From the NCBI GenBank assembly GCA_947258435.1, contig CAMYID010000012.1, positions 1 through 64,000 on the forward strand: a DNA stretch of 64,000 nt, given 5' to 3'. Below, piece after piece: positions 1 to 64,000 of this stretch. Source of the stretch: an uncultured Alphaproteobacteria bacterium. GTDB taxonomy: Bacteria; Pseudomonadota; Alphaproteobacteria; UBA11222. The stretch's first letter is position 1. Each line of letters starts with the position of its first letter. The notes under the pieces are model-generated. The model saw nothing but the letters and a program-made list of their open reading frames with translations. It did not search any database and had not been told where the DNA came from. A program made the position numbers and the translations under genes.

Positions 1-71
1 AAGGCGCGCGCTGGGTGGTCACGTCCGCGCTGGAGGTGCGCGAGCGTCCGGTGCTGGACGAGGTCGCGCTG
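1..71 (+). repeat. 71-bp direct repeat, copy 1
   Basis: Identical base for base to 534-604. It covers the end of the truncated tail gene up to its last sense codon and may extend left beyond the window. Perfect identity over third codon positions points to a recent duplication or gene conversion. Confidence 0.9.
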
Positions 72-74
72 TGA
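1..74 (+). CDS. 3' end of a phage minor tail protein gene (partial copy)
   Basis: Only the last 23 codons are inside the window, read in frame from base 3 and ending in TGA at 72-74. The first 71 bases are identical to 534-604, inside the complete minor tail gene at 191-706. The upstream copy ends after the residues DEVAL, where the downstream copy continues for about 34 more residues. It is therefore either a tandem paralogue or a truncated duplicate of the same tail gene. How far the identity extends to the left cannot be seen. Confidence 0.6.
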   Translation, partial: GARWVVTSALEVRERPVLDEVAL

Positions 75-187
75 TCGTCGAGGAAATCGAAAACCATATC
101 TGGCGGAACGTGCAACGCGGTGAAGGCGGGGCGCCGACGCTGGAAGGCCGCTACGGGTTGAACCCGGCGGCTGCGGCCAGGAGGTAG
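71..187 (+). CDS. Small phage protein of 38 aa
   Basis: A GTG start at 71 overlaps the stop of the preceding tail gene (GTGA arrangement) and the frame runs to TAG at 185-187, four bases before the next ATG. The product is charged, starts MIVEEIENHIWRNVQ, and has no recognisable domain. Tight coupling to both neighbours suggests translation, and small ORFs between tail genes are common in phages. The gene could also be a by-product of the duplication that created the repeat at 1-71. Function unknown. Confidence 0.5.
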   Translation: MIVEEIENHIWRNVQRGEGGAPTLEGRYGLNPAAAARR

Positions 188-190
188 AAC

Positions 191-706
191 ATGGCTGTCA
201 CCGTCGCATGGCACGATGTCCTGCCCCTCCCGACATTCGAGGGGTACGGTATCGAGCCCATGGATTCGATCCTGCGGACGGACATGGAGTCCGGCCCGGC
301 CCGGCAGCGTCGGCGCTATACACATACGCCGACGCGGCTGGCGGTGCGCTGGCGGTTCACCGCGTGGGAGTTCGCCATCTTCGAGTCCTGGTATCGGCAC
401 AAGGCCAAGGAAGGCGGGGAGTGGTTTTCCATCAACCTGCTGGGCGCAATCGGCATGGTGTCGCACGAGGCCCGGTTCGTCGGGCGCGGGCAGGCTCCGT
501 ACCGGGCCGCGCCGATGCGGGGCGGTCCCGGCGAAGGCGCGCGCTGGGTGGTCACGTCCGCGCTGGAGGTGCGCGAGCGTCCGGTGCTGGACGAGGTCGC
601 GCTGGAAGTGGCGCTGTCGGAGGATATCGCGGGCCTGATCGCGGCCCTCGACGGGCTGCACGCGACCGTTAACACAACGCTGCCCGGCGCGTCGGGCTGG
701 AACTGA
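191..706 (+). CDS. Phage minor tail protein
   Basis: This 171-aa protein lies at the start of the distal-tail gene block. Its middle has the aromatic pattern AWEFAIFESWYRHK followed by GGEWFSINLL, and a C-terminal region ending VRERPVLDEV, as in siphophage proteins encoded just before the tail-tip genes. It probably forms part of the distal tail or baseplate. The stretch encoding residues around 115-138 is identical in DNA to the partial gene at the window edge. The ATG lies a few bases after AGGAGG. The exact family is not certain. Confidence 0.65.
   Translation: MAVTVAWHDVLPLPTFEGYGIEPMDSILRTDMESGPARQRRRYTHTPTRLAVRWRFTAWEFAIFESWYRHKAKEGGEWFSINLLGAIGMVSHEARFVGRGQAPYRAAPMRGGPGEGARWVVTSALEVRERPVLDEVALEVALSEDIAGLIAALDGLHATVNTTLPGASGWN
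534..604 (+). repeat. 71-bp direct repeat, copy 2
   Basis: Second copy of the repeat at 1-71, inside the complete minor tail protein gene. Here the frame continues past the point where copy 1 stops. Confidence 0.9.
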
Positions 707-717
707 TCGGAGGGCAT

Positions 718-1086
718 ATGGCGACATTGCAGGAACGGCTGGAGACGGCCACGACGCAGGTGGAGACGGATTCCGGCCTGCTGCACGACATTATCCACGG
801 TGACGTTAACACAACCGTGCAGACGGATGGCGGCCCGGTGAAGTCTGTCGCCAAGTTGTTTGGCGATCTTGAGGCTCAATACGAGGCCATAGAGTACTAC
901 ACAAACCTAGCGCAACAAGCTGCCGCAGAGGCAAATACCGCCGCTGCTATTGACCTGAACGAGGCTACGGTTTCAATCGATTTTGAGATTCCATCTGGCA
1001 GCAACGGGCTGTCTGTTGGTCCAGTGGCCGTTGCACCTGGAATTACCGTGACCATTTCGCCCGGCTCAACGTGGGCTATTATTTAG
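718..1086 (+). CDS. Phage tail fibre or fibre-adaptor protein
   Basis: A 122-aa protein whose central part (VNTTVQTDGGPVKSVAKL, about residues 30-47) resembles N-terminal attachment regions of phage tail fibres. It is followed by a helical stretch rich in Ala and Glu (residues about 50-80, possibly coiled coil) and a beta-rich C-terminus. It lies between a minor tail gene and the variable receptor-binding gene, so it may anchor that protein or trimerise the fibre. The ATG at 718 follows GGAGGG. No catalytic motif is seen. Confidence 0.6.
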   Translation: MATLQERLETATTQVETDSGLLHDIIHGDVNTTVQTDGGPVKSVAKLFGDLEAQYEAIEYYTNLAQQAAAEANTAAAIDLNEATVSIDFEIPSGSNGLSVGPVAVAPGITVTISPGSTWAII

Positions 1087-1096
1087 GAGACAGGAT

Positions 1097-2479
1097 ATGT
1101 CGAAACTGAAAGCAAACGAACTGGACTCGCAGTCCGGCGGTGACATTCTTTGCCATCAAAACATCGTGTTCGCTGATGGCAAGGGGTTTGGGAAGCAAAG
1201 CAACTGGATCGGGGTGGTCGGCGGGCAAGGTTTCGGTGTTGGTATTTGCCCAAACCTACCGAGTGGTTTTTCTGAAATTTCGGGAACAACTGACCCGACA
1301 CACGCCAACTATGGAAACTATCAATATTTAGATGGGTCTATCATGGTGTGGATTCCGGCCTTTTACTATAAAGTGGGTGTCGACAACATTATTCAGATCG
1401 CCAGCGAAGCGGCGTTCCAGGACCAAGCCGCCGCGAACGCCGAAGGATACGCCCTGCACCGCGCATTTAAGGACGCTGGCGTAGTCAAGCGCGGGTTCTT
1501 TGTTGATAAATACCAGTGCTCAAACAACGCCGGCGTGGCGTCTTCGGTTCGAAACGGTAACCCCCTCTCCACAAACGAGGCGCACAATCACATCGCCGCT
1601 CTCGATGGCACACCTACGAACAGTTACTATGGGGTTATTGATGCAGTAAAGACACGTGGCGGCATCTTCGCTTGCTGTTCGCGATTTATCTATGCCGCGC
1701 TGGCGATGTTGTCGCAAGCTCACGGCCAGGCGTCCGCAAACAGCACATTTTGCGGGTGGTACGACGCCACTTACAATTTTCCAAAGGGGTGCAATAACAA
1801 CGCGCTTGGCGACGCTAACGATGCCGCTGTTAGCTACACATCGGATGGCTATTCGAACTGCGGCAAGACGGGTTCTGGCGCGCCATTCGAGAAGACGACC
1901 CACAACGGCCAAGCCAGCGGCGTCGCCGATCTGAATGGCAACATGTGGGAGATCTCGCTTGGTCTCGTGCGCCCAGGGGCCAGCTATAATGAAGCCGTCA
2001 ATGATGCGCTTGGGACATCAAAGTTTCACGTTCTAAAGGAAACGGTCGCGCTTTCGGACATGACTCATGGTTGGAACAACGACGCAACGCATGGTGTCAG
2101 CCCCGACGACGCATGGGGGACGGACGCTTTTTTGGACACAAACTATCAAGAGCTTTCGTTGCCTCACATCGGCGCAAGTGATGGGTGGCAGTATTTTGGC
2201 AACGCAGCAAACCAAGTCCTTGATGCGGCCACATCTGGTGATGGATGGCTGAAAACGGGTCTTGGTATTTATCGTGATGGCGAAGCGTCCAGCGCGGGCG
2301 GAACAAACATGTTCGGCGTCGATGGCATATATGAGTTCCACACATCCAACCTTTGCGCACGCTCGGGCGGGGACTGGTCCAGTGGCTCGCTTGCAGGTGT
2401 CTGGACGTTGAGCATGAGCAGCTATCGGACAAGCTCGTTCTGGAACGTGGGGTTCCGGGCGGCCTGTTACCCTGTTTAG
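1097..2479 (+). CDS. Receptor-binding tail protein with C-type-lectin fold, DGR target type
   Basis: This 460-aa protein ends in an FGE-sulfatase/C-type-lectin-like domain. DLNGNMWE (about residues 279-286) matches the GN-[VM]-WE signature. The last 38 residues follow the pattern GGxW..G..AGVWTL.M..YR.S...NVGFRAA seen in variable proteins of diversity-generating retroelements. Such proteins sit at the phage tail tip and bind the host receptor. Most differing positions are codons derivable from AAY by change of A (GAC, TCC, AGC, TAT, TTC), as expected from adenine-directed mutagenesis. The start has a clear TAGGAGA upstream. The gene is followed in frame by a reverse-transcriptase remnant. Confidence 0.82.
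   Translation: MSKLKANELDSQSGGDILCHQNIVFADGKGFGKQSNWIGVVGGQGFGVGICPNLPSGFSEISGTTDPTHANYGNYQYLDGSIMVWIPAFYYKVGVDNIIQIASEAAFQDQAAANAEGYALHRAFKDAGVVKRGFFVDKYQCSNNAGVASSVRNGNPLSTNEAHNHIAALDGTPTNSYYGVIDAVKTRGGIFACCSRFIYAALAMLSQAHGQASANSTFCGWYDATYNFPKGCNNNALGDANDAAVSYTSDGYSNCGKTGSGAPFEKTTHNGQASGVADLNGNMWEISLGLVRPGASYNEAVNDALGTSKFHVLKETVALSDMTHGWNNDATHGVSPDDAWGTDAFLDTNYQELSLPHIGASDGWQYFGNAANQVLDAATSGDGWLKTGLGIYRDGEASSAGGTNMFGVDGIYEFHTSNLCARSGGDWSSGSLAGVWTLSMSSYRTSSFWNVGFRAACYPV
2363..2476 (+). other. Variable region (VR) of a diversity-generating retroelement target
   Basis: The last 38 codons of the receptor gene have fixed codons for GG, W, G, AGV, TL, NVGFRAA and mixed codons between them, the layout of a DGR variable region. 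In an active DGR an almost identical template repeat would lie next to the reverse transcriptase gene. No second copy of this segment was noticed in the window, so the region is probably no longer diversified in cis. Confidence 0.65.
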
Positions 2480-2683
2480 CGAGCGGCTATCGGCATTCAT
2501 TCCGAAGCGGCGTTGAATTTCGTTGGCTACAGAACATGGCGGCGAAAAAGGTTTGTGCGAAAGCATAGCCTTCACAAGTTTTCCCGCGCCGTCCGGTCTG
2601 GGGATAGGGAATCGGCGGTGTCTCTGCTTGGGCACGCCAAAGGAACGTCATCTTTCAACCACATGATGGACAAAGTAAAGTAA
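2480..2683 (+). pseudogene. Remnant of a DGR reverse transcriptase (C-terminal end only)
   Basis: The frame that continues after the amber stop of the receptor gene encodes 67 residues up to TAA at 2681. It contains NFVGYRTW (2516-2539), a basic stretch RRKRFVRKHSLHKF, and SLLGHAK (2621-2641). This succession matches the thumb/C-terminal end of DGR reverse transcriptases; Bordetella phage Brt has NFLGYRIW, then LRKSS, then SWSGHA in the same order. The fingers and palm with the catalytic Asp motif are absent and no start codon fits. The simplest reading is a deletion that removed the template repeat and most of the gene. Confidence 0.75.
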
Positions 2684-2695
2684 AGGAAACAAACC

Positions 2696-3145
2696 ATGAC
2701 CTCTATCTATCGCTACCAGAAAGTCACAGACGAATTCACCACGTACCGCATGGCCGAGCCTCGGGACGACAGCGGGAACAGCCTCGCCATCGAGCTTTGT
2801 ACGCTTGCGGATGGCTACACATACGTGTCAGTGGCTGATGCAGCGGTGCTCCCGGATCAACCCTCCGAAATCACGGTGGAGCCCGTTACGCTGGATAGTA
2901 TGACGCGCGAGTCGATCAAATCGTTCAGCCCGCATGTGAAGCTGATCGAAAAGCGGATGCAGGACATGATCCGGGACGTTTACTCTCTGGAGGACGAGCT
3001 TTACCTGGCGCGGATTTCGGTTGGCGTGCTGCAAGGAACATACACCCTACAGGACGGGGAGGATGTGATCCTGAATGACTATCAATCGTATGTAGAATCT
3101 GTGCGCGAGTGGGGTGGCGTCGAGCGCAGCAAGCTGGGGCTGTAG
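2696..3145 (+). CDS. Phage tail-region protein of unknown function
   Basis: A 149-aa protein with an ATG preceded by AAAGGAAA. The N-terminal half looks beta-rich and the second half helical (residues about 75-105, KLIEKRMQDMIRDVYSLEDE). It lies between the receptor gene and a DUF1833 gene, a position often taken by fibre-assembly or chaperone-like proteins. I do not recognise a family. It may act with the receptor protein, but that is inferred only from position. Confidence 0.55.
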   Translation: MTSIYRYQKVTDEFTTYRMAEPRDDSGNSLAIELCTLADGYTYVSVADAAVLPDQPSEITVEPVTLDSMTRESIKSFSPHVKLIEKRMQDMIRDVYSLEDELYLARISVGVLQGTYTLQDGEDVILNDYQSYVESVREWGGVERSKLGL

Positions 3146-3148
3146 GCT

Positions 3149-3757
3149 ATGCCGAATCAAGCTCTTTCGGCGGCAATCCAGGAGGCATACGCGGCGGCCC
3201 CGTCCGACGTGGTTATCCTGCACACCCTGGAAATCCGCCACCCGACGTTCACCCAGCCGATCCGCGTTGTGCGAAACTTCGCTGATGAGGAAAGCTGGGT
3301 GGCCCTCGGCGGTGCGGAGGTGCAGGCGGTCCTGGACGCCATGGACCCGGAGGACCGGGATCTGGTCGGTTTGGTGGCCCGCCTTGAGGCCGATGCGCCG
3401 GAAGACGCCGGGCAGATGGTGCCGTTCATCGCCCTGGCTTTCGAGCTGGACCTGCCGCCGGTCGACACGGTGCCGGTGCCGGAAATCACGGTCACCATGG
3501 ACAATGTGGGCCGCGAGATCACGGACGCGCTGGACGAGGCGGCGGTGTCGCAAGACAAGATCGAGGTCACCTACCGGCCCTATCTGTCGACCGATATCGA
3601 AGGGCCGCAGATGGACCCGCCGATCACCATGGTGATGTCCGAGGTGGAGGCGAACCCGCTGCATGTGACGGGCCGGGCGCGGATGCTGGACATCGGCAAC
3701 AAGGCTTTCCCTGCGAAGTTCTACACGGCGAAGGACTTCCCCGGCCTCGCGCGGTAG
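3149..3757 (+). CDS. DUF1833 family phage tail protein
   Basis: A 202-aa protein starting three bases after the previous stop. It has the features of phage DUF1833 proteins: an N-terminal segment with HTLEIRHPTF and PIRVVRNF, a middle ending in MVPFIALAFELDLP, and a C-terminal AKFYTAKDFPGL. These proteins are encoded just before the NlpC/P60 tail peptidase and host-specificity genes, as here, and are probably structural parts of the distal tail. No enzymatic motif is visible. Confidence 0.75.
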   Translation: MPNQALSAAIQEAYAAAPSDVVILHTLEIRHPTFTQPIRVVRNFADEESWVALGGAEVQAVLDAMDPEDRDLVGLVARLEADAPEDAGQMVPFIALAFELDLPPVDTVPVPEITVTMDNVGREITDALDEAAVSQDKIEVTYRPYLSTDIEGPQMDPPITMVMSEVEANPLHVTGRARMLDIGNKAFPAKFYTAKDFPGLAR

Positions 3758-3803
3758 CGCGGCCATGAATCGCCGTCAAACGCTCACACAAAAGGAAATC
3801 GGG

Positions 3804-4220
3804 ATGCACTGGGCATCGCAGCTTATCGGCCTGCCGTGGAGCGCGCAGGGCGAAGGGCCGGACTCGTACCATTGCTGGGCTTTCGTCCGCCATATCCAGG
3901 CCGAGCACTTCGGGCGGCCATTACCGGAAATCCCCAATCCGCAGGACATACTATCGCTGGCCCGTGCGTTTCGCGACCATCCGGAGCGGCGGCGCTGGGA
4001 CCTGGTGGGCGAGGCTGCGGACGGGGATTGCGTCCTGCTGCGCCAGGCGCGCTACCCGGTGCACATCGGCGTCTGGCTGGACGTGGATGCCAATGGCGGC
4101 CGAGGGGGCGTTCTGCACTGCTCTCGGGATTCCGGCGTGGTGTTCCAGCGTCCCGACGCACTCGTGCTGAACGGCTGGAAGATCGAAGGGTTTTATCGTT
4201 TCAAGGGTGACGCGGAATGA
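3804..4220 (+). CDS. Phage NlpC/P60-type tail peptidase
   Basis: The product of about 138 aa has the papain-like layout of tail-assembly NlpC/P60 peptidases: Cys24 in YHCWAFVR near the N-terminus and a His in HIGVWL further on. Such proteins sit at the tail tip and may cut peptidoglycan during DNA entry. I chose the ATG at 3804 because AAAGGAAA lies in front of it; an in-frame ATG at 3765 would add 13 residues without a good ribosome site. The stop overlaps the start of the next gene (ATGA). Confidence 0.78.
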   Translation: MHWASQLIGLPWSAQGEGPDSYHCWAFVRHIQAEHFGRPLPEIPNPQDILSLARAFRDHPERRRWDLVGEAADGDCVLLRQARYPVHIGVWLDVDANGGRGGVLHCSRDSGVVFQRPDALVLNGWKIEGFYRFKGDAE

Positions 4221-6574
4221 GCGCCATACAAGCAATGGATCGTCCCGGTGTCGTGGTGCATGTGGCGAACGCTTTCATGCCGCATCGCGACCGGGCCGTC
4301 CGGCCCGTGCCGCACGCCATGACCGTGCGCGGCTGGCTCGACGCGCAGGGCATCGACGAGTTCGCGGTGCCGACGGTCTGCCTGTTCAACGGTGCGGCGC
4401 TGATGCGGGCGGACTGGGACGCGACCGTGATCCGCCCCGGCGACATCTGCGCCTTCGTAGCCCTGCCGCATGGCGGTGGCGGTGGAGGGGGGGGCAAGAA
4501 TCCGCTGAAGACGGTTCTGTCCATCGCCATCATGCTGGCCGCGCCCGCCATCGGCTCTGCAATCGGCGGTCCGTTGGGACTGACTGGCACGGCCTTTTCC
4601 ATCGCGGGCGAGGCGGTGACCTGGGGCAGGATCATCGGCGTGGGTTTTGCGCTGGCCGGTGCGGCGCTGGTGAACGCACTGATTCCGCCTCCACGCCCTT
4701 CGGCTGCTGCGTTTTCAGGGAATGGATTTGCGTCGCTGCCAGCGCCATCGCCGACCTACAGCCTGCAAGGGCAAGGCAACAGCGGGCGGCTGGGGCGGGC
4801 CATTCCGGCGCAGTACGGCAGGCACCGGGTGTTCCCGGACCTGATCATGGCCGAGCCGTGGGCGGAGTATATCGGCAACGAGCAGTATCTGTACCAGCCG
4901 CACTGCCTTGGCCTAGGCGAGTACGACATCGAGCGCATCCGCATCGCCGAGACCGACATCGCCAACTTCAAGGAAATCACCTACGAGGTGGTGCCGCCCG
5001 GCGGCGTGCCGACGCTGTTCGACGTGAACGTCATCACCCGGCCAGAGGTGTCCGGCCAGGAACTGAAGGGCGCCAACGAACAGGCCGGCATCGACTATGT
5101 GGGGCCGTTCACGCTCAACCCAGTGGACACCACGGCCAACGAGGCCGGGGTGGATATCGTTTTTCCGCGCGGGCTCTATTACGCAAACGACGCGGGCGGC
5201 CTGGATTCCAAGACCATCTCCTGGGAGGTGGAGGCGCGAGAGATCGACGACGACGATCTGCCCGTGGGGGCCGGAACCTGGTCGACGCTGGCGTCCGAAA
5301 GCCACACGGCGTCCACCAACACGGCGATCCGGCTTTCGTACAAGTACACTCTGCCGGTGGCGGGGCGATACGAGGTGCGGCTGTGGCGGAAGGACGACAA
5401 GGACACCTCGTCGCGGGCGGGTCATGAAATCCGCTGGTCGGGGCTTAAGGCGTTCGTGGACGGGCCGGAGACGTTCGCCGGCGTGACGCTGCTGCTGGTT
5501 AAGATGCGGGCGACGGACAACCTGTCGCAGCGCACGTCCCGCGCGGTGAACGTGATCCAGACCCGCAAGCTGCCGGTCTGGGACGCGGGGACGCAGACAT
5601 GGTCCGCGCCGCAGGCGACGCGGAGCGTGGTATGGTCGGCCTGCGACGTGGCTAAGGCGGATTATGGCGCGGAACTGACGGACGCGCGGCTGCCGCTGGC
5701 CGACCTGGCGGCGCTGGACGCCACGCTGGCGGCGCGCGGGGACACCTTCGACGGCGTGTTCGATACCAAGACCACGGTGTGGGATGCGCTGACGCGGATC
5801 GCGCGGTGCGGGCGCGCCGTGCCGATCCTGCAGGGCGGCATCGTGCGCGTGGTGCGCGACGGGCCGCAGAGCCTGCCGGTGGCCATGTTCGGCCCGCGCA
5901 ACATCGTCAAGGGATCGTTCAAGGTCGCCTATGTCATGCCGTCCGACGACACGGCGGACGCGGTGATCGTCGAGTACTTCAACGAGCGGACCTGGAAGCC
6001 CGCCGAGGTGACGGTGAAGCTTGCCGATTCCGCCGCCGAGAAGCCCGCGACGGTGAGCCTGTTCGGCTGCGTCACGCTGGCGCACGCCACCCGCGAGGGC
6101 GACTACATGGCCGCCGACAACCGCTATCGACGGAAGATGGTGACCTTCCGGACGGAACTGGAAGGCATGATCCCGACCTACGGCGATCTGATCGCGGTCA
6201 CCCACGACATGCCGCGCTGGGGCCAGGGCGGCGAGGTGGTGGACTGGGACGACGCGGCGGAGGTGCTCACGCTGTCCGAGCCGCTCGAATGGACGGCGGG
6301 CGAAACGCACTACATCGCGCTGCGCAAGCGGGACGGGTCGCTGGCCGGGCCGTATCAATGCGAGGCCGGAACGGCGGCGGACGAGGTCCACCTGCTGGAG
6401 GCGCTGACGATGACGCCATACGTGGGCAGCGCCGAGGAACGGACGTACTTCACGTTCGGCCCCGGCGTGAAGTGGTCGCAGCTTTGCCGCACCCTCGCCG
6501 TGAAACCGAGGAACGGCGGCGAGCAGGTCGAGATTACCGCCGTGGCCGAGGATAGCCGGGTACACGTGAACTAA
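4217..6574 (+). CDS. Phage host-specificity / tail tip protein (lambda J-like)
   Basis: This is a 785-aa protein, the largest of the phage block. A Gly run (residues about 86-93) is followed by a hydrophobic segment rich in Ala and Gly (about 97-160), then a long beta-rich body, as in the tail-tip central protein J of lambda-like phages. It would form the hub of the tail tip. It is translationally coupled to the NlpC/P60 gene, the usual order. The C-terminus ends in short beta repeats without a recognisable receptor-binding domain, consistent with receptor binding being done by the protein at 1097-2479. Codon use is GC-rich and uniform. Confidence 0.82.
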   Translation: MSAIQAMDRPGVVVHVANAFMPHRDRAVRPVPHAMTVRGWLDAQGIDEFAVPTVCLFNGAALMRADWDATVIRPGDICAFVALPHGGGGGGGGKNPLKTVLSIAIMLAAPAIGSAIGGPLGLTGTAFSIAGEAVTWGRIIGVGFALAGAALVNALIPPPRPSAAAFSGNGFASLPAPSPTYSLQGQGNSGRLGRAIPAQYGRHRVFPDLIMAEPWAEYIGNEQYLYQPHCLGLGEYDIERIRIAETDIANFKEITYEVVPPGGVPTLFDVNVITRPEVSGQELKGANEQAGIDYVGPFTLNPVDTTANEAGVDIVFPRGLYYANDAGGLDSKTISWEVEAREIDDDDLPVGAGTWSTLASESHTASTNTAIRLSYKYTLPVAGRYEVRLWRKDDKDTSSRAGHEIRWSGLKAFVDGPETFAGVTLLLVKMRATDNLSQRTSRAVNVIQTRKLPVWDAGTQTWSAPQATRSVVWSACDVAKADYGAELTDARLPLADLAALDATLAARGDTFDGVFDTKTTVWDALTRIARCGRAVPILQGGIVRVVRDGPQSLPVAMFGPRNIVKGSFKVAYVMPSDDTADAVIVEYFNERTWKPAEVTVKLADSAAEKPATVSLFGCVTLAHATREGDYMAADNRYRRKMVTFRTELEGMIPTYGDLIAVTHDMPRWGQGGEVVDWDDAAEVLTLSEPLEWTAGETHYIALRKRDGSLAGPYQCEAGTAADEVHLLEALTMTPYVGSAEERTYFTFGPGVKWSQLCRTLAVKPRNGGEQVEITAVAEDSRVHVN

Positions 6575-6580
6575 GCCTCA

Positions 6581-6645
6581 CGGGCCATTCAACGGCCCGC
6601 GTTTAACGTTTTGCCGCCCTTCCGCCGGAGGGCGGCTGTTTTTTT
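6581..6645 (+). terminator. Tandem hairpins with T-run after the tail-tip gene
   Basis: Two hairpins follow the stop codon: CGGGCC/GGCCCG (6581-6599), then GCCGCCCT/AGGGCGGC (6613-6636) followed by seven T at 6639-6645. The second is a standard intrinsic terminator, separating the tail genes from the lysis genes. Confidence 0.85.
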
Positions 6646-6663
6646 GTTCGAGAGGAAGGGGGA

Positions 6664-6999
6664 ATGGCCTTGTTCGACAAACTTCCACCGGAAATCCAGC
6701 AGGCGGCGCTCGGCGCGGCTGGGTTTTTCCCGACCGCCGTGCTGGCGCGGGTGCTTTGGCATAACCGGCTGGTCCGGATGGGGCAGCGCCATTTCTGGGG
6801 CCGCGAACTCTGGTGGGAGATTCCCGCCGCCGTGTTCTGCGCGATCACAGGCGGCGGCCTGGCGTCGTACATGGGCCTCGATCCCATGGCCAGCCACGCG
6901 GTGGTGGGCGTCGTCGGCTGGCTCGGCCCGCGCGGCATCGAGGCCGTGCTGGCCAAGGTGATCGAGAAGTACGTGCCGGAATCCAAGAAGGGAAAGTGA
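6664..6999 (+). CDS. Holin of the LydA-like type
   Basis: A 111-aa membrane protein. The segments ELWWEIPAAVFCAITGGG (about residues 42-60) and HAVVGVVGWLGPRGIEAVL (about 79-97) match LydA-type phage holins, where WWE-P and LGPRGIE are conserved. A holin forms lesions in the inner membrane that let the endolysin reach the murein. It begins the lysis cassette: holin, endolysin, second holin. The ATG follows GAGGAAGGGGGA. Confidence 0.75.
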   Translation: MALFDKLPPEIQQAALGAAGFFPTAVLARVLWHNRLVRMGQRHFWGRELWWEIPAAVFCAITGGGLASYMGLDPMASHAVVGVVGWLGPRGIEAVLAKVIEKYVPESKKGK

Positions 7000-7001
7000 C
7001 C

Positions 7002-7412
7002 ATGAACATCGAACAGATGAAGACTGAACTTGTACGTGATGAAGGGCTTCGCCTGAAGCCATACAAGGACACTGTGGGAAAGCTCACCATCGGAGTTGGC
7101 CGGAATCTCGACGACGTGGGAATCACGGAAGAAGAGGCCGGATACCTGCTGGAGAACGATATTGGCCGCGCAATGGCCGACCTGGATCGGAATGTCCCGT
7201 GGTGGAGGTCGCTGTCGGATGCCCGGCAACGCGCCATGATTAACATGTGCTTCAACCTGGGATGGCCCCGGCTTTCCCAATTCCAAAACATGCTGGCGGC
7301 CCTGGAGGCTGGTGACTACGAGCGCGCGGCGATTGAGGCGCTCGATAGCCGGTGGGCTCGACAAGTGGGCAGCCGAGCCGCCCGGGTCGCGGCGCAAATC
7401 ATGGAGGGGTGA
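7002..7412 (+). CDS. Phage endolysin, T4-type lysozyme (GH24)
   Basis: A 136-aa muramidase that hydrolyses the MurNAc-GlcNAc bond of peptidoglycan. The catalytic triad is visible as Glu14 (RDEGLRL), Asp23 (PYKDT) and Thr29 (LTIGVG), with the T4 lysozyme E-x8-D-x5-T spacing. The C-terminal ARQRAMINMCFNLG is also typical of the family. There is no N-terminal signal or anchor, so export should depend on the neighbouring holins. The start is two bases after the holin stop. Confidence 0.93.
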   Translation: MNIEQMKTELVRDEGLRLKPYKDTVGKLTIGVGRNLDDVGITEEEAGYLLENDIGRAMADLDRNVPWWRSLSDARQRAMINMCFNLGWPRLSQFQNMLAALEAGDYERAAIEALDSRWARQVGSRAARVAAQIMEG

Positions 7413-7414
7413 CC

Positions 7415-7834
7415 ATGCTTGGCGTTCTTGGGAAAATTTTTGGCGTCGGTGCGGCGGAACCTATTCAGGCTGTCGGTGGGGTCCTGGATTCGTTGTTTAC
7501 GTCCGACGAGGAACGGCTGGACAAGAAGGCGGTGCTGGAGCGTCTCGCCCAACGCCCTGGAGAGTTGCAGGCGGCCATCAATAAGGTGGAGGCACAGCAC
7601 AGGTCTGTTTTCGTCGCAGGATGGAGACCATTCATCGGCTGGGTCTGCGGCGCTGGCATCGCCTGGGCCTTCATCGGCCAGCCGCTATTCGAATGGGTGG
7701 TCGCCGTGTTCATGCCGGATAAAGGCATCGTTCCGCCGGTCATCGTCACAGATCACCTATTCGAGCTTGTCCTTGCCATGTTGGGCATGGGGACTCTTCG
7801 GACGTTCGAGAAGTTCGGGGGCAAGGCAAAATGA
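7415..7834 (+). CDS. Holin-like protein of the GTA/phage three-TM family
   Basis: The 139-aa product has a charged N-terminal half (EERLDKKAVLERLAQRPGE) and two or three hydrophobic segments containing WRPFIGWVCGAGIAWAF (about residues 70-87) and ELVLAMLGMGTLRTFEK near the end. This matches the 3TM holin family named from gene transfer agents and phages. I place the start at ATG 7415, after GGAGGGGTGACC; a longer reading from 7352 would overlap the lysozyme gene for no reason. It probably acts in lysis. Confidence 0.8.
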   Translation: MLGVLGKIFGVGAAEPIQAVGGVLDSLFTSDEERLDKKAVLERLAQRPGELQAAINKVEAQHRSVFVAGWRPFIGWVCGAGIAWAFIGQPLFEWVVAVFMPDKGIVPPVIVTDHLFELVLAMLGMGTLRTFEKFGGKAK

Positions 7835-7968
7835 TCGCTTTTATTATTCTGGGAGCTGCCCTGCGATGGTGGGACGGCACCCGTGGCGACATCGGGCCGG
7901 TGCATGTGCCGGGTGGTGTGCGATCCGCGATACTGGTGGCCGCGTGCCTGCTGGCAGCTGCATGGTAG
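7831..7968 (+). CDS. Small membrane protein of 45 aa at the end of the lysis cassette
   Basis: An ATG at 7831 overlaps the holin stop (ATGA) and the frame runs to TAG at 7966-7968. The peptide has a hydrophobic start (MIAFIILGAALRWW) and a hydrophobic end (AILVAACLLAAAW). The overlapping start suggests coupled translation. It could be a lysis accessory or spanin-like protein, but nothing in the sequence proves that. Confidence 0.5.
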   Translation: MIAFIILGAALRWWDGTRGDIGPVHVPGGVRSAILVAACLLAAAW

Positions 7969-8013
7969 TTCGACTTCGGGATCGGCGGGCTTGCGTGGCT
8001 CTGATGTGGGGAT

Positions 8014-8054
8014 GCCCCCGCTGCTCGGGAGACCGGGTGGCGGGGGCTTTTTTT
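8014..8054 (+). terminator. Intrinsic terminator at the end of the prophage late operon
   Basis: GCCCCCGC (8014-8021) pairs with GCGGGGGC (8040-8047) and is followed by seven T. It would end the late transcript before the attachment site. Confidence 0.9.
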
Positions 8055-8159
8055 GTGTCTGAAAAGTTTGGCACGCCCCGTGGGAGGCCGCAGTTTCCCT
8101 TGGGTGGGTTTTCCGCCGAAATTGCCAAACGTCACTGAAACAGCTAAGTTCTCAGGCAA

Positions 8160-8204
8160 CTCTTAATCAGCGGGTCCGGGGTTCGAATCCCCGATCGCCC
8201 CCCA
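8160..8204 (+). other. Prophage attachment site: 3' half of a tRNA-Lys(CTT)-like gene
   Basis: The sequence reads as anticodon loop CTCTTAA (8160-8166), 3' anticodon stem TCAGC, variable loop GGGTC, T stem CGGGG / loop TTCGAAT / stem CCCCG, acceptor strand ATCGCCC, a base C and CCA (8202-8204). The 5' half is missing: the bases before 8160 cannot form the opposite anticodon stem and no GGGCGAT acceptor strand lies upstream. This is the usual result of phage integration with crossover in the anticodon loop; the intact tRNA should lie at the other end. The loop suggests anticodon CTT. Confidence 0.82.
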
Positions 8205-8339
8205 AGTTTCTCCTCATCCCGTTTCTGTGTATTTGCATGTTTAGCCCCGCGGGGCTGTTTGCGCTCGCCACATCTGCCGGTTTTATCTAAGATCGGTCGC
8301 AATCAAGAAAATTCAAAAAAAGCCAATGGGGAGTGACCA

Positions 8340-9500
8340 GTGGCAGGCAAGCAAGCAGGGGATCAGATATCCCGATACAGTTTTACCGATGAACAGGAAG
8401 AGTTCCGGACCGTTCTGCGGCGGTTTCTGGACGATAAATCGCCGCCGACCGAAGTGCGGCGGTTAATGGCCACAGAGACCGGGTGGGAGCGGGCCGGCTG
8501 GCGGGAGTTGAACAATCAGCTGGGTCTTACCGCCATCGCAATTCCCGAAGCCTATGGCGGGCAGGGGTTTGGTTTTGTCGAACTTTGCATCGTTCTGGAG
8601 GAAACGGGGCGGGCACTGTTATGTGCGCCTTATTTCTCCTCCGCTGTGCTCGCGACAGGGGCGATCCTCAATGCGGGCAGCGAAGAGGACCGTCAGGGCT
8701 TGCTGCCTGCCATCGCTTCGGGTGAGACGGTCGCGACCCTTGCCTTTACCGAGGACAATGGCGGTTGGGGCAGCGATGCAATTGAAATGACGGCAACCCC
8801 GTCGGGCAGCGGGTACCGGCTTGACGGGGTGAAAAGCTTCGTACTTGACGGGGCGACGGCGGATCTCATCATCGTGGTGGCGCGCCGTCCTGCCTCGTCG
8901 GGGGATGACGGGCTTGGTTTTTTTGTTGTAGATGCAACAGCTGACGAGCTTGAGAAGACACCGCTCGAGACGATGGATACGACCCGTAAACTCGCGCGGT
9001 TGCAGTTTAACGGGGTTGAGGCAAAACCGCTTGGTGAAGGCGATGGGGCAGGCGTCGCATTTGCCAAAACCATGCAGCAGGCGGCCATTGCGCTGGCGAG
9101 TGAAATGGTCGGCGGGGCGGAGCGGCTGCGTGAATCGGCGGTGGACTATGCCATGATGCGGATGCAGTTCGGGCGCCCGATCGGGTCGTTTCAGGCCATC
9201 AAGCATAAATGCGCCGATATGCTGGTCGATGTCGAATTGGCCAAGGCAGCCGCTTATTACGCGGCGGCAGCGGCGGCTGACGATGATGAGGATCTGCCGG
9301 CCATTGCCTCGCTTGCAAAGGCGTGTGTGTCCGATGCCTATATGAAAACCGCAATCGACACGATCCAGATTCATGGCGGGATCGGTTTTACCTGGGACAA
9401 TGACACCCATCTGTGGTTCAAGCGCGCAAAAAGCTCTGAAGTTTTTCTTGGCGATGCGCATTACCACCGTGAACTGATGCTGCGGCATTGGGACGTGTGA
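8340..9500 (+). CDS. Acyl-CoA dehydrogenase (small-subunit type)
   Basis: A 386-aa flavoprotein starting with GTG after GGGGAGTG. The N-terminal alpha domain contains AIPEAYGGQGFG, and the C-terminal domain has the HGGIGFTWDNDTHLWFKRA signature of acyl-CoA dehydrogenases. It would introduce a 2,3 double bond into an acyl-CoA with FAD as acceptor. It lies 15 bases before a second, longer homologue, the arrangement of two-subunit dehydrogenases used in steroid, pimeloyl-CoA and similar pathways. Substrate unknown; a ring-derived acyl-CoA is likely given the oxygenases nearby. Confidence 0.88.
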   Translation: MAGKQAGDQISRYSFTDEQEEFRTVLRRFLDDKSPPTEVRRLMATETGWERAGWRELNNQLGLTAIAIPEAYGGQGFGFVELCIVLEETGRALLCAPYFSSAVLATGAILNAGSEEDRQGLLPAIASGETVATLAFTEDNGGWGSDAIEMTATPSGSGYRLDGVKSFVLDGATADLIIVVARRPASSGDDGLGFFVVDATADELEKTPLETMDTTRKLARLQFNGVEAKPLGEGDGAGVAFAKTMQQAAIALASEMVGGAERLRESAVDYAMMRMQFGRPIGSFQAIKHKCADMLVDVELAKAAAYYAAAAAADDDEDLPAIASLAKACVSDAYMKTAIDTIQIHGGIGFTWDNDTHLWFKRAKSSEVFLGDAHYHRELMLRHWDV

Positions 9501-9515
9501 GGGGAGGAGTTTAAG

Positions 9516-10772
9516 ATGAGCGAACCGACCGAAGCAGAAATCCGCGAAGAAGTAAGCGCCTGGATCGCCGATAACTGGGATCCCGATCGCGGACTGGTGG
9601 AATGGCGCAACATGCTTGTTGATTCAGGCTGGGGTGTGCCTTCCTGGCCAAAGCAATGGTATGGCAAGGAACTCAATGAAGTGCTTTCCGCCGCGGTCGA
9701 GCGGGAGTTCAAGCGCGCCGGTGCAATCGGCGTTGCGCGTACCGGGGTGCGAATGCTCGTCGCGGCGACATTGCATGAGCATGGGTCTGATCTGCACAAG
9801 GAGAAATTCCTGCGCCGCATTCTGACGGGCGAGGATGTCTGGTGTCAGCTGTTCAGCGAACCGGGCAGCGGCTCTGACATGGCTGCGGCGACGACCCGCG
9901 CGGACCTCAGGGATGGCAAGTGGATCGTCAATGGGCAGAAGCTGTGGACGACCAGTGCACAGCATGCGCAATACGGTATCCTGCTGGCGCGGACCAACTG
10001 GGACGTGCCCAAGCATCAGGGGCTGTCCTTTTTCATTATTGATATTGAGCAGCCAGGTGTCACCGTGCAGCCGTTGAAACAGATGAATGGCCATGCCTCC
10101 TTCAATCAGGTGTTTTTCACCGATGCGGTGATTGAACCTGAATTCATCGTCGAAAAGCCGGGAGAGGGCTGGCGGGTGGCAACCACCACGCTGATGCATG
10201 AGCGGCGCGGGGCAACCGGGCTTGGTTCCTGGGGGCAGGGCTCGACCGGTAAGGGGCGAGCCTATGATGAGGAACGCGCCGAGGTTGCCACCGTCATGGA
10301 GCCCTATAAATGGTATCCGCAGCGTGCGGGCCGCGCCAACTGGGTGATTGAGCGGGCCAAGGAAACCGGCAAGAACACAGATCCCGCCGTGCGGCAGGAA
10401 ATTGCCAAAGTCATGACGCTTTACAATACGGCGCAATGGTTGTCGAACCGGGGGCGGGCGGCAGCGCGTATGGGCCGCAAGCAGGGGCCTGAGGGCTCGC
10501 TTGGTAAGCTGATCGGCAGCCATGTGGCACGCGCGGCAGCCCATGCCCATACGGCGATCACCGGCGCGGATGCGATGCTGTCAGGCGCCGATAGCCCGCG
10601 TGACGGGCTGATTGCCGAAATTCTCGTCTCGGTGCCCGCGACCTCAATTGCAGGCGGCACCGACGAGATTCAACGCAATATCATCGCTGAACGCGTGCTG
10701 GGTATGCCGCGTGAAGCAAACAACGATACGGACCGTCCCTTCAAGGATGTGCCGCGTAATATTGTATCTTAG
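9516..10772 (+). CDS. Acyl-CoA dehydrogenase (large-subunit type)
   Basis: A 418-aa acyl-CoA dehydrogenase. CQLFSEPGSGSDMAA (about residues 110-124) is the flavin and substrate-binding signature, WIVNGQKLWTTSA the following beta-domain motif, and AGGTDEIQRNIIAERVLG the C-terminal motif. It follows the 8340 gene with a 15-bp gap and a GGGGAGGAG ribosome site, so the two are probably co-translated and may form a heteromeric enzyme. An insertion around residues 240-280 (WGQGSTGKGRAYDEE) is longer than in the 399-aa homologue at 33425. Confidence 0.9.
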   Translation: MSEPTEAEIREEVSAWIADNWDPDRGLVEWRNMLVDSGWGVPSWPKQWYGKELNEVLSAAVEREFKRAGAIGVARTGVRMLVAATLHEHGSDLHKEKFLRRILTGEDVWCQLFSEPGSGSDMAAATTRADLRDGKWIVNGQKLWTTSAQHAQYGILLARTNWDVPKHQGLSFFIIDIEQPGVTVQPLKQMNGHASFNQVFFTDAVIEPEFIVEKPGEGWRVATTTLMHERRGATGLGSWGQGSTGKGRAYDEERAEVATVMEPYKWYPQRAGRANWVIERAKETGKNTDPAVRQEIAKVMTLYNTAQWLSNRGRAAARMGRKQGPEGSLGKLIGSHVARAAAHAHTAITGADAMLSGADSPRDGLIAEILVSVPATSIAGGTDEIQRNIIAERVLGMPREANNDTDRPFKDVPRNIVS

Positions 10773-10798
10773 GTTGGTAACCAGGGAGGAAATGATCC

Positions 10799-11176
10799 AT
10801 GTCCGATGAGGATAAGCGTAAGAAAGGCATTGCGCTGTTCAAGAAAATTACCGAGGGGCAACCGCGCAATCCGGGGTCAAGCCGTGCGTCGATTCCTGCA
10901 GAGTTTTCGCGCTTTACGATGGAACATCTGTTCGGGGATGTCTGGCAGCAGGAGGATCTGCCGGTTGAACTGCGTTCGCTGATCACCTGCACAATCCTTG
11001 TCGCGCTCAATCGCGAAGCTGAACAACGCATCCATTTCCCCGGCGCGCGCAATCTCGGTGTGCCCCGCGAACAGCTGGAAGGCATGATCACCCATGCGGC
11101 GCACTACGCTGGCTGGCCTGTGGCGGCTAGTGCTTTCCGTGTGCTGAATGATGTGTGGCCTGTCGAAGAAGACTAG
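10799..11176 (+). CDS. Carboxymuconolactone decarboxylase-like protein
   Basis: A 125-aa protein of the AhpD/CMD fold. The C-terminal part REQLEGMITHAAHYAGWP (about residues 82-99) is the typical helix pair with conserved His and the AGWP motif of PcaC-like proteins. It lacks the CxxC of the alkylhydroperoxidase branch, so a decarboxylase or hydrolase-like role is more likely. It closes the three-gene plus-strand group after the two acyl-CoA dehydrogenases and is preceded by GGGAGGAAATG. The substrate cannot be told. Confidence 0.75.
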   Translation: MSDEDKRKKGIALFKKITEGQPRNPGSSRASIPAEFSRFTMEHLFGDVWQQEDLPVELRSLITCTILVALNREAEQRIHFPGARNLGVPREQLEGMITHAAHYAGWPVAASAFRVLNDVWPVEED

Positions 11177-11182
11177 AAGGCC

Positions 11183-11204
11183 GGGCCGGCGTTTGGGCCG
11201 GCCC
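11183..11204. terminator. Hairpin between converging genes
   Basis: GGGCCGGC (11183-11190) pairs with GCCGGCCC (11197-11204) just after the CMD gene and before the end of the minus-strand thioesterase gene. There is no long T-run, so termination efficiency is uncertain. Confidence 0.55.
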
Positions 11205-11234
11205 TGTCCATTCCCGCCCGTCAGCCTCAAATCG

Positions 11235-12152
11235 TCAGATGAACAGCCCTGGCGTCATCATCGCAGCCATTTCAGCGCGTGCCTCGGGCGGTGGCGCGAC
11301 AACCTTGCGTGTGTCCAGATCGAAGGATAGCCCGACCGAGGCGGCGGACAGAATAGGTTCGCCGGTTTCAAGGTCCATCATCCAGGTGGCAAACCGGTTG
11401 GTCTTCTCCATGACTTCGGCAAGGCCTGTTCGCACGGTAAACAGGCTGCCCGCGCGCGGGCGATTGCGATAGATCAGCCGATATTCGAGTACGGCCCCGC
11501 CGATCCGGCGGTCGGGGTCGTCGATGAAGCCGCGCGTCTTGAACCTTTGCGTCATATTGACGACCCCATCGGCAATATGTCCGATCAGGAACGCGGGGCG
11601 GATGCGGCCCGCGCCATCGCAATGGGTGGCTGAAATAACCCCGGCGGAAGATTCGTAAAGCCCGAGCGCCTCAACCTTCTGCATCGTCATGTCTTCACTT
11701 CCGGGCGCAAGATCGAGACTGCGCGGTTGCGCATAGTCGGGGATTTCTATCCGGTTTGCCGCGGCAAAGGCATGCGCTGTCTCAGGCCAGGCGACGAGAT
11801 TGTCGTCGACGGTGTGCCGTGGCTCGGCGGTTGTGATGAAGGTCGTCGCAACATCGCCGCTGAGTGTATTGTAGATTTCCTGATAAAGCCGGATCCGAGT
11901 GTCCGAAAGGCCAAGCACGCCCATTCGGATGCCAAGCCCCGATCCCGCATGCTGTTCCTGCAGGAAACGCACATGCTGATCGGTGATGACAAGTTCGATC
12001 CCCGCTTCGCGTGACAGTTGCGGCGTGATGCCAAGTTTGAAAGCGGTAAAGCGGATCGCCTGATCGCATTTCGCAAAATAATGGCGAACATTCATATGCC
12101 CCATCATGTCGCATTCCCATTGGGCGACCGATCCGCGAAACGCCTCAAACAT
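11235..12152 (-). CDS. Double-hotdog acyl-CoA thioesterase-like protein
   Basis: A 305-aa protein with two 4HBT-like halves. The first begins QWECDMMGHMNVRHYFAKCD (residues about 11-30), where an acidic residue and HMNV match the 4-hydroxybenzoyl-CoA thioesterase active-site region. The second starts around residue 165 and contains ISATHCDGAGRIRPAFLIGH followed by VLEYRLIYRNRP. It probably hydrolyses an acyl-CoA from the adjacent catabolic route. It is transcribed away from the monooxygenase gene, with about 240 bp between the two starts. Confidence 0.75.
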   Translation of the reverse strand: MFEAFRGSVAQWECDMMGHMNVRHYFAKCDQAIRFTAFKLGITPQLSREAGIELVITDQHVRFLQEQHAGSGLGIRMGVLGLSDTRIRLYQEIYNTLSGDVATTFITTAEPRHTVDDNLVAWPETAHAFAAANRIEIPDYAQPRSLDLAPGSEDMTMQKVEALGLYESSAGVISATHCDGAGRIRPAFLIGHIADGVVNMTQRFKTRGFIDDPDRRIGGAVLEYRLIYRNRPRAGSLFTVRTGLAEVMEKTNRFATWMMDLETGEPILSAASVGLSFDLDTRKVVAPPPEARAEMAAMMTPGLFI

Positions 12153-12390
12153 CTGTTCTGCCTCCGGCTTGTGTTGTTTCTCCCGTCCCGGCAGGTTTTC
12201 TAGCGTTTTGCACCCCGAACACGAAAGTATTTTTTGCCGACGCCGTGGTTAGCTTTGGCATTTTTGCCCTACTATCGGTTAATGTGGCCGCAATTGGCAG
12301 TTTGCGCCTGGTTTGCCGGGCAGGCAAAACTGATATCAGACGACAAGCGCGTTCAGGCAAAATTCAGGTCAGTCAGGGAGTTGAAGAAGG

Positions 12391-14049
12391 ATGGTAAGTC
12401 AGGAACAGCAAAAATACGATGTGGTGATCGTCGGTGCGGGCATGGCGGGGATGTATATGCTGCACAAACTGCGGGGCCAGGGCATGCGCGCCGTCGTGAT
12501 CGAGGCGGGATCGGATGTTGGCGGCACCTGGTATTGGAACCGCTATCCCGGCTGCCGTTGTGATGTGCCGAGCGTGGAATATTCCTTTTCTTTCTCCGAG
12601 GAGCTGCAGCAGGAGTGGAACTGGACCGAAATCATGGCGGCCCAGCCTGAAATCCTTGAATATGCGAACCATGTGGCAGACCGGTTCGATCTGCGTCGCG
12701 ATATGGTGTTCAACGCCCGGGTCAGCACGGCAAGTTTCGATGAGGCCGCCAGGCAGTGGACAGTGACGACCGAGCAGGGGCAGAGCTTCACAGCCGATTT
12801 CTGCGTCATGGCGACGGGCTGTCTCAGCATGCCGAACAAACCCCAATTTCCGGGCGAAGATCGCTTCAAGGGTGAGATTTATCACACCGGCATGTGGCCG
12901 AAAGAGCCGGTCGATTTCGCAGGCAAGCGGGTGGGTGTAATCGGCTCGGGTTCGTCGGGGGTACAGGCGATCCCGGTAATCGCGGAACAGGCGGACGAGG
13001 TTATCGCCATCCAGCGCAGCCCGGTATACACCTTCCCCGCAAATAACCGGAAGCTTGAAGATGGCTATATGGATCTTGCCAAAGCTGATTACCCGATGAT
13101 CCGTGAGCAGCAGCGTAAATCGCAGACCGGTATCATCTATTATTCGCCGCGCCGGCCCAAACCGGAAGGCGCTGCCCCCGGCAAGCCCAAAAAACGGCCA
13201 AGCAAGACAATTCTCGAACTCACGCCCGAGCAGCGTAAGCAGGAAGTCCGCGATTTCGGCTTCAATGTTCTGTCGCAATATGTGGATGTGCATACAGACC
13301 CTGAGGCCAACGAAATCGCTTGCGAGCTTTATCGCGAAACCCTGCGTGAGCTTGTGAAGGACCCTGTCGTCGCCGACCGGCTTGCGCCCAAGAACTATCC
13401 GATCGGCTGCAAACGGCCGGTGATCGATACCGACTATTATATGGCGTTTAACCGCCCGAATGTGACGCTTGTCGATCTGCGCGAAACCGGTGCGATTGAA
13501 GAGATCACCGAGACCGGCCTGCGCACACAGAATGGCGATCATGTCGAATTTGACATGCTTGTCTATGCGACCGGTTTTGATGCCATGACCGGCGCCTTGA
13601 AACGGATCGACATCACCGGGCGCGGTGGCCGGAAGCTCGCTGAAAAGTGGGAGGACGGGCCGCGTACCTATCTGGGGCTGCAGATTGCGGGCTTCCCCAA
13701 CATGTTCACGATCACCGGCCCGGGCAGCCCGTCGGTGCTGAGTAATGTGATCGTTTCGATCGAGCAGCATGTCGACTGGATTGCGGATTGCCTGTCCTAT
13801 CTGCGCGCCCATGAGCTGCATGTGATCGAGGCCGAGGAGCAGGCCGAAAGCGACTGGGTTGCGCATGTCAACGAGGTCGCCAAAGGAACCATGTTCACCG
13901 CGCCGACCTGCAATTCCTGGTATCTGGGCAGTAATATTCCCGGTAAGCCGCGCATCTTCATGCCATATGTGGCCGGCGTGCATACTTACCGGCAGAAATG
14001 TGAGGAGATCGCCGCCGACGGGTATCGCGGTTTCGCCCTGGCGGGCTAG
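12391..14049 (+). CDS. Flavin-containing Baeyer-Villiger-type monooxygenase
   Basis: A 552-aa protein with two Rossmann motifs, GAGMAG (Gly15-Gly20, FAD) and GSGSSG (about residue 188, NADPH). Between them is FKGEIYHTGMWP (about 159-170), which fits the BVMO fingerprint FxGxxxHxxxW[PD]. The enzyme would insert an oxygen next to a ketone, or oxidise a related substrate, using NADPH and O2. VGGTWYWNRYPGCRCDVPS near residue 48 is also conserved in cyclohexanone monooxygenase relatives. It stands alone between a divergent thioesterase gene and a terminator, so it is probably expressed separately from the dioxygenase operon. Confidence 0.9.
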   Translation: MVSQEQQKYDVVIVGAGMAGMYMLHKLRGQGMRAVVIEAGSDVGGTWYWNRYPGCRCDVPSVEYSFSFSEELQQEWNWTEIMAAQPEILEYANHVADRFDLRRDMVFNARVSTASFDEAARQWTVTTEQGQSFTADFCVMATGCLSMPNKPQFPGEDRFKGEIYHTGMWPKEPVDFAGKRVGVIGSGSSGVQAIPVIAEQADEVIAIQRSPVYTFPANNRKLEDGYMDLAKADYPMIREQQRKSQTGIIYYSPRRPKPEGAAPGKPKKRPSKTILELTPEQRKQEVRDFGFNVLSQYVDVHTDPEANEIACELYRETLRELVKDPVVADRLAPKNYPIGCKRPVIDTDYYMAFNRPNVTLVDLRETGAIEEITETGLRTQNGDHVEFDMLVYATGFDAMTGALKRIDITGRGGRKLAEKWEDGPRTYLGLQIAGFPNMFTITGPGSPSVLSNVIVSIEQHVDWIADCLSYLRAHELHVIEAEEQAESDWVAHVNEVAKGTMFTAPTCNSWYLGSNIPGKPRIFMPYVAGVHTYRQKCEEIAADGYRGFALAG

Positions 14050-14078
14050 ATCTGGCAGAGACCGGTACTGTTGAACGC

Positions 14079-14120
14079 AATCCCGCCTGCTGCCATTGAC
14101 AAGCGGCGGCAGGCGGGATT
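14079..14120 (+). terminator. Strong terminator after the monooxygenase gene
   Basis: A 16-bp stem, 14079-14094 with 14105-14120 (AATCCCGCCTGC.. / ..GCAGGCGGGATT, one G-T pair), followed by TTTG. It separates the monooxygenase transcript from the dioxygenase operon. Confidence 0.8.
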
Positions 14121-14135
14121 TGCTACCCTTGTATT

Positions 14136-14166
14136 TTCGGCAATGCTGTTAAGCACGATTGCCGAA
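14136..14166. promoter_or_regulatory. Perfect inverted repeat upstream of the dioxygenase operon
   Basis: TTCGGCAAT (14136-14144) and ATTGCCGAA (14158-14166) are exact inverted copies spaced by 13 bases, 80 bp before the dioxygenase start. The symmetry and position suit an operator for a dimeric regulator. There is no T-run, so it is unlikely to be a second terminator. No regulator gene adjoins it. Confidence 0.5.
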
Positions 14167-14246
14167 CCCCGGAAAATGTCCACCGGAAGCGGGCAAAAAC
14201 AAAAAACGACACCAAAGTCGGTGCAGCAAAAGCAGGGGAGGAAGTC

Positions 14247-15653
14247 GTGACTCAGCGTATCGAGGCGGCGGCGCTTGTAGACCGGGAAGCCGGCATCATA
14301 GCGCGCGATATTTTTGTCAACGAAGAAGTTTACCAACAGGAACTCAAGCAGGTGTTCGGGCGGGCCTGGCTGCTTGTCGGGCATGAAAGTCAGATCCCCA
14401 ATCCCTATGACTATTTCGTGTCGCGGATGGGCGAGGAATCGGTGATCATGACCCGCGATAAAGCCGGTCAGATCCATGTATTTCTGAATACCTGCCCACA
14501 TCGCGGAATGAAGGTTTGCCGGTACGATCAGGGCAATGCCCGCGTATTCACCTGCCCCTATCATGCGTGGAGTTTTTCGGTCGACGGCAATCTGACAACG
14601 AAACCCGGCGGACTTGTCGGCGTGCCGCAATACAAGGCCGTTTATCGCGACGATCTCGACAAGTCGAAATGGGGTCTGGTTTCGGTCGCGCAGATGACCA
14701 TCTACAAGGGCTCGATCTGGGCGAGCTGGGACCCCGATGCGCCCGATTTCGAGACCTATCTGGGCGATATGAAATTCTACCTCGATGCGGTGCTTGACCA
14801 CCGTGATGGCCGGCCCGGTGGTTCGGAGGTGATCGGCGGTATTCAGAAATGGAAGGTGCCGTCCAACTGGAAATTCGGTGCGGAAAATTTCATTGGCGAT
14901 CTCTATCACATCACAAGCCACCGTTCGGTGGATATGGTGTCGATCGGGCCAAGCGGTCAGGGCCGGCGGGATGCGCCAACAGGCGACAAGGCCAATCGCA
15001 AACCGCCGCCGCCATTCGGCAGCATCGGCTTTCCCAATCACGGGCACGGTCTGATAGGGACGCTGCCCTTTTATGCGGAGCCTGATTATATCCCGTCCTT
15101 CACCCTGACCCCGGAGGTGGAGGAATATTACAGGGAAGTTTATCACCGGCGGGTGGAGAATCTCGGTGATAAGGCGCGCGGTCTTGCGCCGGTTGGTACG
15201 ATTTTCCCCAATTGCTCTTTCCACGGAATGCAGCCGCGGGCGCTGTTCACCTGGCACCCGAACGGGCCGCGGGAGATGGAGATGTGGAAATGGTATCTGG
15301 TCGATGCGGATGCACCGGCCGAGGTCAAGAATGTGCTGCGGCATTATTATCTGCGCTATGCCGGGCCTGCCGGACTGACCGAACAGGACGATATGGAAAA
15401 CTGGAATTACGCCACCGCGGCAAGTGCGGGAGCGGAGGCCGGGCGCTACCCCTATAACTATCAGATGGGGCTTGGTTATGAGGAGCCGGCACCCGATCTG
15501 AAGAATGCGGTATTCACGGGCCCCGTGACCGAGCAGAATCAGCGCATTTTCTATGGCCGGTGGGCTGAGTTCATGGATGCCGATGGCTGGGCCGACCTGC
15601 ATCCGGGCGATAGCGGTAACTTCGCCGCCCTGATGGCGAGGCGCAAATCATGA
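14247..15653 (+). CDS. Rieske aromatic-ring-hydroxylating dioxygenase, alpha subunit
   Basis: A 468-aa catalytic subunit. The Rieske [2Fe-2S] ligands are Cys83-x-His85 (CPHRG) and Cys103-x2-His106 (CPYH). The mononuclear iron site lies in GDLYHITSH: Asp218, His221 and His225, with EQDDMENW near residue 385 as the likely third-ligand region. The enzyme activates O2 to hydroxylate an aromatic or cyclic substrate. The two His are four residues apart, closer than the five or six usual in naphthalene and biphenyl enzymes. Start GTG after GGGGAGGAAG. The stop overlaps the beta-subunit start. No ferredoxin or reductase gene is nearby. Confidence 0.93.
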   Translation: MTQRIEAAALVDREAGIIARDIFVNEEVYQQELKQVFGRAWLLVGHESQIPNPYDYFVSRMGEESVIMTRDKAGQIHVFLNTCPHRGMKVCRYDQGNARVFTCPYHAWSFSVDGNLTTKPGGLVGVPQYKAVYRDDLDKSKWGLVSVAQMTIYKGSIWASWDPDAPDFETYLGDMKFYLDAVLDHRDGRPGGSEVIGGIQKWKVPSNWKFGAENFIGDLYHITSHRSVDMVSIGPSGQGRRDAPTGDKANRKPPPPFGSIGFPNHGHGLIGTLPFYAEPDYIPSFTLTPEVEEYYREVYHRRVENLGDKARGLAPVGTIFPNCSFHGMQPRALFTWHPNGPREMEMWKWYLVDADAPAEVKNVLRHYYLRYAGPAGLTEQDDMENWNYATAASAGAEAGRYPYNYQMGLGYEEPAPDLKNAVFTGPVTEQNQRIFYGRWAEFMDADGWADLHPGDSGNFAALMARRKS

Positions 15654-16210
15654 GTGCGGCAGAGCAGCCGATGGATGCGCGGATTGAGGCGCTGCTGCTG
15701 CAGCGCGAGATCGAGGCATTCTATTATCGGGAGGCGGAGCTTCTGGATGATCGGCGGTTTGAGGAATGGCTCGACCTACTGACGGAAGATATCGTTTATT
15801 TCATGCCGCTGCGGCGGAATGTGAAATACGGGCAACATTCGGAACATGAAAACACCCGTCAGGGGCTCGATGCGGCCTGGTTTGATGAGGGTAAGCATAC
15901 GCTTACCCAGCGGGTGGCGCAGATCGCAACGGGGATCCACTGGGCAGAAGAGCCCTTGTCGCGGGTTCGCCATCTGGTGACGAATGTGCAGGTGCGGGAC
16001 GTGGATGATGCAAAGCCTGGCATGCGCGAGCTTGACGTCAGGAGCCGTTTTCTCGTCTATCGCAATCGGGTGGAGGAGGAGACGGATATATTCGTCGGTC
16101 AGCGTACGGATCGCCTGCGGTGCGAGGACGGTGCATGGAAAGTGGCGCGGCGGGAAATCCTGCTCGATCAGAGCACGTTACTTGCCAAGAATCTGACAGT
16201 ATTTTTCTAA
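15650..16210 (+). CDS. Ring-hydroxylating dioxygenase, beta subunit
   Basis: This 186-aa protein has the SnoaL/NTF2-like fold of dioxygenase small subunits: an N-terminal helix EIEAFYYREAELLDDRRFEEW (written here in part as EAFYYREAELLD), then LTEDIVYFMPLR, SRVRHLVTNV and a closing KVARREILLDQ. Beta subunits pair with the alpha subunit in an alpha3beta3 complex and are structural. The start overlaps the alpha stop by four bases (ATGA), so equimolar synthesis by translational coupling is expected. Confidence 0.93.
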   Translation: MSAAEQPMDARIEALLLQREIEAFYYREAELLDDRRFEEWLDLLTEDIVYFMPLRRNVKYGQHSEHENTRQGLDAAWFDEGKHTLTQRVAQIATGIHWAEEPLSRVRHLVTNVQVRDVDDAKPGMRELDVRSRFLVYRNRVEEETDIFVGQRTDRLRCEDGAWKVARREILLDQSTLLAKNLTVFF

Positions 16211-16222
16211 GGGGACAGGTCG

Positions 16223-16486
16223 ATGTCGGAAGGCGAGGATAAGGAAACAGGCGGATCAAAGCGGCTTGAAGGGATTCTGACCCTCGATCTCGTTGCGATT
16301 GAGGAAGGGGCCGCTGTCCGGCTTGTCGGCGGAGAAACCGCAGAAGTTGTCGACAATCCGCGTGACGGGATGTGGATCCTGCTGCGTTATACCGATGTGC
16401 CCGGTGATCCGGCCCGTCAGGGGGAGGAAGAGCTTGTATTCTGGGCCGATGTGCTTGGCGTGGTGCAGGAAGGTCAGGGGGGATGA
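16223..16486 (+). CDS. Unknown 87-aa protein in the dioxygenase operon
   Basis: The gene starts 12 bases after the beta subunit (ribosome site AAGGGGACAGG) and overlaps the following SDR by four bases, so it is part of the operon. The product is acidic, has no Cys, and is built of short predicted strands (ILTLDLVAIEEGAAVRLV, GMWILLRY, LVFWADVLGVV). It is therefore not a ferredoxin. It could be a small accessory or assembly protein for the dioxygenase, or a substrate-binding protein; nothing visible decides this. I do not recognise the family. Confidence 0.75.
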   Translation: MSEGEDKETGGSKRLEGILTLDLVAIEEGAAVRLVGGETAEVVDNPRDGMWILLRYTDVPGDPARQGEEELVFWADVLGVVQEGQGG

Positions 16487-17214
16487 GCGAGGGCCGGGTC
16501 GTTCTGATTACCGGTGGCACCTATGGCATTGGCCGTGCCGCGACGCTGGGTTTTGCCGCGCAGGGTGATCGGGTTTACACATTCGGGATCGATGCACAGG
16601 CGACTGAAGCCGTTGCCGCGTTGGCGGAAGCCGCCGGTTCGCCGGTCGATGCGACAACGCTCGATATCACCGACGGAGACGGGGTCCGCGCGCTTGTCCG
16701 GCGTATCCTCGATAAGGAAGGCCGGATTGACGGTCTGGTGAACAATGCCGCCGCCCGGCCTACCGGCACCATGGAAACCGCGACTGAGGATGACTGGGAT
16801 CTTGCCTTTAATGTCAATATTCGCGGCATGTTCGTGGCGACAAAGGCGGTGTTGCCGCAAATGCTCGAACGCCGGCGGGGGGTGATCGTCAATGTGGCCT
16901 CGGGTTCGGGCTATGGCCGGGGCGGTCTTGTTGCCTATGGCGCGTCCAAGGGGGCGGTCTTTGCCTTCACCAAATGCCTTGCCATCGATCACGCGGCGCA
17001 GGGTATCCGTGCCAACACCGTGGTGCCCGGCTTTACCGAATCCGGCATGACGGAAAACTTCCCCTCGGAAGTGATGGCAATGGGGGCTGGAATGAGTGTT
17101 GCCGGTCGCGTCAACAAACCTGAAGAGGTGGCGGAGGCGATCCTGTGGCTCGCATCCGACAAGGCGGCGATTGTTAGCGGTACGACGATTGAGGCAGGTA
17201 CTCTGCCGCGCTGA
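16483..17214 (+). CDS. Short-chain dehydrogenase/reductase (dihydrodiol dehydrogenase candidate)
   Basis: A 243-aa classical SDR: cofactor motif TGGTYGIG (residues 10-17), NNAA at about 88, catalytic Ser in VASGSGYG and Tyr-x3-Lys in YGASK (about 149-153). In dioxygenase operons an SDR commonly oxidises the cis-dihydrodiol formed by the oxygenase to a catechol or enol with NAD+. The four-base overlap with the 87-aa gene supports a joint pathway. It could instead act on a ring alcohol. Confidence 0.88.
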   Translation: MSEGRVVLITGGTYGIGRAATLGFAAQGDRVYTFGIDAQATEAVAALAEAAGSPVDATTLDITDGDGVRALVRRILDKEGRIDGLVNNAAARPTGTMETATEDDWDLAFNVNIRGMFVATKAVLPQMLERRRGVIVNVASGSGYGRGGLVAYGASKGAVFAFTKCLAIDHAAQGIRANTVVPGFTESGMTENFPSEVMAMGAGMSVAGRVNKPEEVAEAILWLASDKAAIVSGTTIEAGTLPR

Positions 17215-17263
17215 GTTCGGTTTGGCTATGCGCGGGCAGGCTGTTCAGTAGGGAGCGAGCATC

Positions 17264-17989
17264 ATGATTGATTTGCATTTTTGGCCAACACCGAACGGAA
17301 AGAAGGTGACAATCCTGCTTGAGGAAACCGGGCTTGATTACCGCATCGTTCCCTGCAATATCGCATTCGGTGATCAGTTTAAGGATGAATTCCTTGACAT
17401 ATGTCCGAATAACCGCATGCCGGCATTGGTTGACCATGAGCCGGCAGGTGGCGGCGAACCGGTATCTGTTTTCGAATCCGGTGCGATCATGATGTATATC
17501 GCGGAAAAAGCAGGTCGGTTCTGGCCGCAGGATCTGCGCGGCAAATACGAGGTCACCCAGTGGGTTGTCTGGCAGATGGCCAATCAGGGCCCCAAACTCG
17601 GCGAGTGTGGGCATTTTCGACGGCTGGGTGAAGATGAGGGGGATCAGTCCTATGCCATCCGCCGTTTCACCGACGAGGCCAACAGGCTGTATGGTGTGTT
17701 GAACAACCGGCTTTACGACCGGCCCTATATTGCCGGCGATGATTATTCGATTGCCGATATGATTTGCTACCCCTGGTGTGTGAACTGGAAAAACCAGGGT
17801 CAGGACATTGACGAATTCAAATATTTCAAGCGCTGGTTCGAGGAGATGGGCGCGCGTCCCGCAGTGCAGCGCGGTATGGCGGCCGGCAGCAATCTTAGCG
17901 TAGATTTTTCGCAATTATCGAAAGAAGAACAGTTGCGTTTGCGAGAAATGCTTTATAATCAGCGCGCCCGCCCGGCACCGGCAGAATAG
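17264..17989 (+). CDS. Glutathione S-transferase, YfcG/YghU-like
   Basis: A 241-aa GST. The N-terminal thioredoxin-like domain begins DLHFWPTPNGKKVTILLEE, the Thr/Asn-type active-site start of the Nu/Ure2-like class, and carries NNRMPALVD (cis-Pro loop) and FESGAIMMYIAEK. The C-terminal helical domain contains YIAGDDYSIADMICYPW, the capping-box region of GSTs. GSTs are frequent in aromatic-degradation operons, where they detoxify or isomerise reactive products. It is 49 bp behind the SDR, with GGGAGCGAG before the ATG, and probably in the same transcript. Confidence 0.88.
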   Translation: MIDLHFWPTPNGKKVTILLEETGLDYRIVPCNIAFGDQFKDEFLDICPNNRMPALVDHEPAGGGEPVSVFESGAIMMYIAEKAGRFWPQDLRGKYEVTQWVVWQMANQGPKLGECGHFRRLGEDEGDQSYAIRRFTDEANRLYGVLNNRLYDRPYIAGDDYSIADMICYPWCVNWKNQGQDIDEFKYFKRWFEEMGARPAVQRGMAAGSNLSVDFSQLSKEEQLRLREMLYNQRARPAPAE

Positions 17990-18032
17990 TCAGCCACCCG
18001 CGGCGGTTTTCAATACATCGTAGAACAAGAGA

Positions 18033-18278
18033 ATGAGAAGGGTTTCACTTACTGCTCTCACCGCCGGACTGATCGCGTTTGCCAGTCCCGTATTTGCTGG
18101 GTCACTCTCGGTTATGATTGAGGAAATCGAGGCGGCGCTTTCAAGTATGGAACTTCCTGAGGAAACGCGGGAACAAGTCGAAGCTTTACTCGATGAAGGG
18201 CGTGATCTTCTTGGTCAGGGCAATGACGACAAGGCGACTGAAATCCTGAGCCAGGCGGAAGAGCTGCTGGGGATGTAA
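18033..18278 (+). CDS. Small secreted helical protein
   Basis: An 81-aa protein with a clear signal peptide (RRVSLTALTAGLIAFA, cleavage probably after VFA near residue 22). The mature part is about 59 residues, strongly acidic and helical, with ETREQVEALLDEGRDL and a second similar helix KATEILSQAEELL. It would be periplasmic. I recognise no family. It follows the GST with only 43 bp between, so it may belong to the end of that operon or be independent. Confidence 0.65.
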   Translation: MRRVSLTALTAGLIAFASPVFAGSLSVMIEEIEAALSSMELPEETREQVEALLDEGRDLLGQGNDDKATEILSQAEELLGM

Positions 18279-18318
18279 TCTCCCCTCTTCGCATCACGCG
18301 AAGGCCGGTAAATTCAGG

Positions 18319-18374
18319 GGCCCGTGTGTTCGGCATTTCCAGCTTGTTCAAACTGGAAACTGGACGCACGGGCC
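18319..18374 (+). terminator. Nested double hairpin
   Basis: An outer stem GGCCCGTG (18319-18326) / CACGGGCC (18367-18374) encloses an inner stem TTTCCAG (18336-18342) / CTGGAAA (18353-18359). It is followed by TTT only. It lies between the small secreted protein gene and the next operon and probably ends transcription. Confidence 0.55.
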
Positions 18375-18461
18375 TTTGACATTTAAACCAAAGTCAATCA
18401 AGTGCCGGGCGGGATCTGCCTGCGACCGGCCGGGAAATCTGCAGCGGGAGGAAACAGCATC

Positions 18462-20537
18462 ATGGCCGCAATCAACGATGTAACCGATTTGGAAATCCGT
18501 GACGGGATCGCGGTGCTGACACTGGACAGCCCCCCGGTCAATGCATTGAGCGCACCGGTTCGGGACGGCCTCTATAAGGGCATGCAGCAGGCCATCGCCG
18601 ATGACGGCGCTTCCGCGGTGGTGCTGGTTTGCGCGGGCCGGACGTTCATCGCCGGTGCGGATATTACGGAGCTGGGGTCCGGCGGCCCGCAGGGGGCAAG
18701 CCTGACCGATGTGCAGGATATGATGGAATCAAGCCCCAAACCCGTTGTCGCGGCTATTCATGGCACTGCCCTTGGTGGCGGGCTTGAAACCGCATTATGC
18801 TGTCACTATCGGGTGGGTGTCCCATCCGCTTTGTTCGGTCTGCCGGAAGTCAAACTGGGCTTGCTGCCGGGGGCGGGCGGCACCCAGCGACTGCCGCGCA
18901 TCGTGGGCCCGGAAATGGCTGTTGAAATGGTCGGGATCGGGGAACCGATCGGGGCGGAAAAGGCGCTCGAGGTGGGGCTGATCAGCGAAATTATCGAAGG
19001 TGATTTGACCGAAGGCGCGATTGCATTCGCAAAGAAACTTGTGGCTGAAAACAAGCCGCTTGTCCGGGTGCGCGATGACGATAGCAAGGTCGCTCCGGCG
19101 CGCGGCAAGCCCGAGATTGTCGATAGTTTCCGCAAGGCGCATGCGCGCAAGAATCGCGGATTTCTGGCGCCCGAATATAATATCCAGTGTATCGAGGCAG
19201 CGGTTGAACTGCCCTTTGAAGAAGGGCTTAAGCGCGAGGGCGAGCTGTTTCGTGAATTGCTGAAAGGTCCGCAATCGGCGGCCCAGCGTTATATGTTCTT
19301 TGCCGAACGGCAGGCAGCGAAAATTCCCGATGTGCCCAAGGAAACATCGCAAATTGCTGTGCAGAAGGTAGGCGTGATCGGTGCGGGCACCATGGGCGGC
19401 GGCATCACAATGAATTTTGTGAATGTCGGTATTCCGGTGACGATCGTTGAAACGGGCCAGGAAGCGCTTGATCGCGGACTTGCGGTCGTGCGGCGCAATT
19501 ATGAGAACAGCGCCAGGAAGGGCAAGCTCACCCAGGAAGAGGTGGAGCGCCGCATGGGGCTGATTACCCCAAGCCTCGATATGGCCGATCTGGGCGATGT
19601 CGATATGGTGATCGAAGCGGTGTTCGAGAATATGGACCTGAAGAAGGAGATCTTCACCAAACTCGATGCAATCTGCAAACAGGGCGCCATTCTTGCAACC
19701 AATACATCCGCGCTGGATATCAATGAAATTGCCGCTGTGACAAAGCGACCCGAAGCTGTCATCGGCACACATTTCTTCAGCCCGGCCAATGTCATGAAAC
19801 TGGTCGAGGTTGTGCGTGGCGACAAAACATCGAAGGAAGTCATCGCCACCTGCATGGCGCTTGGCAAGAAGATCGAGAAAATTCCCGTGCTGGCCGGGGT
19901 GTGCCACGGCTTCATCGGCAACCGTATGCTGTTCGGGCGGCGCGTTCAGGCTGACAAGCTGATCCTTGAAGGTGCAACGCCAAAGCGTGTTGATGATGTG
20001 CTGTTCGAGTTCGGCCTGCCGATGGGGCCCTTCGCGATGAGCGATCTGGCCGGCGTCGATGTCGGTTGGAATCCCAAGACTTCAAACGGGGCGAGTATTC
20101 GGGACCGTCTGTGTGAAGCGGGTCGGCGCGGGCAGAAAACCAATGCCGGTTACTATGATTACAAGGAAGGCGACCGCACGCCTGTCGAAAGTGCAGAAGC
20201 GCTTGAGATCATCAAGGGGTTTGCGGCCGAGAAGGGCTATCCCCAGCGTGAGGTCAGCGATCAGGAAATTCTCGAGCGTTGTCTTTTCCCGATGATCAAT
20301 GAGGGGGCCAAGATCCTTGAGGAAGGCATTGCCATCCGCGCAAGCGACATCGATGTGGTCTGGGTCTATGGCTATGGCTGGCCTGTCTATCGCGGCGGAC
20401 CGATGTATTGGGCCAATAGCATGGGGCTCGACAAGGTGGTCGCGCGGATGGAAGAATTCGCAAAGGACGATCCCGAATTCTGGAAGCCGGCGGGGCTTCT
20501 TGCCAAACTTGCCGCCGAAGGGGGCAAATTCCAGTAA
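18462..20537 (+). CDS. Fused enoyl-CoA hydratase / 3-hydroxyacyl-CoA dehydrogenase (FadB/FadJ type)
   Basis: A 691-aa bifunctional beta-oxidation enzyme. The N-terminal crotonase domain has [14 protein letters not shown] and [17 protein letters not shown] (hydratase active site, about residues 105-145). The NAD-binding domain of the dehydrogenase starts at [11 protein letters not shown] (about residue 305), with the active-site region GTHFFSPAN near 433 and a C-terminal helical domain. It hydrates 2-enoyl-CoA and oxidises the 3-hydroxy product. I start at ATG 18462, after GGGAGGAAAC; an earlier GTG at 18402 lacks a ribosome site. It supplies the step after the acyl-CoA dehydrogenases. Confidence 0.93.
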
Positions 20538-20575
20538 GCTTTGCGGGCACCGGATTTTTCGGTGCGGGAGATATG

Positions 20576-20602
20576 AAGGGCCGGATCAATCGTCCGGCCC
20601 TT
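20576..20602. terminator. Bidirectional terminator between converging genes
   Basis: AAGGGCCGGA (20576-20585) pairs over 10 bp with TCCGGCCCTT (20593-20602), loop of seven bases. It lies between the plus-strand FadB/FadJ-type gene and the minus-strand hydrolase. Confidence 0.8.
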
Positions 20603-20627
20603 TCCTGATTCCGATAGCCGATAGGGT

Positions 20628-21587
20628 CTAATCGCCGACATGGTCGGCGAGGAAGGTTTCGCATCGTTGCCGCGCCGTGGCGCCAACTGCGGTCGGAAAG
20701 GCGGTGAAGCCATGCGCGCAGCCGGGATAGACGGCAAGTTCCGCCTGATTGCCCGCCGCGATCCAGCGCATATACATGAACAGGGAATCATCGCGCAACG
20801 GGTCCTGCGTGCCGATGGTAAATAGTGCAGGCGGCAGGCCGGCAAGGTCTGCAAAAAGCGGCGATATATCCGGATCGCATTCCCTGCCCGCTACGCCGAA
20901 ATGATCGATAAACCACCGCATGACAGGGGTATTGATGATCAGCGGTGCATCGCCCCAGTTCGCAGCGCTGGGGGTCAGGTTAAGATCATAGACGCCAAAT
21001 ACCAGATTGGCCGCCGCAAAGTTGCGGTAACTGTGCTTGTCGCGCATCCGCAACAGGGTAAGCGCGGCAAGATGCCCGCCGGCGGACTCGCCACCAATCG
21101 TCAGCCGGTCAGTGCCGAATTCCGCCTTGGCATTTTCGACAAGCCAGATGGCCGCCGCCTCGCAATCATCAGGTGCCGCCGGATAGGGGTGTTCTGGCGC
21201 AAGCCGGTAATCGACGCTGACAACCGCCATATTGGTGGTGTTCGCGATGCTCTCGAGCGTGGGGTCCTGCCCGTCGGCGCGACCGATCACCCAACCCCCG
21301 CCATGGATATGCAGATACACACCATCGGGTGCAGCCGGTTGAAACACACGGATGGGGATATTGCCATCGGGTCCGGGTATGACGCGATTGACCGCATGAT
21401 CGGAATAAACCGGTGTGCCAAGCGGGCTGCCGCCGCTCGCCAGTAAATCGCGCAGCGCCTGTGGTGCCATCTCATGCCAGGGGGTGGCCGCGTTCATGGC
21501 ATCCAGAATCATCTGATTGATTGCAAGGTTTTCGCGATCCTGGGCTGCGTCGTCAAAAAGATCGGGGTCTGGAGCGGATTGTTTCAT
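20628..21587 (-). CDS. Alpha/beta hydrolase, hormone-sensitive-lipase (family IV) type
   Basis: A 319-aa esterase-like protein. HIHGGGWVIG (about residues 92-101) is the oxyanion-hole motif of the HSL family and GESAGG (about 167-172) the nucleophile elbow; DPLRDD and a His in GCAHGF near the C-terminus complete the probable Ser-Asp-His triad. It would hydrolyse a carboxylic ester or lactone, possibly the lactone product of the monooxygenase at 12391, but that link is speculative. Two related hydrolases are at 49254 and 50191. Confidence 0.85.
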   Translation of the reverse strand: MKQSAPDPDLFDDAAQDRENLAINQMILDAMNAATPWHEMAPQALRDLLASGGSPLGTPVYSDHAVNRVIPGPDGNIPIRVFQPAAPDGVYLHIHGGGWVIGRADGQDPTLESIANTTNMAVVSVDYRLAPEHPYPAAPDDCEAAAIWLVENAKAEFGTDRLTIGGESAGGHLAALTLLRMRDKHSYRNFAAANLVFGVYDLNLTPSAANWGDAPLIINTPVMRWFIDHFGVAGRECDPDISPLFADLAGLPPALFTIGTQDPLRDDSLFMYMRWIAAGNQAELAVYPGCAHGFTAFPTAVGATARQRCETFLADHVGD

Positions 21588-21792
21588 TTTCTTGATTCGC
21601 TGTTTATCCGGTCAGGTCATGCGGTGCGTTGCCGTTCGACAAAAAACTCCGCCTATGCAACTATATAGCCGCTTCGATAGAAAAGAATAACGGATCGTCA
21701 CCGGGGCAGCGAGCTGGTTTTCGGCAAATGAGCCGGGCAAGGCGGATTGTGTGTGAAAGCGATCTGGCAGGTTATGACGGGAGTGTGGTGTT

Positions 21793-22161
21793 ATGTCAGC
21801 AGGCAGGCTGCTTGTCATGGATGATGAGCCAAGGTTTGGCGCTTTTGTCGAGGAGGTGGCACAAGACCTGTCCTATGAAGTGCGGGTGCTGTGCAATCCG
21901 ACCGAGTTCAAGGATGTGTATGCGGAGTTTGTGCCCGATACCATTGTGTTGGATATGGTCATGCCCGAGTTTGACGGGACTGAAATCACAAGATGGCTGA
22001 GTACGCAAAAGTTTGCCGGAAAGCTTTTGATTGTGACCGGCTATAATCCGCAATATTCCAAAATTGCCAAAACCTTGGGTGAGCTTGGCGGGCTCACGCA
22101 TGTCGAACGGCTGAGCAAGCCATTACGATTGGAAGAATTGCGCCGCGCGCTGCGGGCATAG
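21793..22161 (+). CDS. Single-domain response regulator
   Basis: A 122-aa receiver domain without an output domain. The acidic pocket is Asp10-Asp11, the phospho-acceptor is Asp54 (IVLDMVMPEFDG) and the conserved Lys is in RLSKPLR near residue 107; the switch Thr is in LIVTGYN. Stand-alone receivers act through protein contacts or in phosphorelays. It converges with the histidine kinase gene 77 bp away on the other strand, so the two may work together. GTTATGTC precedes the coding region with a weak ribosome site. Confidence 0.88.
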   Translation: MSAGRLLVMDDEPRFGAFVEEVAQDLSYEVRVLCNPTEFKDVYAEFVPDTIVLDMVMPEFDGTEITRWLSTQKFAGKLLIVTGYNPQYSKIAKTLGELGGLTHVERLSKPLRLEELRRALRA

Positions 22162-22237
22162 TGCCGATTGCGGCCGGCGGTGGATGCGGGTGGGACACAA
22201 TAGCCGGCAGCCAGCCGATACTGTTGTCGTTGCGCGC

Positions 22238-23872
22238 TTAGCCTGTCTCGGGAAAACGGACAAGCGGTAGCAGCACCGTAAAACGACTTCCTTTGCCCAG
22301 CTTGCTTTCCAGCTTGAGATCGCCATCCATCAACAGGGCCAGACGACGGGAAATATGCAGTCCGATTCCCGTTCCCTCGCCGACATCGTCATAGGCGCTG
22401 GCATTGGTGCCGCGCACGAATTTATCGAATATCGCTTCCTGCATTTTTTCCGGTACGCCGATACCGGTATCCCAGAAAGCTATGGCTGCACAGGGGCTGG
22501 GGCGATCAAGCAGCGCTTCGATATCGACGCCAATCCTGCCGCCGGCTTCGGTGAATTTCACGGCATTGCTCAGCAGATTGACAAAAATCTGCGTTGCGGG
22601 AACCGGGTCCGCATTGACGATCCAGCCATCGTCAATTCCCGCTGCGCTGAGGTCCAGATTCTTTGCGTTTGCGCGCATCTGAACGATGCTGACTGCTTTT
22701 CGGATCAGGCCGGCAAGTTCGATCGGCTGCGGCGACAGGGCTAATTCATTAGCCTCAATACTGGCGGCATCGAGCATTGAATCGATCAGCGAGAGCAAAT
22801 GCCGCCCCGATTTCAGTATGTCACTCGCATAGGCGGTATATTGCGCATTGAGCTCGCCGAACAGCGACATGGTCATCGCTTCGGAAAAACCCAGAATTGC
22901 GTTGAGCGGGGTGCGCAGCTCATGACTCATGGTTGCCAGGAATTCAGATTTGGCGCGTAGCGCTTTCTCCGCGCGGCCGCGTTCCATCTCAAGCTGTGTA
23001 TTCCGGTTTGTCAGATCCTCACGGGCCTGCTCAAGCTGCGATCTGGCCCGTGCAGCGCCATCTTCCATTCGAAAGCGTTCAGTTACATCGCTGCCCACGC
23101 CCCTGAAGCCTGCAAAGGTGCCAGTATCCGCATCAAAAAAAGGCACGCCGCTGAGATGAAAAAACCGCTCCTGCTGTCTTTCATCGGCAATGCGGAAAAT
23201 TGTTTCACGGAAGGGCTGGCGCCCGTCAATTGCGGCGGGCAGCTCTGTTTTGTTGCCCGCCCGATCGACAAAATCGCCCAGTTCGCTCAATGCGCGGCCA
23301 AAATATAAAACAGCCGGACGCCCGGCGACGTCCGTGATCCGGTCAGACAGGTCGAAAATCTTGCCATCTCTGTCAATTTCCCAGAAGAAATCTGAGCTGG
23401 CGCGGACCTGATCATTCTTGCGTTCAAGCTCGCCGGTGACTTTTTGTAATGCTTCCAACTGGTCGGTCGTGTCGACATAATAGCCAAAAATACCGATAAC
23501 CGATTGCGTATCGCCAAAAACCGGATAGTGGCAGGATTTGGCAAAACCCTGCCGGCTTTTTGTGTCGAGGCGCTCATTCTGTTCGAAACTGTCCCGGTGC
23601 GCCGCGATGAATTCGGTAATATGGGCCGCAATAAAATTACCCTGCCCGCCGGTCGATTTCTGGACACTGTAATAAGCCGGGCTTGCCAGAACTATCTGCC
23701 CGTCGGGATTGGCGACGTAAAATGCCAGATCAGGGGAGAAGGTCACGCATTCGGCCGCTTGCGACAGCAATTCTCGCCACATCGTTATGCCGTTTGCGGT
23801 TGGCTCTGTCATCGCATTCGCCGCTTGTGATTGCGAAGAAACTTTAAGTTCAGGCTCAAGAAATCGCCGCAT
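22238..23872 (-). CDS. PAS-domain sensor histidine kinase
   Basis: This 544-aa soluble kinase has no membrane segment. Two PAS-like regions are followed by a coiled coil (about 265-305) and a HisKA domain with His317 in MSHELRTPLNAILGFSEAM. The ATPase domain has NLLSNAVKF (N box), DTGIGVPE (G1) and GEGTGIGLHISRRL (G2). It senses a cytoplasmic signal and phosphorylates itself and then a partner receiver. It lies 22 bp behind a DUF2336 gene in the same orientation, and its 3' end faces the single-domain regulator at 21793, its likely partner. Confidence 0.92.
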   Translation of the reverse strand: MRRFLEPELKVSSQSQAANAMTEPTANGITMWRELLSQAAECVTFSPDLAFYVANPDGQIVLASPAYYSVQKSTGGQGNFIAAHITEFIAAHRDSFEQNERLDTKSRQGFAKSCHYPVFGDTQSVIGIFGYYVDTTDQLEALQKVTGELERKNDQVRASSDFFWEIDRDGKIFDLSDRITDVAGRPAVLYFGRALSELGDFVDRAGNKTELPAAIDGRQPFRETIFRIADERQQERFFHLSGVPFFDADTGTFAGFRGVGSDVTERFRMEDGAARARSQLEQAREDLTNRNTQLEMERGRAEKALRAKSEFLATMSHELRTPLNAILGFSEAMTMSLFGELNAQYTAYASDILKSGRHLLSLIDSMLDAASIEANELALSPQPIELAGLIRKAVSIVQMRANAKNLDLSAAGIDDGWIVNADPVPATQIFVNLLSNAVKFTEAGGRIGVDIEALLDRPSPCAAIAFWDTGIGVPEKMQEAIFDKFVRGTNASAYDDVGEGTGIGLHISRRLALLMDGDLKLESKLGKGSRFTVLLPLVRFPETG

Positions 23873-23894
23873 TGCTTACCCCCGAAACCTGTCC

Positions 23895-25007
23895 CTAACC
23901 GGCAAGCTCTTTGACAGCATTGTCCAAATAAGACTCTGAGTGCCAATATCGCAACACGATATGCGCTTTATCAGACGATATATTGCGAAATATTTCAAGT
24001 ACTTCATAAAGTTTCGTTGTGGACTGTCTTTGGTCGCTGTTCTGATGCAACAGTAACAGGGCCATGGTTGAAAAATGCGCTTCCGGGAATTTGACGGCCT
24101 TGCACAGGATGGCAAGCGGCTCGATCGATGTGTCAAAAATGATGCGCCTTATGATTTGCGTGCTTAAATCCGCCAGTAAAGCCATGGCCGCTATATAGGC
24201 AGCGATATGGCCCTTTCTGAGCATGTTGATCACGGCCTCCGGTGTGAGCGCCTGATCCGCATACAGTTTTTCAACAAGCTGAATGGCTGCGCTATCGATG
24301 GACAGTTGATCCGACTGATCCGCATCGTCGATCAGCTTGCCGGTCGATCTTTCAATTGCCGGATCGATGTCATACTCACTCAGCTCGAAATCGGTCAGGA
24401 TCTTGTTGCGCAGGGCTGCTGAAACCCACCAGAACATGCGGTGGGCAAGGCTGGCGGGCAGATCCTCACGGGCCAGTAGCGGCCCCTGAAACTGGCTGTA
24501 CTGCCGGCTTTCGGCGACCAGATAGGCCATGGCATCCTGGGAAATCGCCGCGCTTTCATTTTTCAGCAGCGATTCGATAACATCTTCATCGCCGGTTGAG
24601 ACAAGCGAGCTGCTGACCAGTTCGGATATGTCGCGTCGCATCGCGATGCTGAGCTGATGCTCCTTGGTGCGGTGCTTGATGATTTCGACAAGCTGCGCAT
24701 CGCAGAGCAGCTTTGACTTCAGCAGGACAGGCCGCGCGACGCTGGCCTCATCCTGCGCCAGAAACGCGATGAGCGACGGCGCAGCCACAGCCGAATCTGC
24801 GAGCTTCCGGGCAAGCTCGCGACGTAGCGACAGCTCCATCTGGTGTACCAGACTGGTCAGGATATCGTCCATCATGGCGCGTTCCTGATCGTTCAGCCGG
24901 CCGTCAGGGGAAATGAAAAAGTCGAGCATATTATCCGCAAGAACACTGCGCGAATGCGCCGTGCCCTCACGCGCCAGATCGATCAGGGACTGCAGATCCC
25001 GATCCAT
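23895..25007 (-). CDS. DUF2336 domain protein
   Basis: A 370-aa, largely helical protein of the alphaproteobacterial DUF2336 family, recognisable by LADSAVAAPSLIAFLAQDEASVARPVL near residue 70-95 (quoted in part: LIAFLAQDEASVARPVL) and HEAT-like helical repeats through the rest. It starts after TGGAGGAATGA. The gene is upstream of, and 22 bp from, the histidine kinase and is probably co-transcribed with it. DUF2336 proteins often accompany signalling genes in this class. Their biochemical role is not established; a scaffold or regulatory partner of the kinase is an inference. Confidence 0.82.
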   Translation of the reverse strand: MDRDLQSLIDLAREGTAHSRSVLADNMLDFFISPDGRLNDQERAMMDDILTSLVHQMELSLRRELARKLADSAVAAPSLIAFLAQDEASVARPVLLKSKLLCDAQLVEIIKHRTKEHQLSIAMRRDISELVSSSLVSTGDEDVIESLLKNESAAISQDAMAYLVAESRQYSQFQGPLLAREDLPASLAHRMFWWVSAALRNKILTDFELSEYDIDPAIERSTGKLIDDADQSDQLSIDSAAIQLVEKLYADQALTPEAVINMLRKGHIAAYIAAMALLADLSTQIIRRIIFDTSIEPLAILCKAVKFPEAHFSTMALLLLHQNSDQRQSTTKLYEVLEIFRNISSDKAHIVLRYWHSESYLDNAVKELAG

Positions 25008-25175
25008 TCATTCCTCCATATGCAGATGCTCTCGCCAACGCGCCGCCGCGTATTGGAGACCCGTACTAGCGGTAATTTGCTATAAGGAATAAAATATTGT
25101 GTTAATGACGATTGTCGTTATGACTGTATAAAATCGGTTTATTATGCAGGGATGCGAACAGGCAGGAGAGTTTTG

Positions 25176-25400
25176 GTGCAGAAATCGCCACGATTTAAGA
25201 ATGATGTCGGCGTCGCGCAAATTGCCATTGGCGCGCGGGAGTTCGAATGCATCGGTGCGTCACCGCCACATGATCACCCGCATGTTTATCTCGATATGGG
25301 GCAGGATTTGCAGATCAGATGTCCCTATTGCGGGACCTTGTATGTCTATCAACCCGACCTCCAGCCGCAGGCCGCGCAACCGGAAGAGTGCGCAGCCTGA
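25176..25400 (+). CDS. zf-CHCC zinc-finger protein (NDUFS6-like)
   Basis: A 74-aa protein with the CHCC zinc site: Cys25 (EFECIGA), a His in PPHDHPHVYLDMG (residues 31-43), and Cys49-x2-Cys52 (RCPYCGT). This matches the small alphaproteobacterial zinc-finger proteins related to mitochondrial complex I subunit NDUFS6. It may be an accessory subunit of NADH dehydrogenase. I prefer the GTG at 25176 (preceded by CAGGAGAG), giving MQKSPRFKND, over the ATG at 25152, which has a poorer ribosome site. Confidence 0.85.
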   Translation: MQKSPRFKNDVGVAQIAIGAREFECIGASPPHDHPHVYLDMGQDLQIRCPYCGTLYVYQPDLQPQAAQPEECAA

Positions 25401-25478
25401 GATTGATCTTGTCTGCTGAGGGTCAGGCGTGCGCAGTCCGGGCGCGCTGCCGCCATAGAGGCGGGTGAGTGCGGAGCG

Positions 25479-26048
25479 ATGGCGCGGCTCAATATCGCTG
25501 CAATCACGCATTCGGCCATCGCGGGCCAGATCGGTATTTGCGCCTGTCCGGGGCGGCGTTTGCCCCCCGGCATTACGGGCCAGCACAGCCGCGACCTTGA
25601 CGCGGATATAACGACCATCGCCAATTTTGGTGCACAGGCTGTGCTGACATTGATGGAGATGGGGGAGCTTGACTGGGCGGCGGTGCCGCTTGCCAGTCTG
25701 CGCGCTGCCGTTGAGGCGCGCCGCATGCAGTCGGTCTATCTGCCGATCGTCGATCAGCAAGCGCCCGACCATCATTGGGAGCGGCGCTGGCAGGCGCAAC
25801 GGTCCGAGCTACACGCAATTCTGAAGCAGGGCGGCAATCTGGTCATTCATTGCCGCGGCGGGCGCGGGCGCGCGGGCACAGTTGCGGCGCGTTTGCTGAT
25901 AGAGGCAGGTGAAGCACCCTGGACGGCGATGCAGCTTGTACGGTCTGCGCGTCCCGGCGCGATTGAGACAGCGGTGCAGGAACGCTATCTTATGGCCCTG
26001 CCGGCACAGGGGAAGGGCATGCCGCTCGGCGGTTCTCCCAAAGATTAA
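25479..26048 (+). CDS. CDKN3-like dual-specificity phosphatase
   Basis: A 189-aa protein with the cysteine-phosphatase loop HCRGGRGRAGT: Cys125-x5-Arg131, with His124 before it and a likely general acid Asp92 in LPIVDQQAP. The fold and spacing resemble bacterial CDKN3-like tyrosine/serine phosphatases. It would remove phosphate from a protein or small molecule in the cytoplasm. It is about 80 bp downstream of the zinc-finger gene. The substrate is unknown. Confidence 0.82.
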   Translation: MARLNIAAITHSAIAGQIGICACPGRRLPPGITGQHSRDLDADITTIANFGAQAVLTLMEMGELDWAAVPLASLRAAVEARRMQSVYLPIVDQQAPDHHWERRWQAQRSELHAILKQGGNLVIHCRGGRGRAGTVAARLLIEAGEAPWTAMQLVRSARPGAIETAVQERYLMALPAQGKGMPLGGSPKD

Positions 26049-26178
26049 AGCGCCGTTTCATTGCCCAACAGCCAGGTTTCAGGCTTATAATGGGCACCAT
26101 CACGCCTGCACTGAGCCATAGTCAGTTTGGCGACAAATAGGAAATTGCCGCATCCGCAGGCGATGAAGGGAGGGGGAA

Positions 26179-26967
26179 ATGGCAAGTTTTGAGTCCGATG
26201 GCCTCACGATCGCATTCAATGCTGCAGGATGGGGCGACCCTGTCCTGATGATCCATGGCTTTGCGGCCAATCGAAATCAGGCCTGGCGGTCAAGCGGGTG
26301 GTTTGATCTGCTTGATGCGGCCGGGCTTGACTATGCGGCGATGGATAATCGCGGGCATGGTGAAAGCGACAAGCCGCGCGACCCGGAAGCATATGCGATC
26401 GACAAGATGGCACGCGATATCATCAATTTTCTCGATTATCTGGAAGCGAAGCAGGCGGATATCGTTGCCCATTCCATGGGGGCGATGATTTCACTGGCAT
26501 TACTGCGCGATTATCCCGACCGGTTTAAATCTGCCGTGCTTTGTGGTGTGGGGGAAACCATGCTGGAAGAGCGCGATCGCAGAAAAGCGATGGCAGAGGC
26601 ACTGACGACTGAAGATACAGGCACGGTCAAAGACGAAACCGCTTTGTCTTTCCGTGCCTTTGCCGAATCAACCGGCAGCGATATGGCGGCGCTGGCGGCC
26701 TGCATTCAATGTGCGCGGCCGCCTGTCGACAGGGGTGCGCTGGAAAAAATCCGCATTCCCGTCATGGTTGTCACAGGTTCCGAGGATGAGCTGAGCGGCA
26801 AGCCCGAACCGCTTGCGGCGCTTATCCCCGGCGCGAAGGCGGTGACGATCGATGGTGCGACCCATCACACAATCATGGCTGACCCTGAATTCAAAACTGT
26901 CGTCTGCGACTTTCTGGGTATTGGAATGCCGGCAGACGAACCCGATGAAGATCGCTGGAAAAGATAG
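26179..26967 (+). CDS. Alpha/beta hydrolase
   Basis: A 262-aa alpha/beta hydrolase. LMIHGFAANRNQAW (about residues 23-36) holds the oxyanion region, NRGHGESDKP the following loop, AHSMGAMISLAL (about 98-109) the nucleophile Ser, and GATHHTIMAD the catalytic His near residue 233. The family includes esterases, lactonases and C-C hydrolases, and the sequence does not decide between them. It starts after AGGGAGGGGGAA and is the last gene before the minus-strand regulatory block. Confidence 0.88.
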   Translation: MASFESDGLTIAFNAAGWGDPVLMIHGFAANRNQAWRSSGWFDLLDAAGLDYAAMDNRGHGESDKPRDPEAYAIDKMARDIINFLDYLEAKQADIVAHSMGAMISLALLRDYPDRFKSAVLCGVGETMLEERDRRKAMAEALTTEDTGTVKDETALSFRAFAESTGSDMAALAACIQCARPPVDRGALEKIRIPVMVVTGSEDELSGKPEPLAALIPGAKAVTIDGATHHTIMADPEFKTVVCDFLGIGMPADEPDEDRWKR

Positions 26968-26981
26968 AGAAGCCCGCACGA

Positions 26982-27563
26982 TCAGCTCTTACGGGCAAAC
27001 TTCTCGGGGGCCGGGGGCGGGGGCCGCTGGTTGGTGGGCTGGCGCACAGCGCGCAGCCGGCTTGCCCTTTCCTGTTTCAGCACCATCGTATGCCTGAGCT
27101 TTATTGCGGTTTCCAGCAGGTTATCGAGATGTTCAATCAGGCGGTTTCCGGTGATCGCGTCATCGGACAATGTGCCCTGGTCAGCCAGCCCTTTTGCAAG
27201 ATTTTGCAGTAGGGCAGCGGTTTCCTCACCCAGCAGGGCCAGGAGTGCGGACCAGTGATGGCAATCGTCCTGGCCGCCCGCAATCGTTGGCATTTGCACA
27301 AGTTCGAAGCCGATCAGATTAGCCAGGGTCTGGGTCAGGATCGGTCGCCCGCAATCCCGCTCAAGATCGGCGACGATATCAGCGGGAATATGCAGCTTTT
27401 CGCGCGGATCGTAATAGCGCGACAGTTCACTGTGACCGACACGGGTAATCGCCGCCGCCGCCTCCAGCCCCCCGCACGCTTTCACAAGATGCCGTGTCGC
27501 CTGCTTCAGCCGGGAATATTCGTTGTCGCTGCAGGGGCGATGATCTTCTGACTGCAAATTCAT
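26982..27563 (-). CDS. Phage CII/CP76-like regulatory protein
   Basis: A 193-aa protein. Residues about 24-85 (LVKACGGLEAAAAITRVGH, then SELSRYYDP, HIPADIVADLER, PILTQTLANL) match the Phage_CP76/CII-type regulators, which have a helix-turn-helix in the GG..AA..TRV..S.LSRY region. The C-terminal part is helical and ends in a Pro-rich tail. It probably binds DNA. It lies upstream of the GTA genes next to mucR and has an AT-rich promoter region, so control of phage-derived genes is possible but not shown. Confidence 0.7.
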   Translation of the reverse strand: MNLQSEDHRPCSDNEYSRLKQATRHLVKACGGLEAAAAITRVGHSELSRYYDPREKLHIPADIVADLERDCGRPILTQTLANLIGFELVQMPTIAGGQDDCHHWSALLALLGEETAALLQNLAKGLADQGTLSDDAITGNRLIEHLDNLLETAIKLRHTMVLKQERASRLRAVRQPTNQRPPPPAPEKFARKS

Positions 27564-27689
27564 ATATCTCTCCGGACAAATGCACGTAAAAAGAGTGTAT
27601 ATGAATATTACAAATGTATAAGTGTGTAAATATTAATCATGTTTCCCGTTGTGAGTGCAATGCATTCGGGTGCACTTTTCAGGGGTAGT

Positions 27690-27841
27690 TCGGTGCGGCT
27701 AACCTCGTTGCCGAATTTAACATCCCCCCATCTTCCAGCCGGGTTCCCGGATGGAAGAGCAGATCGGCAGTACACCCCATCCTGCCGATACTTGCCGGTC
27801 CTGGTAGCGTTTCGCCTCCGCTGCCGGGACCGGCTTTATTT
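27690..27841 (+). ncRNA. Candidate small RNA with three hairpins and a terminator
   Basis: Three hairpins follow one another: CTTCCA-G-CCGGG / CCCGG-A-TGGAAG (27732-27757), ATCGGCAG / CTGCCGAT (27763-27789), and a 16-bp stem 27794-27809 / 27819-27834 with two G-T pairs, followed by TTTATTT. The last is an intrinsic terminator on the plus strand, yet no plus-strand gene lies upstream. The single-stranded parts are C-rich (CCCCCCA, ACACCCCA, CGCCTC), so contacts with ribosome binding sites of target mRNAs are possible. The 5' end is a guess; no clear promoter was found. Confidence 0.55.
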
Positions 27842-27893
27842 GCCGCATCAAAGTGCGAATGTCATGGAAGGGCGGGGGTATTCCAATAAAAAA

Positions 27894-27942
27894 CAGGCGA
27901 AAATGGCAAATACGCCTTAAGCGCATGTGCCATTTTCGCCTG
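27894..27942 (-). terminator. Terminator of mucR (perfect 15-bp stem)
   Basis: CAGGCGAAAATGGCA (27894-27908) and TGCCATTTTCGCCTG (27928-27942) are exact inverted repeats. On the minus strand the stem is followed by TTTTTTATT, so it ends the mucR transcript about 100 bases after the stop codon. Confidence 0.88.
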
Positions 27943-28038
27943 CTGCAATTGCGTGCTGTCAGTTTGCGTCGTTACGAGGCGTGTCCCGACATATGCCGAG
28001 TGAGCGACAGAGTGGACACCGACGGGATACCGACTGGA

Positions 28039-28446
28039 CTAGGACTTTCCGCGGCCTTTTTGACCCAGCCCCATCTGTTTGGCGAGCGCTGAACGCGCCT
28101 TGGCATAGTTCGGGGCGACCATGGGATAATCCTTCGGCAGGCCCCATTTCGTGCGATATTCTTCCGGTGTCATATCGTAATGGGCGCGTAAATGCCGTTT
28201 TAGCGATTTGAATTTCTTGCCGTCTTCCAGACAAATTATATAGTCAGGCGTGACCGAACGGCGTACCGAGATAGCAGGCTTGGCAGGTTCTTCTTCATCC
28301 GCGGCCAATCCCTGAGAAACATTATTCAAAGAGTTGTAAACATTCTGAACAAGTGAAGGAAGATCCCCTGCGGCAACTTCATTGTTACCCACATATGCAG
28401 AAACAATTTCGGCGGTCATATCAATTAATTTATTCTTATCATCCAT
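28039..28446 (-). CDS. mucR: MucR/Ros family transcriptional regulator
   Basis: This 135-aa protein has an N-terminal helical region and the C-terminal Ros/MucR DNA-binding domain: SVTPDYIICLEDGKKFKSL, RHLRAHYDMTPEEYRTKWGL and DYPMVAPNYAKARSALAK. In Ros the metal site starts CLEC; here it is CLED, a substitution common in the family. MucR proteins bind AT-rich DNA with low sequence demand and often repress surface, virulence or horizontally gained genes and their own gene. The long AT-rich region directly upstream suits autoregulation, and the GTA cluster starts about 1.6 kb away. Confidence 0.93.
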   Translation of the reverse strand: MDDKNKLIDMTAEIVSAYVGNNEVAAGDLPSLVQNVYNSLNNVSQGLAADEEEPAKPAISVRRSVTPDYIICLEDGKKFKSLKRHLRAHYDMTPEEYRTKWGLPKDYPMVAPNYAKARSALAKQMGLGQKGRGKS

Positions 28447-29014
28447 AGTCCTGTTCTTTCTTCAAGTAAGCCCGTGACCGGGACAATCTGCTGCAGCAAA
28501 TTCAGATAATTTGAATTCACCATTCTAAATTGCAGCGATTGCTTTAATTATTTCATGTTAACTAAGTGTTCTGCGAAGTTTGAGGTGGCGCCGATATTAT
28601 CCATCGCCAATTTATGTTATCCATTACCAATTTGATGTTTCATTCTTGAAAAATCACACCAAAACTCAAATTTCACTTTATTACTTTTGATTTCTAATAC
28701 TCCTTGCAAATAAATACAAGATATAAATTGCAGGAAAAAGCGGACACCTCATCAAGTTACAAATTTCCCAAGTAGAGTGCCCGGGCGCATCTCTAAAACG
28801 CCGCTGATTGCCTTATTCGCCTGCCATTGAATCAGACAGCATATTTGCAGACTTGCCAGGGTTGCCCGATATCTGCCGCTACATATCGCGCGGGCCTTGC
28901 ATTTTTCATTGTGGTGGTCGCGATGACTATTCTGCCGCTGTCAATACTATTGACATCATCGCCGAACTGCATATCCTTTAATAAGAATAAAAACCTATTT
29001 TTTTGGGGGTTTGC
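28447..29014. promoter_or_regulatory. AT-rich intergenic region between mucR and the DUF6456 gene
   Basis: This 568-bp stretch between divergent genes is much richer in A+T than the surrounding DNA, especially 28490-28740. It holds the mucR promoter, a tandem near-repeat at 28597-28636, and the promoter of the DUF6456 gene (AT-rich 28970-29005, ribosome site GGGGG before 29015). No convincing gene is present; a 63-codon frame at 28827-29018 needs a TTG start without a ribosome site. Confidence 0.7.
28597..28636. repeat. Tandem 20-bp near-repeat upstream of mucR
   Basis: TTATCCATCGCCAATTTATG is followed directly by TTATCCATTACCAATTTGAT, about two helical turns apart. Position (about 150 bp before mucR) and AT content suggest operator sites, possibly for MucR itself. 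Confidence 0.55.
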
Positions 29015-29830
29015 ATGACTGATCGGGATCGCGTCATATCTGGCCTGCTGGGCAAGCTGGCAGGGGATAATGCGCTTATCTGCAGAAAATATGAGGGTGC
29101 GGTGCTGTTGCAGCCCGCCGGTGAGGGGCAGTTGCGGTCGGCGGCTGACATCGATGCACAGTTGCTGGCAACGCTGGTGGCGCGGGAACTGGTGCAGAGG
29201 GTTGTGTGGGACGGCGCTTGCGACGGTGAGACCTGTTTCAGAATTTCACAGATCGGGCGGGCGTATCTGCGCCGGTATCAGGCTTCCGGCAAGGGGGGCG
29301 ATCCGTTTCGCGATCAGCATATGCCGGTTACCGCGGAACGGATGGGTACGGATATGCAGCGCCGCAGAAATCAGGCGGAATCGCCGTTGGAGTGGCTGTC
29401 CCGGCGCCGTGGAAAAGACGGTAAGGCGTTTATAAGCAAAGATCAATTCAATGCCGGGGAGCGGTTGCGGCGGGATTTTACTTTTGCGCAACTTGAGCCG
29501 CGCGTCACCGGTTCCTGGTCGCCGGTTGCGCGGGCCACCGCGTCGGGATTTGCCGGCGAGCCGGAAACAGGCGCACGGGCGGTTGATGCCAAACAACGGT
29601 TTTACCGGGCATTGGATATGGTGGGGCCGGGGCTTTGCGAGATCCTTGTGGAGGTGTGCTGTAACCTGAGTGGCCTGGCCGAGGCTGAGCGCAAGCTCGA
29701 CTGGCCGGCGCGCTCAGGCAAGGTTGTGCTTGGTATCGCGCTCGATCATCTGGTGCGGCACTACGGTATGGTTGCGACCGGTCCCGTGCAGGGCCGGATT
29801 CAGGGCGGTCCCGCGGAACGGGGAAAATAA
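29015..29830 (+). CDS. DUF6456 domain protein, possible GTA regulator
   Basis: A 271-aa protein. The N-terminal part (VISGLLGKLAGDNALI.. to ISQIGRAYLRRY, residues about 8-90) resembles a winged helix, and the C-terminal part has KAFISKDQFNAGERLRRDF and LEPRVTGSW, features of the alphaproteobacterial DUF6456 domain, followed by ALDMVGPGLCEILVEVCCN. It sits immediately upstream of the GTA promoter and terminase genes. By position it could be an activator of the GafA/GafYZ kind; this is inference. Start ATG 29015 is chosen because GGGGG lies in front of it. Confidence 0.72.
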   Translation: MTDRDRVISGLLGKLAGDNALICRKYEGAVLLQPAGEGQLRSAADIDAQLLATLVARELVQRVVWDGACDGETCFRISQIGRAYLRRYQASGKGGDPFRDQHMPVTAERMGTDMQRRRNQAESPLEWLSRRRGKDGKAFISKDQFNAGERLRRDFTFAQLEPRVTGSWSPVARATASGFAGEPETGARAVDAKQRFYRALDMVGPGLCEILVEVCCNLSGLAEAERKLDWPARSGKVVLGIALDHLVRHYGMVATGPVQGRIQGGPAERGK

Positions 29831-29844
29831 TAGGAATAAAATCC

Positions 29845-29873
29845 TTGACTTGTGTCACGCTCCCTGATATAAG
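29845..29873 (+). promoter_or_regulatory. Sigma70-type promoter of the GTA cluster
   Basis: TTGACT (29845-29850), 17-bp spacer, TATAAG (29868-29873). Five of six bases fit the consensus in each box. Transcription would start near 29880, leaving a leader of about 145 bases before the first terminase gene. Confidence 0.75.
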
Positions 29874-29885
29874 TCTTGTCATACT

Positions 29886-29989
29886 CGATAAATAGGTCAG
29901 CCGGCGGGTGTCGCATCAATGACTGACGGGGCAGCGGACGACTTCTGCGCTTCCGTTGTGTCGCGCACCGCTGTCGCCTGACCTTATCG
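29886..29989 (+). promoter_or_regulatory. Structured 5' leader of the GTA transcript
   Basis: CGATAA-ATA-GGTCAG (29886-29900) pairs with CTGACC-TTATCG (29978-29989): 12 bp with a three-base bulge, closing a loop of 77 bases. The loop contains further self-complementary GC-rich pieces. The element starts close to the predicted transcription start and ends 35 bases before the first gene. It could be a site for antitermination, attenuation or RNA stability control. Confidence 0.5.
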
Positions 29990-30024
29990 ATTACCCCAAT
30001 TTATGAAATTTCAGCGAGGCGGCC

Positions 30025-30561
30025 TTGGCTTGCAGGCGGATCGACTGGCGACAGGTGCGCGCTGACTATGAGGCGGGCGGGCAGTCAATTGCCGCGATTG
30101 CGCGACGGCATGGCATTTCGCGCAGCACCTTATATCGGCAGCGACGCAGGCAGGGATGGCAGAGCGGTGTGCAGACCGTGTCGCAAAACAGGGATCCGAT
30201 GGTGCAGGCCCCAAGGGCGCCAGCGGACGGGGCGGCCCGCGCCTCGGTGCGGATGATCGCCATCGTGAGCCGGATGACAGATCAGCTCGACGCGGTGCTG
30301 GCCGAAAGTGATATGGGCGCGATGTCGGCGGCCGACAGAAAGGGCCTTTCTGATCTGGTAACGAACCTTACCCGGGCGCTCGAAAAGCTTACCGCCCTCG
30401 AACGCGCGGATGGGCTGGCCGACGCTGTAACCGGTTCCAGATCTGAAAACACCGAAGCGGAGAGCCGCGTGCATGACATCTGGGACGATCTTCAACGCCG
30501 TCTGGCTCGCCTCGCAGACGCCGGCGGAGCGGCAGTGGATTCTGCGCCAACTGCCGGTTGA
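30025..30561 (+). CDS. GTA small terminase subunit (g1-like)
   Basis: A 178-aa protein with an N-terminal helix-turn-helix (SIAAIARRHGISRSTLYRQR, residues about 21-40), as in small terminases and resolvase-type HTHs, and a C-terminal helical oligomerisation region (DRKGLSDLVTNLTRALEKL). With the large subunit it would recognise and feed DNA into proheads; in GTAs this is with little sequence preference. The only suitable start is TTG at 30025, about 20 bases after an out-of-frame ATG, so translation may be weak. It overlaps the large subunit gene by 89 bases. Confidence 0.78.
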   Translation: MACRRIDWRQVRADYEAGGQSIAAIARRHGISRSTLYRQRRRQGWQSGVQTVSQNRDPMVQAPRAPADGAARASVRMIAIVSRMTDQLDAVLAESDMGAMSAADRKGLSDLVTNLTRALEKLTALERADGLADAVTGSRSENTEAESRVHDIWDDLQRRLARLADAGGAAVDSAPTAG

Positions 30562-31813
30562 TACGGTTACCGCCTTGCCCTGGTTGTGGCGTTTCTGGGC
30601 CCGGCCCGATCAGTTGCCGCCATCTGGCGAATGGACAAGCTGGATCATGCTGGGCGGGCGCGGTGCCGGCAAAACACGCGCCGGTGCGGAATGGGTGCGT
30701 GCCTCGGTCGAAGGGCGGACACCCCTGTCGGGCGGGCAACGTGGCCGGCTGGCCCTTATCGGTGAAACGCTGGCCGCGGTGCGCGATGTGATGGTGGAAG
30801 GCGAGAGCGGTATTCTGGCGATTTCCCCTGATTGGGCCCGCCCGAAATTCGAACCGTCAAAGAGGCGTTTAAGCTGGGGTAATGGTGCGGTAGCGCAGAT
30901 CTTTTCTGCGGACGATCCCGATTCCCTGCGTGGGCCGCAATTTGACGGCGCCTGGGCCGATGAGCTTGCCAAATGGCGCTATGGCCGGGAAAGCTGGGAC
31001 ATGCTGCAGTTCGGATTGCGGCTTGGGGCCGATCCCCGGCAGGTTGTCACGACAACGCCGCGCCCTGTGCGGCTGCTTCGCGAGCTGATGGCGGATCCGA
31101 ACAATGTGGTGACACGGGTATCGACCTATGCCAACCGGCCCCATCTCGCGCCGCAGTTTTTTCGCCGGATCATTGCGCAATATGAAGGCACGCGCCTGGG
31201 CCGGCAGGAGCTGATGGCCGAAATTCTGAGCGATAATCCCGAGGCGCTGTGGCGGCATGAGGATATCGATATGGCGCGTATTGTACGGCCGCCGCGATTG
31301 CGGCAGGTGGTCGTGGCGGTTGATCCGCCCGCCAGCGCACACAGACAAAGCGATGCCTGCGGTATCATCGTCGCCGGGATCGGTGAGGATGATGCGGGCT
31401 ATGTACTGGCCGATCACACGGTGCAGGGCGTTTCGCCGCGCGGATGGGCGGCGCAGGCGGTCGCCGCCTTTTACCGGCATGATGCCGCGCGTTTGCTTGT
31501 CGAGGTTAATCAGGGGGGTGACATGGCGGAAGCCGTGATCCGGCAGGTCGATGACCGGATTGCCATCCGGCAGGTGCGGGCAAGCCGGGGCAAGGGTGCG
31601 CGTGCCGAGCCTGTATCGGCGCTTTACGAGCAGGGGCGGGTGCATCATGTCGGCACATTGCCTGAACTGGAAACCGAGATGACCGAATTCACGGCCGGTT
31701 TCGACCGTCGCCGCGCTGGCTGGAGTCCGGACCGGGTCGACGCGCTGGTCTGGGCACTGACCGAGCTGATGCTGCAGGGCGAGGCGGGAAAGCCGCGTCT
31801 GCGGCGGCTCTGA
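30473..31813 (+). CDS. GTA large terminase (packaging ATPase/nuclease, g2)
   Basis: A 446-aa motor protein. Walker A is GGRGAGKT (residues 61-68), followed by RAGAEWVRA; the region around FDGAWADELAKW (about 160) is the Walker B/catalytic Glu site, and VVAVDPPASAHRQSDACGI (about 277) starts the RNase H-like nuclease with its first Asp; DRVDALVWALTEL near the end holds the last acidic residue. It packages host DNA into the GTA head and cuts it at headful. The start lies inside the g1 gene, needed to include the conserved LPWLWRFWARPDQLPP region. Confidence 0.93.
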   Translation: MTSGTIFNAVWLASQTPAERQWILRQLPVDTVTALPWLWRFWARPDQLPPSGEWTSWIMLGGRGAGKTRAGAEWVRASVEGRTPLSGGQRGRLALIGETLAAVRDVMVEGESGILAISPDWARPKFEPSKRRLSWGNGAVAQIFSADDPDSLRGPQFDGAWADELAKWRYGRESWDMLQFGLRLGADPRQVVTTTPRPVRLLRELMADPNNVVTRVSTYANRPHLAPQFFRRIIAQYEGTRLGRQELMAEILSDNPEALWRHEDIDMARIVRPPRLRQVVVAVDPPASAHRQSDACGIIVAGIGEDDAGYVLADHTVQGVSPRGWAAQAVAAFYRHDAARLLVEVNQGGDMAEAVIRQVDDRIAIRQVRASRGKGARAEPVSALYEQGRVHHVGTLPELETEMTEFTAGFDRRRAGWSPDRVDALVWALTELMLQGEAGKPRLRRL

Positions 31814-31836
31814 TCCATAAACCGGGAGGGAACTGG

Positions 31837-33057
31837 GTGAAAACCAATAGCTCATTATTGCGCCGTCGGCCAAAACGCGGCGCGCCGGCACGCAAGGACA
31901 GTGCGACCGGTCCCATGATCGCGCTGCACCGGCAGGGTGTGCCTGTCTGGACGCCGCGAAACTATGCGGAACTTGCGCGCGAGGGGTTTGCGCGCAATGC
32001 GGTGGCCTATCGCTGCGTGCGACTGATTGCCGAAAGCGCGGCGGCGCTGCCATGGCTGCTCTACGAGCGCGAAGGCGGACGTGAGCGGGAGCGTGATGAT
32101 CATCCGATGCTCAGCCTGCTTGCAAATCCCAACCCCTTGCAGTGCGGGCCTGAATTAATGGAAGCCTGGTACGGTTTTCTGATGATCTCGGGTAACGCTT
32201 ACCTGGAAGCGGTGGATATTGCGGCCCAGCCGCGCGAGCTCTATGCCTTGCGGCCCGACCGCATGTCTTTGATCCCTGGACCGCGTGGCTGGCCTGTCGC
32301 CTATGAGTATAGGGCGGGCGGCGGGAAAGTGCGCTTCGATATGGACCGTGCCGCCGGGCGTGAACCGATTCTGCATCTGAGACTGTTTCATCCGCTCAAC
32401 GATTATTATGGTTTTTCGCCGATCGAGGCAGCGGCTGGGGGGATCGATATCCATAATGCGGCTGGCAGCTGGAACAAGGCGCTGCTGGATAACGGGGCAC
32501 GACCATCGGGCGCGCTTGTCTATCATGGGACGGAAGGACAGAGTAATCTCAGTGAGGAACAGTTTGCGCGCCTGAAATCCGAGCTTGGCGACAATTATCA
32601 GGGTGCGGCCAATGCAGGCCGGCCGCTCTTGCTTGAGGGTGGACTTGACTGGAAGGAAATGTCCTTCAATCCGAAAGATATGGATTTCATTCAGTCAAAG
32701 AACATTGCCGCGCGGGAGATTGCGGCGGCTTTTGGCGTGCCACCGATGCTGCTTGGCATTACCGGTGACAATACCTATGCGAATTATCAGGAGGCGAACC
32801 GCGCTTTCTACCGGCAGACGGTGCTGCCGCTTGTGGGGAAAGCGGCGCGTGCGCTCAGCGTATGGCTGGGTCCGCGTTTCGGCGGCAATCTGCGGCTCTG
32901 GTACGATGCCGATCAGGTGGAGGCATTGTCCTATGATCGCGAATTGCTCTGGAAACGGGTGCAGAGCGCTGACTTCCTGTCGGTAAATGAAAAACGCGCG
33001 GCGCTTGGTTATGCGCCCGTCGAAGGCGGTGACGCGATCGCCGCGACAAATGGTTGA
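31837..33057 (+). CDS. GTA portal protein (g3)
   Basis: A 406-aa HK97-type portal protein. The core contains VAYRCVRLIAESAAALPWLLY (about residues 50-70, quoted in part as VRLIAESAAALPW), HPMLSLLANPN, and further on IAAAFGVPPMLLGITGDNTYANYQEANRAFY (in part GVPPMLLGITGD), all typical of the family. Twelve copies form the ring through which DNA enters and leaves the head. The start is GTG after GGGAGGGAACTGG. The stop overlaps the next ATG. Confidence 0.93.
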   Translation: MKTNSSLLRRRPKRGAPARKDSATGPMIALHRQGVPVWTPRNYAELAREGFARNAVAYRCVRLIAESAAALPWLLYEREGGRERERDDHPMLSLLANPNPLQCGPELMEAWYGFLMISGNAYLEAVDIAAQPRELYALRPDRMSLIPGPRGWPVAYEYRAGGGKVRFDMDRAAGREPILHLRLFHPLNDYYGFSPIEAAAGGIDIHNAAGSWNKALLDNGARPSGALVYHGTEGQSNLSEEQFARLKSELGDNYQGAANAGRPLLLEGGLDWKEMSFNPKDMDFIQSKNIAAREIAAAFGVPPMLLGITGDNTYANYQEANRAFYRQTVLPLVGKAARALSVWLGPRFGGNLRLWYDADQVEALSYDRELLWKRVQSADFLSVNEKRAALGYAPVEGGDAIAATNG

Positions 33058-33332
33058 TGCCGATGAGTATATCTGAAGACAAGAACCATAATGTCTGGCG
33101 GATCGACCGGCGGGTGCCGGCGATGATGTTTGTGATGTTGGCCCTGCAGATCGGTGCGGCGCTTGTGTGGGCGGGCGCGGTTGGACAGCGGATCGACCGT
33201 CTGGAAGCGGCAACCGACGACCAGGCCGTACTTGTCGAGCGGACGGTGCGGCTTGAGGAGCAGTTGCGCCATGCGCTGGGGCTGCTTGACCGGATAGAGG
33301 GGAAAATCGATAAAATCGACAGCCGTTCCTGA
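33057..33332 (+). CDS. Small membrane protein of the GTA cluster (g3.5-like)
   Basis: A 91-aa protein with one membrane segment (AMMFVMLALQIGAALVWAGA, about residues 20-39) followed by a coiled-coil-forming tail with repeated Arg/Glu (ERTVRLEEQLRHALGLLDRI). It begins within the portal stop (TGATG), so translation is coupled. Its counterpart in RcGTA is the small ORF g3.5 of unknown role. It is the last GTA gene before the acyl-CoA dehydrogenase insertion. Confidence 0.75.
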   Translation: MPMSISEDKNHNVWRIDRRVPAMMFVMLALQIGAALVWAGAVGQRIDRLEAATDDQAVLVERTVRLEEQLRHALGLLDRIEGKIDKIDSRS

Positions 33333-33388
33333 CGGTTTTCAAGGGGGTTCAGGGATGCCCGGTCGCATGCTAGATTGCGCGCAAATTC

Positions 33389-33406
33389 GCCGCCTTTGCG
33401 GCCTTT
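33389..33406 (+). terminator. Short hairpin with T-run after g3.5
   Basis: GCCGC (33389-33393), loop CTTT, GCGGC (33398-33402), then CTTTTG. A weak intrinsic terminator at the left boundary of the acyl-CoA dehydrogenase insertion. Confidence 0.5.
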
Positions 33407-33424
33407 TGTTGCGGAGCATAGCTA

Positions 33425-34624
33425 ATGGACTTATCGCTGACGCCTGAGATTAAGGCGTTTCAAATGGAAGTGCGGGAATTTATCCGCGAAAACCTGCCCG
33501 AAGAAATTATCGAGCATAATCCGGTGGGCTTTTCCTCTAACAAGGAAAATATCCGCCGTTGGCACAGGATTCTGCATGACAAAGGCTGGGTTTCGCCAAG
33601 CTGGCCGGTCGAATATGGCGGCACCGGGTGGAGCGCCACGCAAAAGTTCATTTTTGATGAGGAACTGAGCACTTGCGGTGCACCGCGGCTCTTGCCCTTC
33701 GGCTTGTCGATGGTGGGGCCTGTCATCTACAGCTTTGGCAGCGAAGCGCAGAAGCAGCAGCATCTGCCTGGTATCCGCTCGGGCGATACCTGGTGGTGCC
33801 AGGGTTATTCCGAACCTGGCGCGGGGTCCGATCTTGCCAATCTTAAAACGACGGCGGTTCGCGATGGCGATCATTATATCGTCAATGGCCAGAAAATCTG
33901 GACGAGCTACGCGCATCAGGCGGACTGGATTTTCTGCCTTGTACGGACAGACCCGGATGTGAAACCGCAGCAAGGGATTTCCTTTCTGCTGATCGATATG
34001 AAAACGCCTGGCGTTGAGGTAAAGCCCATTGTGTCAATCGACGGCTTGCACCATCTGAATGAGACTTTTTTCTCCGATGTGCGGGTGCCGGTCGAAAACC
34101 GGATCGGTGAGGAAAACAAGGGCTGGACTTACGCAAAATTCCTGTTGATGCATGAGCGGACAAGCATTGCAGGGGTCGCCGCCTCGCGCCAGAATTTGCA
34201 GCGTATTCGTCAGATTGCAAAACAGCCTGTGCCGGGCGCCGATACAGCCCTCATCGAGGACCCTGATTTCGCGCGAAAGCTTGCGGAAATCGATATCAAG
34301 TTGACCGCACTCGAATATACCAATCTGCGCAGCCTGTCCGATCAGGAAGCGGGGCGCGCGATGGGTGCTGAAACCTCGATGCTGAAGATTGTAGGAACCG
34401 AAGTGCAGCAGGCGCTGCAGGAACTTGCGGTTGAGCTTGCGGGTATTTATGCGGCGCCCTATGTGCCGCAGGCATTTGAGGGTAGCTGGAATGAGCCGCC
34501 GATCGGCCCTGATTGGGCCATGGCCGCAACCGGGCAATATGCCTTTGGTCGGGCGGCAACGATTTATGGCGGTTCGAATGAAATTCAGCGTGGCGTCATT
34601 GCCAAGGCGGTGCTTGGCCTTTGA
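33425..34624 (+). CDS. Acyl-CoA dehydrogenase inserted in the GTA cluster
   Basis: A full-length 399-aa acyl-CoA dehydrogenase of the large-subunit type. CQGYSEPGAGSDLANL (about residues 124-139) and YIVNGQKIWTSYAHQADW follow the family pattern, and IYGGSNEIQRGVIAKAVLG closes the protein. It has no role in a phage particle. It interrupts the GTA cluster between the g3.5 and protease genes, with a weak hairpin before it and a good terminator after it (34699-34735), so it looks like an independent metabolic cassette. It resembles the enzyme at 9516 in type, but is shorter and clearly diverged. Likely substrate: a branched or ring-derived acyl-CoA. Confidence 0.93.
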   Translation: MDLSLTPEIKAFQMEVREFIRENLPEEIIEHNPVGFSSNKENIRRWHRILHDKGWVSPSWPVEYGGTGWSATQKFIFDEELSTCGAPRLLPFGLSMVGPVIYSFGSEAQKQQHLPGIRSGDTWWCQGYSEPGAGSDLANLKTTAVRDGDHYIVNGQKIWTSYAHQADWIFCLVRTDPDVKPQQGISFLLIDMKTPGVEVKPIVSIDGLHHLNETFFSDVRVPVENRIGEENKGWTYAKFLLMHERTSIAGVAASRQNLQRIRQIAKQPVPGADTALIEDPDFARKLAEIDIKLTALEYTNLRSLSDQEAGRAMGAETSMLKIVGTEVQQALQELAVELAGIYAAPYVPQAFEGSWNEPPIGPDWAMAATGQYAFGRAATIYGGSNEIQRGVIAKAVLGL

Positions 34625-34698
34625 CATCATGGTGAACTGAAAAGGGTGTCTTCCCTGCCCGGCTTGCGGGTGTAGCGCAGGCCGGGATCGCAAACTTG

Positions 34699-34735
34699 AA
34701 AGGCGGTGTTCCGAAAGGAGTGCCGCCTTTTCTTT
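34699..34735 (+). terminator. Terminator after the inserted acyl-CoA dehydrogenase
   Basis: AAAGGCGG (34699-34706) pairs with CCGCCTTT (34723-34730), followed by TCTTTT. If efficient, it would stop transcripts coming from the GTA promoter before the protease and capsid genes, unless antitermination or a second promoter exists. Confidence 0.78.
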
Positions 34736-34772
34736 TCCGCCCTCTCAGGGGCCCAGGTTTCATGGAGCCAAA

Positions 34773-35474
34773 ATGCCAAGCGACATTTATTCAGCGCAAT
34801 CGGGGCGGCCTGCTCATCCTGTCACAGTCGCCCCCGAGGTGAAATTCACCCGTCTTGCGGTGGACCGTATTGCACAGGATGGCTCGTTTGAGGGTTATGC
34901 CAGTGTTTTCGGCATTACCGATCAGGGCGGCGATATCGTCGCGCCCGGAGCATTCCGTAATTCGCTCAGAAAACGGTCTGCCGGTCAAATCCGTATGTTG
35001 TGGCAGCACGATCCGTCTGAACCGATCGGGGTGTGGGACAGGATTGCCGAGGATGCGCACGGGCTGCGCGTTCAGGGGCGGCTGCTGCCCGATATCGCGC
35101 GTGCCCGGGAATTGCTTTCCCTGATGCGCGCCGGTGCGGTCGATGGACTGTCGATCGGCTTTAGAACGATCCGCGCAAGCCAGCAGACAGGAAAAGCTGC
35201 GCGCATGCTGATCGAAGTGGATTTGTGGGAAATCTCAATCGTGACATTTCCCATGAATGAAAGCGCGCGGATTGCGGCGGTCAAACAGATCGGGACGTTG
35301 CGTGAATTCGAAGCCTTTCTGCGGGAGGCAGGGGGGCTGACCCGGGCGGAAGCGAAACGCGTCGCTGCCCGGGGTTATGCGGGGATCGCGGAACAGCGGG
35401 ATGCTGGGCCTGAACTTGCGCAGTTTGTGCAAAGGATCCAGCGCGCAAAACAGCTATTACAACTGAAAGGATGA
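34773..35474 (+). CDS. GTA prohead protease (g4, HK97 family)
   Basis: A 233-aa serine protease of the HK97/U35 type. The core runs from FEGYASVFGITDQGGDIVAPGAF (in part GYASVFGITDQGGD) through MLWQHDPSEPIG (His near residue 78), DGLSIGFRT (nucleophile Ser near 129) and WEISIVTFPMN. It trims the capsid protein and itself during head maturation. A C-terminal helical tail (residues 185-233) is longer than the catalytic core needs. It starts about 149 bases after the inserted gene, beyond the terminator. Confidence 0.92.
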   Translation: MPSDIYSAQSGRPAHPVTVAPEVKFTRLAVDRIAQDGSFEGYASVFGITDQGGDIVAPGAFRNSLRKRSAGQIRMLWQHDPSEPIGVWDRIAEDAHGLRVQGRLLPDIARARELLSLMRAGAVDGLSIGFRTIRASQQTGKAARMLIEVDLWEISIVTFPMNESARIAAVKQIGTLREFEAFLREAGGLTRAEAKRVAARGYAGIAEQRDAGPELAQFVQRIQRAKQLLQLKG

Positions 35475-35478
35475 TCAG

Positions 35479-36762
35479 GTGACGAATGACATTGATGGCG
35501 CGACAAGTGCGCCTGAAAACAAAAGTCTGAGCCGGCCGGCAATTGGCGAGGTGCAGGCGGCATTCTCTGAATTCATGGAAAGCTTTGAGGAGTTCAAAAC
35601 GGCAAATGACCTCCGGCTGGCAGAGCTTGAAAGCCGCACCGGCAGCGATGTGCTGACTGAGGAAAAGGTCAGGCGCATCAACCATGCCCTTGATACGCAA
35701 AAAAGGGCCCTCGATGAGTTGACGCTTGCGCGCGGTCGCCCGGCGCTGGCCGGACAGGAAGACAGGGCCGGCCATCTCTCGCCGGTCGCCTGTGAACATA
35801 AGGCCGGTTTTGAAGGTTATATGCGTGCCGGCACCGATCAGGGATTGCGCGCGCTCGAGGCCAAGGCCCTGTCCGCCGGTTCCAATCCGGATGGCGGTTA
35901 TCTGGTGCCCGAGGAAACCGAAACCGCGATTGACGGGCTATTGCGCAAGGCTTCGCCTGTTCGTGCGCTCGCCACGGTGCGCAAGATCAGCGGCAACAGC
36001 TACAAGAAGCCCTTTGCGACAAGCGGTACCGCCACGGGCTGGGTTGGGGAAACAGGCGCGCGGACGCAGACCGATACGCCGACGCTGGCCGAGCTCGATT
36101 TTCCGGCAATGGAGCTTTATGCCATGCCGTCCGCCACGCAGACTTTGCTTGATGATGCGGCAGTCGATACAGAAGCCTGGCTTGCCGAAGAAGTGCAGGC
36201 CGCCTTTGCCGAACAGGAGAGCACAGCTTTTGTAACCGGCGACGGGGTGAACAAACCCAAAGGTTTTCTCGACTATACGACGGTGGCTAATGCCAGCTGG
36301 AGCTGGGGCAATGTCGGCTATGTCGCGTCAGGCGCGGCAGGCGCGTTTGCGGCATCCGATCCCGGTGACACGCTGATCGATCTGATTTACAGCTTGCGGC
36401 AGGCCTACCGCGCCAACGCGCATTGGGTGCTCAATCGGAATGTTCAGGCCGAAATACGCAAGTTCAAGGATGCGGATGGCAATTATCTCTGGCAGCCGGG
36501 AGTGCAAGCCGGGCAGCCCGCATCATTGCTCGGTTATCCTGTGAGTGAATCCGAGGATATGCCCGATATTGCCGCCGACAGCCTGAGTATTGCGTTCGCC
36601 GACTTTCGGCATGGCTACCTCATTGTCGACAGGCTTGGTGTGCGGGTGTTGCGTGATCCGTATACTGCAAAACCATATGTGCTGTTCTACACCACCAAGC
36701 GGGTTGGCGGTGGCATTCAGAATTTCGAGGCGATCAAGCTTATGAAATTCGCCACTAGCTGA
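35479..36762 (+). CDS. GTA major capsid protein (g5, HK97 fold)
   Basis: A 427-aa HK97-type capsid protein. The first 115 or so residues are helical and charged (scaffolding/delta domain, to be removed by the protease), with a mature start near LRALEAKALSAGSNPDGGYLVP. Conserved parts include GWVGETGARTQTDTP, ELYAMPSATQTLLDDAAVD and EQESTAFVTGDGVNKPKGFL (in part FVTGDGVNKPKGF). It would form the small GTA head. Start GTG or an equivalent codon just after the protease stop with AAAGGATGATCAGG upstream. Confidence 0.95.
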   Translation: MTNDIDGATSAPENKSLSRPAIGEVQAAFSEFMESFEEFKTANDLRLAELESRTGSDVLTEEKVRRINHALDTQKRALDELTLARGRPALAGQEDRAGHLSPVACEHKAGFEGYMRAGTDQGLRALEAKALSAGSNPDGGYLVPEETETAIDGLLRKASPVRALATVRKISGNSYKKPFATSGTATGWVGETGARTQTDTPTLAELDFPAMELYAMPSATQTLLDDAAVDTEAWLAEEVQAAFAEQESTAFVTGDGVNKPKGFLDYTTVANASWSWGNVGYVASGAAGAFAASDPGDTLIDLIYSLRQAYRANAHWVLNRNVQAEIRKFKDADGNYLWQPGVQAGQPASLLGYPVSESEDMPDIAADSLSIAFADFRHGYLIVDRLGVRVLRDPYTAKPYVLFYTTKRVGGGIQNFEAIKLMKFATS

Positions 36763-36768
36763 GTTCCC

Positions 36769-36812
36769 GGCAGGCTGCGCGGGAACCAAGTTGGTTTCTT
36801 GTGCGGCCTGCC
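36769..36812 (+). promoter_or_regulatory. Long hairpin between the capsid and g6 genes
   Basis: GGCAGGC (36769-36775) pairs with GCCTGCC (36806-36812) and inner AACCA/TGGTT pairs extend it; an alternative GTTCCCG/CGGGAAC stem overlaps. It is followed by CTCTTT. Placed after the capsid gene, it could protect the upstream mRNA or partly stop transcription, keeping capsid higher than connector proteins. Confidence 0.5.
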
Positions 36813-36862
36813 CTCTTTCAATTGCCTTTGGTTCAATCCGAAAGCCTGCGGGGTTCATTCAC

Positions 36863-37459
36863 ATGCCAATTGACTACAGCCTGAAGCTGCTGTCGCCACC
36901 GGTTGTCGAGCCGGTCACCGAAGCCGAGGTCATGGCGCATTTGCGCCTTGAAACAAGCGGGGAAAGTGCATTGCTGGACAGGTTGACGGCAGCGGCGCGC
37001 CGGCAGGTGGAAAGCTGGACCGGGCGTGCGCTGATGACGCAAAGCTGGCGCTGGTCACTTGATCGGTGGCCCGGTGGCCGCAATTGTATCCTTACACTTC
37101 CCAGGCCGCCAATGCAGTCGCTCGATCAGATTCTCCTGTTCGATGCGCAGGGACAGTCGGCTGTGTGGGATACGCAGAATTACGATGTGGATGCGGGAGA
37201 TGATCCGGCCCGGCTTCTCCTGCGCGTTGGCTGCCTGCCGCCGCAGCCCGGGCGTCAGATCGCCGGCATCGCGATCGATTTTACCTGCGGTTACGGCGTG
37301 GCGGGATCCGATGTTCCGGCACCGATCCGCCAGGCGATCCTGATGCTGACGGCCCATTACTATGAAAATCGCGAGCTCGCGGCCCCGGCTGACAGGACAA
37401 TGACTTTGCCGCAGGGCCCCGCTGCGCTGCTTGCACCCTATAAGGCTGTGAGGCTTTAG
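36863..37459 (+). CDS. GTA head-tail adaptor (g6)
   Basis: A 198-aa connector of the gp6/DUF-type found in GTAs. VVEPVTEAEVMAHLRLE (about residues 12-28) and RRQVESWTGRALMTQSW are the family's conserved helices, followed by beta strands and IRQAILMLTAHYYENRE. It binds under the portal. I place the start at ATG 36863 (MPIDYSLKLL); an earlier in-frame start at 36791 would run through the hairpin after the capsid gene. Confidence 0.88.
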   Translation: MPIDYSLKLLSPPVVEPVTEAEVMAHLRLETSGESALLDRLTAAARRQVESWTGRALMTQSWRWSLDRWPGGRNCILTLPRPPMQSLDQILLFDAQGQSAVWDTQNYDVDAGDDPARLLLRVGCLPPQPGRQIAGIAIDFTCGYGVAGSDVPAPIRQAILMLTAHYYENRELAAPADRTMTLPQGPAALLAPYKAVRL

Positions 37460-37461
37460 CC

Positions 37462-37782
37462 ATGATCGGTGATTTGCGGCATCGCATCACGCTGCAACAG
37501 GCGGTGGATACCCCGGATGCGGCCGGTGGCAACGCGCGAAGCTGGCAGGATATTGCGACGCTTTGGGCCGAAATCGAGCCATTGTCCGGTGGTGAGAAGG
37601 TTCAGGCGATGGCTGTTACGGCGACGCAGAAATACCGTCTGCGGCTGCGCTATCGCGCCGATATCACAACTGCGCAACGGTTCGTTCGCGACGGGCAGGT
37701 CCTCAATATTCATGCCGTCCGCGATCGGGATGAACGTCAGCGCTGGCTTGAATGTCTGTGCGAGTCTGAAACCGCCGGATGA
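37462..37782 (+). CDS. GTA head closure / stopper protein (g7)
   Basis: A 106-aa protein of the phage head-closure family: MIGDLRHRITLQQ at the start, WQDIATLWAEIEPLSGGE in the middle, and FVRDGQVLNIHAVRDRDER towards the end are the family's hallmarks. It sits between the adaptor and the tail terminator and closes the connector after packaging. It starts two bases after the g6 stop. Confidence 0.9.
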   Translation: MIGDLRHRITLQQAVDTPDAAGGNARSWQDIATLWAEIEPLSGGEKVQAMAVTATQKYRLRLRYRADITTAQRFVRDGQVLNIHAVRDRDERQRWLECLCESETAG

Positions 37783-37859
37783 AGCTGCGGGGGCCGGTTC
37801 CGATGATCCGCGTCCCGCTATCTCAACGACTGAAAATCAATCAAGGGGGGGGACAGCCC

Positions 37860-38246
37860 ATGACAGCGGCCGGATGGGAGCTGCAACAGGCGATCTATGC
37901 GCAGCTCGACAGCAATTCAAGTTATGCCGTCTACGACCATGTGCCGCCGCAGGCACCCTTTCCCTTTATCGTTGTGGGGGATGCGACGGCCAATGAGTGG
38001 GGCGCGGGCGAGCTTGATGGCGAAGAGCATGCGCTCAGCATACATATCTGGTCGCGCTATCAGGGTCGGATGCAGATGAAGCAGATGATGGGCGAGGTGA
38101 AGGCCGCGCTCGCACTGCCACTGCCGCCACTTACCGGGCATGTGCTCGTTGATCTCAGATTCGTCTTTGCCGATGAATTTCCCGACCCGGACGGGATTTC
38201 CCGCCATGGGGTCGTCCGGTTTCGCGCGCTTACCCATCCAGCGTAG
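37860..38246 (+). CDS. GTA tail terminator (g8, DUF3168)
   Basis: A 128-aa DUF3168 protein: LQQAIYAQLDSNSSYAVYDH, APFPFIVVGD and HALSIHIWSRYQGRMQMKQM are typical. It caps the tail tube and joins it to the head. I start at ATG 37860, preceded by GGGGGGG, which gives the family's usual length; a start at 37779 overlapping the g7 stop would add 27 untypical residues but cannot be excluded. Confidence 0.85.
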   Translation: MTAAGWELQQAIYAQLDSNSSYAVYDHVPPQAPFPFIVVGDATANEWGAGELDGEEHALSIHIWSRYQGRMQMKQMMGEVKAALALPLPPLTGHVLVDLRFVFADEFPDPDGISRHGVVRFRALTHPA

Positions 38247-38279
38247 GCGCGGTTTCAATCTACTTTCAAGGAGGCGCAT

Positions 38280-38693
38280 ATGGCGGCGCAAAAAGGAAGG
38301 GACCTGCTGCTCAAAGTGGACAGCACGGGAGCGGGAGCGTTCAGCACGGTCGCGGGTTTGCGTGCCCGGAGCCTGAACCTGAACGCGCGGCCCGTTGATA
38401 TTACCAATGCGGATTCTGCCAATGGCTGGCGGGAAATGCTGGCCGGTGCCGGAGTGAAAAGCGCGGCGATAAGCGGTTCGGGCGTGTTTCTCGATGCCGC
38501 AGCCGATGAAACCGCGCGCAGCTACTTCTTTAATGGCACGATCCGCGAATGGCAGATCATTTTGCCCGATTTTGGAACAATCGAAGGTCTGTTTCAGATT
38601 ACCGGGCTTGAGTTCAACGCCGACCATGACGGTGAAGTAAGCTACAGCCTGTCGCTTGAGAGCGCCGGTGAACTCAGCTTTGTGGCGGCTTGA
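38280..38693 (+). CDS. GTA major tail tube protein (g9)
   Basis: A 137-aa tail tube protein of the TP901-1/GTA type. GRDLLLKVDSTGAGAFSTVA at the start, RARSLNLNARPVDITNADS and WREMLAGAGVKSAAISGSG in the middle, and LEFNADHDGEVSYSLSLESA near the end match GTA g9 proteins. Hexamer rings stack to form the tail tube. The start follows AAGGAGGCGCAT, one of the best ribosome sites in the cluster, as expected for an abundant protein. Confidence 0.92.
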   Translation: MAAQKGRDLLLKVDSTGAGAFSTVAGLRARSLNLNARPVDITNADSANGWREMLAGAGVKSAAISGSGVFLDAAADETARSYFFNGTIREWQIILPDFGTIEGLFQITGLEFNADHDGEVSYSLSLESAGELSFVAA

Positions 38694-38695
38694 CT

Positions 38696-39076
38696 ATGGC
38701 AAACCGGCATCGCGGTGAAATCACTGCTTATTTCGACGATCAACCTTACATTCTCTGCCTCACGCTCGGCGCGCTTGCCGATCTGGAGGAGCAGCTCGGG
38801 GAAGAGGATATCCTGTCGCTTGCCAGGCGTTTCGAAAGCGGGCGGATCAGCGCGCGCGAGGCCCGAGCGGTTATTGCCGCGGGGCTGCGGGGGGCCGGGC
38901 ATACGCTTTCGGATTCTGAAATCGACAGATTGACTGCGGGTCAGGGTGTGCCCGGCTGGCTGGGGATCGTGATCGAACTGTTGCAGGCAGCTTTTGGTGT
39001 CACGACAACTGACGAACAGGCCGGGGCGCTGCCGGGGGAGGGGGCGCCTTTGTCCCCTTTCCCTGGCGGCGGGTAA
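38696..39076 (+). CDS. GTA tail assembly protein (g10)
   Basis: A 126-aa protein of the GTA-gp10 family: NRHRGEITAYFDDQPYILCL, GALADLEEQLGEEDILSLARR (in part) and ISAREARAVIAAGLRGAG are recognisable. Together with the next small gene it takes the place of phage tail assembly chaperones. It starts two bases after the g9 stop region and overlaps the next start by one base. The C-terminus is rich in Gly and Pro. Confidence 0.88.
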   Translation: MANRHRGEITAYFDDQPYILCLTLGALADLEEQLGEEDILSLARRFESGRISAREARAVIAAGLRGAGHTLSDSEIDRLTAGQGVPGWLGIVIELLQAAFGVTTTDEQAGALPGEGAPLSPFPGGG

Positions 39077-39315
39077 TGCAGGCAGGGCTTGGCCTGCTGC
39101 GTCTGACACCCGCCGCTTTCTGGACGATGACCCCTGTTGAGCTTCAAACCGCACTGGATGGGCTTTCCGGTGTAGCGCATCGGGGCAGGGCCGCGTCCGT
39201 GACCCGCGCCGATCTTGCGCGGCTGAATGCGCGGTTCCCCGATAAGGCTCCGCCCCCAATACTGGTGCCGGATTTGCCCAATAACCGAGAGAATGAACAT
39301 GGAAGATCGCGGTAA
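39076..39315 (+). CDS. GTA tail assembly chaperone (g10.1)
   Basis: A 79-aa protein: GLLRLTPAAFWTMTPVELQT, then SVTRADLARLNARFPDK. This matches the short GTA/phage chaperone family (TIGR02216-like) found between g10 and the tape measure gene. It starts at the last base of g10 and its end overlaps the tape measure start by 17 bases. It should help tape-measure folding or tail assembly. Confidence 0.85.
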   Translation: MQAGLGLLRLTPAAFWTMTPVELQTALDGLSGVAHRGRAASVTRADLARLNARFPDKAPPPILVPDLPNNRENEHGRSR

Positions 39316-39964
39316 CACAATGACTGCGCGGGAGAACGTGCAGCTGGATCTGGATTCAGACCGGCTCAAACGTAATCTGACGGAGCTGCGCGTGCGGACC
39401 CGCGAATTTCGTGAGGATCTGCGGGAGGTTTCGCGCGCGGGGCGTGAAACCGGGCAAACGCTCAGCCGCGCCTTTGGTGATGCGATTCTGCGCGGCAGGA
39501 ATTTATCCGATGTTGTTAAGGGGCTTGCCCTTCGGTTGAGCGAGCAGGCACTGAACCGGGCGCTCGATCCGGTGGGGGACGCGCTTGGCAATGCACTCAC
39601 AACGGGGCTTGAAGGGCTGTTCGCGCGCGGCTTTTCCTCGGTTCAGGCAAATGCAAGGGGTAACGCCTTCGCGCATGGCAAGATCGTGCCGCTAGCGCGC
39701 GGCGGGGTCGTTGACGGACCCACCTTTTTCCCGATGCGTGGCGGGGAAACCGGGCTGATGGGAGAAGCAGGGCCAGAGGCGATTATGCCCCTGACCAGAG
39801 GCGCCGACGGTAAGCTTGGTGTGCGCACCCGGGGCGGAGGACAGAATGCTGTCACGATCAATTTCAATGTCACGACACCGGATGCCGCAAGCTTCCAGCG
39901 TTCGGAATCGCAGATTGCAGCCATGCTCAACCGGGTTGCCGAACGCGGTGCACGCAATCAGTAG
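39299..39964 (+). CDS. GTA tape measure protein (g11)
   Basis: A 221-aa tape measure protein, short as in other RcGTA-like elements, consistent with a short tail. The N-terminal half is helical (VQLDLDSDRLKRNLTELR, then REFREDLREVSRAGRETGQ), the central segment ALNRALDPVGDALGNALTTG is hydrophobic, and GEAGPEAIMPLTRGADGKLG in the C-terminal half is a hallmark of phage and GTA tape measures. I start at ATG 39299; a longer reading from 39227 lies entirely within g10.1. Confidence 0.88.
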   Translation: MEDRGNTMTARENVQLDLDSDRLKRNLTELRVRTREFREDLREVSRAGRETGQTLSRAFGDAILRGRNLSDVVKGLALRLSEQALNRALDPVGDALGNALTTGLEGLFARGFSSVQANARGNAFAHGKIVPLARGGVVDGPTFFPMRGGETGLMGEAGPEAIMPLTRGADGKLGVRTRGGGQNAVTINFNVTTPDAASFQRSESQIAAMLNRVAERGARNQ

Positions 39965-39975
39965 GGGACGGAATG

Positions 39976-40608
39976 ATGGCCTTTCATGAAGTGCGGTTCC
40001 CCACCGGAATCAGTATTGGATCGCGTGGCGGGCCTGAACGGCGGACAGAGATCGTGACGCTTGGCAGCGGTCATGAGGAACGCAACAGCTCGTGGGCGGA
40101 TTCACGTCGGCTTTTCAATGCGGGTTATGGCGTCCGCTCGCTCGACGATATTTATCTCATCATCGCATTTTTCGAAGCACGCCGTGGCCGGTTGCATGGC
40201 TTTCGGTTTCGCGATTTCAGCGATTGGAAGTCGGGATCGCCAGGCGGTCTGATTACGCCGATGGATCAGCCGCTGGGGACAGGTGATGGTGCGACCACGC
40301 AATTCCAGCTCTCAAAAACCTATGCCAGCGGTTCGCAAAGTTACCTACGTCCGATCAGCAAAGCTGTTGCCGGCACGGTGCGGATTGCAGCCGATGCATT
40401 CGAGTTGACGACAGGAACAGATTTCGGCGTCGATAGCAGTACAGGGCTTGTGACATTCACCGCCCCGCCTGCCAGCGGTGCGGTGCTGACCGCCGGTTTT
40501 GAGTTTGATGTTCCGGTCCGGTTCGATCAGGACCGGCTGGAAATCGACCTGGCAAGTTTCAATGCCGGGCAAATCCCCGACATCCCGCTGAGGGAGATCA
40601 GAATATGA
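39976..40608 (+). CDS. GTA distal tail protein (g12, DUF2460)
   Basis: A 210-aa DUF2460 protein. AFHEVRFPTGISIGSRGGPE, GHEERNSSWADSRRLFNAGY (in part) and FFEARRGRLHGFRFRDFSDW are the family's conserved N-terminal pieces; FDVPVRFDQDRLEIDL closes the protein. It forms the ring connecting the tail tube to the baseplate hub. ATG at 39973 or 39976 is possible after GGGGACGGA. It overlaps g13 by four bases. Confidence 0.92.
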   Translation: MAFHEVRFPTGISIGSRGGPERRTEIVTLGSGHEERNSSWADSRRLFNAGYGVRSLDDIYLIIAFFEARRGRLHGFRFRDFSDWKSGSPGGLITPMDQPLGTGDGATTQFQLSKTYASGSQSYLRPISKAVAGTVRIAADAFELTTGTDFGVDSSTGLVTFTAPPASGAVLTAGFEFDVPVRFDQDRLEIDLASFNAGQIPDIPLREIRI

Positions 40609-41501
40609 AGCAAATCAATGCCGCATTTGCCGCGCATCTGAGTAGCGGTGTCACCACAATCTGTCATTGCTGGAAATTGACACGACGTGACGGGGTAAGC
40701 CGCGGCTTTACCGATCATGACCGGGATCTGAGCTTTGACGGGGTGAGTTATATGGCTGTCAGTGGTTTCACCGCGGGTATGATCGAAACCTCGCTGGGGC
40801 TTAGTGTCGATAATCTTGAAGCTGTGGGGGCGTTGAGCGATTTGAGCATCAGCGAAGCGGATCTTGCGGCGGGCCTTTACGATGATGCGGAAGTCCTGAT
40901 TTACCGCGTCAACTGGCAGGATACAGATCAGCGCGTGGTCATGCGCGCGGGCAATTTGGGTGAGGTGACGCGTGGTCCATCGGCTTTCCGTGCCGAATTG
41001 CGCGGGCTTGCCCATCGTCTCAACCAGCCGCAGGGACGGTTGTTTCAGTATAGCTGTGACGCCGATCTCGGAACACCGCGCTGTGGCGTTGATCTTGCGG
41101 GCACAGATTTTGTCGGGACAGACATTGTTGCCGCCCCGATCACCCCCGATATCCGTCGCCGCTTTTCTGCTCAGTCGCTTGACGGCTTTGCCAATGGCTG
41201 GTTCAGCCGCGGCCGGCTGTCATGGCAGTCCGGCGTCAATACCGGGCTGTCGATGGAGGTAAAACTGCATACAAATTCCGCCGGTATTGTCAGCTTCGAA
41301 TTGTGGCGCGACATGCCAGCCGATATCGCCGCCGGTGACAGCTTTACGGTGAGCGCGGGTTGCGACAAGCAGTTCAGCACCTGCAGCGCCAAATTTGCAA
41401 ATGCCGTCAATTTTCGCGGTTTTCACCTGATGCCGGGAAATGACTGGGTGCAGTCATACCCCTCCCAGGGCGAAGGTAATGACGGGGGAAGCCTGCGATG
41501 A
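40605..41501 (+). CDS. GTA baseplate hub protein (g13, DUF2163)
   Basis: A 298-aa DUF2163 protein. WKLTRRDGVSRGFTDHDRDL (about residues 23-42) and the C-terminal FHLMPGNDWVQSYPSQ are family signatures. Four Cys in YSCDADLGTPRCGVDL and CDKQFSTCSAKF match the positions that hold an iron-sulfur cluster in the GTA hub structure, as far as I recall. It forms the trimeric hub at the tail tip. It overlaps both neighbours by four bases. Confidence 0.92.
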   Translation: MKQINAAFAAHLSSGVTTICHCWKLTRRDGVSRGFTDHDRDLSFDGVSYMAVSGFTAGMIETSLGLSVDNLEAVGALSDLSISEADLAAGLYDDAEVLIYRVNWQDTDQRVVMRAGNLGEVTRGPSAFRAELRGLAHRLNQPQGRLFQYSCDADLGTPRCGVDLAGTDFVGTDIVAAPITPDIRRRFSAQSLDGFANGWFSRGRLSWQSGVNTGLSMEVKLHTNSAGIVSFELWRDMPADIAAGDSFTVSAGCDKQFSTCSAKFANAVNFRGFHLMPGNDWVQSYPSQGEGNDGGSLR

Positions 41502-41935
41502 GTGCGGACCGGATTATTGCCACCGCGCGGAGCTGGATCGGCACGCCCTATCAGCATCAGGCCTCATGCAAGGGGGCGGGATGCGATTGTCTGGGGCTAA
41601 TTCGCGGGGTGTGGCGCGAACTTTACGGTGGTGAGCCTGAAACGCCGCCGCCTTATGCGATGGATTGGGCCGACACCGGAGGTGCCGAGACGATGCGGGA
41701 TGCCGCGCGGCGGCACCTGCAGGAGATTGCGGTTGATCAGGCAGGCCCCGGTGATGTGTTGCTGTTCCGCCTGTTGCGCCGGGGGCCGGCGCGGCACGCA
41801 GGCATTCTGAGCGGCAAGGGTATGTTGATCCACGCCTATTCGGGATTTGCGGTGCGGGAAGAACCGCTCGATCGCTGGCGGCGGCGCATTGCCTATGCCT
41901 TTCGCTTTCCTGTGGCTGACAGGCCGGCTTCCTAA
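41498..41935 (+). CDS. GTA tail peptidase (g14, NlpC/P60)
   Basis: A 145-aa NlpC/P60 cysteine peptidase. IGTPYQHQASCKGAGCDCLG (about residues 13-32) contains the catalytic Cys in GCDCLGL, and RHAGILSGKGMLIHAY (about 97-112) the catalytic His. It should cleave cell-wall peptide bonds to let DNA pass into the recipient periplasm. It overlaps g13 by four bases. The analogous protein of the prophage is at 3804-4220. Confidence 0.92.
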   Translation: MSADRIIATARSWIGTPYQHQASCKGAGCDCLGLIRGVWRELYGGEPETPPPYAMDWADTGGAETMRDAARRHLQEIAVDQAGPGDVLLFRLLRRGPARHAGILSGKGMLIHAYSGFAVREEPLDRWRRRIAYAFRFPVADRPAS

Positions 41936-41952
41936 TTCAGGGCATCTGCATT

Positions 41953-44900
41953 ATGGCAACTTTAGTTCTGACATCGGCGGCCAGTGCCTATGCCGGTTCC
42001 GCCGGGCTCGGCTTCATGGCGACGACCGCGCTTGCGGTTGGGGCGGGGCTTGTTGGGGGCGTTATCGATCAGGCACTGTTTGGGGGTGCCGGGCGGGGCC
42101 GCCAGGTCGAGGGGCCGCGTATTGACGAGCTGCAGCTCCAGACCTCAAGCGAGGGTGCGCCGATACCGCGGATCTATGGCCGGGCACGCGTGTCGGGACA
42201 ACTGATCTGGGCATCGAAATTCAAGGAAGTTGTGTCCACCCGCACCACGCAAAGCAGCAGCGGCGGCGGCGGCGGAGGTAAGGGCTTTGGCGGTGGCGGC
42301 GGATCCGGCAGCAGCAGTACGGTGACCGAGTACAGCTACTTTGCCCGCTTTGCTGTCGGGCTTTGCGAGGGAGAAATCACCCGGGTCGGGCGGATTTGGG
42401 CGGATGGCAAACTGCTTGATCTTTCGGGTGTCAATTTCCGTGTTTATCGCGGCACCGAGCTGCAGCAGCCCGACCCCATGATTGAAGAGATAGAAGGCGC
42501 AGGCGCTGCCCCTGCGTTTCGCGGCCTTGCCTATGTGGTGTTTGAAGATTTGCCGCTTGCTGAATTCGGAAACAGGGTGCCACAGCTCAGCTTTGAGGTT
42601 TTTCGCGGATTGAGCGATGTGGAAGGGCTGATCCGGGGTGTTGATCTTATTCCGGGTTCGACTGAATTTGGCTATGACCCGCAGGTGCAGATCAAGGATC
42701 TGGGAAGTGGCCGCACCGGGCCGGAAAACCAGAATAACAATAGCGGCTTTTCGGATTGGGAACTTGCGCTTGATCAGCTTGCAGACAGCTGTCCTGATTG
42801 CGGAAGCGTGGCGCTTGTGGTGAGCTGGTTCGGATCCGATCTCAGGGCCGGTCACTGCGAGATCCGTCCCGCAGTCGAGACCTATGACAAGATCACCGCG
42901 CCCGATGCCTGGTCAGTAAGCGGGATGGTACGCGGTACGGCCTATCTGGTCAGCCAGTCCGGCAGCTCGCCAGCCTTCGGCGGTACCCCGTCCGACAGCA
43001 GTGTGATCCGCGCCATACAGGACCTGAAATCCCGTGGTTATCGGGTGCTGTTCTATCCGTTTCTGATGATGGATATAGCCGCCGGAAACAGTCTGCCTGA
43101 TCCGTATAGCGGTGCGACGGGTCAGCCCGAATATCCCTGGCGCGGCCGGATCACCTGCGATCCTGCGCCCGGTGAGGCAGGCAGCCCCGATAACAGCGCC
43201 GCGGTCACAACTCAGATCGATGCACTTTTCGGTAATGCTGCCACGGCCGATTTCACGCCGTGGGGTACCGCTGTCAGCTATACAGGGCCAGCGGAGTGGA
43301 GCCTGCGGCGCATGATCCTGCATTATGCGCATCTTTGCGCGCTGGCGGGTGGGGTTGATGCCTTTCTGGTGGGGTCCGAATTGCGTGGTCTGACCCAGTT
43401 ACGCGCCGGCGGCGGCAGTTATCCGACCGTGGCGCGGCTCAAGACCCTGGCGGCGGATGTGCGTGCCGTCCTGCCAGCGGCGAAAATTTCCTATGCGGCG
43501 GACTGGTCGGAATATTTCGGCCATCATCCTGACGACGGATCAGGCGATGTGTATTTCCATCTCGATCCGCTTTGGGCGGATGCGAATATCGACTTCATCG
43601 GTATCGACAATTACATGCCGCTAAGTGACTGGCGCGACGGCGACGCCCATCTTGATGCGGCGCAAGCGCCCGCGATTTATGACCTCGATTATCTAAAGGG
43701 CAACATCAGCGCGGGAGAGGGTTTTGACTGGTATTATGCAAGCGAAAGCGATCGCCAGAACCAGACCCGCACGCCAATTACGGACGGTGCATACGGCAAG
43801 GATTGGGTGTTCCGCTACAAGGATTTGTGGAACTGGTGGGAAAATACGCATTTCAACCGGCCCGGCGGTGTTGAATCGGCAATTGCCACCGAATGGGTGC
43901 CGCAGTCAAAGCCCTTCTGGTTTACCGAGATTGGCTGCCCCGCCGTTGACAAGGGAAGCAACGAACCCAACAAATTTATCGACATAAAATCCTCGGAAAG
44001 CGGCGCGCCACATTTTTCATCCGGGCGGCCGGACGATCTGATACAGCGGCGCTATCTGCAGGCGATGTATCAGTTCTGGGACACGTCCAATCCTGAATAT
44101 GCGGCGGGCAGTAATCCGGTTTCAACCGTTTATGGCGGACCGATGGTTGATCCCGATAATCTGCATGTGTGGAGCTGGGATGCGCGCCCCTGGCCTGACT
44201 TTCCGGCGCGTGGCAGTTTGTGGGCGGATGCTGAGAATTGGCGGCTGGGTCATTGGGTCAATGGACGGCTTGGTGCAGTGCCTCTGCGCGAGCTTGTCGA
44301 GCGGCTGCTCACAGATTACGGCTTTGCCGATTTCGACGCCACAGCGCTTGTCGGGGTTGTCGATGGTATCGTGATCGACCGGATCATGTCGGCGCGCGAT
44401 GTCCTGCAGCCTTTGGCGCAGGCCTTTTTTTTCGACCCGTCGGAAGAGGGAACGATGATCTGTTTTCGTCATCGCTCGGCGGCGCAAACAATCGCGCTTA
44501 CCCCTGATACGATTGTTGCAGCCGGGAGGAGCGGCGAAAGCGATGTGGAGATAACGCGGTCGCAGGAAACCGAGCTGCCGCTGTCGCTCAAGCTGCAATA
44601 TATTGATGGCAATGCGGATTATCGCCGGGGCAGTGCGGAATCCCGCAGGTTGGCGGGTAACAGTGCGCGTGTGGCGAGCATGAATTTACCGCTGGTGATG
44701 GGACAGTCGGATGCGCAGCGGATCGCTGACAGCCTGTTGCAGGAAATCTGGGCGGGCAGGGAACGGGTGCGTCTGTCGCTGCCACCGTCGCGGCTTGCGG
44801 CCTCGCCCGGTGATATTGTCGATTGGCAGGTAGCTGGTTCATCGCAGAAATTCCGTATAGAAAGCGTCGAAGATGGCGCTGACAGACCGGTTGAGGCAAT

Positions 44901-45924
44901 GCGGGTGGAAAGCGGCATCTATCAGCAGCTCACAGGGCCTGAACGGGCAATTTCAGTGCCCCCACCCGCGGCCTTTGGTCCGCCTTTGACGGAATTTCTG
45001 GATCTGCCGCTCCTGAGCGGGACAGAGACACCGCACGCGGTACGGGTTGCGGCCTTTGCCGACCCCTGGCCAGGGGGTGTTGCAATCTACCGCAGCCCAT
45101 CCACGACCGGTTATGTCTGGGACAGTCTTGCCGATGCCCCCGCTGTAATTGGCGAAAGCGATGCCGACTTTTCGGCCGGTCCGGTCGGGCGATGGGACCG
45201 GGGCAATGCGCTGTTTGTCACCCTGTATGGCGGCACGCTTCAGTCGCGCGATGATCTTGCGGTACTGGCGGGGGCAAATATCGCCGCGATCCGCAACGGG
45301 GCCGGTGCGTGGGAGGTGTTCCAGTTCGCCCGGGCAGAGCTGATCGGCCCAAATCAGTATAAGCTCAGCCGCCTGCTACGCGGTCAGGCAGGGACGGAGC
45401 TGGCAATGGCCTCGCCGGTGCTGGCGGGCGCGCGGTTTGTCCTGCTTGATGGTGCGGTGATGCAGTCGGGAATGGGGGCGGAACAGCGTGGACTGCCACT
45501 CAACTGGCGCTTCGGGCCAGCAGGCCGACCGATAGACGATTTTACCTATCAGACGATGGCTTATACCCCGCAGGGTGTGGGATTGCGGCCCTTAAGCCCG
45601 GTCCATGTTCGCGCCGTGCGGAATGCCTCAAACCATGATCTTGCGATTTCCTGGGTGCGTCGCACCCGTATTGGCGGCGATAGCTGGGCACAGACAGAAG
45701 TGCCGCTCTCAGAAGCGAGTGAAGTGTATGAGGTCGATATCCGCGATGGTCAGCAAACTGTCCGGACCGTGCAATCCAATGTGCCGCAAATCACCTATAC
45801 AGCGGCGCAGCAGAACACGGATTTTGCCGTCGGCGCGCCGGTAATGCCCCTAACCATCGCCATTTATCAGATTTCCGAAAGCTATGGGCGCGGTTCCGCG
45901 CGGGAGGTCACGCTTTATGTCTAG
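41953..45924 (+). CDS. GTA megatron protein with TIM-barrel-like domain (g15)
   Basis: A 1323-aa tail-tip protein. The N-terminal ~100 residues include a hydrophobic Gly/Ala-rich segment and a Gly run (about residues 97-118), then a J-like hub region. The central glycoside-hydrolase-like TIM barrel contains ISYAADWSEYFGHHPDDGSG (about 516-535), DANIDFIGIDNYMPLSDWRD and PFWFTEIGCPAVDKGSNEPN, with the usual acidic residues of GTA TIM barrels. The rest is a phage-tail-like beta domain. It forms the central baseplate and may bind or cut surface polysaccharide. Length is normal for g15. Confidence 0.94.
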   Translation: MATLVLTSAASAYAGSAGLGFMATTALAVGAGLVGGVIDQALFGGAGRGRQVEGPRIDELQLQTSSEGAPIPRIYGRARVSGQLIWASKFKEVVSTRTTQSSSGGGGGGKGFGGGGGSGSSSTVTEYSYFARFAVGLCEGEITRVGRIWADGKLLDLSGVNFRVYRGTELQQPDPMIEEIEGAGAAPAFRGLAYVVFEDLPLAEFGNRVPQLSFEVFRGLSDVEGLIRGVDLIPGSTEFGYDPQVQIKDLGSGRTGPENQNNNSGFSDWELALDQLADSCPDCGSVALVVSWFGSDLRAGHCEIRPAVETYDKITAPDAWSVSGMVRGTAYLVSQSGSSPAFGGTPSDSSVIRAIQDLKSRGYRVLFYPFLMMDIAAGNSLPDPYSGATGQPEYPWRGRITCDPAPGEAGSPDNSAAVTTQIDALFGNAATADFTPWGTAVSYTGPAEWSLRRMILHYAHLCALAGGVDAFLVGSELRGLTQLRAGGGSYPTVARLKTLAADVRAVLPAAKISYAADWSEYFGHHPDDGSGDVYFHLDPLWADANIDFIGIDNYMPLSDWRDGDAHLDAAQAPAIYDLDYLKGNISAGEGFDWYYASESDRQNQTRTPITDGAYGKDWVFRYKDLWNWWENTHFNRPGGVESAIATEWVPQSKPFWFTEIGCPAVDKGSNEPNKFIDIKSSESGAPHFSSGRPDDLIQRRYLQAMYQFWDTSNPEYAAGSNPVSTVYGGPMVDPDNLHVWSWDARPWPDFPARGSLWADAENWRLGHWVNGRLGAVPLRELVERLLTDYGFADFDATALVGVVDGIVIDRIMSARDVLQPLAQAFFFDPSEEGTMICFRHRSAAQTIALTPDTIVAAGRSGESDVEITRSQETELPLSLKLQYIDGNADYRRGSAESRRLAGNSARVASMNLPLVMGQSDAQRIADSLLQEIWAGRERVRLSLPPSRLAASPGDIVDWQVAGSSQKFRIESVEDGADRPVEAMRVESGIYQQLTGPERAISVPPPAAFGPPLTEFLDLPLLSGTETPHAVRVAAFADPWPGGVAIYRSPSTTGYVWDSLADAPAVIGESDADFSAGPVGRWDRGNALFVTLYGGTLQSRDDLAVLAGANIAAIRNGAGAWEVFQFARAELIGPNQYKLSRLLRGQAGTELAMASPVLAGARFVLLDGAVMQSGMGAEQRGLPLNWRFGPAGRPIDDFTYQTMAYTPQGVGLRPLSPVHVRAVRNASNHDLAISWVRRTRIGGDSWAQTEVPLSEASEVYEVDIRDGQQTVRTVQSNVPQITYTAAQQNTDFAVGAPVMPLTIAIYQISESYGRGSAREVTLYV

Positions 45925-46636
45925 TACTGCCAATCTCGATATTGCTTATCTTCAGGCCGCGCAATCGCAGAAGCATGTAACGATGAATGACGCGCTTGAT
46001 GCGCTCGACACACTTGTTCAGCTGACGGTGAACAGGCGTGATCTGACCGCCCCTCCGGCAACGCCACCGGAGGGGGAGCGGTATATCGTTGCAACAGGCG
46101 CCACCGGCGGCTGGAGCGGCCAGGACGGAAATGTTGCCGTCTGGCGGGCGGGCGCCTGGGCTTTTCACACGCCGCGCGCAGGCTGGCGCGCGTTCGTCGA
46201 TACGGAAACATTGTTGTTGTTGCATGACGGTACCGGCTGGTCAGAAGTTTGGGATCGGGCGGGGCTTACCGTTGCGCGGGCACCATCGGGCGCGCACACC
46301 GTTTTTCACATATTGGAGGAGGAGCATACGCTGGCCCAGGCTGCGACGTCCGATACAGGCATTGCTATCCCGGCCCGCGCGATCGTGCATGGGGTCACGG
46401 TTCGCGTTTCCGATGCGGTGACAGGCGCCAGCTCCTTTGACTGTGGCGTTGCAGGGGAAACAGGCAAATATGGCGGGTCGCTTGGCGCTTCTGCAGGCAG
46501 CAGCAATATCGGGGTGACCGGCCCCACCGCATTTTATTCCGATACCCCGATCCGGTTCAGTGCGAACGGGGCTGACTTCACCGGCGGCAAGGTGCGGGTC
46601 GCGATTCATTATATTGCCCTGAATGCGCCGGATTAA
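45917..46636 (+). CDS. DUF2793 tail-associated protein at the end of the GTA cluster
   Basis: A 239-aa protein. The N-terminal DUF2793 part (LDIAYLQAAQSQKHVTMNDA, LDTLVQLTVNRRDLTAPPAT, GWSGQDGNVAVWRAGAWAFH) is followed by a beta-rich C-terminal domain (about residues 140-239). DUF2793 proteins follow g15 in several alphaproteobacterial GTA or phage clusters and are probably fibre or receptor-contact proteins. I start at ATG 45917, overlapping the g15 stop by eight bases. The C-terminal domain has no recognised fold and may define recipient range. Confidence 0.82.
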   Translation: MSSTANLDIAYLQAAQSQKHVTMNDALDALDTLVQLTVNRRDLTAPPATPPEGERYIVATGATGGWSGQDGNVAVWRAGAWAFHTPRAGWRAFVDTETLLLLHDGTGWSEVWDRAGLTVARAPSGAHTVFHILEEEHTLAQAATSDTGIAIPARAIVHGVTVRVSDAVTGASSFDCGVAGETGKYGGSLGASAGSSNIGVTGPTAFYSDTPIRFSANGADFTGGKVRVAIHYIALNAPD

Positions 46637-46756
46637 GCCGCTGTCAGCGCGTCCTTGTTGCGAGCCGGAGACCCACTGATCGGTTCTGTGTACAACTTTG
46701 GTTTTTCTGTCCATGATGGCGCAAATTCAAAGAATGCGGTTGGTGGGGAGAAATCG

Positions 46757-47557
46757 ATGAACCGATTGGACAATAAAGTTGCGTTGATCACCGGTGGTGC
46801 GCGCGGCCTTGGCGGTGCGATGGCGCATAAAATGGCAGCGGCCGGGGCAAAAGTGCTGATCACGGATCTGCTTGAGGAAGCGGGCGCGGAAACGGCGCAG
46901 GCAATCCAGAGCGAAGGCGGCACAGCGATTTTTATGCGTCACGATGTAACGGAAGAGGCGCAGTGGAAGGCGGCAATCACGCTTGCCGGCGATAAACTTG
47001 GCGGGCTTGATATCCTTGTTAACAATGCGGGCATCGCCTCTGACGGAACGCCCCTGGAGCATTTGTCGCTCGATGCCTGGCGCAAGGTCATTGCAGTTGA
47101 TCTGGACAGTTTGTTCCTCGGGATCAAGCATGCAATCCCGCCAATGCGCGAACGCGCCGGCCAATGGGCAGGCGGCGGCTCGATCATCAATATTTCCTCG
47201 ATTTACGGCATTGTGGGTTCGCCGGGCGCGGCCTCCTATCATGCGGCAAAGGGCGGGGTGCGGCTGTTGACCAAGGCGGCAGCGCTTGAACTTGCGCCGG
47301 CCAGAATTCGTGTGAATTCGGTGCATCCGGGCTTTATCGAAACCGATATGGTGCGCGAGGGGATTCGCAAGATGGCGGGCGCTGGTCTTGGTATCGGCGA
47401 AAATGAGATGAAGCAGGAACTGACTAACCGCCATCCGATCGGCCGGATGGGCGTGCCTGTGGATATCGCCAATGCCGTGCTGTTTCTTGCATCTGACGAT
47501 TCAGCCTTTATGACGGGTACGGAGGTTGTGGTCGATGGCGGCTATACGGCGCAATAA
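46757..47557 (+). CDS. Short-chain dehydrogenase/reductase, tandem copy 1
   Basis: A 266-aa SDR: TGGARGLG (residues 12-19), NNAG, ISSIYGIVG with catalytic Ser, and Tyr-x3-Lys in YHAAKGG (about 157-161); MTGTEVVVDGGYTAQ at the end is typical. It oxidises or reduces a secondary alcohol/ketone with NAD(P). The start at 46757 follows GTGGGGAG. It is the first of three related SDR genes and follows the GTA cluster by 120 bp, but has nothing to do with phage functions. Confidence 0.9.
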   Translation: MNRLDNKVALITGGARGLGGAMAHKMAAAGAKVLITDLLEEAGAETAQAIQSEGGTAIFMRHDVTEEAQWKAAITLAGDKLGGLDILVNNAGIASDGTPLEHLSLDAWRKVIAVDLDSLFLGIKHAIPPMRERAGQWAGGGSIINISSIYGIVGSPGAASYHAAKGGVRLLTKAAALELAPARIRVNSVHPGFIETDMVREGIRKMAGAGLGIGENEMKQELTNRHPIGRMGVPVDIANAVLFLASDDSAFMTGTEVVVDGGYTAQ

Positions 47558-47602
47558 CAAGCGTCCGGCACAAAACAGATAAGAGTAAAGGGAGGAATTG
47601 TA

Positions 47603-48400
47603 ATGAATAGCGTCGAAGGAAAAATAGCACTTGTCAGCGGTGGAGCACGCGGGCTTGGCGGCATGTCAGCCAAAAAACTTGCCGAGGCGGGGGCAAAGGT
47701 CGTGATCTCTGACATTCGTGAGGAAGAAGCCGCAGAAACGCTGGACGTGATCTCCAAAGCAGGTGGCGCAGCCAAGTTCGTCCGCCATGACGTGGCAATC
47801 GAGGAAGAATGGGCTGCTGCCGTCAAATTTGCCGTCGATGAGTTTGGCGGGCTTGATGTTGTTGTCAACAATGCCGGTGTGGCAAGCGCCGCGCGTCCGC
47901 TTGAAGAGCTGTCGCTTGAATCCTGGCGGCGGCTCATGAGCATTAATCTCGATGGCGTGTTTCTCGGTATCAAGCATGCCATCCCGCCGATCAGGGAGCG
48001 GGCGGGGCGTTGGCCCGGCGGCGGTTCGATCATCAATATTTCCTCGATCATGGGCTTTATCGGCGGGGCGCGGTCTGCGGCTTATTGTGCAAGCAAGGGG
48101 GGCGTGCGCCTTCTCACAAAAGCGGCGGCACTGGAACTTGCACCCGCGAAGATCCGCGTCAACTCGGTCCATCCGGGTTTCATTGATACGCCGCTATTGC
48201 GCGGAGGCGTGGAAGCGGCCGACAAGCGTATGGAAGGTGGCGGACAGCACTTCATTGACGGTATCGTTGCGCGGCATCCGATTGGCCGGCTTGGTCAGGA
48301 GGAGGACATTGCAAATGCCGTTCGTTTTCTGGCATCAGACGATTCCGCATTCATGACCGGGACGGAAGTCGTGGTCGATGGCGGTTATCTGGCGCAGTAG
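47603..48400 (+). CDS. Short-chain dehydrogenase/reductase, tandem copy 2
   Basis: A 265-aa SDR closely related to the one before: GGARGLGG near the N-terminus, HDVAIEEEW in the second strand region, NNAGVAS, ISSIMGFIG, and the catalytic YCASKGG (about 157-163). The shared GLDVVVNNAG and FLGIKHAIPPIRERAG with copy 1 show a duplication origin. A ribosome site AAAGGGAGG precedes the ATG. Probably acts on related hydroxyl or keto groups of the same substrate class. Confidence 0.9.
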   Translation: MNSVEGKIALVSGGARGLGGMSAKKLAEAGAKVVISDIREEEAAETLDVISKAGGAAKFVRHDVAIEEEWAAAVKFAVDEFGGLDVVVNNAGVASAARPLEELSLESWRRLMSINLDGVFLGIKHAIPPIRERAGRWPGGGSIINISSIMGFIGGARSAAYCASKGGVRLLTKAAALELAPAKIRVNSVHPGFIDTPLLRGGVEAADKRMEGGGQHFIDGIVARHPIGRLGQEEDIANAVRFLASDDSAFMTGTEVVVDGGYLAQ

Positions 48401-48409
48401 GAGGGGAAT

Positions 48410-49201
48410 ATGAACAGGGTAGATGGCAAGGTTGCATTAATTTCCGGCGCGGCGCGCGGGCTTGGTGCGCAGGCGGCAAAGATTTTTACGCAGAATGGCG
48501 GCAAGGTTGTGATTACCGATCTGCTTGAAGATCAGGGACATGCGACGGTTGAGGAGATAAAAAAGGCAGGTGGTGAAGCCATATTCGTTCGCCATGATGT
48601 GACGAAGCAAGAAGATTGGCAGAATGCCGTTCAAACCGGCGTCGATCATTTTGGCGGGCTTGACGTGCTTGTGAATAATGCGGGGATTTTCTTTCTCAAG
48701 CCGACCGAGGAAATGACGCTTGATGACTGGCACCGGATGATTTCGGTCAATCTTGACGGTGTTTTTCTTGGTACAAAGACGGCTTTGCCGGCGCTGAAGA
48801 AAAGCGCGGAAAAAGCCAAGGTGGGAAGCGCGATCGTCAATCTGTCTTCCATCGCAGGCATCACCGGCGCATTTAACGGGTCGGCCTATTGTATGAGCAA
48901 GGGCGGGGTGCGGCTTTATACAAAAGCCTGCGCACTTGAATTCGCGCCGCACCGGATTCGCGTGAATTCGGTCCATCCGGGCCTGATTGATACGGATATG
49001 GGCCGTCAGGTGATTGACGATATTTCGGGCGGTGGGGCGGCCAGCAATGCGGTGCGCGATGCCATGGTGTCTGCCCATCCGCTCGGCCGGCTGGGTGTGC
49101 CGCTCGATATTGCCAACGGAATTGTCTTCCTGGCCTCCGATGATGCCGCTTTCATGACCGGTTCGGAGCTTGTGGTCGATGGGGGTAACACCGCCCAGTA
49201 A
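48410..49201 (+). CDS. Short-chain dehydrogenase/reductase, tandem copy 3
   Basis: A 263-aa SDR: SGAARGLG replaces the usual TGGARGLG at residues 12-19, followed by NNAGIFFL, LSSIAGITG and YCMSKGG as the catalytic Tyr-x3-Lys. It is the most diverged of the three tandem copies (FTQNGGKVVITDLLEDQG in the cofactor region with an Asp favouring NAD+). It starts nine bases after copy 2 with GGAGGGG in front, so the two are surely co-transcribed. A hairpin follows its stop. Confidence 0.9.
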   Translation: MNRVDGKVALISGAARGLGAQAAKIFTQNGGKVVITDLLEDQGHATVEEIKKAGGEAIFVRHDVTKQEDWQNAVQTGVDHFGGLDVLVNNAGIFFLKPTEEMTLDDWHRMISVNLDGVFLGTKTALPALKKSAEKAKVGSAIVNLSSIAGITGAFNGSAYCMSKGGVRLYTKACALEFAPHRIRVNSVHPGLIDTDMGRQVIDDISGGGAASNAVRDAMVSAHPLGRLGVPLDIANGIVFLASDDAAFMTGSELVVDGGNTAQ

Positions 49202-49214
49202 TTATGAAAAAGAG

Positions 49215-49235
49215 GGGCCGGGTGTGACCCGGCCC
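49215..49235. terminator. Hairpin between converging genes
   Basis: GGGCCGGGT (49215-49223), loop GTG, ACCCGGCCC (49227-49235), between the third SDR and the minus-strand hydrolase. It has no T-run on the plus strand; on the minus strand it precedes TCTTTTTC and so resembles a terminator for the hydrolase genes. Confidence 0.7.
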
Positions 49236-49253
49236 GCCTGAATTGTTTGGGGG

Positions 49254-50144
49254 TCAGCCCCATTTCTCAACAAGATATTCGCCGATCCGGTCAAGCGCCT
49301 GCGTACCTTCGGGTAGCATCTGATAGAATAGCTGCCAGACATGGATCATTTCATCCCAGACTTCGAGCGTGACATCGACACCAGCCGTTTTGGCCCGTTC
49401 CGCAAGGGTCAGCGAATCGTTCAGCAGCGTTTCGTGATCGCCGACCTGAATGAGCATCGGCGGCAAGTTCTGGAGATCCGCAAAAAGTGGTGAGGCAAGC
49501 GGTGTTTTCGGGTCCGCCCCGTTCAGATAAAGCCCCGCCATCATCAGCAGCATGTCTTTCTGAACCATGGGATCCTGTTCGGCGCGGGTCGTCATGGTTT
49601 CAGACTCGCCCGTCAGATCGGTCCAGGGGCTAAGAAGCGCTGCGGTTTTGGGTAATGGCAAACCCGCATCGCGTAACGACACAAGCGTCGCAACGCTTAG
49701 TCCGCCGCCCGCCGAATCACCGGAAATCGCCAGCTTCTCAGGCGCGTAACCCTGCGACAGAAGCCAGCGATAGGCCTTGACCGCATCGTCGAGCGCACCG
49801 GGAAATGCCGTCTCGGGCGCCAGCCGGTAATCAATGACAAGCAGTTTTGCGCGTGCCGTCTGCGATAGCTTTGCCGCCATTGCGCGATGGGTAGCGGGAG
49901 AGCCGATGACATAACCGCCGCCATGCAGATAAAGAATGGCGTGGTCGTCACGGGCCTGTGGACTTACAACCCATTCCGAAGCGACATCGTCCACCGTGAC
50001 AGCGGTAACTTCCGTCCCTTCCGGCATAGGAAAGATGCCGACGGATGCTTCCATTCCGGCACGCCGTTCCTCAATTGTTGCATTCTCATCCCGCGGCATT
50101 GCCGCGAACATTTCGCGCAATTGCGCCAATTCCGCACTTGCCAT
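49254..50144 (-). CDS. Alpha/beta hydrolase, HSL type, copy A
   Basis: A 296-aa esterase-like protein: LYLHGGGYVIG (about residues 74-84), nucleophile elbow GDSAGGG (about 145-151), and a C-terminal WDEMIHVWQLF with the catalytic His. It is a clear paralogue of the gene at 50191-51087 just upstream on the same strand. I start at ATG 50144, preceded by AGGAAAGGACC; a longer reading would overlap the neighbour. It may hydrolyse an ester or lactone formed in the local catabolic route. Confidence 0.87.
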   Translation of the reverse strand: MASAELAQLREMFAAMPRDENATIEERRAGMEASVGIFPMPEGTEVTAVTVDDVASEWVVSPQARDDHAILYLHGGGYVIGSPATHRAMAAKLSQTARAKLLVIDYRLAPETAFPGALDDAVKAYRWLLSQGYAPEKLAISGDSAGGGLSVATLVSLRDAGLPLPKTAALLSPWTDLTGESETMTTRAEQDPMVQKDMLLMMAGLYLNGADPKTPLASPLFADLQNLPPMLIQVGDHETLLNDSLTLAERAKTAGVDVTLEVWDEMIHVWQLFYQMLPEGTQALDRIGEYLVEKWG

Positions 50145-50190
50145 AATCCGGTCCTTTCCTGTTGAAAGTCGTTTGGTTATCCCGGCCTGC

Positions 50191-51087
50191 TCAGCCTGGC
50201 CATTTGTCGCGCAGGAAGACGCCAATCCCCTCGATCGCCTGTTTGCCTTCATCCAGCATCGGATGAAAAGCATGCCAGACATGGATCATCTCGTCCCAAA
50301 CCTCAAGTGTGCTGTCGACGCCGCAGGCCTTTGCCTTTTCGTGCAAATCAAGGGAATCACCGAGCAGAACTTCCGCATCGCCCACATGGATGAGAAGCGG
50401 CGGCAACCCGGTCAGATCCGCATAATTTGGTGATGCGGTTGGCAATTTTGCGTCGGCACCCTGCAAATAAGCCCCTGCCATGTCTGCAATGCCAGGCTGC
50501 TGGATCATCGGATCTGCTTCTGCCCGCGTTTGGTAGGTTTCGTGTGAGCAGGTGAGGTCCGACCAGGGGCTGATGCAGACCGCAGCACCAGGCAGGGCTG
50601 CACCTTCATCGCGTAACGCCACAAGGGTTGCCGCTGTCAGCCCGCCTCCCGCTGAATCCCCCGCAATTGCCGTCTTTTGTGGGGCATATCCCTGTTCAAC
50701 CAGCCATTTATAGGCAGCGGCGCCATCTTCTACCGCCGCAGGATAGGGGTTTTCGGGTGCCAGCCGGTAATCGACGAGCAGCACTTTTGCCTTTGCCGCA
50801 CGGGATACTTCACCCGCCAGTGCCCGATGTGTGACCAGCGAACCGATCACATAGCCGCCACCATGCAGATACAGGATCGCATGGTCTGTGTCGGCCCCGG
50901 GCGCGCTCAGCCATTCTGCATCCATGCCGGCGGCTTTTGTCGGCGTGACCTCGATATCGCTTGCCACGGGGAATGAGGTCTTTTCCATGCCTTTGCGGCG
51001 CTGTTCGATCGTAACTTCCGAATCGGTTGGGGCGGTACCTTGCCGCCGCAATACTTCCTGCAATTTCGCTATTGGCATCCCGCCCAT
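50191..51087 (-). CDS. Alpha/beta hydrolase, HSL type, copy B
   Basis: A 298-aa paralogue of the preceding gene with LYLHGGGYVIG, YRLAPENPYPAA, GDSAGGGLTAATL and WDEMIHVWHAF in the same places. The two probably form an operon, copy B first, with 46 bases between them. Both belong to the HSL/family IV esterases. Differences lie mostly in the N-terminal cap region (residues 1-60), which shapes the substrate pocket, so the two may act on different esters. Confidence 0.87.
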   Translation of the reverse strand: MGGMPIAKLQEVLRRQGTAPTDSEVTIEQRRKGMEKTSFPVASDIEVTPTKAAGMDAEWLSAPGADTDHAILYLHGGGYVIGSLVTHRALAGEVSRAAKAKVLLVDYRLAPENPYPAAVEDGAAAYKWLVEQGYAPQKTAIAGDSAGGGLTAATLVALRDEGAALPGAAVCISPWSDLTCSHETYQTRAEADPMIQQPGIADMAGAYLQGADAKLPTASPNYADLTGLPPLLIHVGDAEVLLGDSLDLHEKAKACGVDSTLEVWDEMIHVWHAFHPMLDEGKQAIEGIGVFLRDKWPG

Positions 51088-51208
51088 TTGACCCTCCCTC
51101 GCGTCAATTTTGTTGTTAGCTTATTGTCGGTCAGGGCGCTGCGTGGCACAAGATTTATAGTCGGCTGTGTCAAATTTTGCGCCGACCGAGAGCGAAAGGG
51201 CGGATCTG

Positions 51209-51748
51209 ATGGCAATTTATGAACTGGGCGACATGCGGATCAAAACCGAAACCGATGCGTTTTGGGTTGCACCAACAGCCGTGGCGATCGGGCTTGTCGA
51301 ACTCAGGAACAATGCAAGCCTGTGGTGGGGCGCTGTATTGCGGGGCGACAATGAACCGGTCATCGTCGGGGAAAATTCGAACATTCAGGATAACTGTGTA
51401 TTGCATACTGAAATGGGGGCACCCTGCATCGTGGGCAACAATGTCACCGTTGGACATATGGTGATGCTGCATGGTTGTGAGATCGGCGACAACAGTCTGA
51501 TCGGTATTGGCAGTGTCATCCTTGATCATGCCAGGATCGGGAAGAACTGCCTGATCGGCGCGAACAGTTTCATTCCCCCCGGCAAGGAAATTCCCGATAA
51601 CTCGGTCGTGTTCGGTTCGCCTGGGCGGATTGTGCGGCAGGTGACGCCCGAAGAAGCGGCCGGCTTCACCGCATCGGCTGAAAACTATGTTGCGAATTGG
51701 CAGCGATTCCGGCAGGGGCTGAAACCTGACCCGCGTTTTTCAACATAA
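51209..51748 (+). CDS. Gamma carbonic anhydrase-like hexapeptide-repeat protein
   Basis: A 179-aa left-handed beta-helix protein. Repeats run from residue 15 to about 135 (for example IVGENSNIQDNCVLHTEMG, IVGNNVTVGHMVMLHGCEIG, IGIGSVILDHARIGKNCLIG). His in VLHTE, VGHMV and LHGCE are the metal ligands of the gamma-CA family. It may be a carbonic anhydrase or a relative without activity, such as YrdA/PaaY-type thioesterases. Start ATG 51209 is preferred because AGGGCGG precedes it; a GTG/ATG-like extension from 51167 is possible. Confidence 0.87.
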   Translation: MAIYELGDMRIKTETDAFWVAPTAVAIGLVELRNNASLWWGAVLRGDNEPVIVGENSNIQDNCVLHTEMGAPCIVGNNVTVGHMVMLHGCEIGDNSLIGIGSVILDHARIGKNCLIGANSFIPPGKEIPDNSVVFGSPGRIVRQVTPEEAAGFTASAENYVANWQRFRQGLKPDPRFST

Positions 51749-51814
51749 AGCGGTTCGCGCATCTGTCCGGCCCATGTCATAGTGCGGCCCATGATCGACA
51801 ACAGGGAGGACGAT

Positions 51815-52594
51815 ATGTCGGATTATGAATTCAGCAAGGTTGAAAAAGACGGCCACATCACGATCGTGACGATTAACCGGCCTGACCGGATGAATGCCTT
51901 GCACCCGCCAGCCAATTTCGAGCTTGAAAAAATCTTCAACGACTTTGCCGAGGATCCGGACCAGTGGGTGGCGATCATTACAGGTGCGGGCGATAAAGGT
52001 TTTAGCGCGGGAAACGATCTGCGCTGGCAGGCGGAAGGCAACAAGATTGAGGTGCCTGAAACCGGCTTTGCCGGTCTGACCGCGCGCTATGATCTGAGCA
52101 AACCTGTTATTGCGGCGGTGAATGGTTCGGCGATGGGCGGCGGGCTTGAGATCGCGCTTGCCTGCGATCTGATCATTGCATCGGAGAATGCAAAATTCGG
52201 CTTGCCCGAGCCCAAGGTCGGGCTGGCTGCACTTGCCGGCGGTCTGCACCGGCTGCCGCGCCAGATTGGTCTGAAGCAGGCAATGGGTATGATCCTGACG
52301 GCGCGGCATGTACCTGCACAGGAAGCCTTGCAGCTTGGCTTCATCAATGAGGTTGTGCCGCAGGCTGAGCTTCTGGATGCGGCCAGGAAATGGGCGGCGC
52401 AGATTGTGGAATGCTCGCCCATGGCGATCCGTGCATCAAAAGAGGTCGTTATGCAGGGGCTGAACTATGCCGGCGTCAAGGAAGCGTCTGCAGGCAAGTA
52501 TCCCGCTGTCAGCGCATTGTTCCGCAGCGATGATGTTGTTGAGGGGCCCAAAGCCTTTGCTGAAAAGCGCAAGCCCAACTGGAAAAGCGCATAA
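51815..52594 (+). CDS. Enoyl-CoA hydratase/isomerase family protein
   Basis: A 259-aa crotonase-fold protein. GDKGFSAGNDLRW (about residues 60-72) and NGSAMGGGLEIALACDLIIA (about 98-117) form the oxyanion hole, and KFGLPEVK-like FGLPEPKVGLAALAGGLHRL follows. It may hydrate or isomerise an enoyl-CoA from the surrounding catabolic genes. The start at 51815 follows GGGAGGACGAT. It ends at a strong terminator facing the TetR gene. Confidence 0.9.
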   Translation: MSDYEFSKVEKDGHITIVTINRPDRMNALHPPANFELEKIFNDFAEDPDQWVAIITGAGDKGFSAGNDLRWQAEGNKIEVPETGFAGLTARYDLSKPVIAAVNGSAMGGGLEIALACDLIIASENAKFGLPEPKVGLAALAGGLHRLPRQIGLKQAMGMILTARHVPAQEALQLGFINEVVPQAELLDAARKWAAQIVECSPMAIRASKEVVMQGLNYAGVKEASAGKYPAVSALFRSDDVVEGPKAFAEKRKPNWKSA

Positions 52595-52617
52595 TCAGTT
52601 ATCTGATAGATTCGTTT

Positions 52618-52653
52618 GGCCGCCTGCTCAATATCGGGGCAGGCGGCCTTTGT
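52618..52653. terminator. Terminator between converging genes
   Basis: GGCCGCCTGC (52618-52627) pairs over 10 bp with GCAGGCGGCC (52639-52648), then TTTGTTTG. It ends the enoyl-CoA hydratase transcript and probably also the TetR transcript from the other side. Confidence 0.85.
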
Positions 52654-52669
52654 TTGCCGTAACAGCGTA

Positions 52670-53287
52670 TCAGCACCGTATGGGCAATGTCTGGCGAAGC
52701 CTTTCGATACGCTGCAGCTGCTTATCAAGAACTGCCATTGTCCGGGCCATATCGGCACTGTCATCGCCAAGCCAGCTGCGACCAGCCATCAATAATGCGG
52801 CGCCGTAGATTTTGCGGCGGGAGAAGCCGCGCACCCCGCTTGTATCAATCCCCGCCGCCTCCAGAACGCACCGTACAGAGCGGCGCCAGGCCCGAAAGAG
52901 TGACACGCCAAGCGAGGGGTCATGCCGGCAGGCAGTTTCAAGGGAGGCAAGGAATGCTTTATCTTCCGTCATCACGTCGAAACGCGCCATCGCGACATCG
53001 AATAGCCGTTCCCGCACAGTTTCGTGATGCGGTTCGGTGGCGAATTCCGGCGCTGTTCCGTCCTGCGCACGCTCCTGCTCGATCTGTCGCAGCATCTCGA
53101 GGTCGGCTTTTGAGAAATAGGCGGCCGCGAGCACAGTTTTCGCGGGAAAAAGGTCATAACATTGCGATAAGGCAATACCCGCATCCTCTGCAATATCGCT
53201 CAGGCTTACAGCCGACCAGCCCCGTTCGGCAACCAGGCTCAGCATGGATGCAATCAGTTTTTCGCTCGGGTCAGCCTTTTTTGCCAT
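52670..53287 (-). CDS. TetR family transcriptional regulator
   Basis: A 205-aa regulator. The N-terminal helix-turn-helix is WSAVSLSDIAEDAGIALSQ (about residues 20-38) followed by CYDLFPAKTVLAAAYF, the TetR pattern. The C-terminal helical domain would bind a ligand. It is alone between two terminator-like spots and may regulate nearby genes or the catabolic genes to its left; no operator could be assigned. The start ATG has only a weak ribosome site. Confidence 0.85.
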   Translation of the reverse strand: MAKKADPSEKLIASMLSLVAERGWSAVSLSDIAEDAGIALSQCYDLFPAKTVLAAAYFSKADLEMLRQIEQERAQDGTAPEFATEPHHETVRERLFDVAMARFDVMTEDKAFLASLETACRHDPSLGVSLFRAWRRSVRCVLEAAGIDTSGVRGFSRRKIYGAALLMAGRSWLGDDSADMARTMAVLDKQLQRIERLRQTLPIRC

Positions 53288-53340
53288 GGCAGTAATCTAG
53301 GCGCTATGGAGCGGGGAAGAAACCGGCGATTTCCCACGGC

Positions 53341-54156
53341 TCATCCCGCAAGCTCCTTCGATCTTCTGCTTGCCGCCGCCACAGCGCGCGTCAGCAATGC
53401 CGGTAATCCTTCCTCCCCCATCAATAGGTCGAGCGCGGCGGCCGTCGTGCCACCCGGACTTGTCACATTTTCGCGTAAGGTTGCGGCAGGCTCGGATGAT
53501 TGCGCGATCATTTCTCCGGCCCCGCTGACAGTCGTTGCGGCAAGCTGATAGGCGAGGGCTGGATCAAGCCCCGCATCTTCTCCCGCTTTGGCCAAAGCTT
53601 CCACCAGCAGAAATACATAGGCAGGGCCACTGCCCGAAACCGCTGTGACAGGATCCATCAGCTCTTCTTTCCCGATCCATGCGACGTTGCCGACAGCGGA
53701 TAAAAGCGTGTGGCTGAGTTGCTTTTGCGCCGCGCTGACAGAAGCGTTTGCGAAAAGCACCGACATGCCACGGCCGATCGCGGCAGGGGTGTTTGGCATG
53801 GCGCGGATGATGGGGGCGTCCGCGCCGAATATTCCCTCAAAAAAAGTTATCGGCTTGCCCGCCGCGATGGAAATGAAAACATTGCCAGTCTGTTTGAGTG
53901 GCAGATAGGCGGGCAACGCCTTGTCCATCAATTGCGGTTTGATGGCAAGGATTGTTGCAACAGCGTCGGCCACCGTGTCGATGGCGGGATTAAGGCGAAT
54001 TTGCCCGTCATGCGCAATTGTTGCGATCGACGGCGAAGGCGCGGGATCGAAAATCGCGATTCTTTCGGGGGCAAGCCCGTCGGCGATCCAGCCATTCAAC
54101 AGGGCAGCGCCCATTTTGCCCGCGCCGATCAGTACCAATGTTCCGTCAATATCCAT
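53341..54156 (-). CDS. proC: Pyrroline-5-carboxylate reductase
   Basis: A 271-aa enzyme that reduces pyrroline-5-carboxylate to proline with NAD(P)H. The Rossmann start LIGAGKMGAALLNGWI (about residues 9-24), MPNTPAAIGRGMSVLFAN (about 112-129) and the dimerisation/active-site stretch DPVTAVSGSGPAYVFLLVEA, ending in the ProC signature LRENVTSPGGTTAAAL, are all present. Length is normal. It is in the same orientation as the YbjN and ubiK genes upstream, and is probably expressed with them or alone. Confidence 0.95.
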   Translation of the reverse strand: MDIDGTLVLIGAGKMGAALLNGWIADGLAPERIAIFDPAPSPSIATIAHDGQIRLNPAIDTVADAVATILAIKPQLMDKALPAYLPLKQTGNVFISIAAGKPITFFEGIFGADAPIIRAMPNTPAAIGRGMSVLFANASVSAAQKQLSHTLLSAVGNVAWIGKEELMDPVTAVSGSGPAYVFLLVEALAKAGEDAGLDPALAYQLAATTVSGAGEMIAQSSEPAATLRENVTSPGGTTAAALDLLMGEEGLPALLTRAVAAASRRSKELAG

Positions 54157-54302
54157 TCTATCCGTTCCCCGGCCAATACATGATCAGGTTTCAGCAAATG
54201 ACCGGGTTCCAGTGCAAGAGTGCCCATCAGCATGGCCGGTGGGTTTTGACGTGCATGTATCAGGCAGCAGCCCTGTATCAGGTGCCGGCAGTGCCCGATT
54301 GC

Positions 54303-54815
54303 CTATGCTTCGCCGGCTGTTTCAAAAAGGCTGGCGCTGACCGCGTCATCTGCTTTCATCCCGCCCCATAGAACATATTGCAGCGCCGGAAAAAAGCTGT
54401 CGCATGCTTCCAGGGCAAGTTCAATAAGGTCGGTTGACTGAGCCACGGTCAAATCCGCGTCCCGCAGCGGCATGCCATATCTGAACAGGACAAGCTGTTC
54501 GTCACTGAGAAAGTCGAAGTGACCCAGCCAGTTATTGGCATTCATTCTGGCAATCAGGCGCAGCACTTCTTCCATATGCCGCTCGGGTATGCGCGGTTCG
54601 AAAATCAGCAGAAGCTGAAGTGCCTCGCAGTCAGGCAAAAAGGTAAAACACAGCCGTTGATCGGTCCATTTCCCGCCTGACAGCAGGATCAATTCACAAT
54701 CGGCATTGCGTTCATACGGAAAGCGCTGTTTCTCTGCAGTTTGTTCGATAATGTCTAAAGGGTTCGGGTTATCAACAAAATCATAGGCCGGATCCTTGGT
54801 TGCACGCTGGCCCAT
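54303..54815 (-). CDS. YbjN domain protein
   Basis: A 170-aa protein of the YbjN family, which resembles type III secretion chaperones in fold: NPLDIIEQTAEKQRFPYERN, WTDQRLCFTFLPDCEALQLL and LRLIARMNANNWLGHFDFLS are characteristic, followed by LIELALEACDSFFPALQYVLWGG (in part ALEACDSFFPALQYVLWG). It is conserved next to proC in alphaproteobacteria. I choose ATG 54815 (MGQRATKD), preceded by GGGGGTCATT; a longer frame to 54944 has a basic, untypical extension. Function unknown. Confidence 0.85.
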   Translation of the reverse strand: MGQRATKDPAYDFVDNPNPLDIIEQTAEKQRFPYERNADCELILLSGGKWTDQRLCFTFLPDCEALQLLLIFEPRIPERHMEEVLRLIARMNANNWLGHFDFLSDEQLVLFRYGMPLRDADLTVAQSTDLIELALEACDSFFPALQYVLWGGMKADDAVSASLFETAGEA

Positions 54816-54957
54816 ATAATGACCCCCTGACTTTTCGATGATACGAATCACTCTACCAGATATTGTGGCAGAATTTTTTCGTACTACAAGGGACGTAGCC
54901 GCCTTTCGGCCCCGTCGGTCACGGTTAGTTGTCTGGTCAGCCAAGGTTTGGTGGCCG

Positions 54958-55305
54958 TTATGGAGTCCTGTCTCCGTCCTCTGCAGCTTTCCTGTCTTGC
55001 TTGGCAGACGGGCCGGTTTTCGTGGGCTTTTTGCGTGTTGTGCGCGGTTTCGCTTCCAGCGCGTCGAGCCGTTTTGTCAAATCGGCGATGACGTCTTCAA
55101 GCCGTGCATTGTCGCTGCGCGCGGCAGCGGCCATTGCCTGAACAGCCTCGAACTCCTCACGGGTGACCATGTCAAGTTCTGCAAGCAGTTTCTCCGCCCG
55201 CTGCCGAAAGAGCGTGTCAATTTCCGCCTTAACCCCCTGTGCCGCACCCGCGGCGTTTGTTACCAGTTTGGCAAGATCGTCGAGAATTCGGTTTTGCGTT
55301 TGCAT
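54958..55305 (-). CDS. ubiK: Ubiquinone biosynthesis accessory factor UbiK (BMFP domain)
   Basis: A 115-aa protein with the BMFP pattern: MQTQNRILDDLAKLVTNAAG at the start, FRQRAEKLLAELDMVTREEF in the middle, and a C-terminal coiled coil LEDVIADLTKRLDALEAK, then a basic tail (RTTRKKPTKTG). UbiK assists the ubiquinone-synthesis complex, possibly through membrane lipids. The start at 55305 (MQTQNR) follows GAGG and fits the family; four more residues would be added from 55317. It diverges from lgt. Confidence 0.85.
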   Translation of the reverse strand: MQTQNRILDDLAKLVTNAAGAAQGVKAEIDTLFRQRAEKLLAELDMVTREEFEAVQAMAAAARSDNARLEDVIADLTKRLDALEAKPRTTRKKPTKTGPSAKQDRKAAEDGDRTP

Positions 55306-55442
55306 GGCGCGCCTCATAAGGTCATATGTTGCCGCATGATCCTACTCAGGCGACAGGCGATTATGTTGACGGTAGCTACTATGTGCCCGGGGGCTTTGCA
55401 GCGCAAGCATAGCGCTTTGAGTAGCTGTGCGCGGTTCGCGCG

Positions 55443-56264
55443 ATGCTGACCTTTCCCGAAATCGATCCGGTTGCTCTGCAACTCGGTCCTTTGGCAATCC
55501 GCTGGTATTCGCTTGCCTATCTTGCGGGTATCGCCCTTGGTTGGGCTTATGTTGTCCGGACGTTGCAAAACCGGGCTGTCTGGCGCGGTACAGCCTGCGC
55601 CGTTACACCGGCTGACATCAGCGATTTTGTATTATGGGCCACGCTGGGGATCATTCTGGGGGGGCGGCTCGGCTATGTTCTGTTTTACAATTTTTCCTTT
55701 TTCGCCGCGCATCCGCTCGAGATCCTGAAGTTATGGCAGGGCGGTATGTCATTCCATGGTGGCATGCTGGGGGTCATTCTGGCGATCGTGCTGTTTGCCC
55801 GTAAACGACAGCTTCCGCTTGGCCAGCTTGCCGACCTTGTCGCCTGTGCCGCGCCCATCGGACTGTTTTTCGGGCGGATCGCCAATTTCATCAATGCCGA
55901 ATTATGGGGGCGCGTTACCGATTCACCGCTTGGTATGGTGTTTCCCGGCGCAGGTCCGACCCCGCGCCACCCAAGCCAGCTCTATGAAGCCGCGCTTGAA
56001 GGGGTTGTCCTCTTCCTGCTGCTCCATTTAGTCAGCCGCAGGATGAACGGCTTTGCAAAACCGTGGTTTCTGACCGGCTTGTTTCTCGCCGGTTACGGTC
56101 TCTCGCGTATTGCGGTCGAATTTTTCCGCGAACCGGATGCCCATATCGGTTATCTGCAGGGCGGTGTGACGATGGGAATGCTGCTGTCGGTTCCGATGGT
56201 CATTGCCGGTGTTGCGCTTGCGGTATTTGCCCTGCGGCGGGCGGCTGGTGTGCGGGGCGCCTGA
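55443..56264 (+). CDS. lgt: Prolipoprotein diacylglyceryl transferase
   Basis: A 273-aa polytopic inner-membrane enzyme that transfers diacylglycerol from phosphatidylglycerol to the lipobox Cys of prolipoproteins. MSFHGGMLGVIL (about residues 101-112) has the essential His, and FGRIANFINAELWGRVTD (about 142-159) is the Lgt signature; HPSQLYEAALEG follows. Several hydrophobic segments are seen. It starts an apparent operon of five genes in one direction (Lgt, methyltransferase, PgeF, lipoprotein, Prs), with the methyltransferase start directly at its stop. Confidence 0.96.
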   Translation: MLTFPEIDPVALQLGPLAIRWYSLAYLAGIALGWAYVVRTLQNRAVWRGTACAVTPADISDFVLWATLGIILGGRLGYVLFYNFSFFAAHPLEILKLWQGGMSFHGGMLGVILAIVLFARKRQLPLGQLADLVACAAPIGLFFGRIANFINAELWGRVTDSPLGMVFPGAGPTPRHPSQLYEAALEGVVLFLLLHLVSRRMNGFAKPWFLTGLFLAGYGLSRIAVEFFREPDAHIGYLQGGVTMGMLLSVPMVIAGVALAVFALRRAAGVRGA

Positions 56265-57371
56265 GTGAACGCGTTGGGCGATCATATCGCTGCGGTCATT
56301 GCCGCTGACGGGCCGCTCAGTATTGGTGGTTTTATGTCACTGGCGCTGGGTCATCGGGAACTGGGTTACTATATGCGTCGTGATCCCTTCGGTGTGTCGG
56401 GGGATTTTATTACGGCGCCTGAAATCAGCCAGATTTTTGGGGAACTGATCGGGCTTTGGTGCGTTCAGAGCTGGCTGGATATGGGGGCTCCGGAAGATTT
56501 TGCGCTGGTTGAGCTCGGGCCGGGCAGGGGAACGCTGATGGCCGATATCATGCGGGCGGCGAGGGTGCGGCCGGCATTTCGCGCGGCGGCGCAGATCCAC
56601 CTTGTCGAGACAAGTCCCGCGCTTCAGCAAATTCAGCGGCAATCGCTTTCAGCCTACTCTGTGAATTGGCATGCGGGTGTCGAGACATTGCCGACGTTGC
56701 CATGCCTGATTGTCGCGAATGAATTTTTCGACGCGCTGCCGATCCGGCAATTTGAATACCGTAACGGAAACTGGCATGAACGAATGGTCGTGTTTTCCGA
56801 AGCGGACGGGCTTGGTATCGGGCTTGCGCCAGAGGCGATCGCCGATACGGTATTTCTGCGGCTGGACGCGCGTCAGGGCCGTGCGGAAGAAGGTGCGGTT
56901 GCCGAACTTGGTCTGGCCGCGCAAACAGTTTGCGCCATCGTGGCAGGACATCTGAGCCTTTATGGCGGTGCCGCATTGCTGATCGATTACGGCCCGGCTC
57001 GTTCGGCTTTCGGCGATAGTTTCCAGGCGATGAAGGGGCATCGTTTCGTGTCGCCCTTTGCCGAACCGGGCGATGCCGACCTGACCGCGCATGTCGATTT
57101 CGCCGCACTGGCTGAAGTGGCCGCGGATGCAGGAGTCTCTGTCGACGGGCCTGTGACACAGGCTGAGTTTCTGTGTCAGCTCGGCATCCGGCAAAGGGCC
57201 GCCGCCCTGTCCCGGAAGCTTGATCCTGAAGCCCGTGCCGCAATTTCGGCGACGGTCGGGCGGTTGATCGGCCCCGACCAGATGGGCGCGCTTTTCAAGG
57301 TGTTGGCGTTGCGCCATCCGGGTTTGCCTGAACGGCCGGGTTTTTTGAAAGCTGACGAGACTGATGACTGA
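56265..57371 (+). CDS. Class I SAM-dependent methyltransferase (MidA/NDUFAF7 family)
   Basis: A 368-aa protein. SIGGFMSLALGHRELGYYMR (in part) near the start, DFITAPEISQIFGELIGLW (about 47-65) and VELGPGRGTLMADI (about 84-97, SAM binding) are family marks, with VANEFFDALPIRQFEYRNG near residue 150. The mitochondrial relative NDUFAF7 methylates an arginine of complex I; the bacterial role is probably similar. GTG start immediately after the lgt stop; it overlaps pgeF by eight bases. Confidence 0.93.
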   Translation: MNALGDHIAAVIAADGPLSIGGFMSLALGHRELGYYMRRDPFGVSGDFITAPEISQIFGELIGLWCVQSWLDMGAPEDFALVELGPGRGTLMADIMRAARVRPAFRAAAQIHLVETSPALQQIQRQSLSAYSVNWHAGVETLPTLPCLIVANEFFDALPIRQFEYRNGNWHERMVVFSEADGLGIGLAPEAIADTVFLRLDARQGRAEEGAVAELGLAAQTVCAIVAGHLSLYGGAALLIDYGPARSAFGDSFQAMKGHRFVSPFAEPGDADLTAHVDFAALAEVAADAGVSVDGPVTQAEFLCQLGIRQRAAALSRKLDPEARAAISATVGRLIGPDQMGALFKVLALRHPGLPERPGFLKADETDD

Positions 57372-58182
57372 GGATGAAAGTTATGGTGGGCTGCACCCTG
57401 ACGCCCCGCCGCATTTAAGTTCCGCGCTGCTTGCCGGACCGCAAATCCGGCATGGCTTTTTCACCCGGCGAGGCGGGGTGTCAGGCGGAATTTACGCGGC
57501 GCTCAATTGTGGTCTTGGGTCTGATGATGACAGAGCTGCAATCATCGACAATCGCATGCGGGTGACAGCGGGGTTCGGGAAGGGGGCTGTTCTGGCGGGC
57601 GTGCATCAGGTGCATGGCGATGATGTGTATATCATTCGCGCGCCCGCGCAGGCGGCGGCACGGCCACAGGCTGACGGACTCGTGACAGATTGCCCTGATA
57701 TCATTCTGTCTGTGCTGACGGCTGATTGCGCGCCGGTCTTGTTTGCCGATCCGGTTGCCGGTGTGATTGGCGCGGCCCATGCGGGGTGGCGGGGCGCCCT
57801 GGCCGGGATCTGTGAAGCGGTGATCGAGGCGATGCAGTCGCTGGGCGCACAGCCTGAAAATATTGTCGCGGTTATCGGTCCTGCAATTTCGGGCCGGAAT
57901 TACGAGGTGGACGCGGCGATGGAAGCTGAATTTACCGGGCGGCAGGGGGCGTGGCGTGAATTTTTCACGCCGGGGCGGCAGGAGGACAAGCGGCAGTTTC
58001 ATCTTGTCCCCTATGTTGCCCGGCGTCTTGAGGCGACCGGGATTGCTGCCGTCGGACAAAAAGAATTCTGCACCTATGCCGATCCCGAGCGGTTTTTCAG
58101 TTTTCGCCGCGCAACCCATTTGGGGGAACCTGATTACGGTCGCGCGCTGTCGGCAATCATGTTGCGTAAAGCCGGGATCTGA
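57364..58182 (+). CDS. pgeF: Peptidoglycan editing factor PgeF (laccase-domain/YfiH family)
   Basis: A 272-aa protein with the YfiH fold: GFFTRRGGVSGGIYAALNCG (about residues 29-48), LAGVHQVHGDDVYI (His about 85), LTADCAPVLFADP (Cys about 124) and GAAHAGWRGALAGI (His about 139) give the metal/Cys-His site. Members act on nucleosides and keep peptidoglycan free of L-Ser errors. Overlap with the preceding methyltransferase and a one-base overlap with the lipoprotein gene put it in the operon. Confidence 0.93.
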   Translation: MTEDESYGGLHPDAPPHLSSALLAGPQIRHGFFTRRGGVSGGIYAALNCGLGSDDDRAAIIDNRMRVTAGFGKGAVLAGVHQVHGDDVYIIRAPAQAAARPQADGLVTDCPDIILSVLTADCAPVLFADPVAGVIGAAHAGWRGALAGICEAVIEAMQSLGAQPENIVAVIGPAISGRNYEVDAAMEAEFTGRQGAWREFFTPGRQEDKRQFHLVPYVARRLEATGIAAVGQKEFCTYADPERFFSFRRATHLGEPDYGRALSAIMLRKAGI

Positions 58183-59090
58183 TGGGGCGCGGACCGGTGC
58201 ATTGGTGGCGTCAAATTCTGCTGCTGTCCCTCCTGCTGTTGGCCGGCGCCTGCGATACAGCGGTTGTTTATCTGCCGGAGATGCGGCGGGTCCCGGATAA
58301 ACAGCCCTCAATGCTTGGGGAGATTACCGCGAATACCGGTGTTCTCGTCTTGCCGGTCCAAGGCATGGCGGCAGAGTCGGGCGATGCACTGGCCGCAGCG
58401 GTCGCCGATGCGTTACGCAAGCGCGATGTTCCCGCGCTCACCCCACGGAATTTTGGCGGGGCGGAGGAGTTTTACGGGGCGCATCGGCTTCACGCAGCCC
58501 TGGAAGCAAGAGGGGGGCAAAGCGTGCTTCACTGGTCGCTGCGTGCCCCGGCGGGCGAGGTCGTGAGTGAATTTGACGGCCCGCCTCTGCCGGGTGACAC
58601 GGCCGCGGCATCCCCCCGGATGATGATGCAGCTTGCGCAACAGGTCGCAGAAACCGTCAGCCCGCATTTGCGGACGCCCGGTGCCCCCCGAACCTTCGGC
58701 CTTGCCGTAACGGTGCAGCCGATACCCGCCGCACCGGGCGACGGGTCGCAGACATTGCCTGTCGCATTGCGCAGCGCGTTGCGCGACGCAGGTTTGCGGC
58801 TCACGCCCGCAGGTGATTCAGGGGACGAGCCAAACACCATAAAGATATCGGGAAAAGTCACGCTGACCCCGCTTGGGCTGGCGCAGGAATCAGTCTGGAT
58901 TTCCTGGCATGTCAGTGATCCGGACGGGTCTGAAATCGGTGTGGTCGATCAGCGTAATCAAATCCCCAAAGGCCAGTTGGATGGCAATTGGGGGCCGCTT
59001 GCCGCACTGATCGCCGAGGGTGCGACGGAAGGGATTCTGCAATTGGTGGAAGATTACCGTCGCGCCTTGGCGGAGGCGGCTGAAAATTAA
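58182..59090 (+). CDS. Putative lipoprotein of unknown function
   Basis: A 302-aa protein with a lipoprotein signal: WRQILLLSLLLLAGAC, lipobox LAGAC with Cys near residue 24. The mature part has repeated GVLVLPVQGMA and LAVTVQPIPAAPGDGSQTLP segments, AALRKRDVPAL-like helices and a closing helix GILQLVEDYRRALAEAAE. It would be processed by Lgt, whose gene heads the operon. No catalytic motif was recognised. It starts at the last base of pgeF. Confidence 0.8.
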   Translation: MGRGPVHWWRQILLLSLLLLAGACDTAVVYLPEMRRVPDKQPSMLGEITANTGVLVLPVQGMAAESGDALAAAVADALRKRDVPALTPRNFGGAEEFYGAHRLHAALEARGGQSVLHWSLRAPAGEVVSEFDGPPLPGDTAAASPRMMMQLAQQVAETVSPHLRTPGAPRTFGLAVTVQPIPAAPGDGSQTLPVALRSALRDAGLRLTPAGDSGDEPNTIKISGKVTLTPLGLAQESVWISWHVSDPDGSEIGVVDQRNQIPKGQLDGNWGPLAALIAEGATEGILQLVEDYRRALAEAAEN

Positions 59091-59238
59091 ATCCGCTTTG
59101 CGGTATTCGCCGGTTCCGCCGTTTACAATCGCTTTGTCTGCTTGCTACAACCGGTCTGGCGGCTGGCGCAGGGGCAAAAGTGGGGGTGCCGTTCCTTCGG
59201 GTCGCATATGACAGCGTGAAACCCGCAAACATACAGGC

Positions 59239-60177
59239 ATGCGAATGAAGCTTCTCTCGGGAAACAGCAACCGCCCCTTGGCGGAGGCAATTGGCAGCTA
59301 TCTCAACCTGCCGCTTACCAAGGCCAGCGTAAGGCGATTTGCTGATATGGAGGTGTTTGTCGAGATTGAGGAAAATGTGCGTGGCGAGGATGTTTTTGTC
59401 ATCCAGTCGACCTCTTATCCCGCAAACGACCATCTGATGGAGCTCTTGATTTGTATCGATGCGCTGAACCGCGCCTCGGCGCGCCGTATTACGGCGGTTA
59501 TCCCTTATTTCGGTTATGCGCGGCAGGATCGGAAACCCGGACCGCGCACGCCGATTTCAGCAAAACTGGTTGCCAATCTGATCACTACCGCGGGCGCTGA
59601 CCGGGTGCTGACCCTCGATCTGCATGCGGGGCAGATTCAGGGTTTCTTCGATATTCCGACCGATAATCTGTTTGCGGCCCCCGTGCTTGTGCGCGATATC
59701 AAGGAGCAGTTCGGTGACAAGCCGCTTGTGATCGTTTCGCCCGATGTGGGCGGCGTGGTGCGCGCGCGCGCCGTCGCAAAGCGGGTCAATGCGGATCTTG
59801 CCATCGTGGACAAGCGCCGCGAACGCGCCGGCGAATCGGAAGTGATGAATATCATCGGCGATGTAAAAGGGCGTATCTGCATCATGGTCGACGATATTGT
59901 CGATTCTGCGGGCACCCTTTGTAATGCTGCGGGATCGTTGAAGGAAAAGGGCGCGGAAGCCGTCTATGCCTATGTGACCCATGGGGTGCTGTCAGGTGGT
60001 GCGGTCGCACGGGTCAGGGATTCAGCGCTTGAAAGTCTGGTCATTACCGAATCGATTGCGCCGACCGAGGCGGTTCAGAATGCGCCCAATATCCGCACCG
60101 TATCGATTGCACCCCTGATGGGGGAGGCAGTTCGCCGCATCTCGGAAGAGAAATCGGTATCCACCCTGTTTGACTGA
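59239..60177 (+). CDS. prs: Ribose-phosphate pyrophosphokinase
   Basis: A 312-aa enzyme making PRPP from ribose 5-phosphate and ATP for nucleotide, His and Trp synthesis. [20 protein letters not shown] (about residues 89-108), [20 protein letters not shown] (about 121-140, flag/metal site), [17 protein letters not shown] and the PRPP loop [15 protein letters not shown] (about 213-227) are all present. A second ATG at 59245 gives the more usual MKLLSG start. It is 148 bp behind the lipoprotein gene and may have its own promoter. Confidence 0.96.
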
Positions 60178-60250
60178 GCCATTCGGTTGAACTTTGTCAT
60201 CCTGTTGATTGCGTTCGCGGCCCGCCATCGGGGCCGCTGAGGAAGTAAGT

Positions 60251-60781
60251 ATGAGCGAATCTGATTATCTTGCGGAAATCCGGGAACAGCGCGCTTTCAT
60301 GATGCAGCATGTGCCGCATTCGGCGGCCATCGGCATGACATTTGTCGATGTCGAACCCAATGCGGCAATTCTGATGGTGCCTTATTCCGAAAGGCTTGTC
60401 GGCAATCCCGATACCGGCGTGATCCATGGCGGGGTGATTACTTCGCTGCTCGATAACGCGTCGGGCATCGCGGTACATTGCCATATGGGGGAGCGCAAGG
60501 GCATGGCGACACTCGATCTGCGTATTGACTATATGCGTCCCGCCACGCCGGGCGAGGATGTCTATGGCCGGGCGGAATGCTACAAGGTCACCAATAATAT
60601 CGCTTTCGTACGCGGCACCGCCTACCATCTCAGCGACGGGCAGCATCTGCTTGACGATCCGATCGCGACATGCGTTGCCTCCTTCATGATTACCGGCGGC
60701 CCGATCGCCGACTGGAAGGAGATGGCGGCGCAGGCGGCAGGCGGGCAATTGCCGGCTGATCAGTCAGGCGGGAGTCATTGA
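60251..60781 (+). CDS. PaaI-family thioesterase, tandem copy 1
   Basis: A 176-aa hotdog-fold protein: GMTFVDVEPNAAILMVPYSE, then the active-site part NPDTGVIHGGVITSLLDNAS (about residues 54-73) with HGG and Asp, and TLDLRIDYMRPATPGEDVY. It should hydrolyse an acyl-CoA. Start ATG 60251 (MSESDYL) follows GAGGAAGTAAGT. The following gene begins one base after its stop and encodes a relative, so both are co-translated and perhaps form a heteromer. Confidence 0.87.
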   Translation: MSESDYLAEIREQRAFMMQHVPHSAAIGMTFVDVEPNAAILMVPYSERLVGNPDTGVIHGGVITSLLDNASGIAVHCHMGERKGMATLDLRIDYMRPATPGEDVYGRAECYKVTNNIAFVRGTAYHLSDGQHLLDDPIATCVASFMITGGPIADWKEMAAQAAGGQLPADQSGGSH

Positions 60782-60782
60782 A

Positions 60783-61235
60783 ATGGATGCGCTGCAACAA
60801 CTTCGTTCGTCGCGTGACGAGAAACATCTCAAGGCATTGCTGCAATCGATCCCCTATACACGTTTTCTGCATATCGATGCCGAATTGCGGGGCGATGAGC
60901 TGACCATGATCCTGCGCTATCATGAGGATCTGGTCGGCAATATCATGCTGCCCGCGATCCATGGGGGTGTTATCGGGGCATTTCTTGAAACCGCGATGAT
61001 GATCCATCTCGCCTGGGTCAGCGATACTGATCACCTGCCGCGCCCGATCGATATCAATATCGATTATCTGCGGTCGGGGCGGGCGCTTGATACCTATGCG
61101 CGCGGCACGGTGACGAAACATGGCCGCAGGGTCGCCAATGTCCGGGTCGAAGCCTGGCAGGAACATCGCGATAAACCGATTGCCGCAGCGCACGGGCATT
61201 TCCGCATGAAGGACGAGCAGGGCGAGACCGCCTGA
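60783..61235 (+). CDS. PaaI-family thioesterase, tandem copy 2
   Basis: A 150-aa hotdog protein: IPYTRFLHIDAELRGDELTM, then MLPAIHGGVIGAFLETAMMI (about residues 56-75), the active-site helix with HGG and Glu replacing the Asp of copy 1, and DINIDYLRSGRALDTYARGT. It is the diverged partner of the gene before it. The pair is followed by a MATE transporter; the joint role is unknown. Confidence 0.87.
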   Translation: MDALQQLRSSRDEKHLKALLQSIPYTRFLHIDAELRGDELTMILRYHEDLVGNIMLPAIHGGVIGAFLETAMMIHLAWVSDTDHLPRPIDINIDYLRSGRALDTYARGTVTKHGRRVANVRVEAWQEHRDKPIAAAHGHFRMKDEQGETA

Positions 61236-61244
61236 GCGCGCGCG

Positions 61245-62576
61245 ATGCGGCAGGGTACGGCCAGCCTGACCCATCGCGCGGTTCTTGCGATTGCCGGGCC
61301 GATTGTCCTTTCCAACGTTACTACGCCGTTATTGGGCGTTGTCGACACCGCTGTAATCGGTCAACTCGGTGATCCGAAATATATTGGCGGTGTGGCGCTC
61401 GGCGCGCTGATTTTTACCAGTATTTATTGGAGCTTTGGCTTTCTGCGCATGGGGACAACCGGGCTCACAGCCCAGGCCCGGGGTGCGGAAGACATGCCTG
61501 AATTGCGGGCCGCCCTTGGCCGGGCCCTGCTGATCGCGTGTCTTGGCGGCAGCCTGCTGATCGCGCTGCAATGGCCGCTTGGTTTTGCAGCTTTCGCCCT
61601 GCTCGACGGAACGGCCGAGGTCGAGGCGTTGGCACGCAGCTATTTCGACATCCGCATCTGGAGCGCGCCGGCCGCGCTTGCCAACTATGCCCTGCTAGGC
61701 TGGTTTATCGGGCTGGAGCGTGCGCGTACCGCGCTTTTATTGCAGGTTTTTCTCAATGGTCTGAACATTGTGCTCGATTTCTGGTTCGTGGCCGGGCTGG
61801 GCTGGGGTGTGGCAGGAATTGCCGTGGGCACCCTGCTTGCGGAATTGTCGGCGGCCCTGCTTGGTATTTTACTCGCGCTGCGTTATCTGCGTAGCGCTCG
61901 CGATGCCGGGCATGCGGGATGGGATTGGCGTCTGATCATGGCGCGGCAGCCCCTATTGCGTACGGTTGCGATCAACCGCGATATCCTTATCCGGACGGTG
62001 GCGTTGCTTGCGGCCTTTGCCTGGTTCACGGCGCAAAGCGCGAAAGCGGGCAATGTGGTGCTGGCCGCCAATGCGATCCTGCTTCAGTTCGTCTCGGTCA
62101 GCGCCTATTTCCTGGACGGCTTTGCATTCGCAGCCGAAGTTCTGGTCGGTAAGGCAATCGGCGCGCGTCATCGGGGAGCATTGCTTGCGGCTGTGCGTCT
62201 GTCGGGGCTGTGGGCGGTGGTTATGGCGTTTCTGATCAGTGTTGCCTATATGCTGGCCGGGCCGGCGATCATCGATCTTCTGACCACCGATCCCGATGTG
62301 CGCGCAACAGGGCGCCAGTTCCTGGGCTGGGCGGTCGCCATGCCCATCATATCGGTCTGGTGTTTTCAGCTTGACGGTATCTTCATCGGTGCGACACGCG
62401 GCGCCGAGATGCGCAACGCCTCGCTTGCTTCAACCGGTATTTTCCTTTTGCTATGGTGGGTCTTGCTGCCACTTGGCACAGACGGGCTGTGGCTTGCGTT
62501 TTTACTGTTCAATGTGGCCCGCGGGGTGACGCTTGGGGCCTATTTCCCGCGCCTTGTGCGTGGCTTGCATGTTTGA
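61245..62576 (+). CDS. MATE family efflux transporter
   Basis: A 443-aa membrane protein with about 12 hydrophobic segments. The N-terminal LAIAGPIVLSNVTTPLLGVV (about residues 13-32) and VDTAVIGQLGDPKYIGGVAL, and LDGFAFAAEVLVGKAIGARH at about 290, are typical of DinF-type MATE exporters. It exports organic cations or drugs in exchange for Na+ or H+. It starts nine bases after the thioesterase stop. Confidence 0.92.
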   Translation: MRQGTASLTHRAVLAIAGPIVLSNVTTPLLGVVDTAVIGQLGDPKYIGGVALGALIFTSIYWSFGFLRMGTTGLTAQARGAEDMPELRAALGRALLIACLGGSLLIALQWPLGFAAFALLDGTAEVEALARSYFDIRIWSAPAALANYALLGWFIGLERARTALLLQVFLNGLNIVLDFWFVAGLGWGVAGIAVGTLLAELSAALLGILLALRYLRSARDAGHAGWDWRLIMARQPLLRTVAINRDILIRTVALLAAFAWFTAQSAKAGNVVLAANAILLQFVSVSAYFLDGFAFAAEVLVGKAIGARHRGALLAAVRLSGLWAVVMAFLISVAYMLAGPAIIDLLTTDPDVRATGRQFLGWAVAMPIISVWCFQLDGIFIGATRGAEMRNASLASTGIFLLLWWVLLPLGTDGLWLAFLLFNVARGVTLGAYFPRLVRGLHV

Positions 62577-62593
62577 TTGGAATAGGGACGGAT

Positions 62594-63295
62594 ATGCGCC
62601 ATCGGGCACAGGATATTCGGGAAGCCTTCGATGCGGCGGCGTTGGCTGACTATGATGGGCTGCGGCGGCAGCTTGTACCCGGATTTGATGATCTTTACGG
62701 GGCTGTGCTGGCGGTGCCGGGCTGGCCGGGCGATGCGGCGCCGCACATCCTTGATATCGGCGCGGGGACCGGCCTGCTGTCAGGGCTTGTGCAAGCGGTC
62801 TGGCCCGATGCTCAGATTACCCTGATCGATTTATCTGACGAGATGCTGGCCCGCGCCCGTGAACGTTTTACCGTATTGGGCCGTTCGGTTGAGATTGTGA
62901 CAGGCGATATTACCGGCCCCTTGCCTGACGGGCCCTATGATGCGGTTATTTCCGCCCTTGCGATCCATCATCTGAGCGATGCCGACAAGCAGCTGCTCTA
63001 TCGCCGTGTTTTCGGGCTGTTGAAGCCGGGGGGCTGGTTCCTGAATGCCGAGCAGTTGCGCGGTCCCACGGATGCGGCACATGCGCTTTATCAGCGCGAA
63101 TGGCTGCAGCGGGTGCGCGCCGCCGGTGTGGGGGAAGATGAACTGGCCGCGGCACGCGAGCGGATGCGTTTTGATCAGGAAGCAACGCTTGCCGATCAGT
63201 TGCAATGGCTGCGCGATATCGGGTTTGCCGATGTCGATTGTTTTTACAAGAACTTCCGTATGGGGACATTCGGGGGGCGCCGGCCTGAAGCCTGA
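62594..63295 (+). CDS. Class I SAM-dependent methyltransferase
   Basis: A 233-aa methyltransferase: HILDIGAGTGLLSGLVQ (about residues 52-68) is the SAM-binding motif I, ITLIDLSDEMLARARERF motif II with its acidic residue, YDAVISALAIHHLSDADKQL motif IV, and LLKPGGWFLNAEQLRGP the next strand. The substrate is unknown. I start at ATG 62594, just after the MATE gene; a longer frame from 62453 lies inside that gene. Confidence 0.9.
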   Translation: MRHRAQDIREAFDAAALADYDGLRRQLVPGFDDLYGAVLAVPGWPGDAAPHILDIGAGTGLLSGLVQAVWPDAQITLIDLSDEMLARARERFTVLGRSVEIVTGDITGPLPDGPYDAVISALAIHHLSDADKQLLYRRVFGLLKPGGWFLNAEQLRGPTDAAHALYQREWLQRVRAAGVGEDELAAARERMRFDQEATLADQLQWLRDIGFADVDCFYKNFRMGTFGGRRPEA

Positions 63296-63363
63296 TCGTC
63301 AAGATCCGCTTGCCGCCCGTGCCTGTCTTCCAGACCCCACCCCCGCACCGGTGGCTGAACCGC

Positions 63364-63711
63364 CTAAAGGATGTCGAGCACCTGCTCGGGCGGGCGGCCG
63401 ATCGCGGCCTTGCCATTGGCGAGGACGATAGGCCGTTCGATCAGCACAGGTGTGGCGTGCATTGCGGCGATCAGCGCGGCATCGCTTTTTGCCGGGTCAT
63501 CAAGTCCCTGTTCCTTATAGGGGGCCTCTTTCCTGCGCATCAATTCACGCGGTGCCATACCAAGCATATTCAGGATATCCGACAGCTCTTCCTGGGATGG
63601 CGGGGTCTTCAGATATTCGACGATTTCGGGCTTGATGCCTTTTTCCTCAAGCAGCGCCAGTGTCTGGCGTGACTTGCTGCAGCGCGGATTGTGATAGATC
63701 TTGACGCTCAT
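63364..63711 (-). CDS. arsC: Arsenate reductase-like protein (ArsC, glutaredoxin type)
   Basis: A 115-aa ArsC-family protein. IYHNPRCSKSRQTLALLEEK (about residues 5-24) holds the catalytic Cys11, and LIERPIVLANGKAAIGRPPE (about 90-109) contains the conserved Arg residues that bind the oxyanion. The family reduces arsenate to arsenite with glutaredoxin, although YffB/Spx-like relatives do other work. No arsenic resistance genes are nearby, so a general role is possible. Start ATG with GGGAGC upstream. Confidence 0.87.
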   Translation of the reverse strand: MSVKIYHNPRCSKSRQTLALLEEKGIKPEIVEYLKTPPSQEELSDILNMLGMAPRELMRRKEAPYKEQGLDDPAKSDAALIAAMHATPVLIERPIVLANGKAAIGRPPEQVLDIL

Positions 63712-63783
63712 GGGGGCTCCCTGTTGTCTGTCCGAGGTTTTTTGTTGCGCGGCAGCTTAGTGCGGATCGTGCATAAGGAAAAG

Positions 63784-64000
63784 TCAGTGCCGGTGATCGG
63801 CGCCGACCGCATCGCGAATATTGGCAAATCCATCACGGTCGAGCAGTGTGGCAAGATCCCCGATGAGGGCGGGAATAAGCTGTGGCCCGGCAAAGGTCAT
63901 TGCCGTGTAAAGCTGGACGAGCGAGGCACCGGCGCGGATTTTACGATAGGCGTCCTCGCCCGTGGCGATCCCCCCCACACCAATCAGGGGCAGCTTGCCG
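63784..64000 (-). CDS. pyrD: Dihydroorotate dehydrogenase, C-terminal part (window edge)
   Basis: The gene runs out of the window at 64000, so only about 71 C-terminal residues are visible. [20 protein letters not shown] followed by [20 protein letters not shown] is the FMN-phosphate-binding end of class 2 (quinone-linked) dihydroorotate dehydrogenase. The enzyme oxidises dihydroorotate to orotate in pyrimidine synthesis at the inner membrane. It is on the minus strand and arsC lies 72 bp downstream of its stop. Confidence 0.9.

What the first reader, a model, noticed from the sequence alone, without database searches (positions are those of the whole stretch)
2363..2683. Decayed diversity-generating retroelement in the prophage tail
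The receptor gene ends in a DGR-type C-type-lectin variable segment and is followed directly by the last 67 codons of a DGR reverse transcriptase (NFVGYRTW at 2516-2539, SLLGHAK at 2621-2641). The polymerase core, accessory gene and template repeat are not visible. This suggests a phage that once varied its receptor binding and has fixed one variant, or one whose variable region is served in trans by a DGR elsewhere.
Basis: partly seen in the sequence, partly recalled or inferred. Interest (0 to 1): 0.82.

Follow-up and report, generated by a model that had tools for sequence, protein, structure and literature searches.

The report
Dead receptor-diversifying retroelement in a prophage
A prophage tail-tip gene still carries the hypervariable end made by a mutation-generating retroelement, but the machinery was deleted down to a 56-codon stub of its reverse transcriptase, so the receptor is now frozen; the same loss happened many times independently in related phages.

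Summary
Window 2513-2680 is the last part of a DGR reverse transcriptase (58.8% identical, E 9e-13, to a phage RT; about 50-67% to 80 IMG/VR loci, starting at NFVGYRTW). The preceding gene (1097-2479) is a CLec-type DGR variable protein. In relatives the order is receptor(VR)-avd-TR-RT-149-aa gene, with receptor stop to NFVGYRTW mostly 1431-1517 bp; here it is 34 bp. So about 1.4 kb (nearly all avd, all TR, most of RT including YxDD) was deleted. Two more lesions: the expected avd ATG reads ATC, and a 5-bp tandem duplication throws the RT C-terminus out of frame. No other RT or TR was found in the host assembly, so service in trans is unlikely. The VR bears the A-site imprint of past mutagenesis and is now fixed. 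Beyond the window: among 153 non-redundant relatives 31 lack a working DGR at this spot, needing at least 26 state changes on a tree. One near-identical pair shows a 1602-bp in-frame excision across a 6-bp microhomology, the same architecture as here. Most avd-RT scars are in frame, suggestively linked to the RT gene overlapping the next gene. Verdict: an ordinary dead DGR, notable for its recurrence.

The parts
718..1086 (+). small protein upstream of the receptor gene; its C-terminal part is conserved upstream of the receptor in many relatives
1097..2479 (+). tail receptor gene, CLec-type DGR variable protein
   Evidence: profile match to PDB 5vf4 E 2.3e-6 over profile positions 265-456; PHROG tail families; 35-63% identity to DGR targets
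2372..2446 (+). variable region codons (sites that are AAY in relatives' template repeats)
   Evidence: A at 10 of 25 hot sites versus match at 37 of 44 cold sites
2489..2518 (+). avd N-terminal remnant (I)GIHSEAALN, expected start ATG reads ATC
   Evidence: relatives start MGIHSEA.LNRKF
2513..2518 (.). deletion junction avd|RT, microhomology TGAA(T)
2513..2683 (+). C-terminal remnant of DGR reverse transcriptase, 56 codons plus stop
2672..2686 (+). tandem repeat AAAGT AAAGT AAAGG; 5-bp duplication causing frameshift and premature stop
2674..2733 (+). out-of-frame continuation of RT C-terminus (KVKETNHDLYLSLPESHRR) overlapping the next gene
   Evidence: (HMM 311-335 in frame 2)
2696..3145 (+). 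149-aa protein of unknown function, the gene that follows the RT in relatives

Best explanation
The locus is the scar of a phage DGR. Formerly: receptor with VR, avd, TR, RT, then the 149-aa gene. A deletion of about 1.4 kb, probably by slippage across TGAA(T), joined avd codon ~9 to the RT thumb/C-terminal segment, removing TR and all catalytic motifs. The avd start and RT 3' end then or earlier also broke. Mutagenic homing is impossible; the receptor keeps the last VR written, as an ordinary fixed host-recognition domain. The RT stub probably persists because the loss was recent and because the RT 3' end overlaps and carries the ribosome-binding region of the next gene. Shown: homology, deletion, lesions, absence of TR/RT, recurrence. 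Inferred: past mutagenesis of this VR, current receptor function, reason for stub retention.
For: RT tail homology; architecture and spacing in relatives; relatives are true DGRs: RT matches Bordetella DGR RT 8ub7 E 3.4e-53, Avd passes NF033474 cut-off, 2457 of 2588 VR/TR mismatches at TR adenines; near-identical receptor backbones with 6-23 of 130 VR differences in most intact pairs; no TR, no RVT_1 in genome; lesions; clean before/after pair L275/L268 with 1602-bp excision at GCCGGC; tree: 31 of 153 disrupted, 26 changes, 20 forced by supported branches.
Against: The window is the start of a contig and the upstream part of the prophage is not assembled, so a distant TR/RT cannot be wholly excluded. 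No close (>65%) relative with an intact DGR was found, so deletion endpoints are inferred from distant kin. The RT stub keeps all 15 highly conserved columns and a coding-like codon pattern, which fits recent loss but could also mean retained function.
Confidence: 0.93

Rival explanations
1. The VR is still diversified in trans by a DGR elsewhere in the prophage or host.
For: The upstream half of the prophage is missing from the assembly. L196/L197 (96% identical over 2 kb, VRs differ) have no RT in their held contigs, so remote service might exist in the family.
Against: No RVT_1 hit and no TR-like sequence in the 2.88 Mb, 95% complete genome. In relatives the TR lies 404-654 bp behind the receptor and the RT behind it.
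Confidence: 0.04
2. The stub is a small functional gene, an avd-RT fusion peptide, kept by selection.
For: Open frame; all 15 conserved RT columns kept; other lineages keep in-frame avd-RT fusions, one of 321 aa with YVDD (L072/L183).
Against: No usable start codon except TTG 2513; frameshift by 5-bp duplication truncates the C-terminus; scars in other lineages have different junctions and lengths, some with internal stops (L031).
Confidence: 0.04
3. Assembly chimera: the deletion is an artefact of joining reads from variable phage populations.
For: Assembly of 24 contigs; variable regions trouble assemblers; the contig start repeats internal sequence.
Against: Only 4-6 bp shared at the junction, far below any assembly overlap; two extra lesions beside it; the same architecture occurs in unrelated assemblies.
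Confidence: 0.03

Closest known systems
Bordetella phage BPP-1 DGR (mtd-avd-TR-brt)
   Same: Order receptor-avd-TR-RT (from established knowledge); RT of intact relatives matches Bordetella RT 8ub7 at E 3.4e-53; adenine-specific VR/TR differences
   Different: In the window avd, TR and RT core are gone; only the RT C-terminal 56 codons remain; receptor resembles TaqVP rather than Mtd
Thermus aquaticus variable protein TaqVP (PDB 5vf4, PMC6328139)
   Same: CLec-fold variable protein family, C-terminal VR (profile E 2.3e-6)
   Different: Here a tail gene of a prophage; no working DGR beside it
Degraded cyanobacterial DGRs (all3226; Anabaena sp. 90; PMC7517822)
   Same: Leftover DGR parts; [quoted passage not shown]
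   Different: There single host-genome cases; here a phage receptor cassette with an RT stub, and at least 20 supported state changes in the family

Membership tests
Diversity-generating retroelement (active) | reverse transcriptase with catalytic core (YxDD) | tested here: not met
   RT HMM covers only 258-324 of 339 in the window; no RVT_1 in genome
Diversity-generating retroelement (active) | template repeat near-identical to VR | tested here: not met
   best score 12 in window against 65-107 in intact loci; none in genome
Diversity-generating retroelement (active) | accessory gene avd | tested here: not met
   only ~9 codons without ATG
DGR remnant | RT-derived sequence at the syntenic place | tested here: met
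DGR remnant | VR with variation at template-adenine sites | tested here: met
   indirectly, against relatives' TRs; own TR is lost
CLec-type DGR variable protein | CLec fold with VR at C-terminus | tested here: met
   by sequence profile only: match to 5vf4 including the VR end; no structure predicted here
VR served in trans | RT and TR elsewhere in same genome | tested here: not met
   caveat 95% completeness and missing prophage half

The most novel reading that the evidence does not exclude
Phages of this receptor family repeatedly shed their DGR by short-homology deletions that stay in frame from avd start to RT end, because the RT gene is translationally coupled to the next tail gene; the loss locks in a successful receptor. 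Evidence: at least 20 supported changes; 10 of 12 avd-RT scars in frame (P 5e-4 against 1/3; only 5 of 7, P 0.045, where both sides are recognised by HMM); RT overlaps the next gene in 112 of 112 intact loci.
Probability: 0.4. Interest if true: 0.68.

Novelty: new member of a known kind. Interest (0 to 1): 0.48.

Why it matters
DGRs are usually counted only when intact. This family shows they are also lost often, leaving recognisable scars, so it can be used to ask when hypermutation of a receptor stops paying, and whether a fixed variant narrows host range. It also gives a marker (RT 3' stub between a VR-bearing receptor and the next gene) for finding dead DGRs that ordinary RT searches miss.

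Tried and rejected
General HMM libraries could not identify the stub: too short. Genus and order searches had only 2 and 6 genomes and found no relative. A scan with the 149-aa protein gave nothing new. The first classification script mistook translated TRs for receptor ends and was replaced; crashed. Post-VR GCGATAGCG motif as a hallmark: rejected, it is present in only 100 of 157 intact loci by my pattern, so its absence in the window proves nothing. Shared ancestral loss with L011/L012 (nearest kin, also dead): each keeps pieces the others lack, so one common inactivation followed by erosion cannot be told from separate losses. Paper searches for surveys of DGR loss found none. No structure prediction was run; it would not change the verdict.

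Full report
CHECK. The window is the first 64 kb of contig C12 of a 2.88 Mb, 24-contig, 95% complete genome. The frame 2480-2683 follows the receptor gene's TAG without a frame change. tblastn of its 67 residues against phage records gives Pseudomonas phage Bise RT at 58.8% identity, E 9e-13, over residues 12-62, and weakly Bordetella Brt over 12-60. In IMG/VR 275 matched stretches encode relatives, identities of the listed ones about 51-67%, and the match starts at residue 11-12 in most. So the RT part is 2513-2680, 56 codons.

ARCHITECTURE IN RELATIVES. Mapping the window's proteins on the loci shows a conserved cassette: receptor with C-terminal VR, avd, TR, RT, then a homologue of the 149-aa gene at 2696-3145. 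Distance from receptor stop to NFVGYRTW is mostly 1431-1517 bp in loci with a TR; in the window it is 34 bp. TR was found in about 107 loci, scores 65-107, nearly all mismatches at TR adenines; loci with RT stubs and the window score 12 or less. In the enlarged set 2457 of 2588 VR/TR mismatches fall on TR adenines, which make up 4389 of 18174 positions. RT of L014 matches the solved Bordetella DGR RT at E 3.4e-53; its Avd passes the NCBIfam cut-off for DGR Avd and matches Pfam bAvd. These relatives are true DGRs, and active ones: most pairs with 0 differences in 800 bp of receptor backbone differ at 6-23 of 130 VR positions.

THE SCAR IN THE WINDOW. 2489-2518 reads ATC GGC ATT CAT TCC GAA GCG GCG TTG AAT, i.e. 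(M->I)GIHSEAALN, the start of avd as in L039 (MGIHSEAKLNRKF), and runs in frame into LNFVGYRTW of the RT; avd ..TGAA(C/T).. and RT ..TGAA(T/C).. share 4-6 bases there. There is no ATG/GTG/TTG in this frame between the receptor stop and TTG 2513. Near the 3' end AAAGT AAAGT AAAGG (2672-2686) contains a 5-bp duplication: the RT HMM positions 311-335 continue in another frame, KVKETNHDLYLSLPESHRR, overlapping the next gene. In 112 of 112 intact loci the RT frame overlaps that gene, median 68 bp; in the window it stops 12 bases short. The stub keeps all 15 columns that are at least 85% conserved in intact RTs and its codon-position pattern equals that of intact pairs (0.54 against 0.55), so the loss was recent relative to divergence from known kin.

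NO TRANS SUPPLY SEEN. No RVT_1 anywhere in the genome, no VR-like second copy. The only portal and terminase hits of the two families searched belong to a gene-transfer-agent-like cluster at 30-46 kb of this window, so the head part of this prophage is unassembled, lost, or of a family not searched; a TR there cannot be fully excluded.

THE VR. At 25 positions where relatives' TRs have A, the window has A at 10; at 44 first/second codon positions that are not A sites it equals the TR consensus at 37. This is the expected imprint of former adenine mutagenesis, though phylogenetic divergence adds to it.

RECURRENCE. With HMMs for receptor, avd, RT and the next gene, 200 distinct sequences were sorted: 157 with RT and TR, 13 with RT stubs, 4 with avd only, 16 empty, the rest cut or unclear. 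After 90% redundancy removal 122 intact and 31 disrupted; a receptor tree without the VR needs 26 changes of state, 20 forced by well-supported branches (in the first set 14 and 9). Remnants show that at least the stub-bearing cases are losses; empty loci could also come by recombination. None of the disrupted virus contigs searched has another RVT_1 hit beyond the stubs; many contigs are fragments. The best case: L275 (intact) and L268 (stub) differ at 3 of 800 receptor backbone bases; L268 lacks exactly 1602 bp (534 codons) between two copies of GCCGGC, joining avd to RT in frame. The window has the same architecture.

FRAME. Scars keeping avd start and RT end are in frame in L072/L183, L055, L280, L039, L266 (both sides by HMM) and, with one side read by eye or by frame relation to the next gene, window, L031, L025, L268, L246; out of frame in L239 and L011; L200 has lost the avd start and is out of frame. 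10 of 12, P 5e-4; the strict HMM set (with L239 and L200 as out of frame) is 5 of 7, P 0.045. This was noticed after the fact, and in-phase microhomology between GC-rich coding sequences is a rival cause. A plausible reason is translational coupling to the overlapping next gene; untested.

KNOWN WORK. Degraded DGRs and removal of components after fixing a variant were proposed for cyanobacteria (PMC7517822); DGR activity and inactivity were surveyed for intact cassettes (PMC8144416); a crAss-like phage tail gene conserved with and without DGR is mentioned in PMC8867640. I found no survey of scars in a phage receptor cassette in the papers held; most subscription papers are not held.

VERDICT. 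The locus itself is ordinary decay; the repeated loss in the family is the more interesting result.

Noticed in passing
window 30473-45924: Gene-transfer-agent-like cluster (terminase, portal, DUF2460, phiJL001 Gp84-like, NlpC/P60, GTA_TIM protein); an acyl-CoA dehydrogenase gene (33425-34624) follows the portal gene inside it.
   Followed up: partly
window 1-71 and about 534-604: The contig begins with a copy of an internal stretch of the tail gene 191-706, so the contig end lies in a repeat or a duplicated gene.
   Followed up: no
L072 7532-8494, L183 6532-7494: In-frame fusion of Avd (HMM 2-128) to RT (151-334, with YVDD), 321 codons, without TR: either a scar or a novel fusion protein.
   Followed up: partly
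L196 / L197 around the receptor stop: 96% identical over 2 kb but with different VRs and no RT in the held contigs; a possible case of remote service or of separately fixed variants.
   Followed up: partly
L030 7672-8320, L045 7233-7900, L300 after the receptor stop: DGR replaced by about 0.65-0.7 kb of unrelated DNA between receptor and next gene; nature of the insert not determined.
   Followed up: no
window 7352-7834: GTA_holin_3TM family protein at the lysis end of the CLec prophage, after a LydA-type holin and a phage lysozyme.
   Followed up: no

Follow-up and report, generated by a model that had tools for sequence, protein, structure and literature searches.

An acyl-CoA dehydrogenase (ACAD) gene lies inside the head operon of a gene transfer agent (GTA) in the window, the 64,000-nucleotide stretch of alphaproteobacterial DNA that was analyzed here. 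It is located between genes g3.5 and g4 and is followed by a terminator-like hairpin. We consider it probable that the GTA acquired the ACAD long ago as a cargo gene, since domesticated, much like a phage moron, that the ACAD sits in a segment of the operon transcribed without antitermination, and that genes g4 to g15 need read-through of the GafZ type.

The gene transfer agent cluster

The cluster is of the RcGTA type and contains the head and tail genes g1 to g15 in order, including the GTA megatron (NF048004, 1829.6 bits, cut-off 800). The models TIGR02217, TIGR02218, and TIGR02219 all score above their cut-offs, and the tape measure model NF058675 falls slightly below its own (203 versus 220). 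By its genes, the cluster is a real RcGTA-type GTA.

The features listed in this paragraph are all on the forward strand. A gafZ-like gene with a DUF6456 domain (29003-29830; PF20057, 170 bits, cut-off 26.3), a candidate antiterminator, is followed by g1 (30025-30561), which encodes a helix-turn-helix protein at the small-terminase position and precedes TerL in relatives as well. The large terminase gene g2 (30473-31813; PF03237 and PF17289), the portal gene g3 (31837-33057; TIGR01537, 237.7 bits), and g3.5 (33054-33332) come next. A 92-nucleotide spacer (33333-33424) separates g3.5 from the ACAD gene (33425-34624), and an 11-bp hairpin (34658-34686) and a hairpin with a T-run resembling an intrinsic terminator (34699-34738, with the hairpin itself at 34699-34730) separate the ACAD gene from g4 (34773-35474), the HK97-type prohead protease gene (TIGR01543, 131.6 bits, cut-off 59). 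The major capsid protein (MCP) gene g5 (35479-36762; TIGR01554, 429.6 bits) is followed by a second internal terminator-like hairpin (36755-36794; -21.0 kcal/mol) and by g6 to g15 (36863-45924), with the megatron g15 at 41953-45924. An Rfam scan of 28000-47000 returned no match. The 92-residue g3.5 protein matched no Pfam or NCBIfam family; it is 100% identical in G001, a genome of the same genus, and with zero amino acid changes between these two species at a dS of 0.75, no other cluster gene in the comparison is as strongly constrained.

The observation in an earlier note on this DNA that catabolic genes flank the cluster on both sides holds. Upstream are two ACAD genes (8340-9500 and 9516-10772) and a FadB-like gene (18402-20537), and downstream are three SDR genes (46655-49201) and an enoyl-CoA hydratase gene (51782-52594). 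Far upstream of the GTA, a 785-residue protein with Phage-tail_3 and GpJ FNIII domains (4217-6574) may be part of another phage remnant. Additionally, two related genomes, G004 and G005, carry approximately 2.7 kb with several phage-like ORFs between g5 and g6 (L163 2006-4668 and L164 4565-7284), a block that neither the window nor G001 has.

The acyl-CoA dehydrogenase

The earlier note had described a complete ACAD gene between g3.5 and the prohead protease gene, and this description is correct: the gene is an open frame of 399 codons whose product matches all three Pfam acyl-CoA dehydrogenase domains (N-terminal, middle, and C-terminal) above the cut-offs, and the gene that follows it matches the protease model. 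The protein is of the PimC/FadE26 (alpha-subunit) type. Its closest solved structure is 4x28_A (E = 5.7e-62), which we take to be the structure of ChsE4, and Glu244 of the ACAD, at the helix-G position, is aligned with residue 247 of that structure, presumably the catalytic glutamate. The sequence H-E-R is found at this position in seven of the eight GTA-borne ACADs; the eighth, from G005, is unreadable there. The alpha subunit of the ChsE4-ChsE5 enzyme is described as carrying the catalytic glutamate (PMC11153573). The best NCBIfam model is TIGR03204 (pimC_large), with a score of 457.8 bits against a cut-off of 623.85. The GTA-borne ACADs thus share the three domains, the helix-G glutamate, and the closest model with PimC and FadE26 (ChsE4), but differ from these in the score below the cut-off, so that the likeness to PimC does not fix the substrate, and in having no adjacent beta-subunit gene. 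Neither a PimD/FadE27-like gene beside the ACAD nor a second ACAD gene at the g3.5-g4 junction was found, the neighbors of the GTA-borne ACADs being g3.5 or other ORFs on one side and g4 on the other.

The GC content of the window's ACAD gene (0.554) is lower than that of the portal (0.598) and MCP (0.586) genes, as it is in L031, the G001 locus, and it lies between or above the portal and MCP values in loci L219, L220, and L235. GC content was rejected as a mark of foreign origin, since it does not differ consistently from that of the neighboring genes.

Distribution, age, and selection

In the genome set compared, the window's order is represented by six genomes of one family, and all of the relatives are draft MAGs or contigs. 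The ACAD gene is present between g3.5 and g4 in each of the three genomes with a readable junction (the window's genome, G001, and G005), which are the three of the six in which g3.5 was found. The G001 protein, encoded in the same place, shares 96% amino acid identity with that of the window. In G005, which belongs to another genus, the gene follows the portal gene and g3.5 and is present as two pieces flanking a run of N, with 72% and 88% identity. The contigs of G004 end on either side of the junction and g3.5 was not found, the G002 contig ends after gafZ and g1, and G003 has lost the GTA cluster. A relic of the cluster remains at 14086-14736 of L156 (G003:C11), where TerL, matched over its initial residues 3-99, runs into the end of the DUF2793 gene (from residue 130); gafZ and g1 are still there and g2 to g15 and the ACAD gene are gone.

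Five IMG/VR contigs also carry the ACAD gene between g3.5 and g4. One (L145) was found with the sequence of the ACAD itself and the others (L219, L220, L221, and L235) by a portal search. In two surveys, the ACAD was at the junction in 2 of 97 loci with portal and protease genes (L031 and L145, both of the window's genus) and in 4 of 83 loci from IMG/VR, all within the window's clade, and no ACAD was found in the GTAs of other orders among these 97 and 83 loci. One IMG/VR contig, L222, has g3.5 and g4 and no ACAD gene, and retains the visible GTA genes g1 to g5. The ACADs of L220 and L221 are identical in their N-terminal part, after which L221 resembles L219, a pattern that points to recombination or to a chimeric assembly.

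Among 31 ACADs placed in a phylogenetic tree, those borne by GTAs, eight in number, form a single clade (100/98), and its sister is an ACAD of G014 that is encoded remote from that genome's GTA (94/90). A first tree, which had long branches and was rebuilt without the distant rows, gave 96/94 for the latter relationship. The window's order likewise forms one clade (100/100), with L222 nested within it, when the tree is built on TerL, portal, protease, and capsid proteins from 20 loci, and this GTA tree recovers the same groups as the ACAD tree. Parsimony on the GTA tree needs two changes. Based on the two trees, the ACAD was captured once, with at least one loss (L222), and one gain and one loss is the simplest history. 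By its distribution and phylogeny, the ACAD is an old capture, ancestral to two genera and passed down together with the GTA throughout the order as sampled. The proposal that the cassette came from the local pathway is not supported: the nearest kin are in G014 (64% identity) and on other contigs of the window's own genome (58% and 57%), whereas none of the ACADs that neighbor the cluster on its own contig exceeds 37% identity to the GTA-borne protein.

Comparison of the window with G001 gave dN/dS values of 0.033 (ACAD), 0.036 (MCP), 0.041 (portal), 0.143 (protease), and 0.163 (g6), ratios that are rough as the synonymous distances are high (0.7-1.2). As judged by these ratios, the ACAD is under strong purifying selection, as strong as that on the capsid gene. 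A recent origin or decay of the ACAD was rejected on dN/dS. The earlier note regarded the gene as an interrupting insertion and proposed a comparison with the clusters of relatives; these share the gene across the sampled order in position and age, and together with the purifying selection this points instead to one old capture.

The terminator-like hairpin upstream of g4

The clear terminator that had been noted behind the ACAD gene is borne out as a structure. The hairpin at 34699-34730 has a predicted stability of -19.7 kcal/mol and is followed by TCTTTTCC. Only 4 of 177 hairpins with a T-run were at least as stable in a control of 182,968 bp of coding sequence, sampled from 200 genes of this genome, and approximately 0.003 such hairpins are expected by chance in a spacer as long as this one. 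A simple consensus terminator scan did not list this hairpin and returned 13 sites in total, which is not above chance (15.4, sd 3.3, in shuffles). That scan told little, and folding, controlled against coding, antisense, and shuffled sequence, was used in its place. G001 keeps the hairpin at -25.2 kcal/mol, with one G-T pair changed to G-C. In the 11-bp hairpin just upstream, all 11 pairs are kept in G001, where one pair has changed on both sides (T-A to C-G) and a wobble has become a G-C type pair.

Terminator-like sites were found in the sense orientation at 8 of 20 g3.5-protease junctions, a set that includes copies, and in the antisense orientation at 1 of 20. When all GTA junctions were scanned, such sites occurred far more often along the operon than against it. 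Additionally, we examined 27 loci, comprising every locus listed with both g3.5 and g4 in the 97- and 83-locus surveys plus L163; another 80 loci were left out. Four loci had been dropped before the count: L145 (a near-copy of L031), L188 (a copy of L066), L190 (a copy of L162), and L192 (which has the hairpin of L044). A hairpin within 200 nucleotides upstream of g4 is present in the sense orientation in 19 of the 27, against 2 in the antisense orientation and a mean of 2.25 loci (maximum 6) in 40 rounds of dinucleotide shuffling, and eight loci have none; this test was not blind, some hairpins having been seen beforehand, and kinship among the loci means that the 19 represent fewer independent events.

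Twenty of the loci are known to have no ACAD, and 12 of these, including Parvibaculaceae, have the hairpin before g4. In L222, L162, L044, L047, and others, g3.5 is followed by the hairpin and then g4, with nothing in between, and L222, which is nested within the ACAD-bearing clade, retains the hairpin, the T-run, and the g4 start. Ten loci of two orders align from the stem to the start of g4, with conserved GGGGCGC, T-run, and GGAG elements. The hairpin of the window and G001 differs in sequence from this ten-locus core, lies 42-55 nucleotides upstream of g4, and would be homologous to those of the other loci by position, not by alignable sequence. Judging from these junctions, the terminator-like hairpin before g4 is older than the ACAD capture. 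The same kind of hairpin in ACAD-less loci of two orders thus suggests that the ACAD was inserted between g3.5 and a pre-existing terminator, and it speaks against the idea that the cassette brought a terminator of its own.

Terminator-like sites are also found at the MCP-g6 junction, in the sense orientation in 19 of 79 loci and in the antisense orientation in 5. A strong one follows the MCP gene in L163 (at about 2006-2060). The hairpin after the capsid gene may set the ratio of capsid to tail.

A candidate antiterminator

The DUF6456 (PF20057) gene, which has homology to the GafA C-terminus, is just ahead of g1 in the window, and each of the order's six genomes has a member of the family. 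Among 14 named control genomes, it was found only in Caulobacter vibrioides, where the match is presumably GafZ itself. In Caulobacter, GafZ is an experimentally supported antiterminator that allows RNA polymerase to pass terminators inside the CcGTA cluster, and also to pass the E. coli rrnB T1 terminator (PMC11150451). The window's gene evolves rapidly (59% amino acid identity to G001, dN/dS 0.26) and is a candidate GafZ antiterminator, an assignment made by one domain and by position. Near gafZ in both the window and G001, a gene on the reverse strand (26982-27563) encodes a 193-residue protein that is present in all six genomes of the order and is a candidate GafY; it matched no Pfam or NCBIfam model.

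Proposed model and alternatives

We propose that a single capture in the ancestor of the order would have placed the ACAD between g3.5 and a terminator that already preceded g4, and that this ancestral terminator would now form the 3' end of the ACAD unit. As the ACAD lies upstream of the terminator, it would be part of a segment, g1-g3.5-ACAD, that RNA polymerase can transcribe as far as the terminator with no need for GafZ. Genes g4 to g15 would be reached only by means of a GafZ-type antiterminator, past the terminator before g4 and the one after g5. The enzyme could then be produced in cells that make no particles, and the GTA would not be broken by the gene. The ACAD may also have a promoter of its own. 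Termination at the hairpin, read-through by GafZ, and the timing of ACAD expression are parts of this model that we infer, the dependence of g4 to g15 on GafZ from antitermination in Caulobacter together with the DUF6456 gene ahead of g1. The eight hairpin-less loci, the rapid evolution of the gafZ-like gene, and the positional homology of the hairpin in the window and G001 count against it. The earlier note offered a choice between split and antiterminated expression. The ACAD and the terminator do separate g1 to g3.5 from g4 to g15, and, given the DUF6456 gene, antitermination is the likeliest means of passing the terminator; a split or silenced GTA is very improbable.

A fairly unlikely alternative is that the ACAD is an autonomous moron expressed from its own housekeeping promoter in the 92-nucleotide spacer, with the terminator shielding the capsid genes and the GTA promoter uninvolved. 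This spacer is identical to that of G001 at 68 of 92 positions and contains TGCTAGATT, a putative extended -10 element. TGCTAGGTT is at the same place in G001 and the related TACTAGACT is in G005. In 464 kb of the genome, CTAGA occurs 2.9 times per 10 kb upstream of tandem genes and 0.22 times in the sense strand of coding sequence, and control of their own transcription is usual in morons (PMC2920897). The enrichment is in the sense orientation and its counts are small, however (9 versus 3 on the reverse strand), there is no -35-like TTGACA near the element, and a sigma-70 scan gave no site in the spacer. Additionally, a similar element is not obvious in L219, L220, L221, or L235, and the terminator was not brought in by the ACAD gene. 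The weak hairpin with a T-run that the earlier note placed in this spacer is present (33389-33402) and as weak as claimed, with a 5-bp stem that is unchanged in G001 and a loop that differs; by itself it is not above chance.

We think it improbable that the ACAD serves the GTA program itself, being co-induced with the particle genes and altering, for example, an acyl signal or the pools of acyl-CoA or lipids in producing cells. The ACAD has been kept in one place with the GTA, it is gone along with the cluster in G003, where no GTA-type copy is among the matches listed, and its constraint equals that of the capsid gene. Yet L222 has lost the ACAD and keeps its visible particle genes, the GTAs of other orders in the surveys do without it, and since producing cells die a catabolic enzyme would have little time to pay.

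The possibility that the hairpin is a translational or processing element before g4, in an operon that is simply read through, is quite improbable. In the ten aligned loci the hairpin and T-run abut the conserved GGAGA and the g4 start and could gate ribosome binding, but the stem is followed by 5-8 T on the sense strand, antisense sites are rare, and in the window and G001 the element is well removed from g4. That the ACAD came recently from the catabolic genes nearby and, by interrupting the GTA, split or silenced it is very improbable, for despite the catabolic genes on either side and the terminator-like hairpin between the two halves, the ACAD is common to the sampled order as one clade, the downstream genes are under purifying selection, the terminator predates the ACAD, and the ACADs near the cluster are only distant kin.

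Comparison with known systems

According to PMC2920897, morons lie between adjacent phage genes, usually have their own transcription control and a different GC content, and sometimes occur in several phage classes. Like prophage morons, for example the metabolic ones of Burkholderia described there, the GTA-borne ACAD is an extra gene between neighboring genes at a site that is occupied or empty and that holds varied cargo. Unlike these, it resides in a GTA, is conserved over the sampled order in one class of element, precedes a terminator ancestral to the GTA, and has a GC content that is not consistently different. From these comparisons the ACAD would work like a moron without being a typical one.

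The closest parallel for the operon is the Caulobacter crescentus GTA (PMC11150451), which likewise has a terminator dividing the operon internally and a gene of the GafZ family. In Caulobacter, terGTA consists of 150-bp repeats that follow the first gene, whereas the window has a short classic hairpin before g4, with a captured metabolic gene ahead of it, and its read-through is predicted. The ACAD also resembles phage auxiliary metabolic genes, since a structural operon of phage type encodes a metabolic enzyme, but the ACADs of phage collections are at most about 30% identical to it among the matches listed, several of which come from records of doubtful phage origin. A GTA, unlike a phage, does not selectively replicate its own genes. 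In the literature on GTAs that was seen, in part and with most subscription journals outside its scope, there was no such case under acyl-CoA dehydrogenase, terminators, g3.5 insertions, auxiliary metabolic genes, or insertions into the cluster. The cysE gene near roseobacter GTAs is a neighbor of the cluster and, from the text available, apparently not inside the head operon (PMC8224337).

Implications

GTAs are usually regarded as purified relics that retain particle genes only. The ACAD is a metabolic gene retained in a GTA head operon since before the split of two genera, under selection like that of the capsid. We tentatively suggest, as a possibility that goes further than the model above, that in two or more orders of Alphaproteobacteria the GTA operon works in two stages, its first segment being a place where cargo genes can land and be expressed without lysis. 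The conserved g3.5-g4 terminator would keep the capsid genes apart from this leaky first segment, and only antitermination would commit the cell to particles. Other cargo is present at this junction: two extra ORFs before the ACAD in L219 (3458-4347), one of which has a DUF2335 domain, two extra ORFs with no Pfam match in L235 (4585-5567), and, outside the order, an Imm-NTF2-2 immunity-like ORF on the opposite strand in L224 (2042-2425).

The five IMG/VR contigs illustrate why contigs with a GTA-borne ACAD may pass for viruses with metabolic genes. The ancient terminator before g4 suggests that antitermination of the Caulobacter type is a wider design of alphaproteobacterial GTAs. If the two-stage reading is true, a domesticated phage would be a stable home for metabolic genes of its host.
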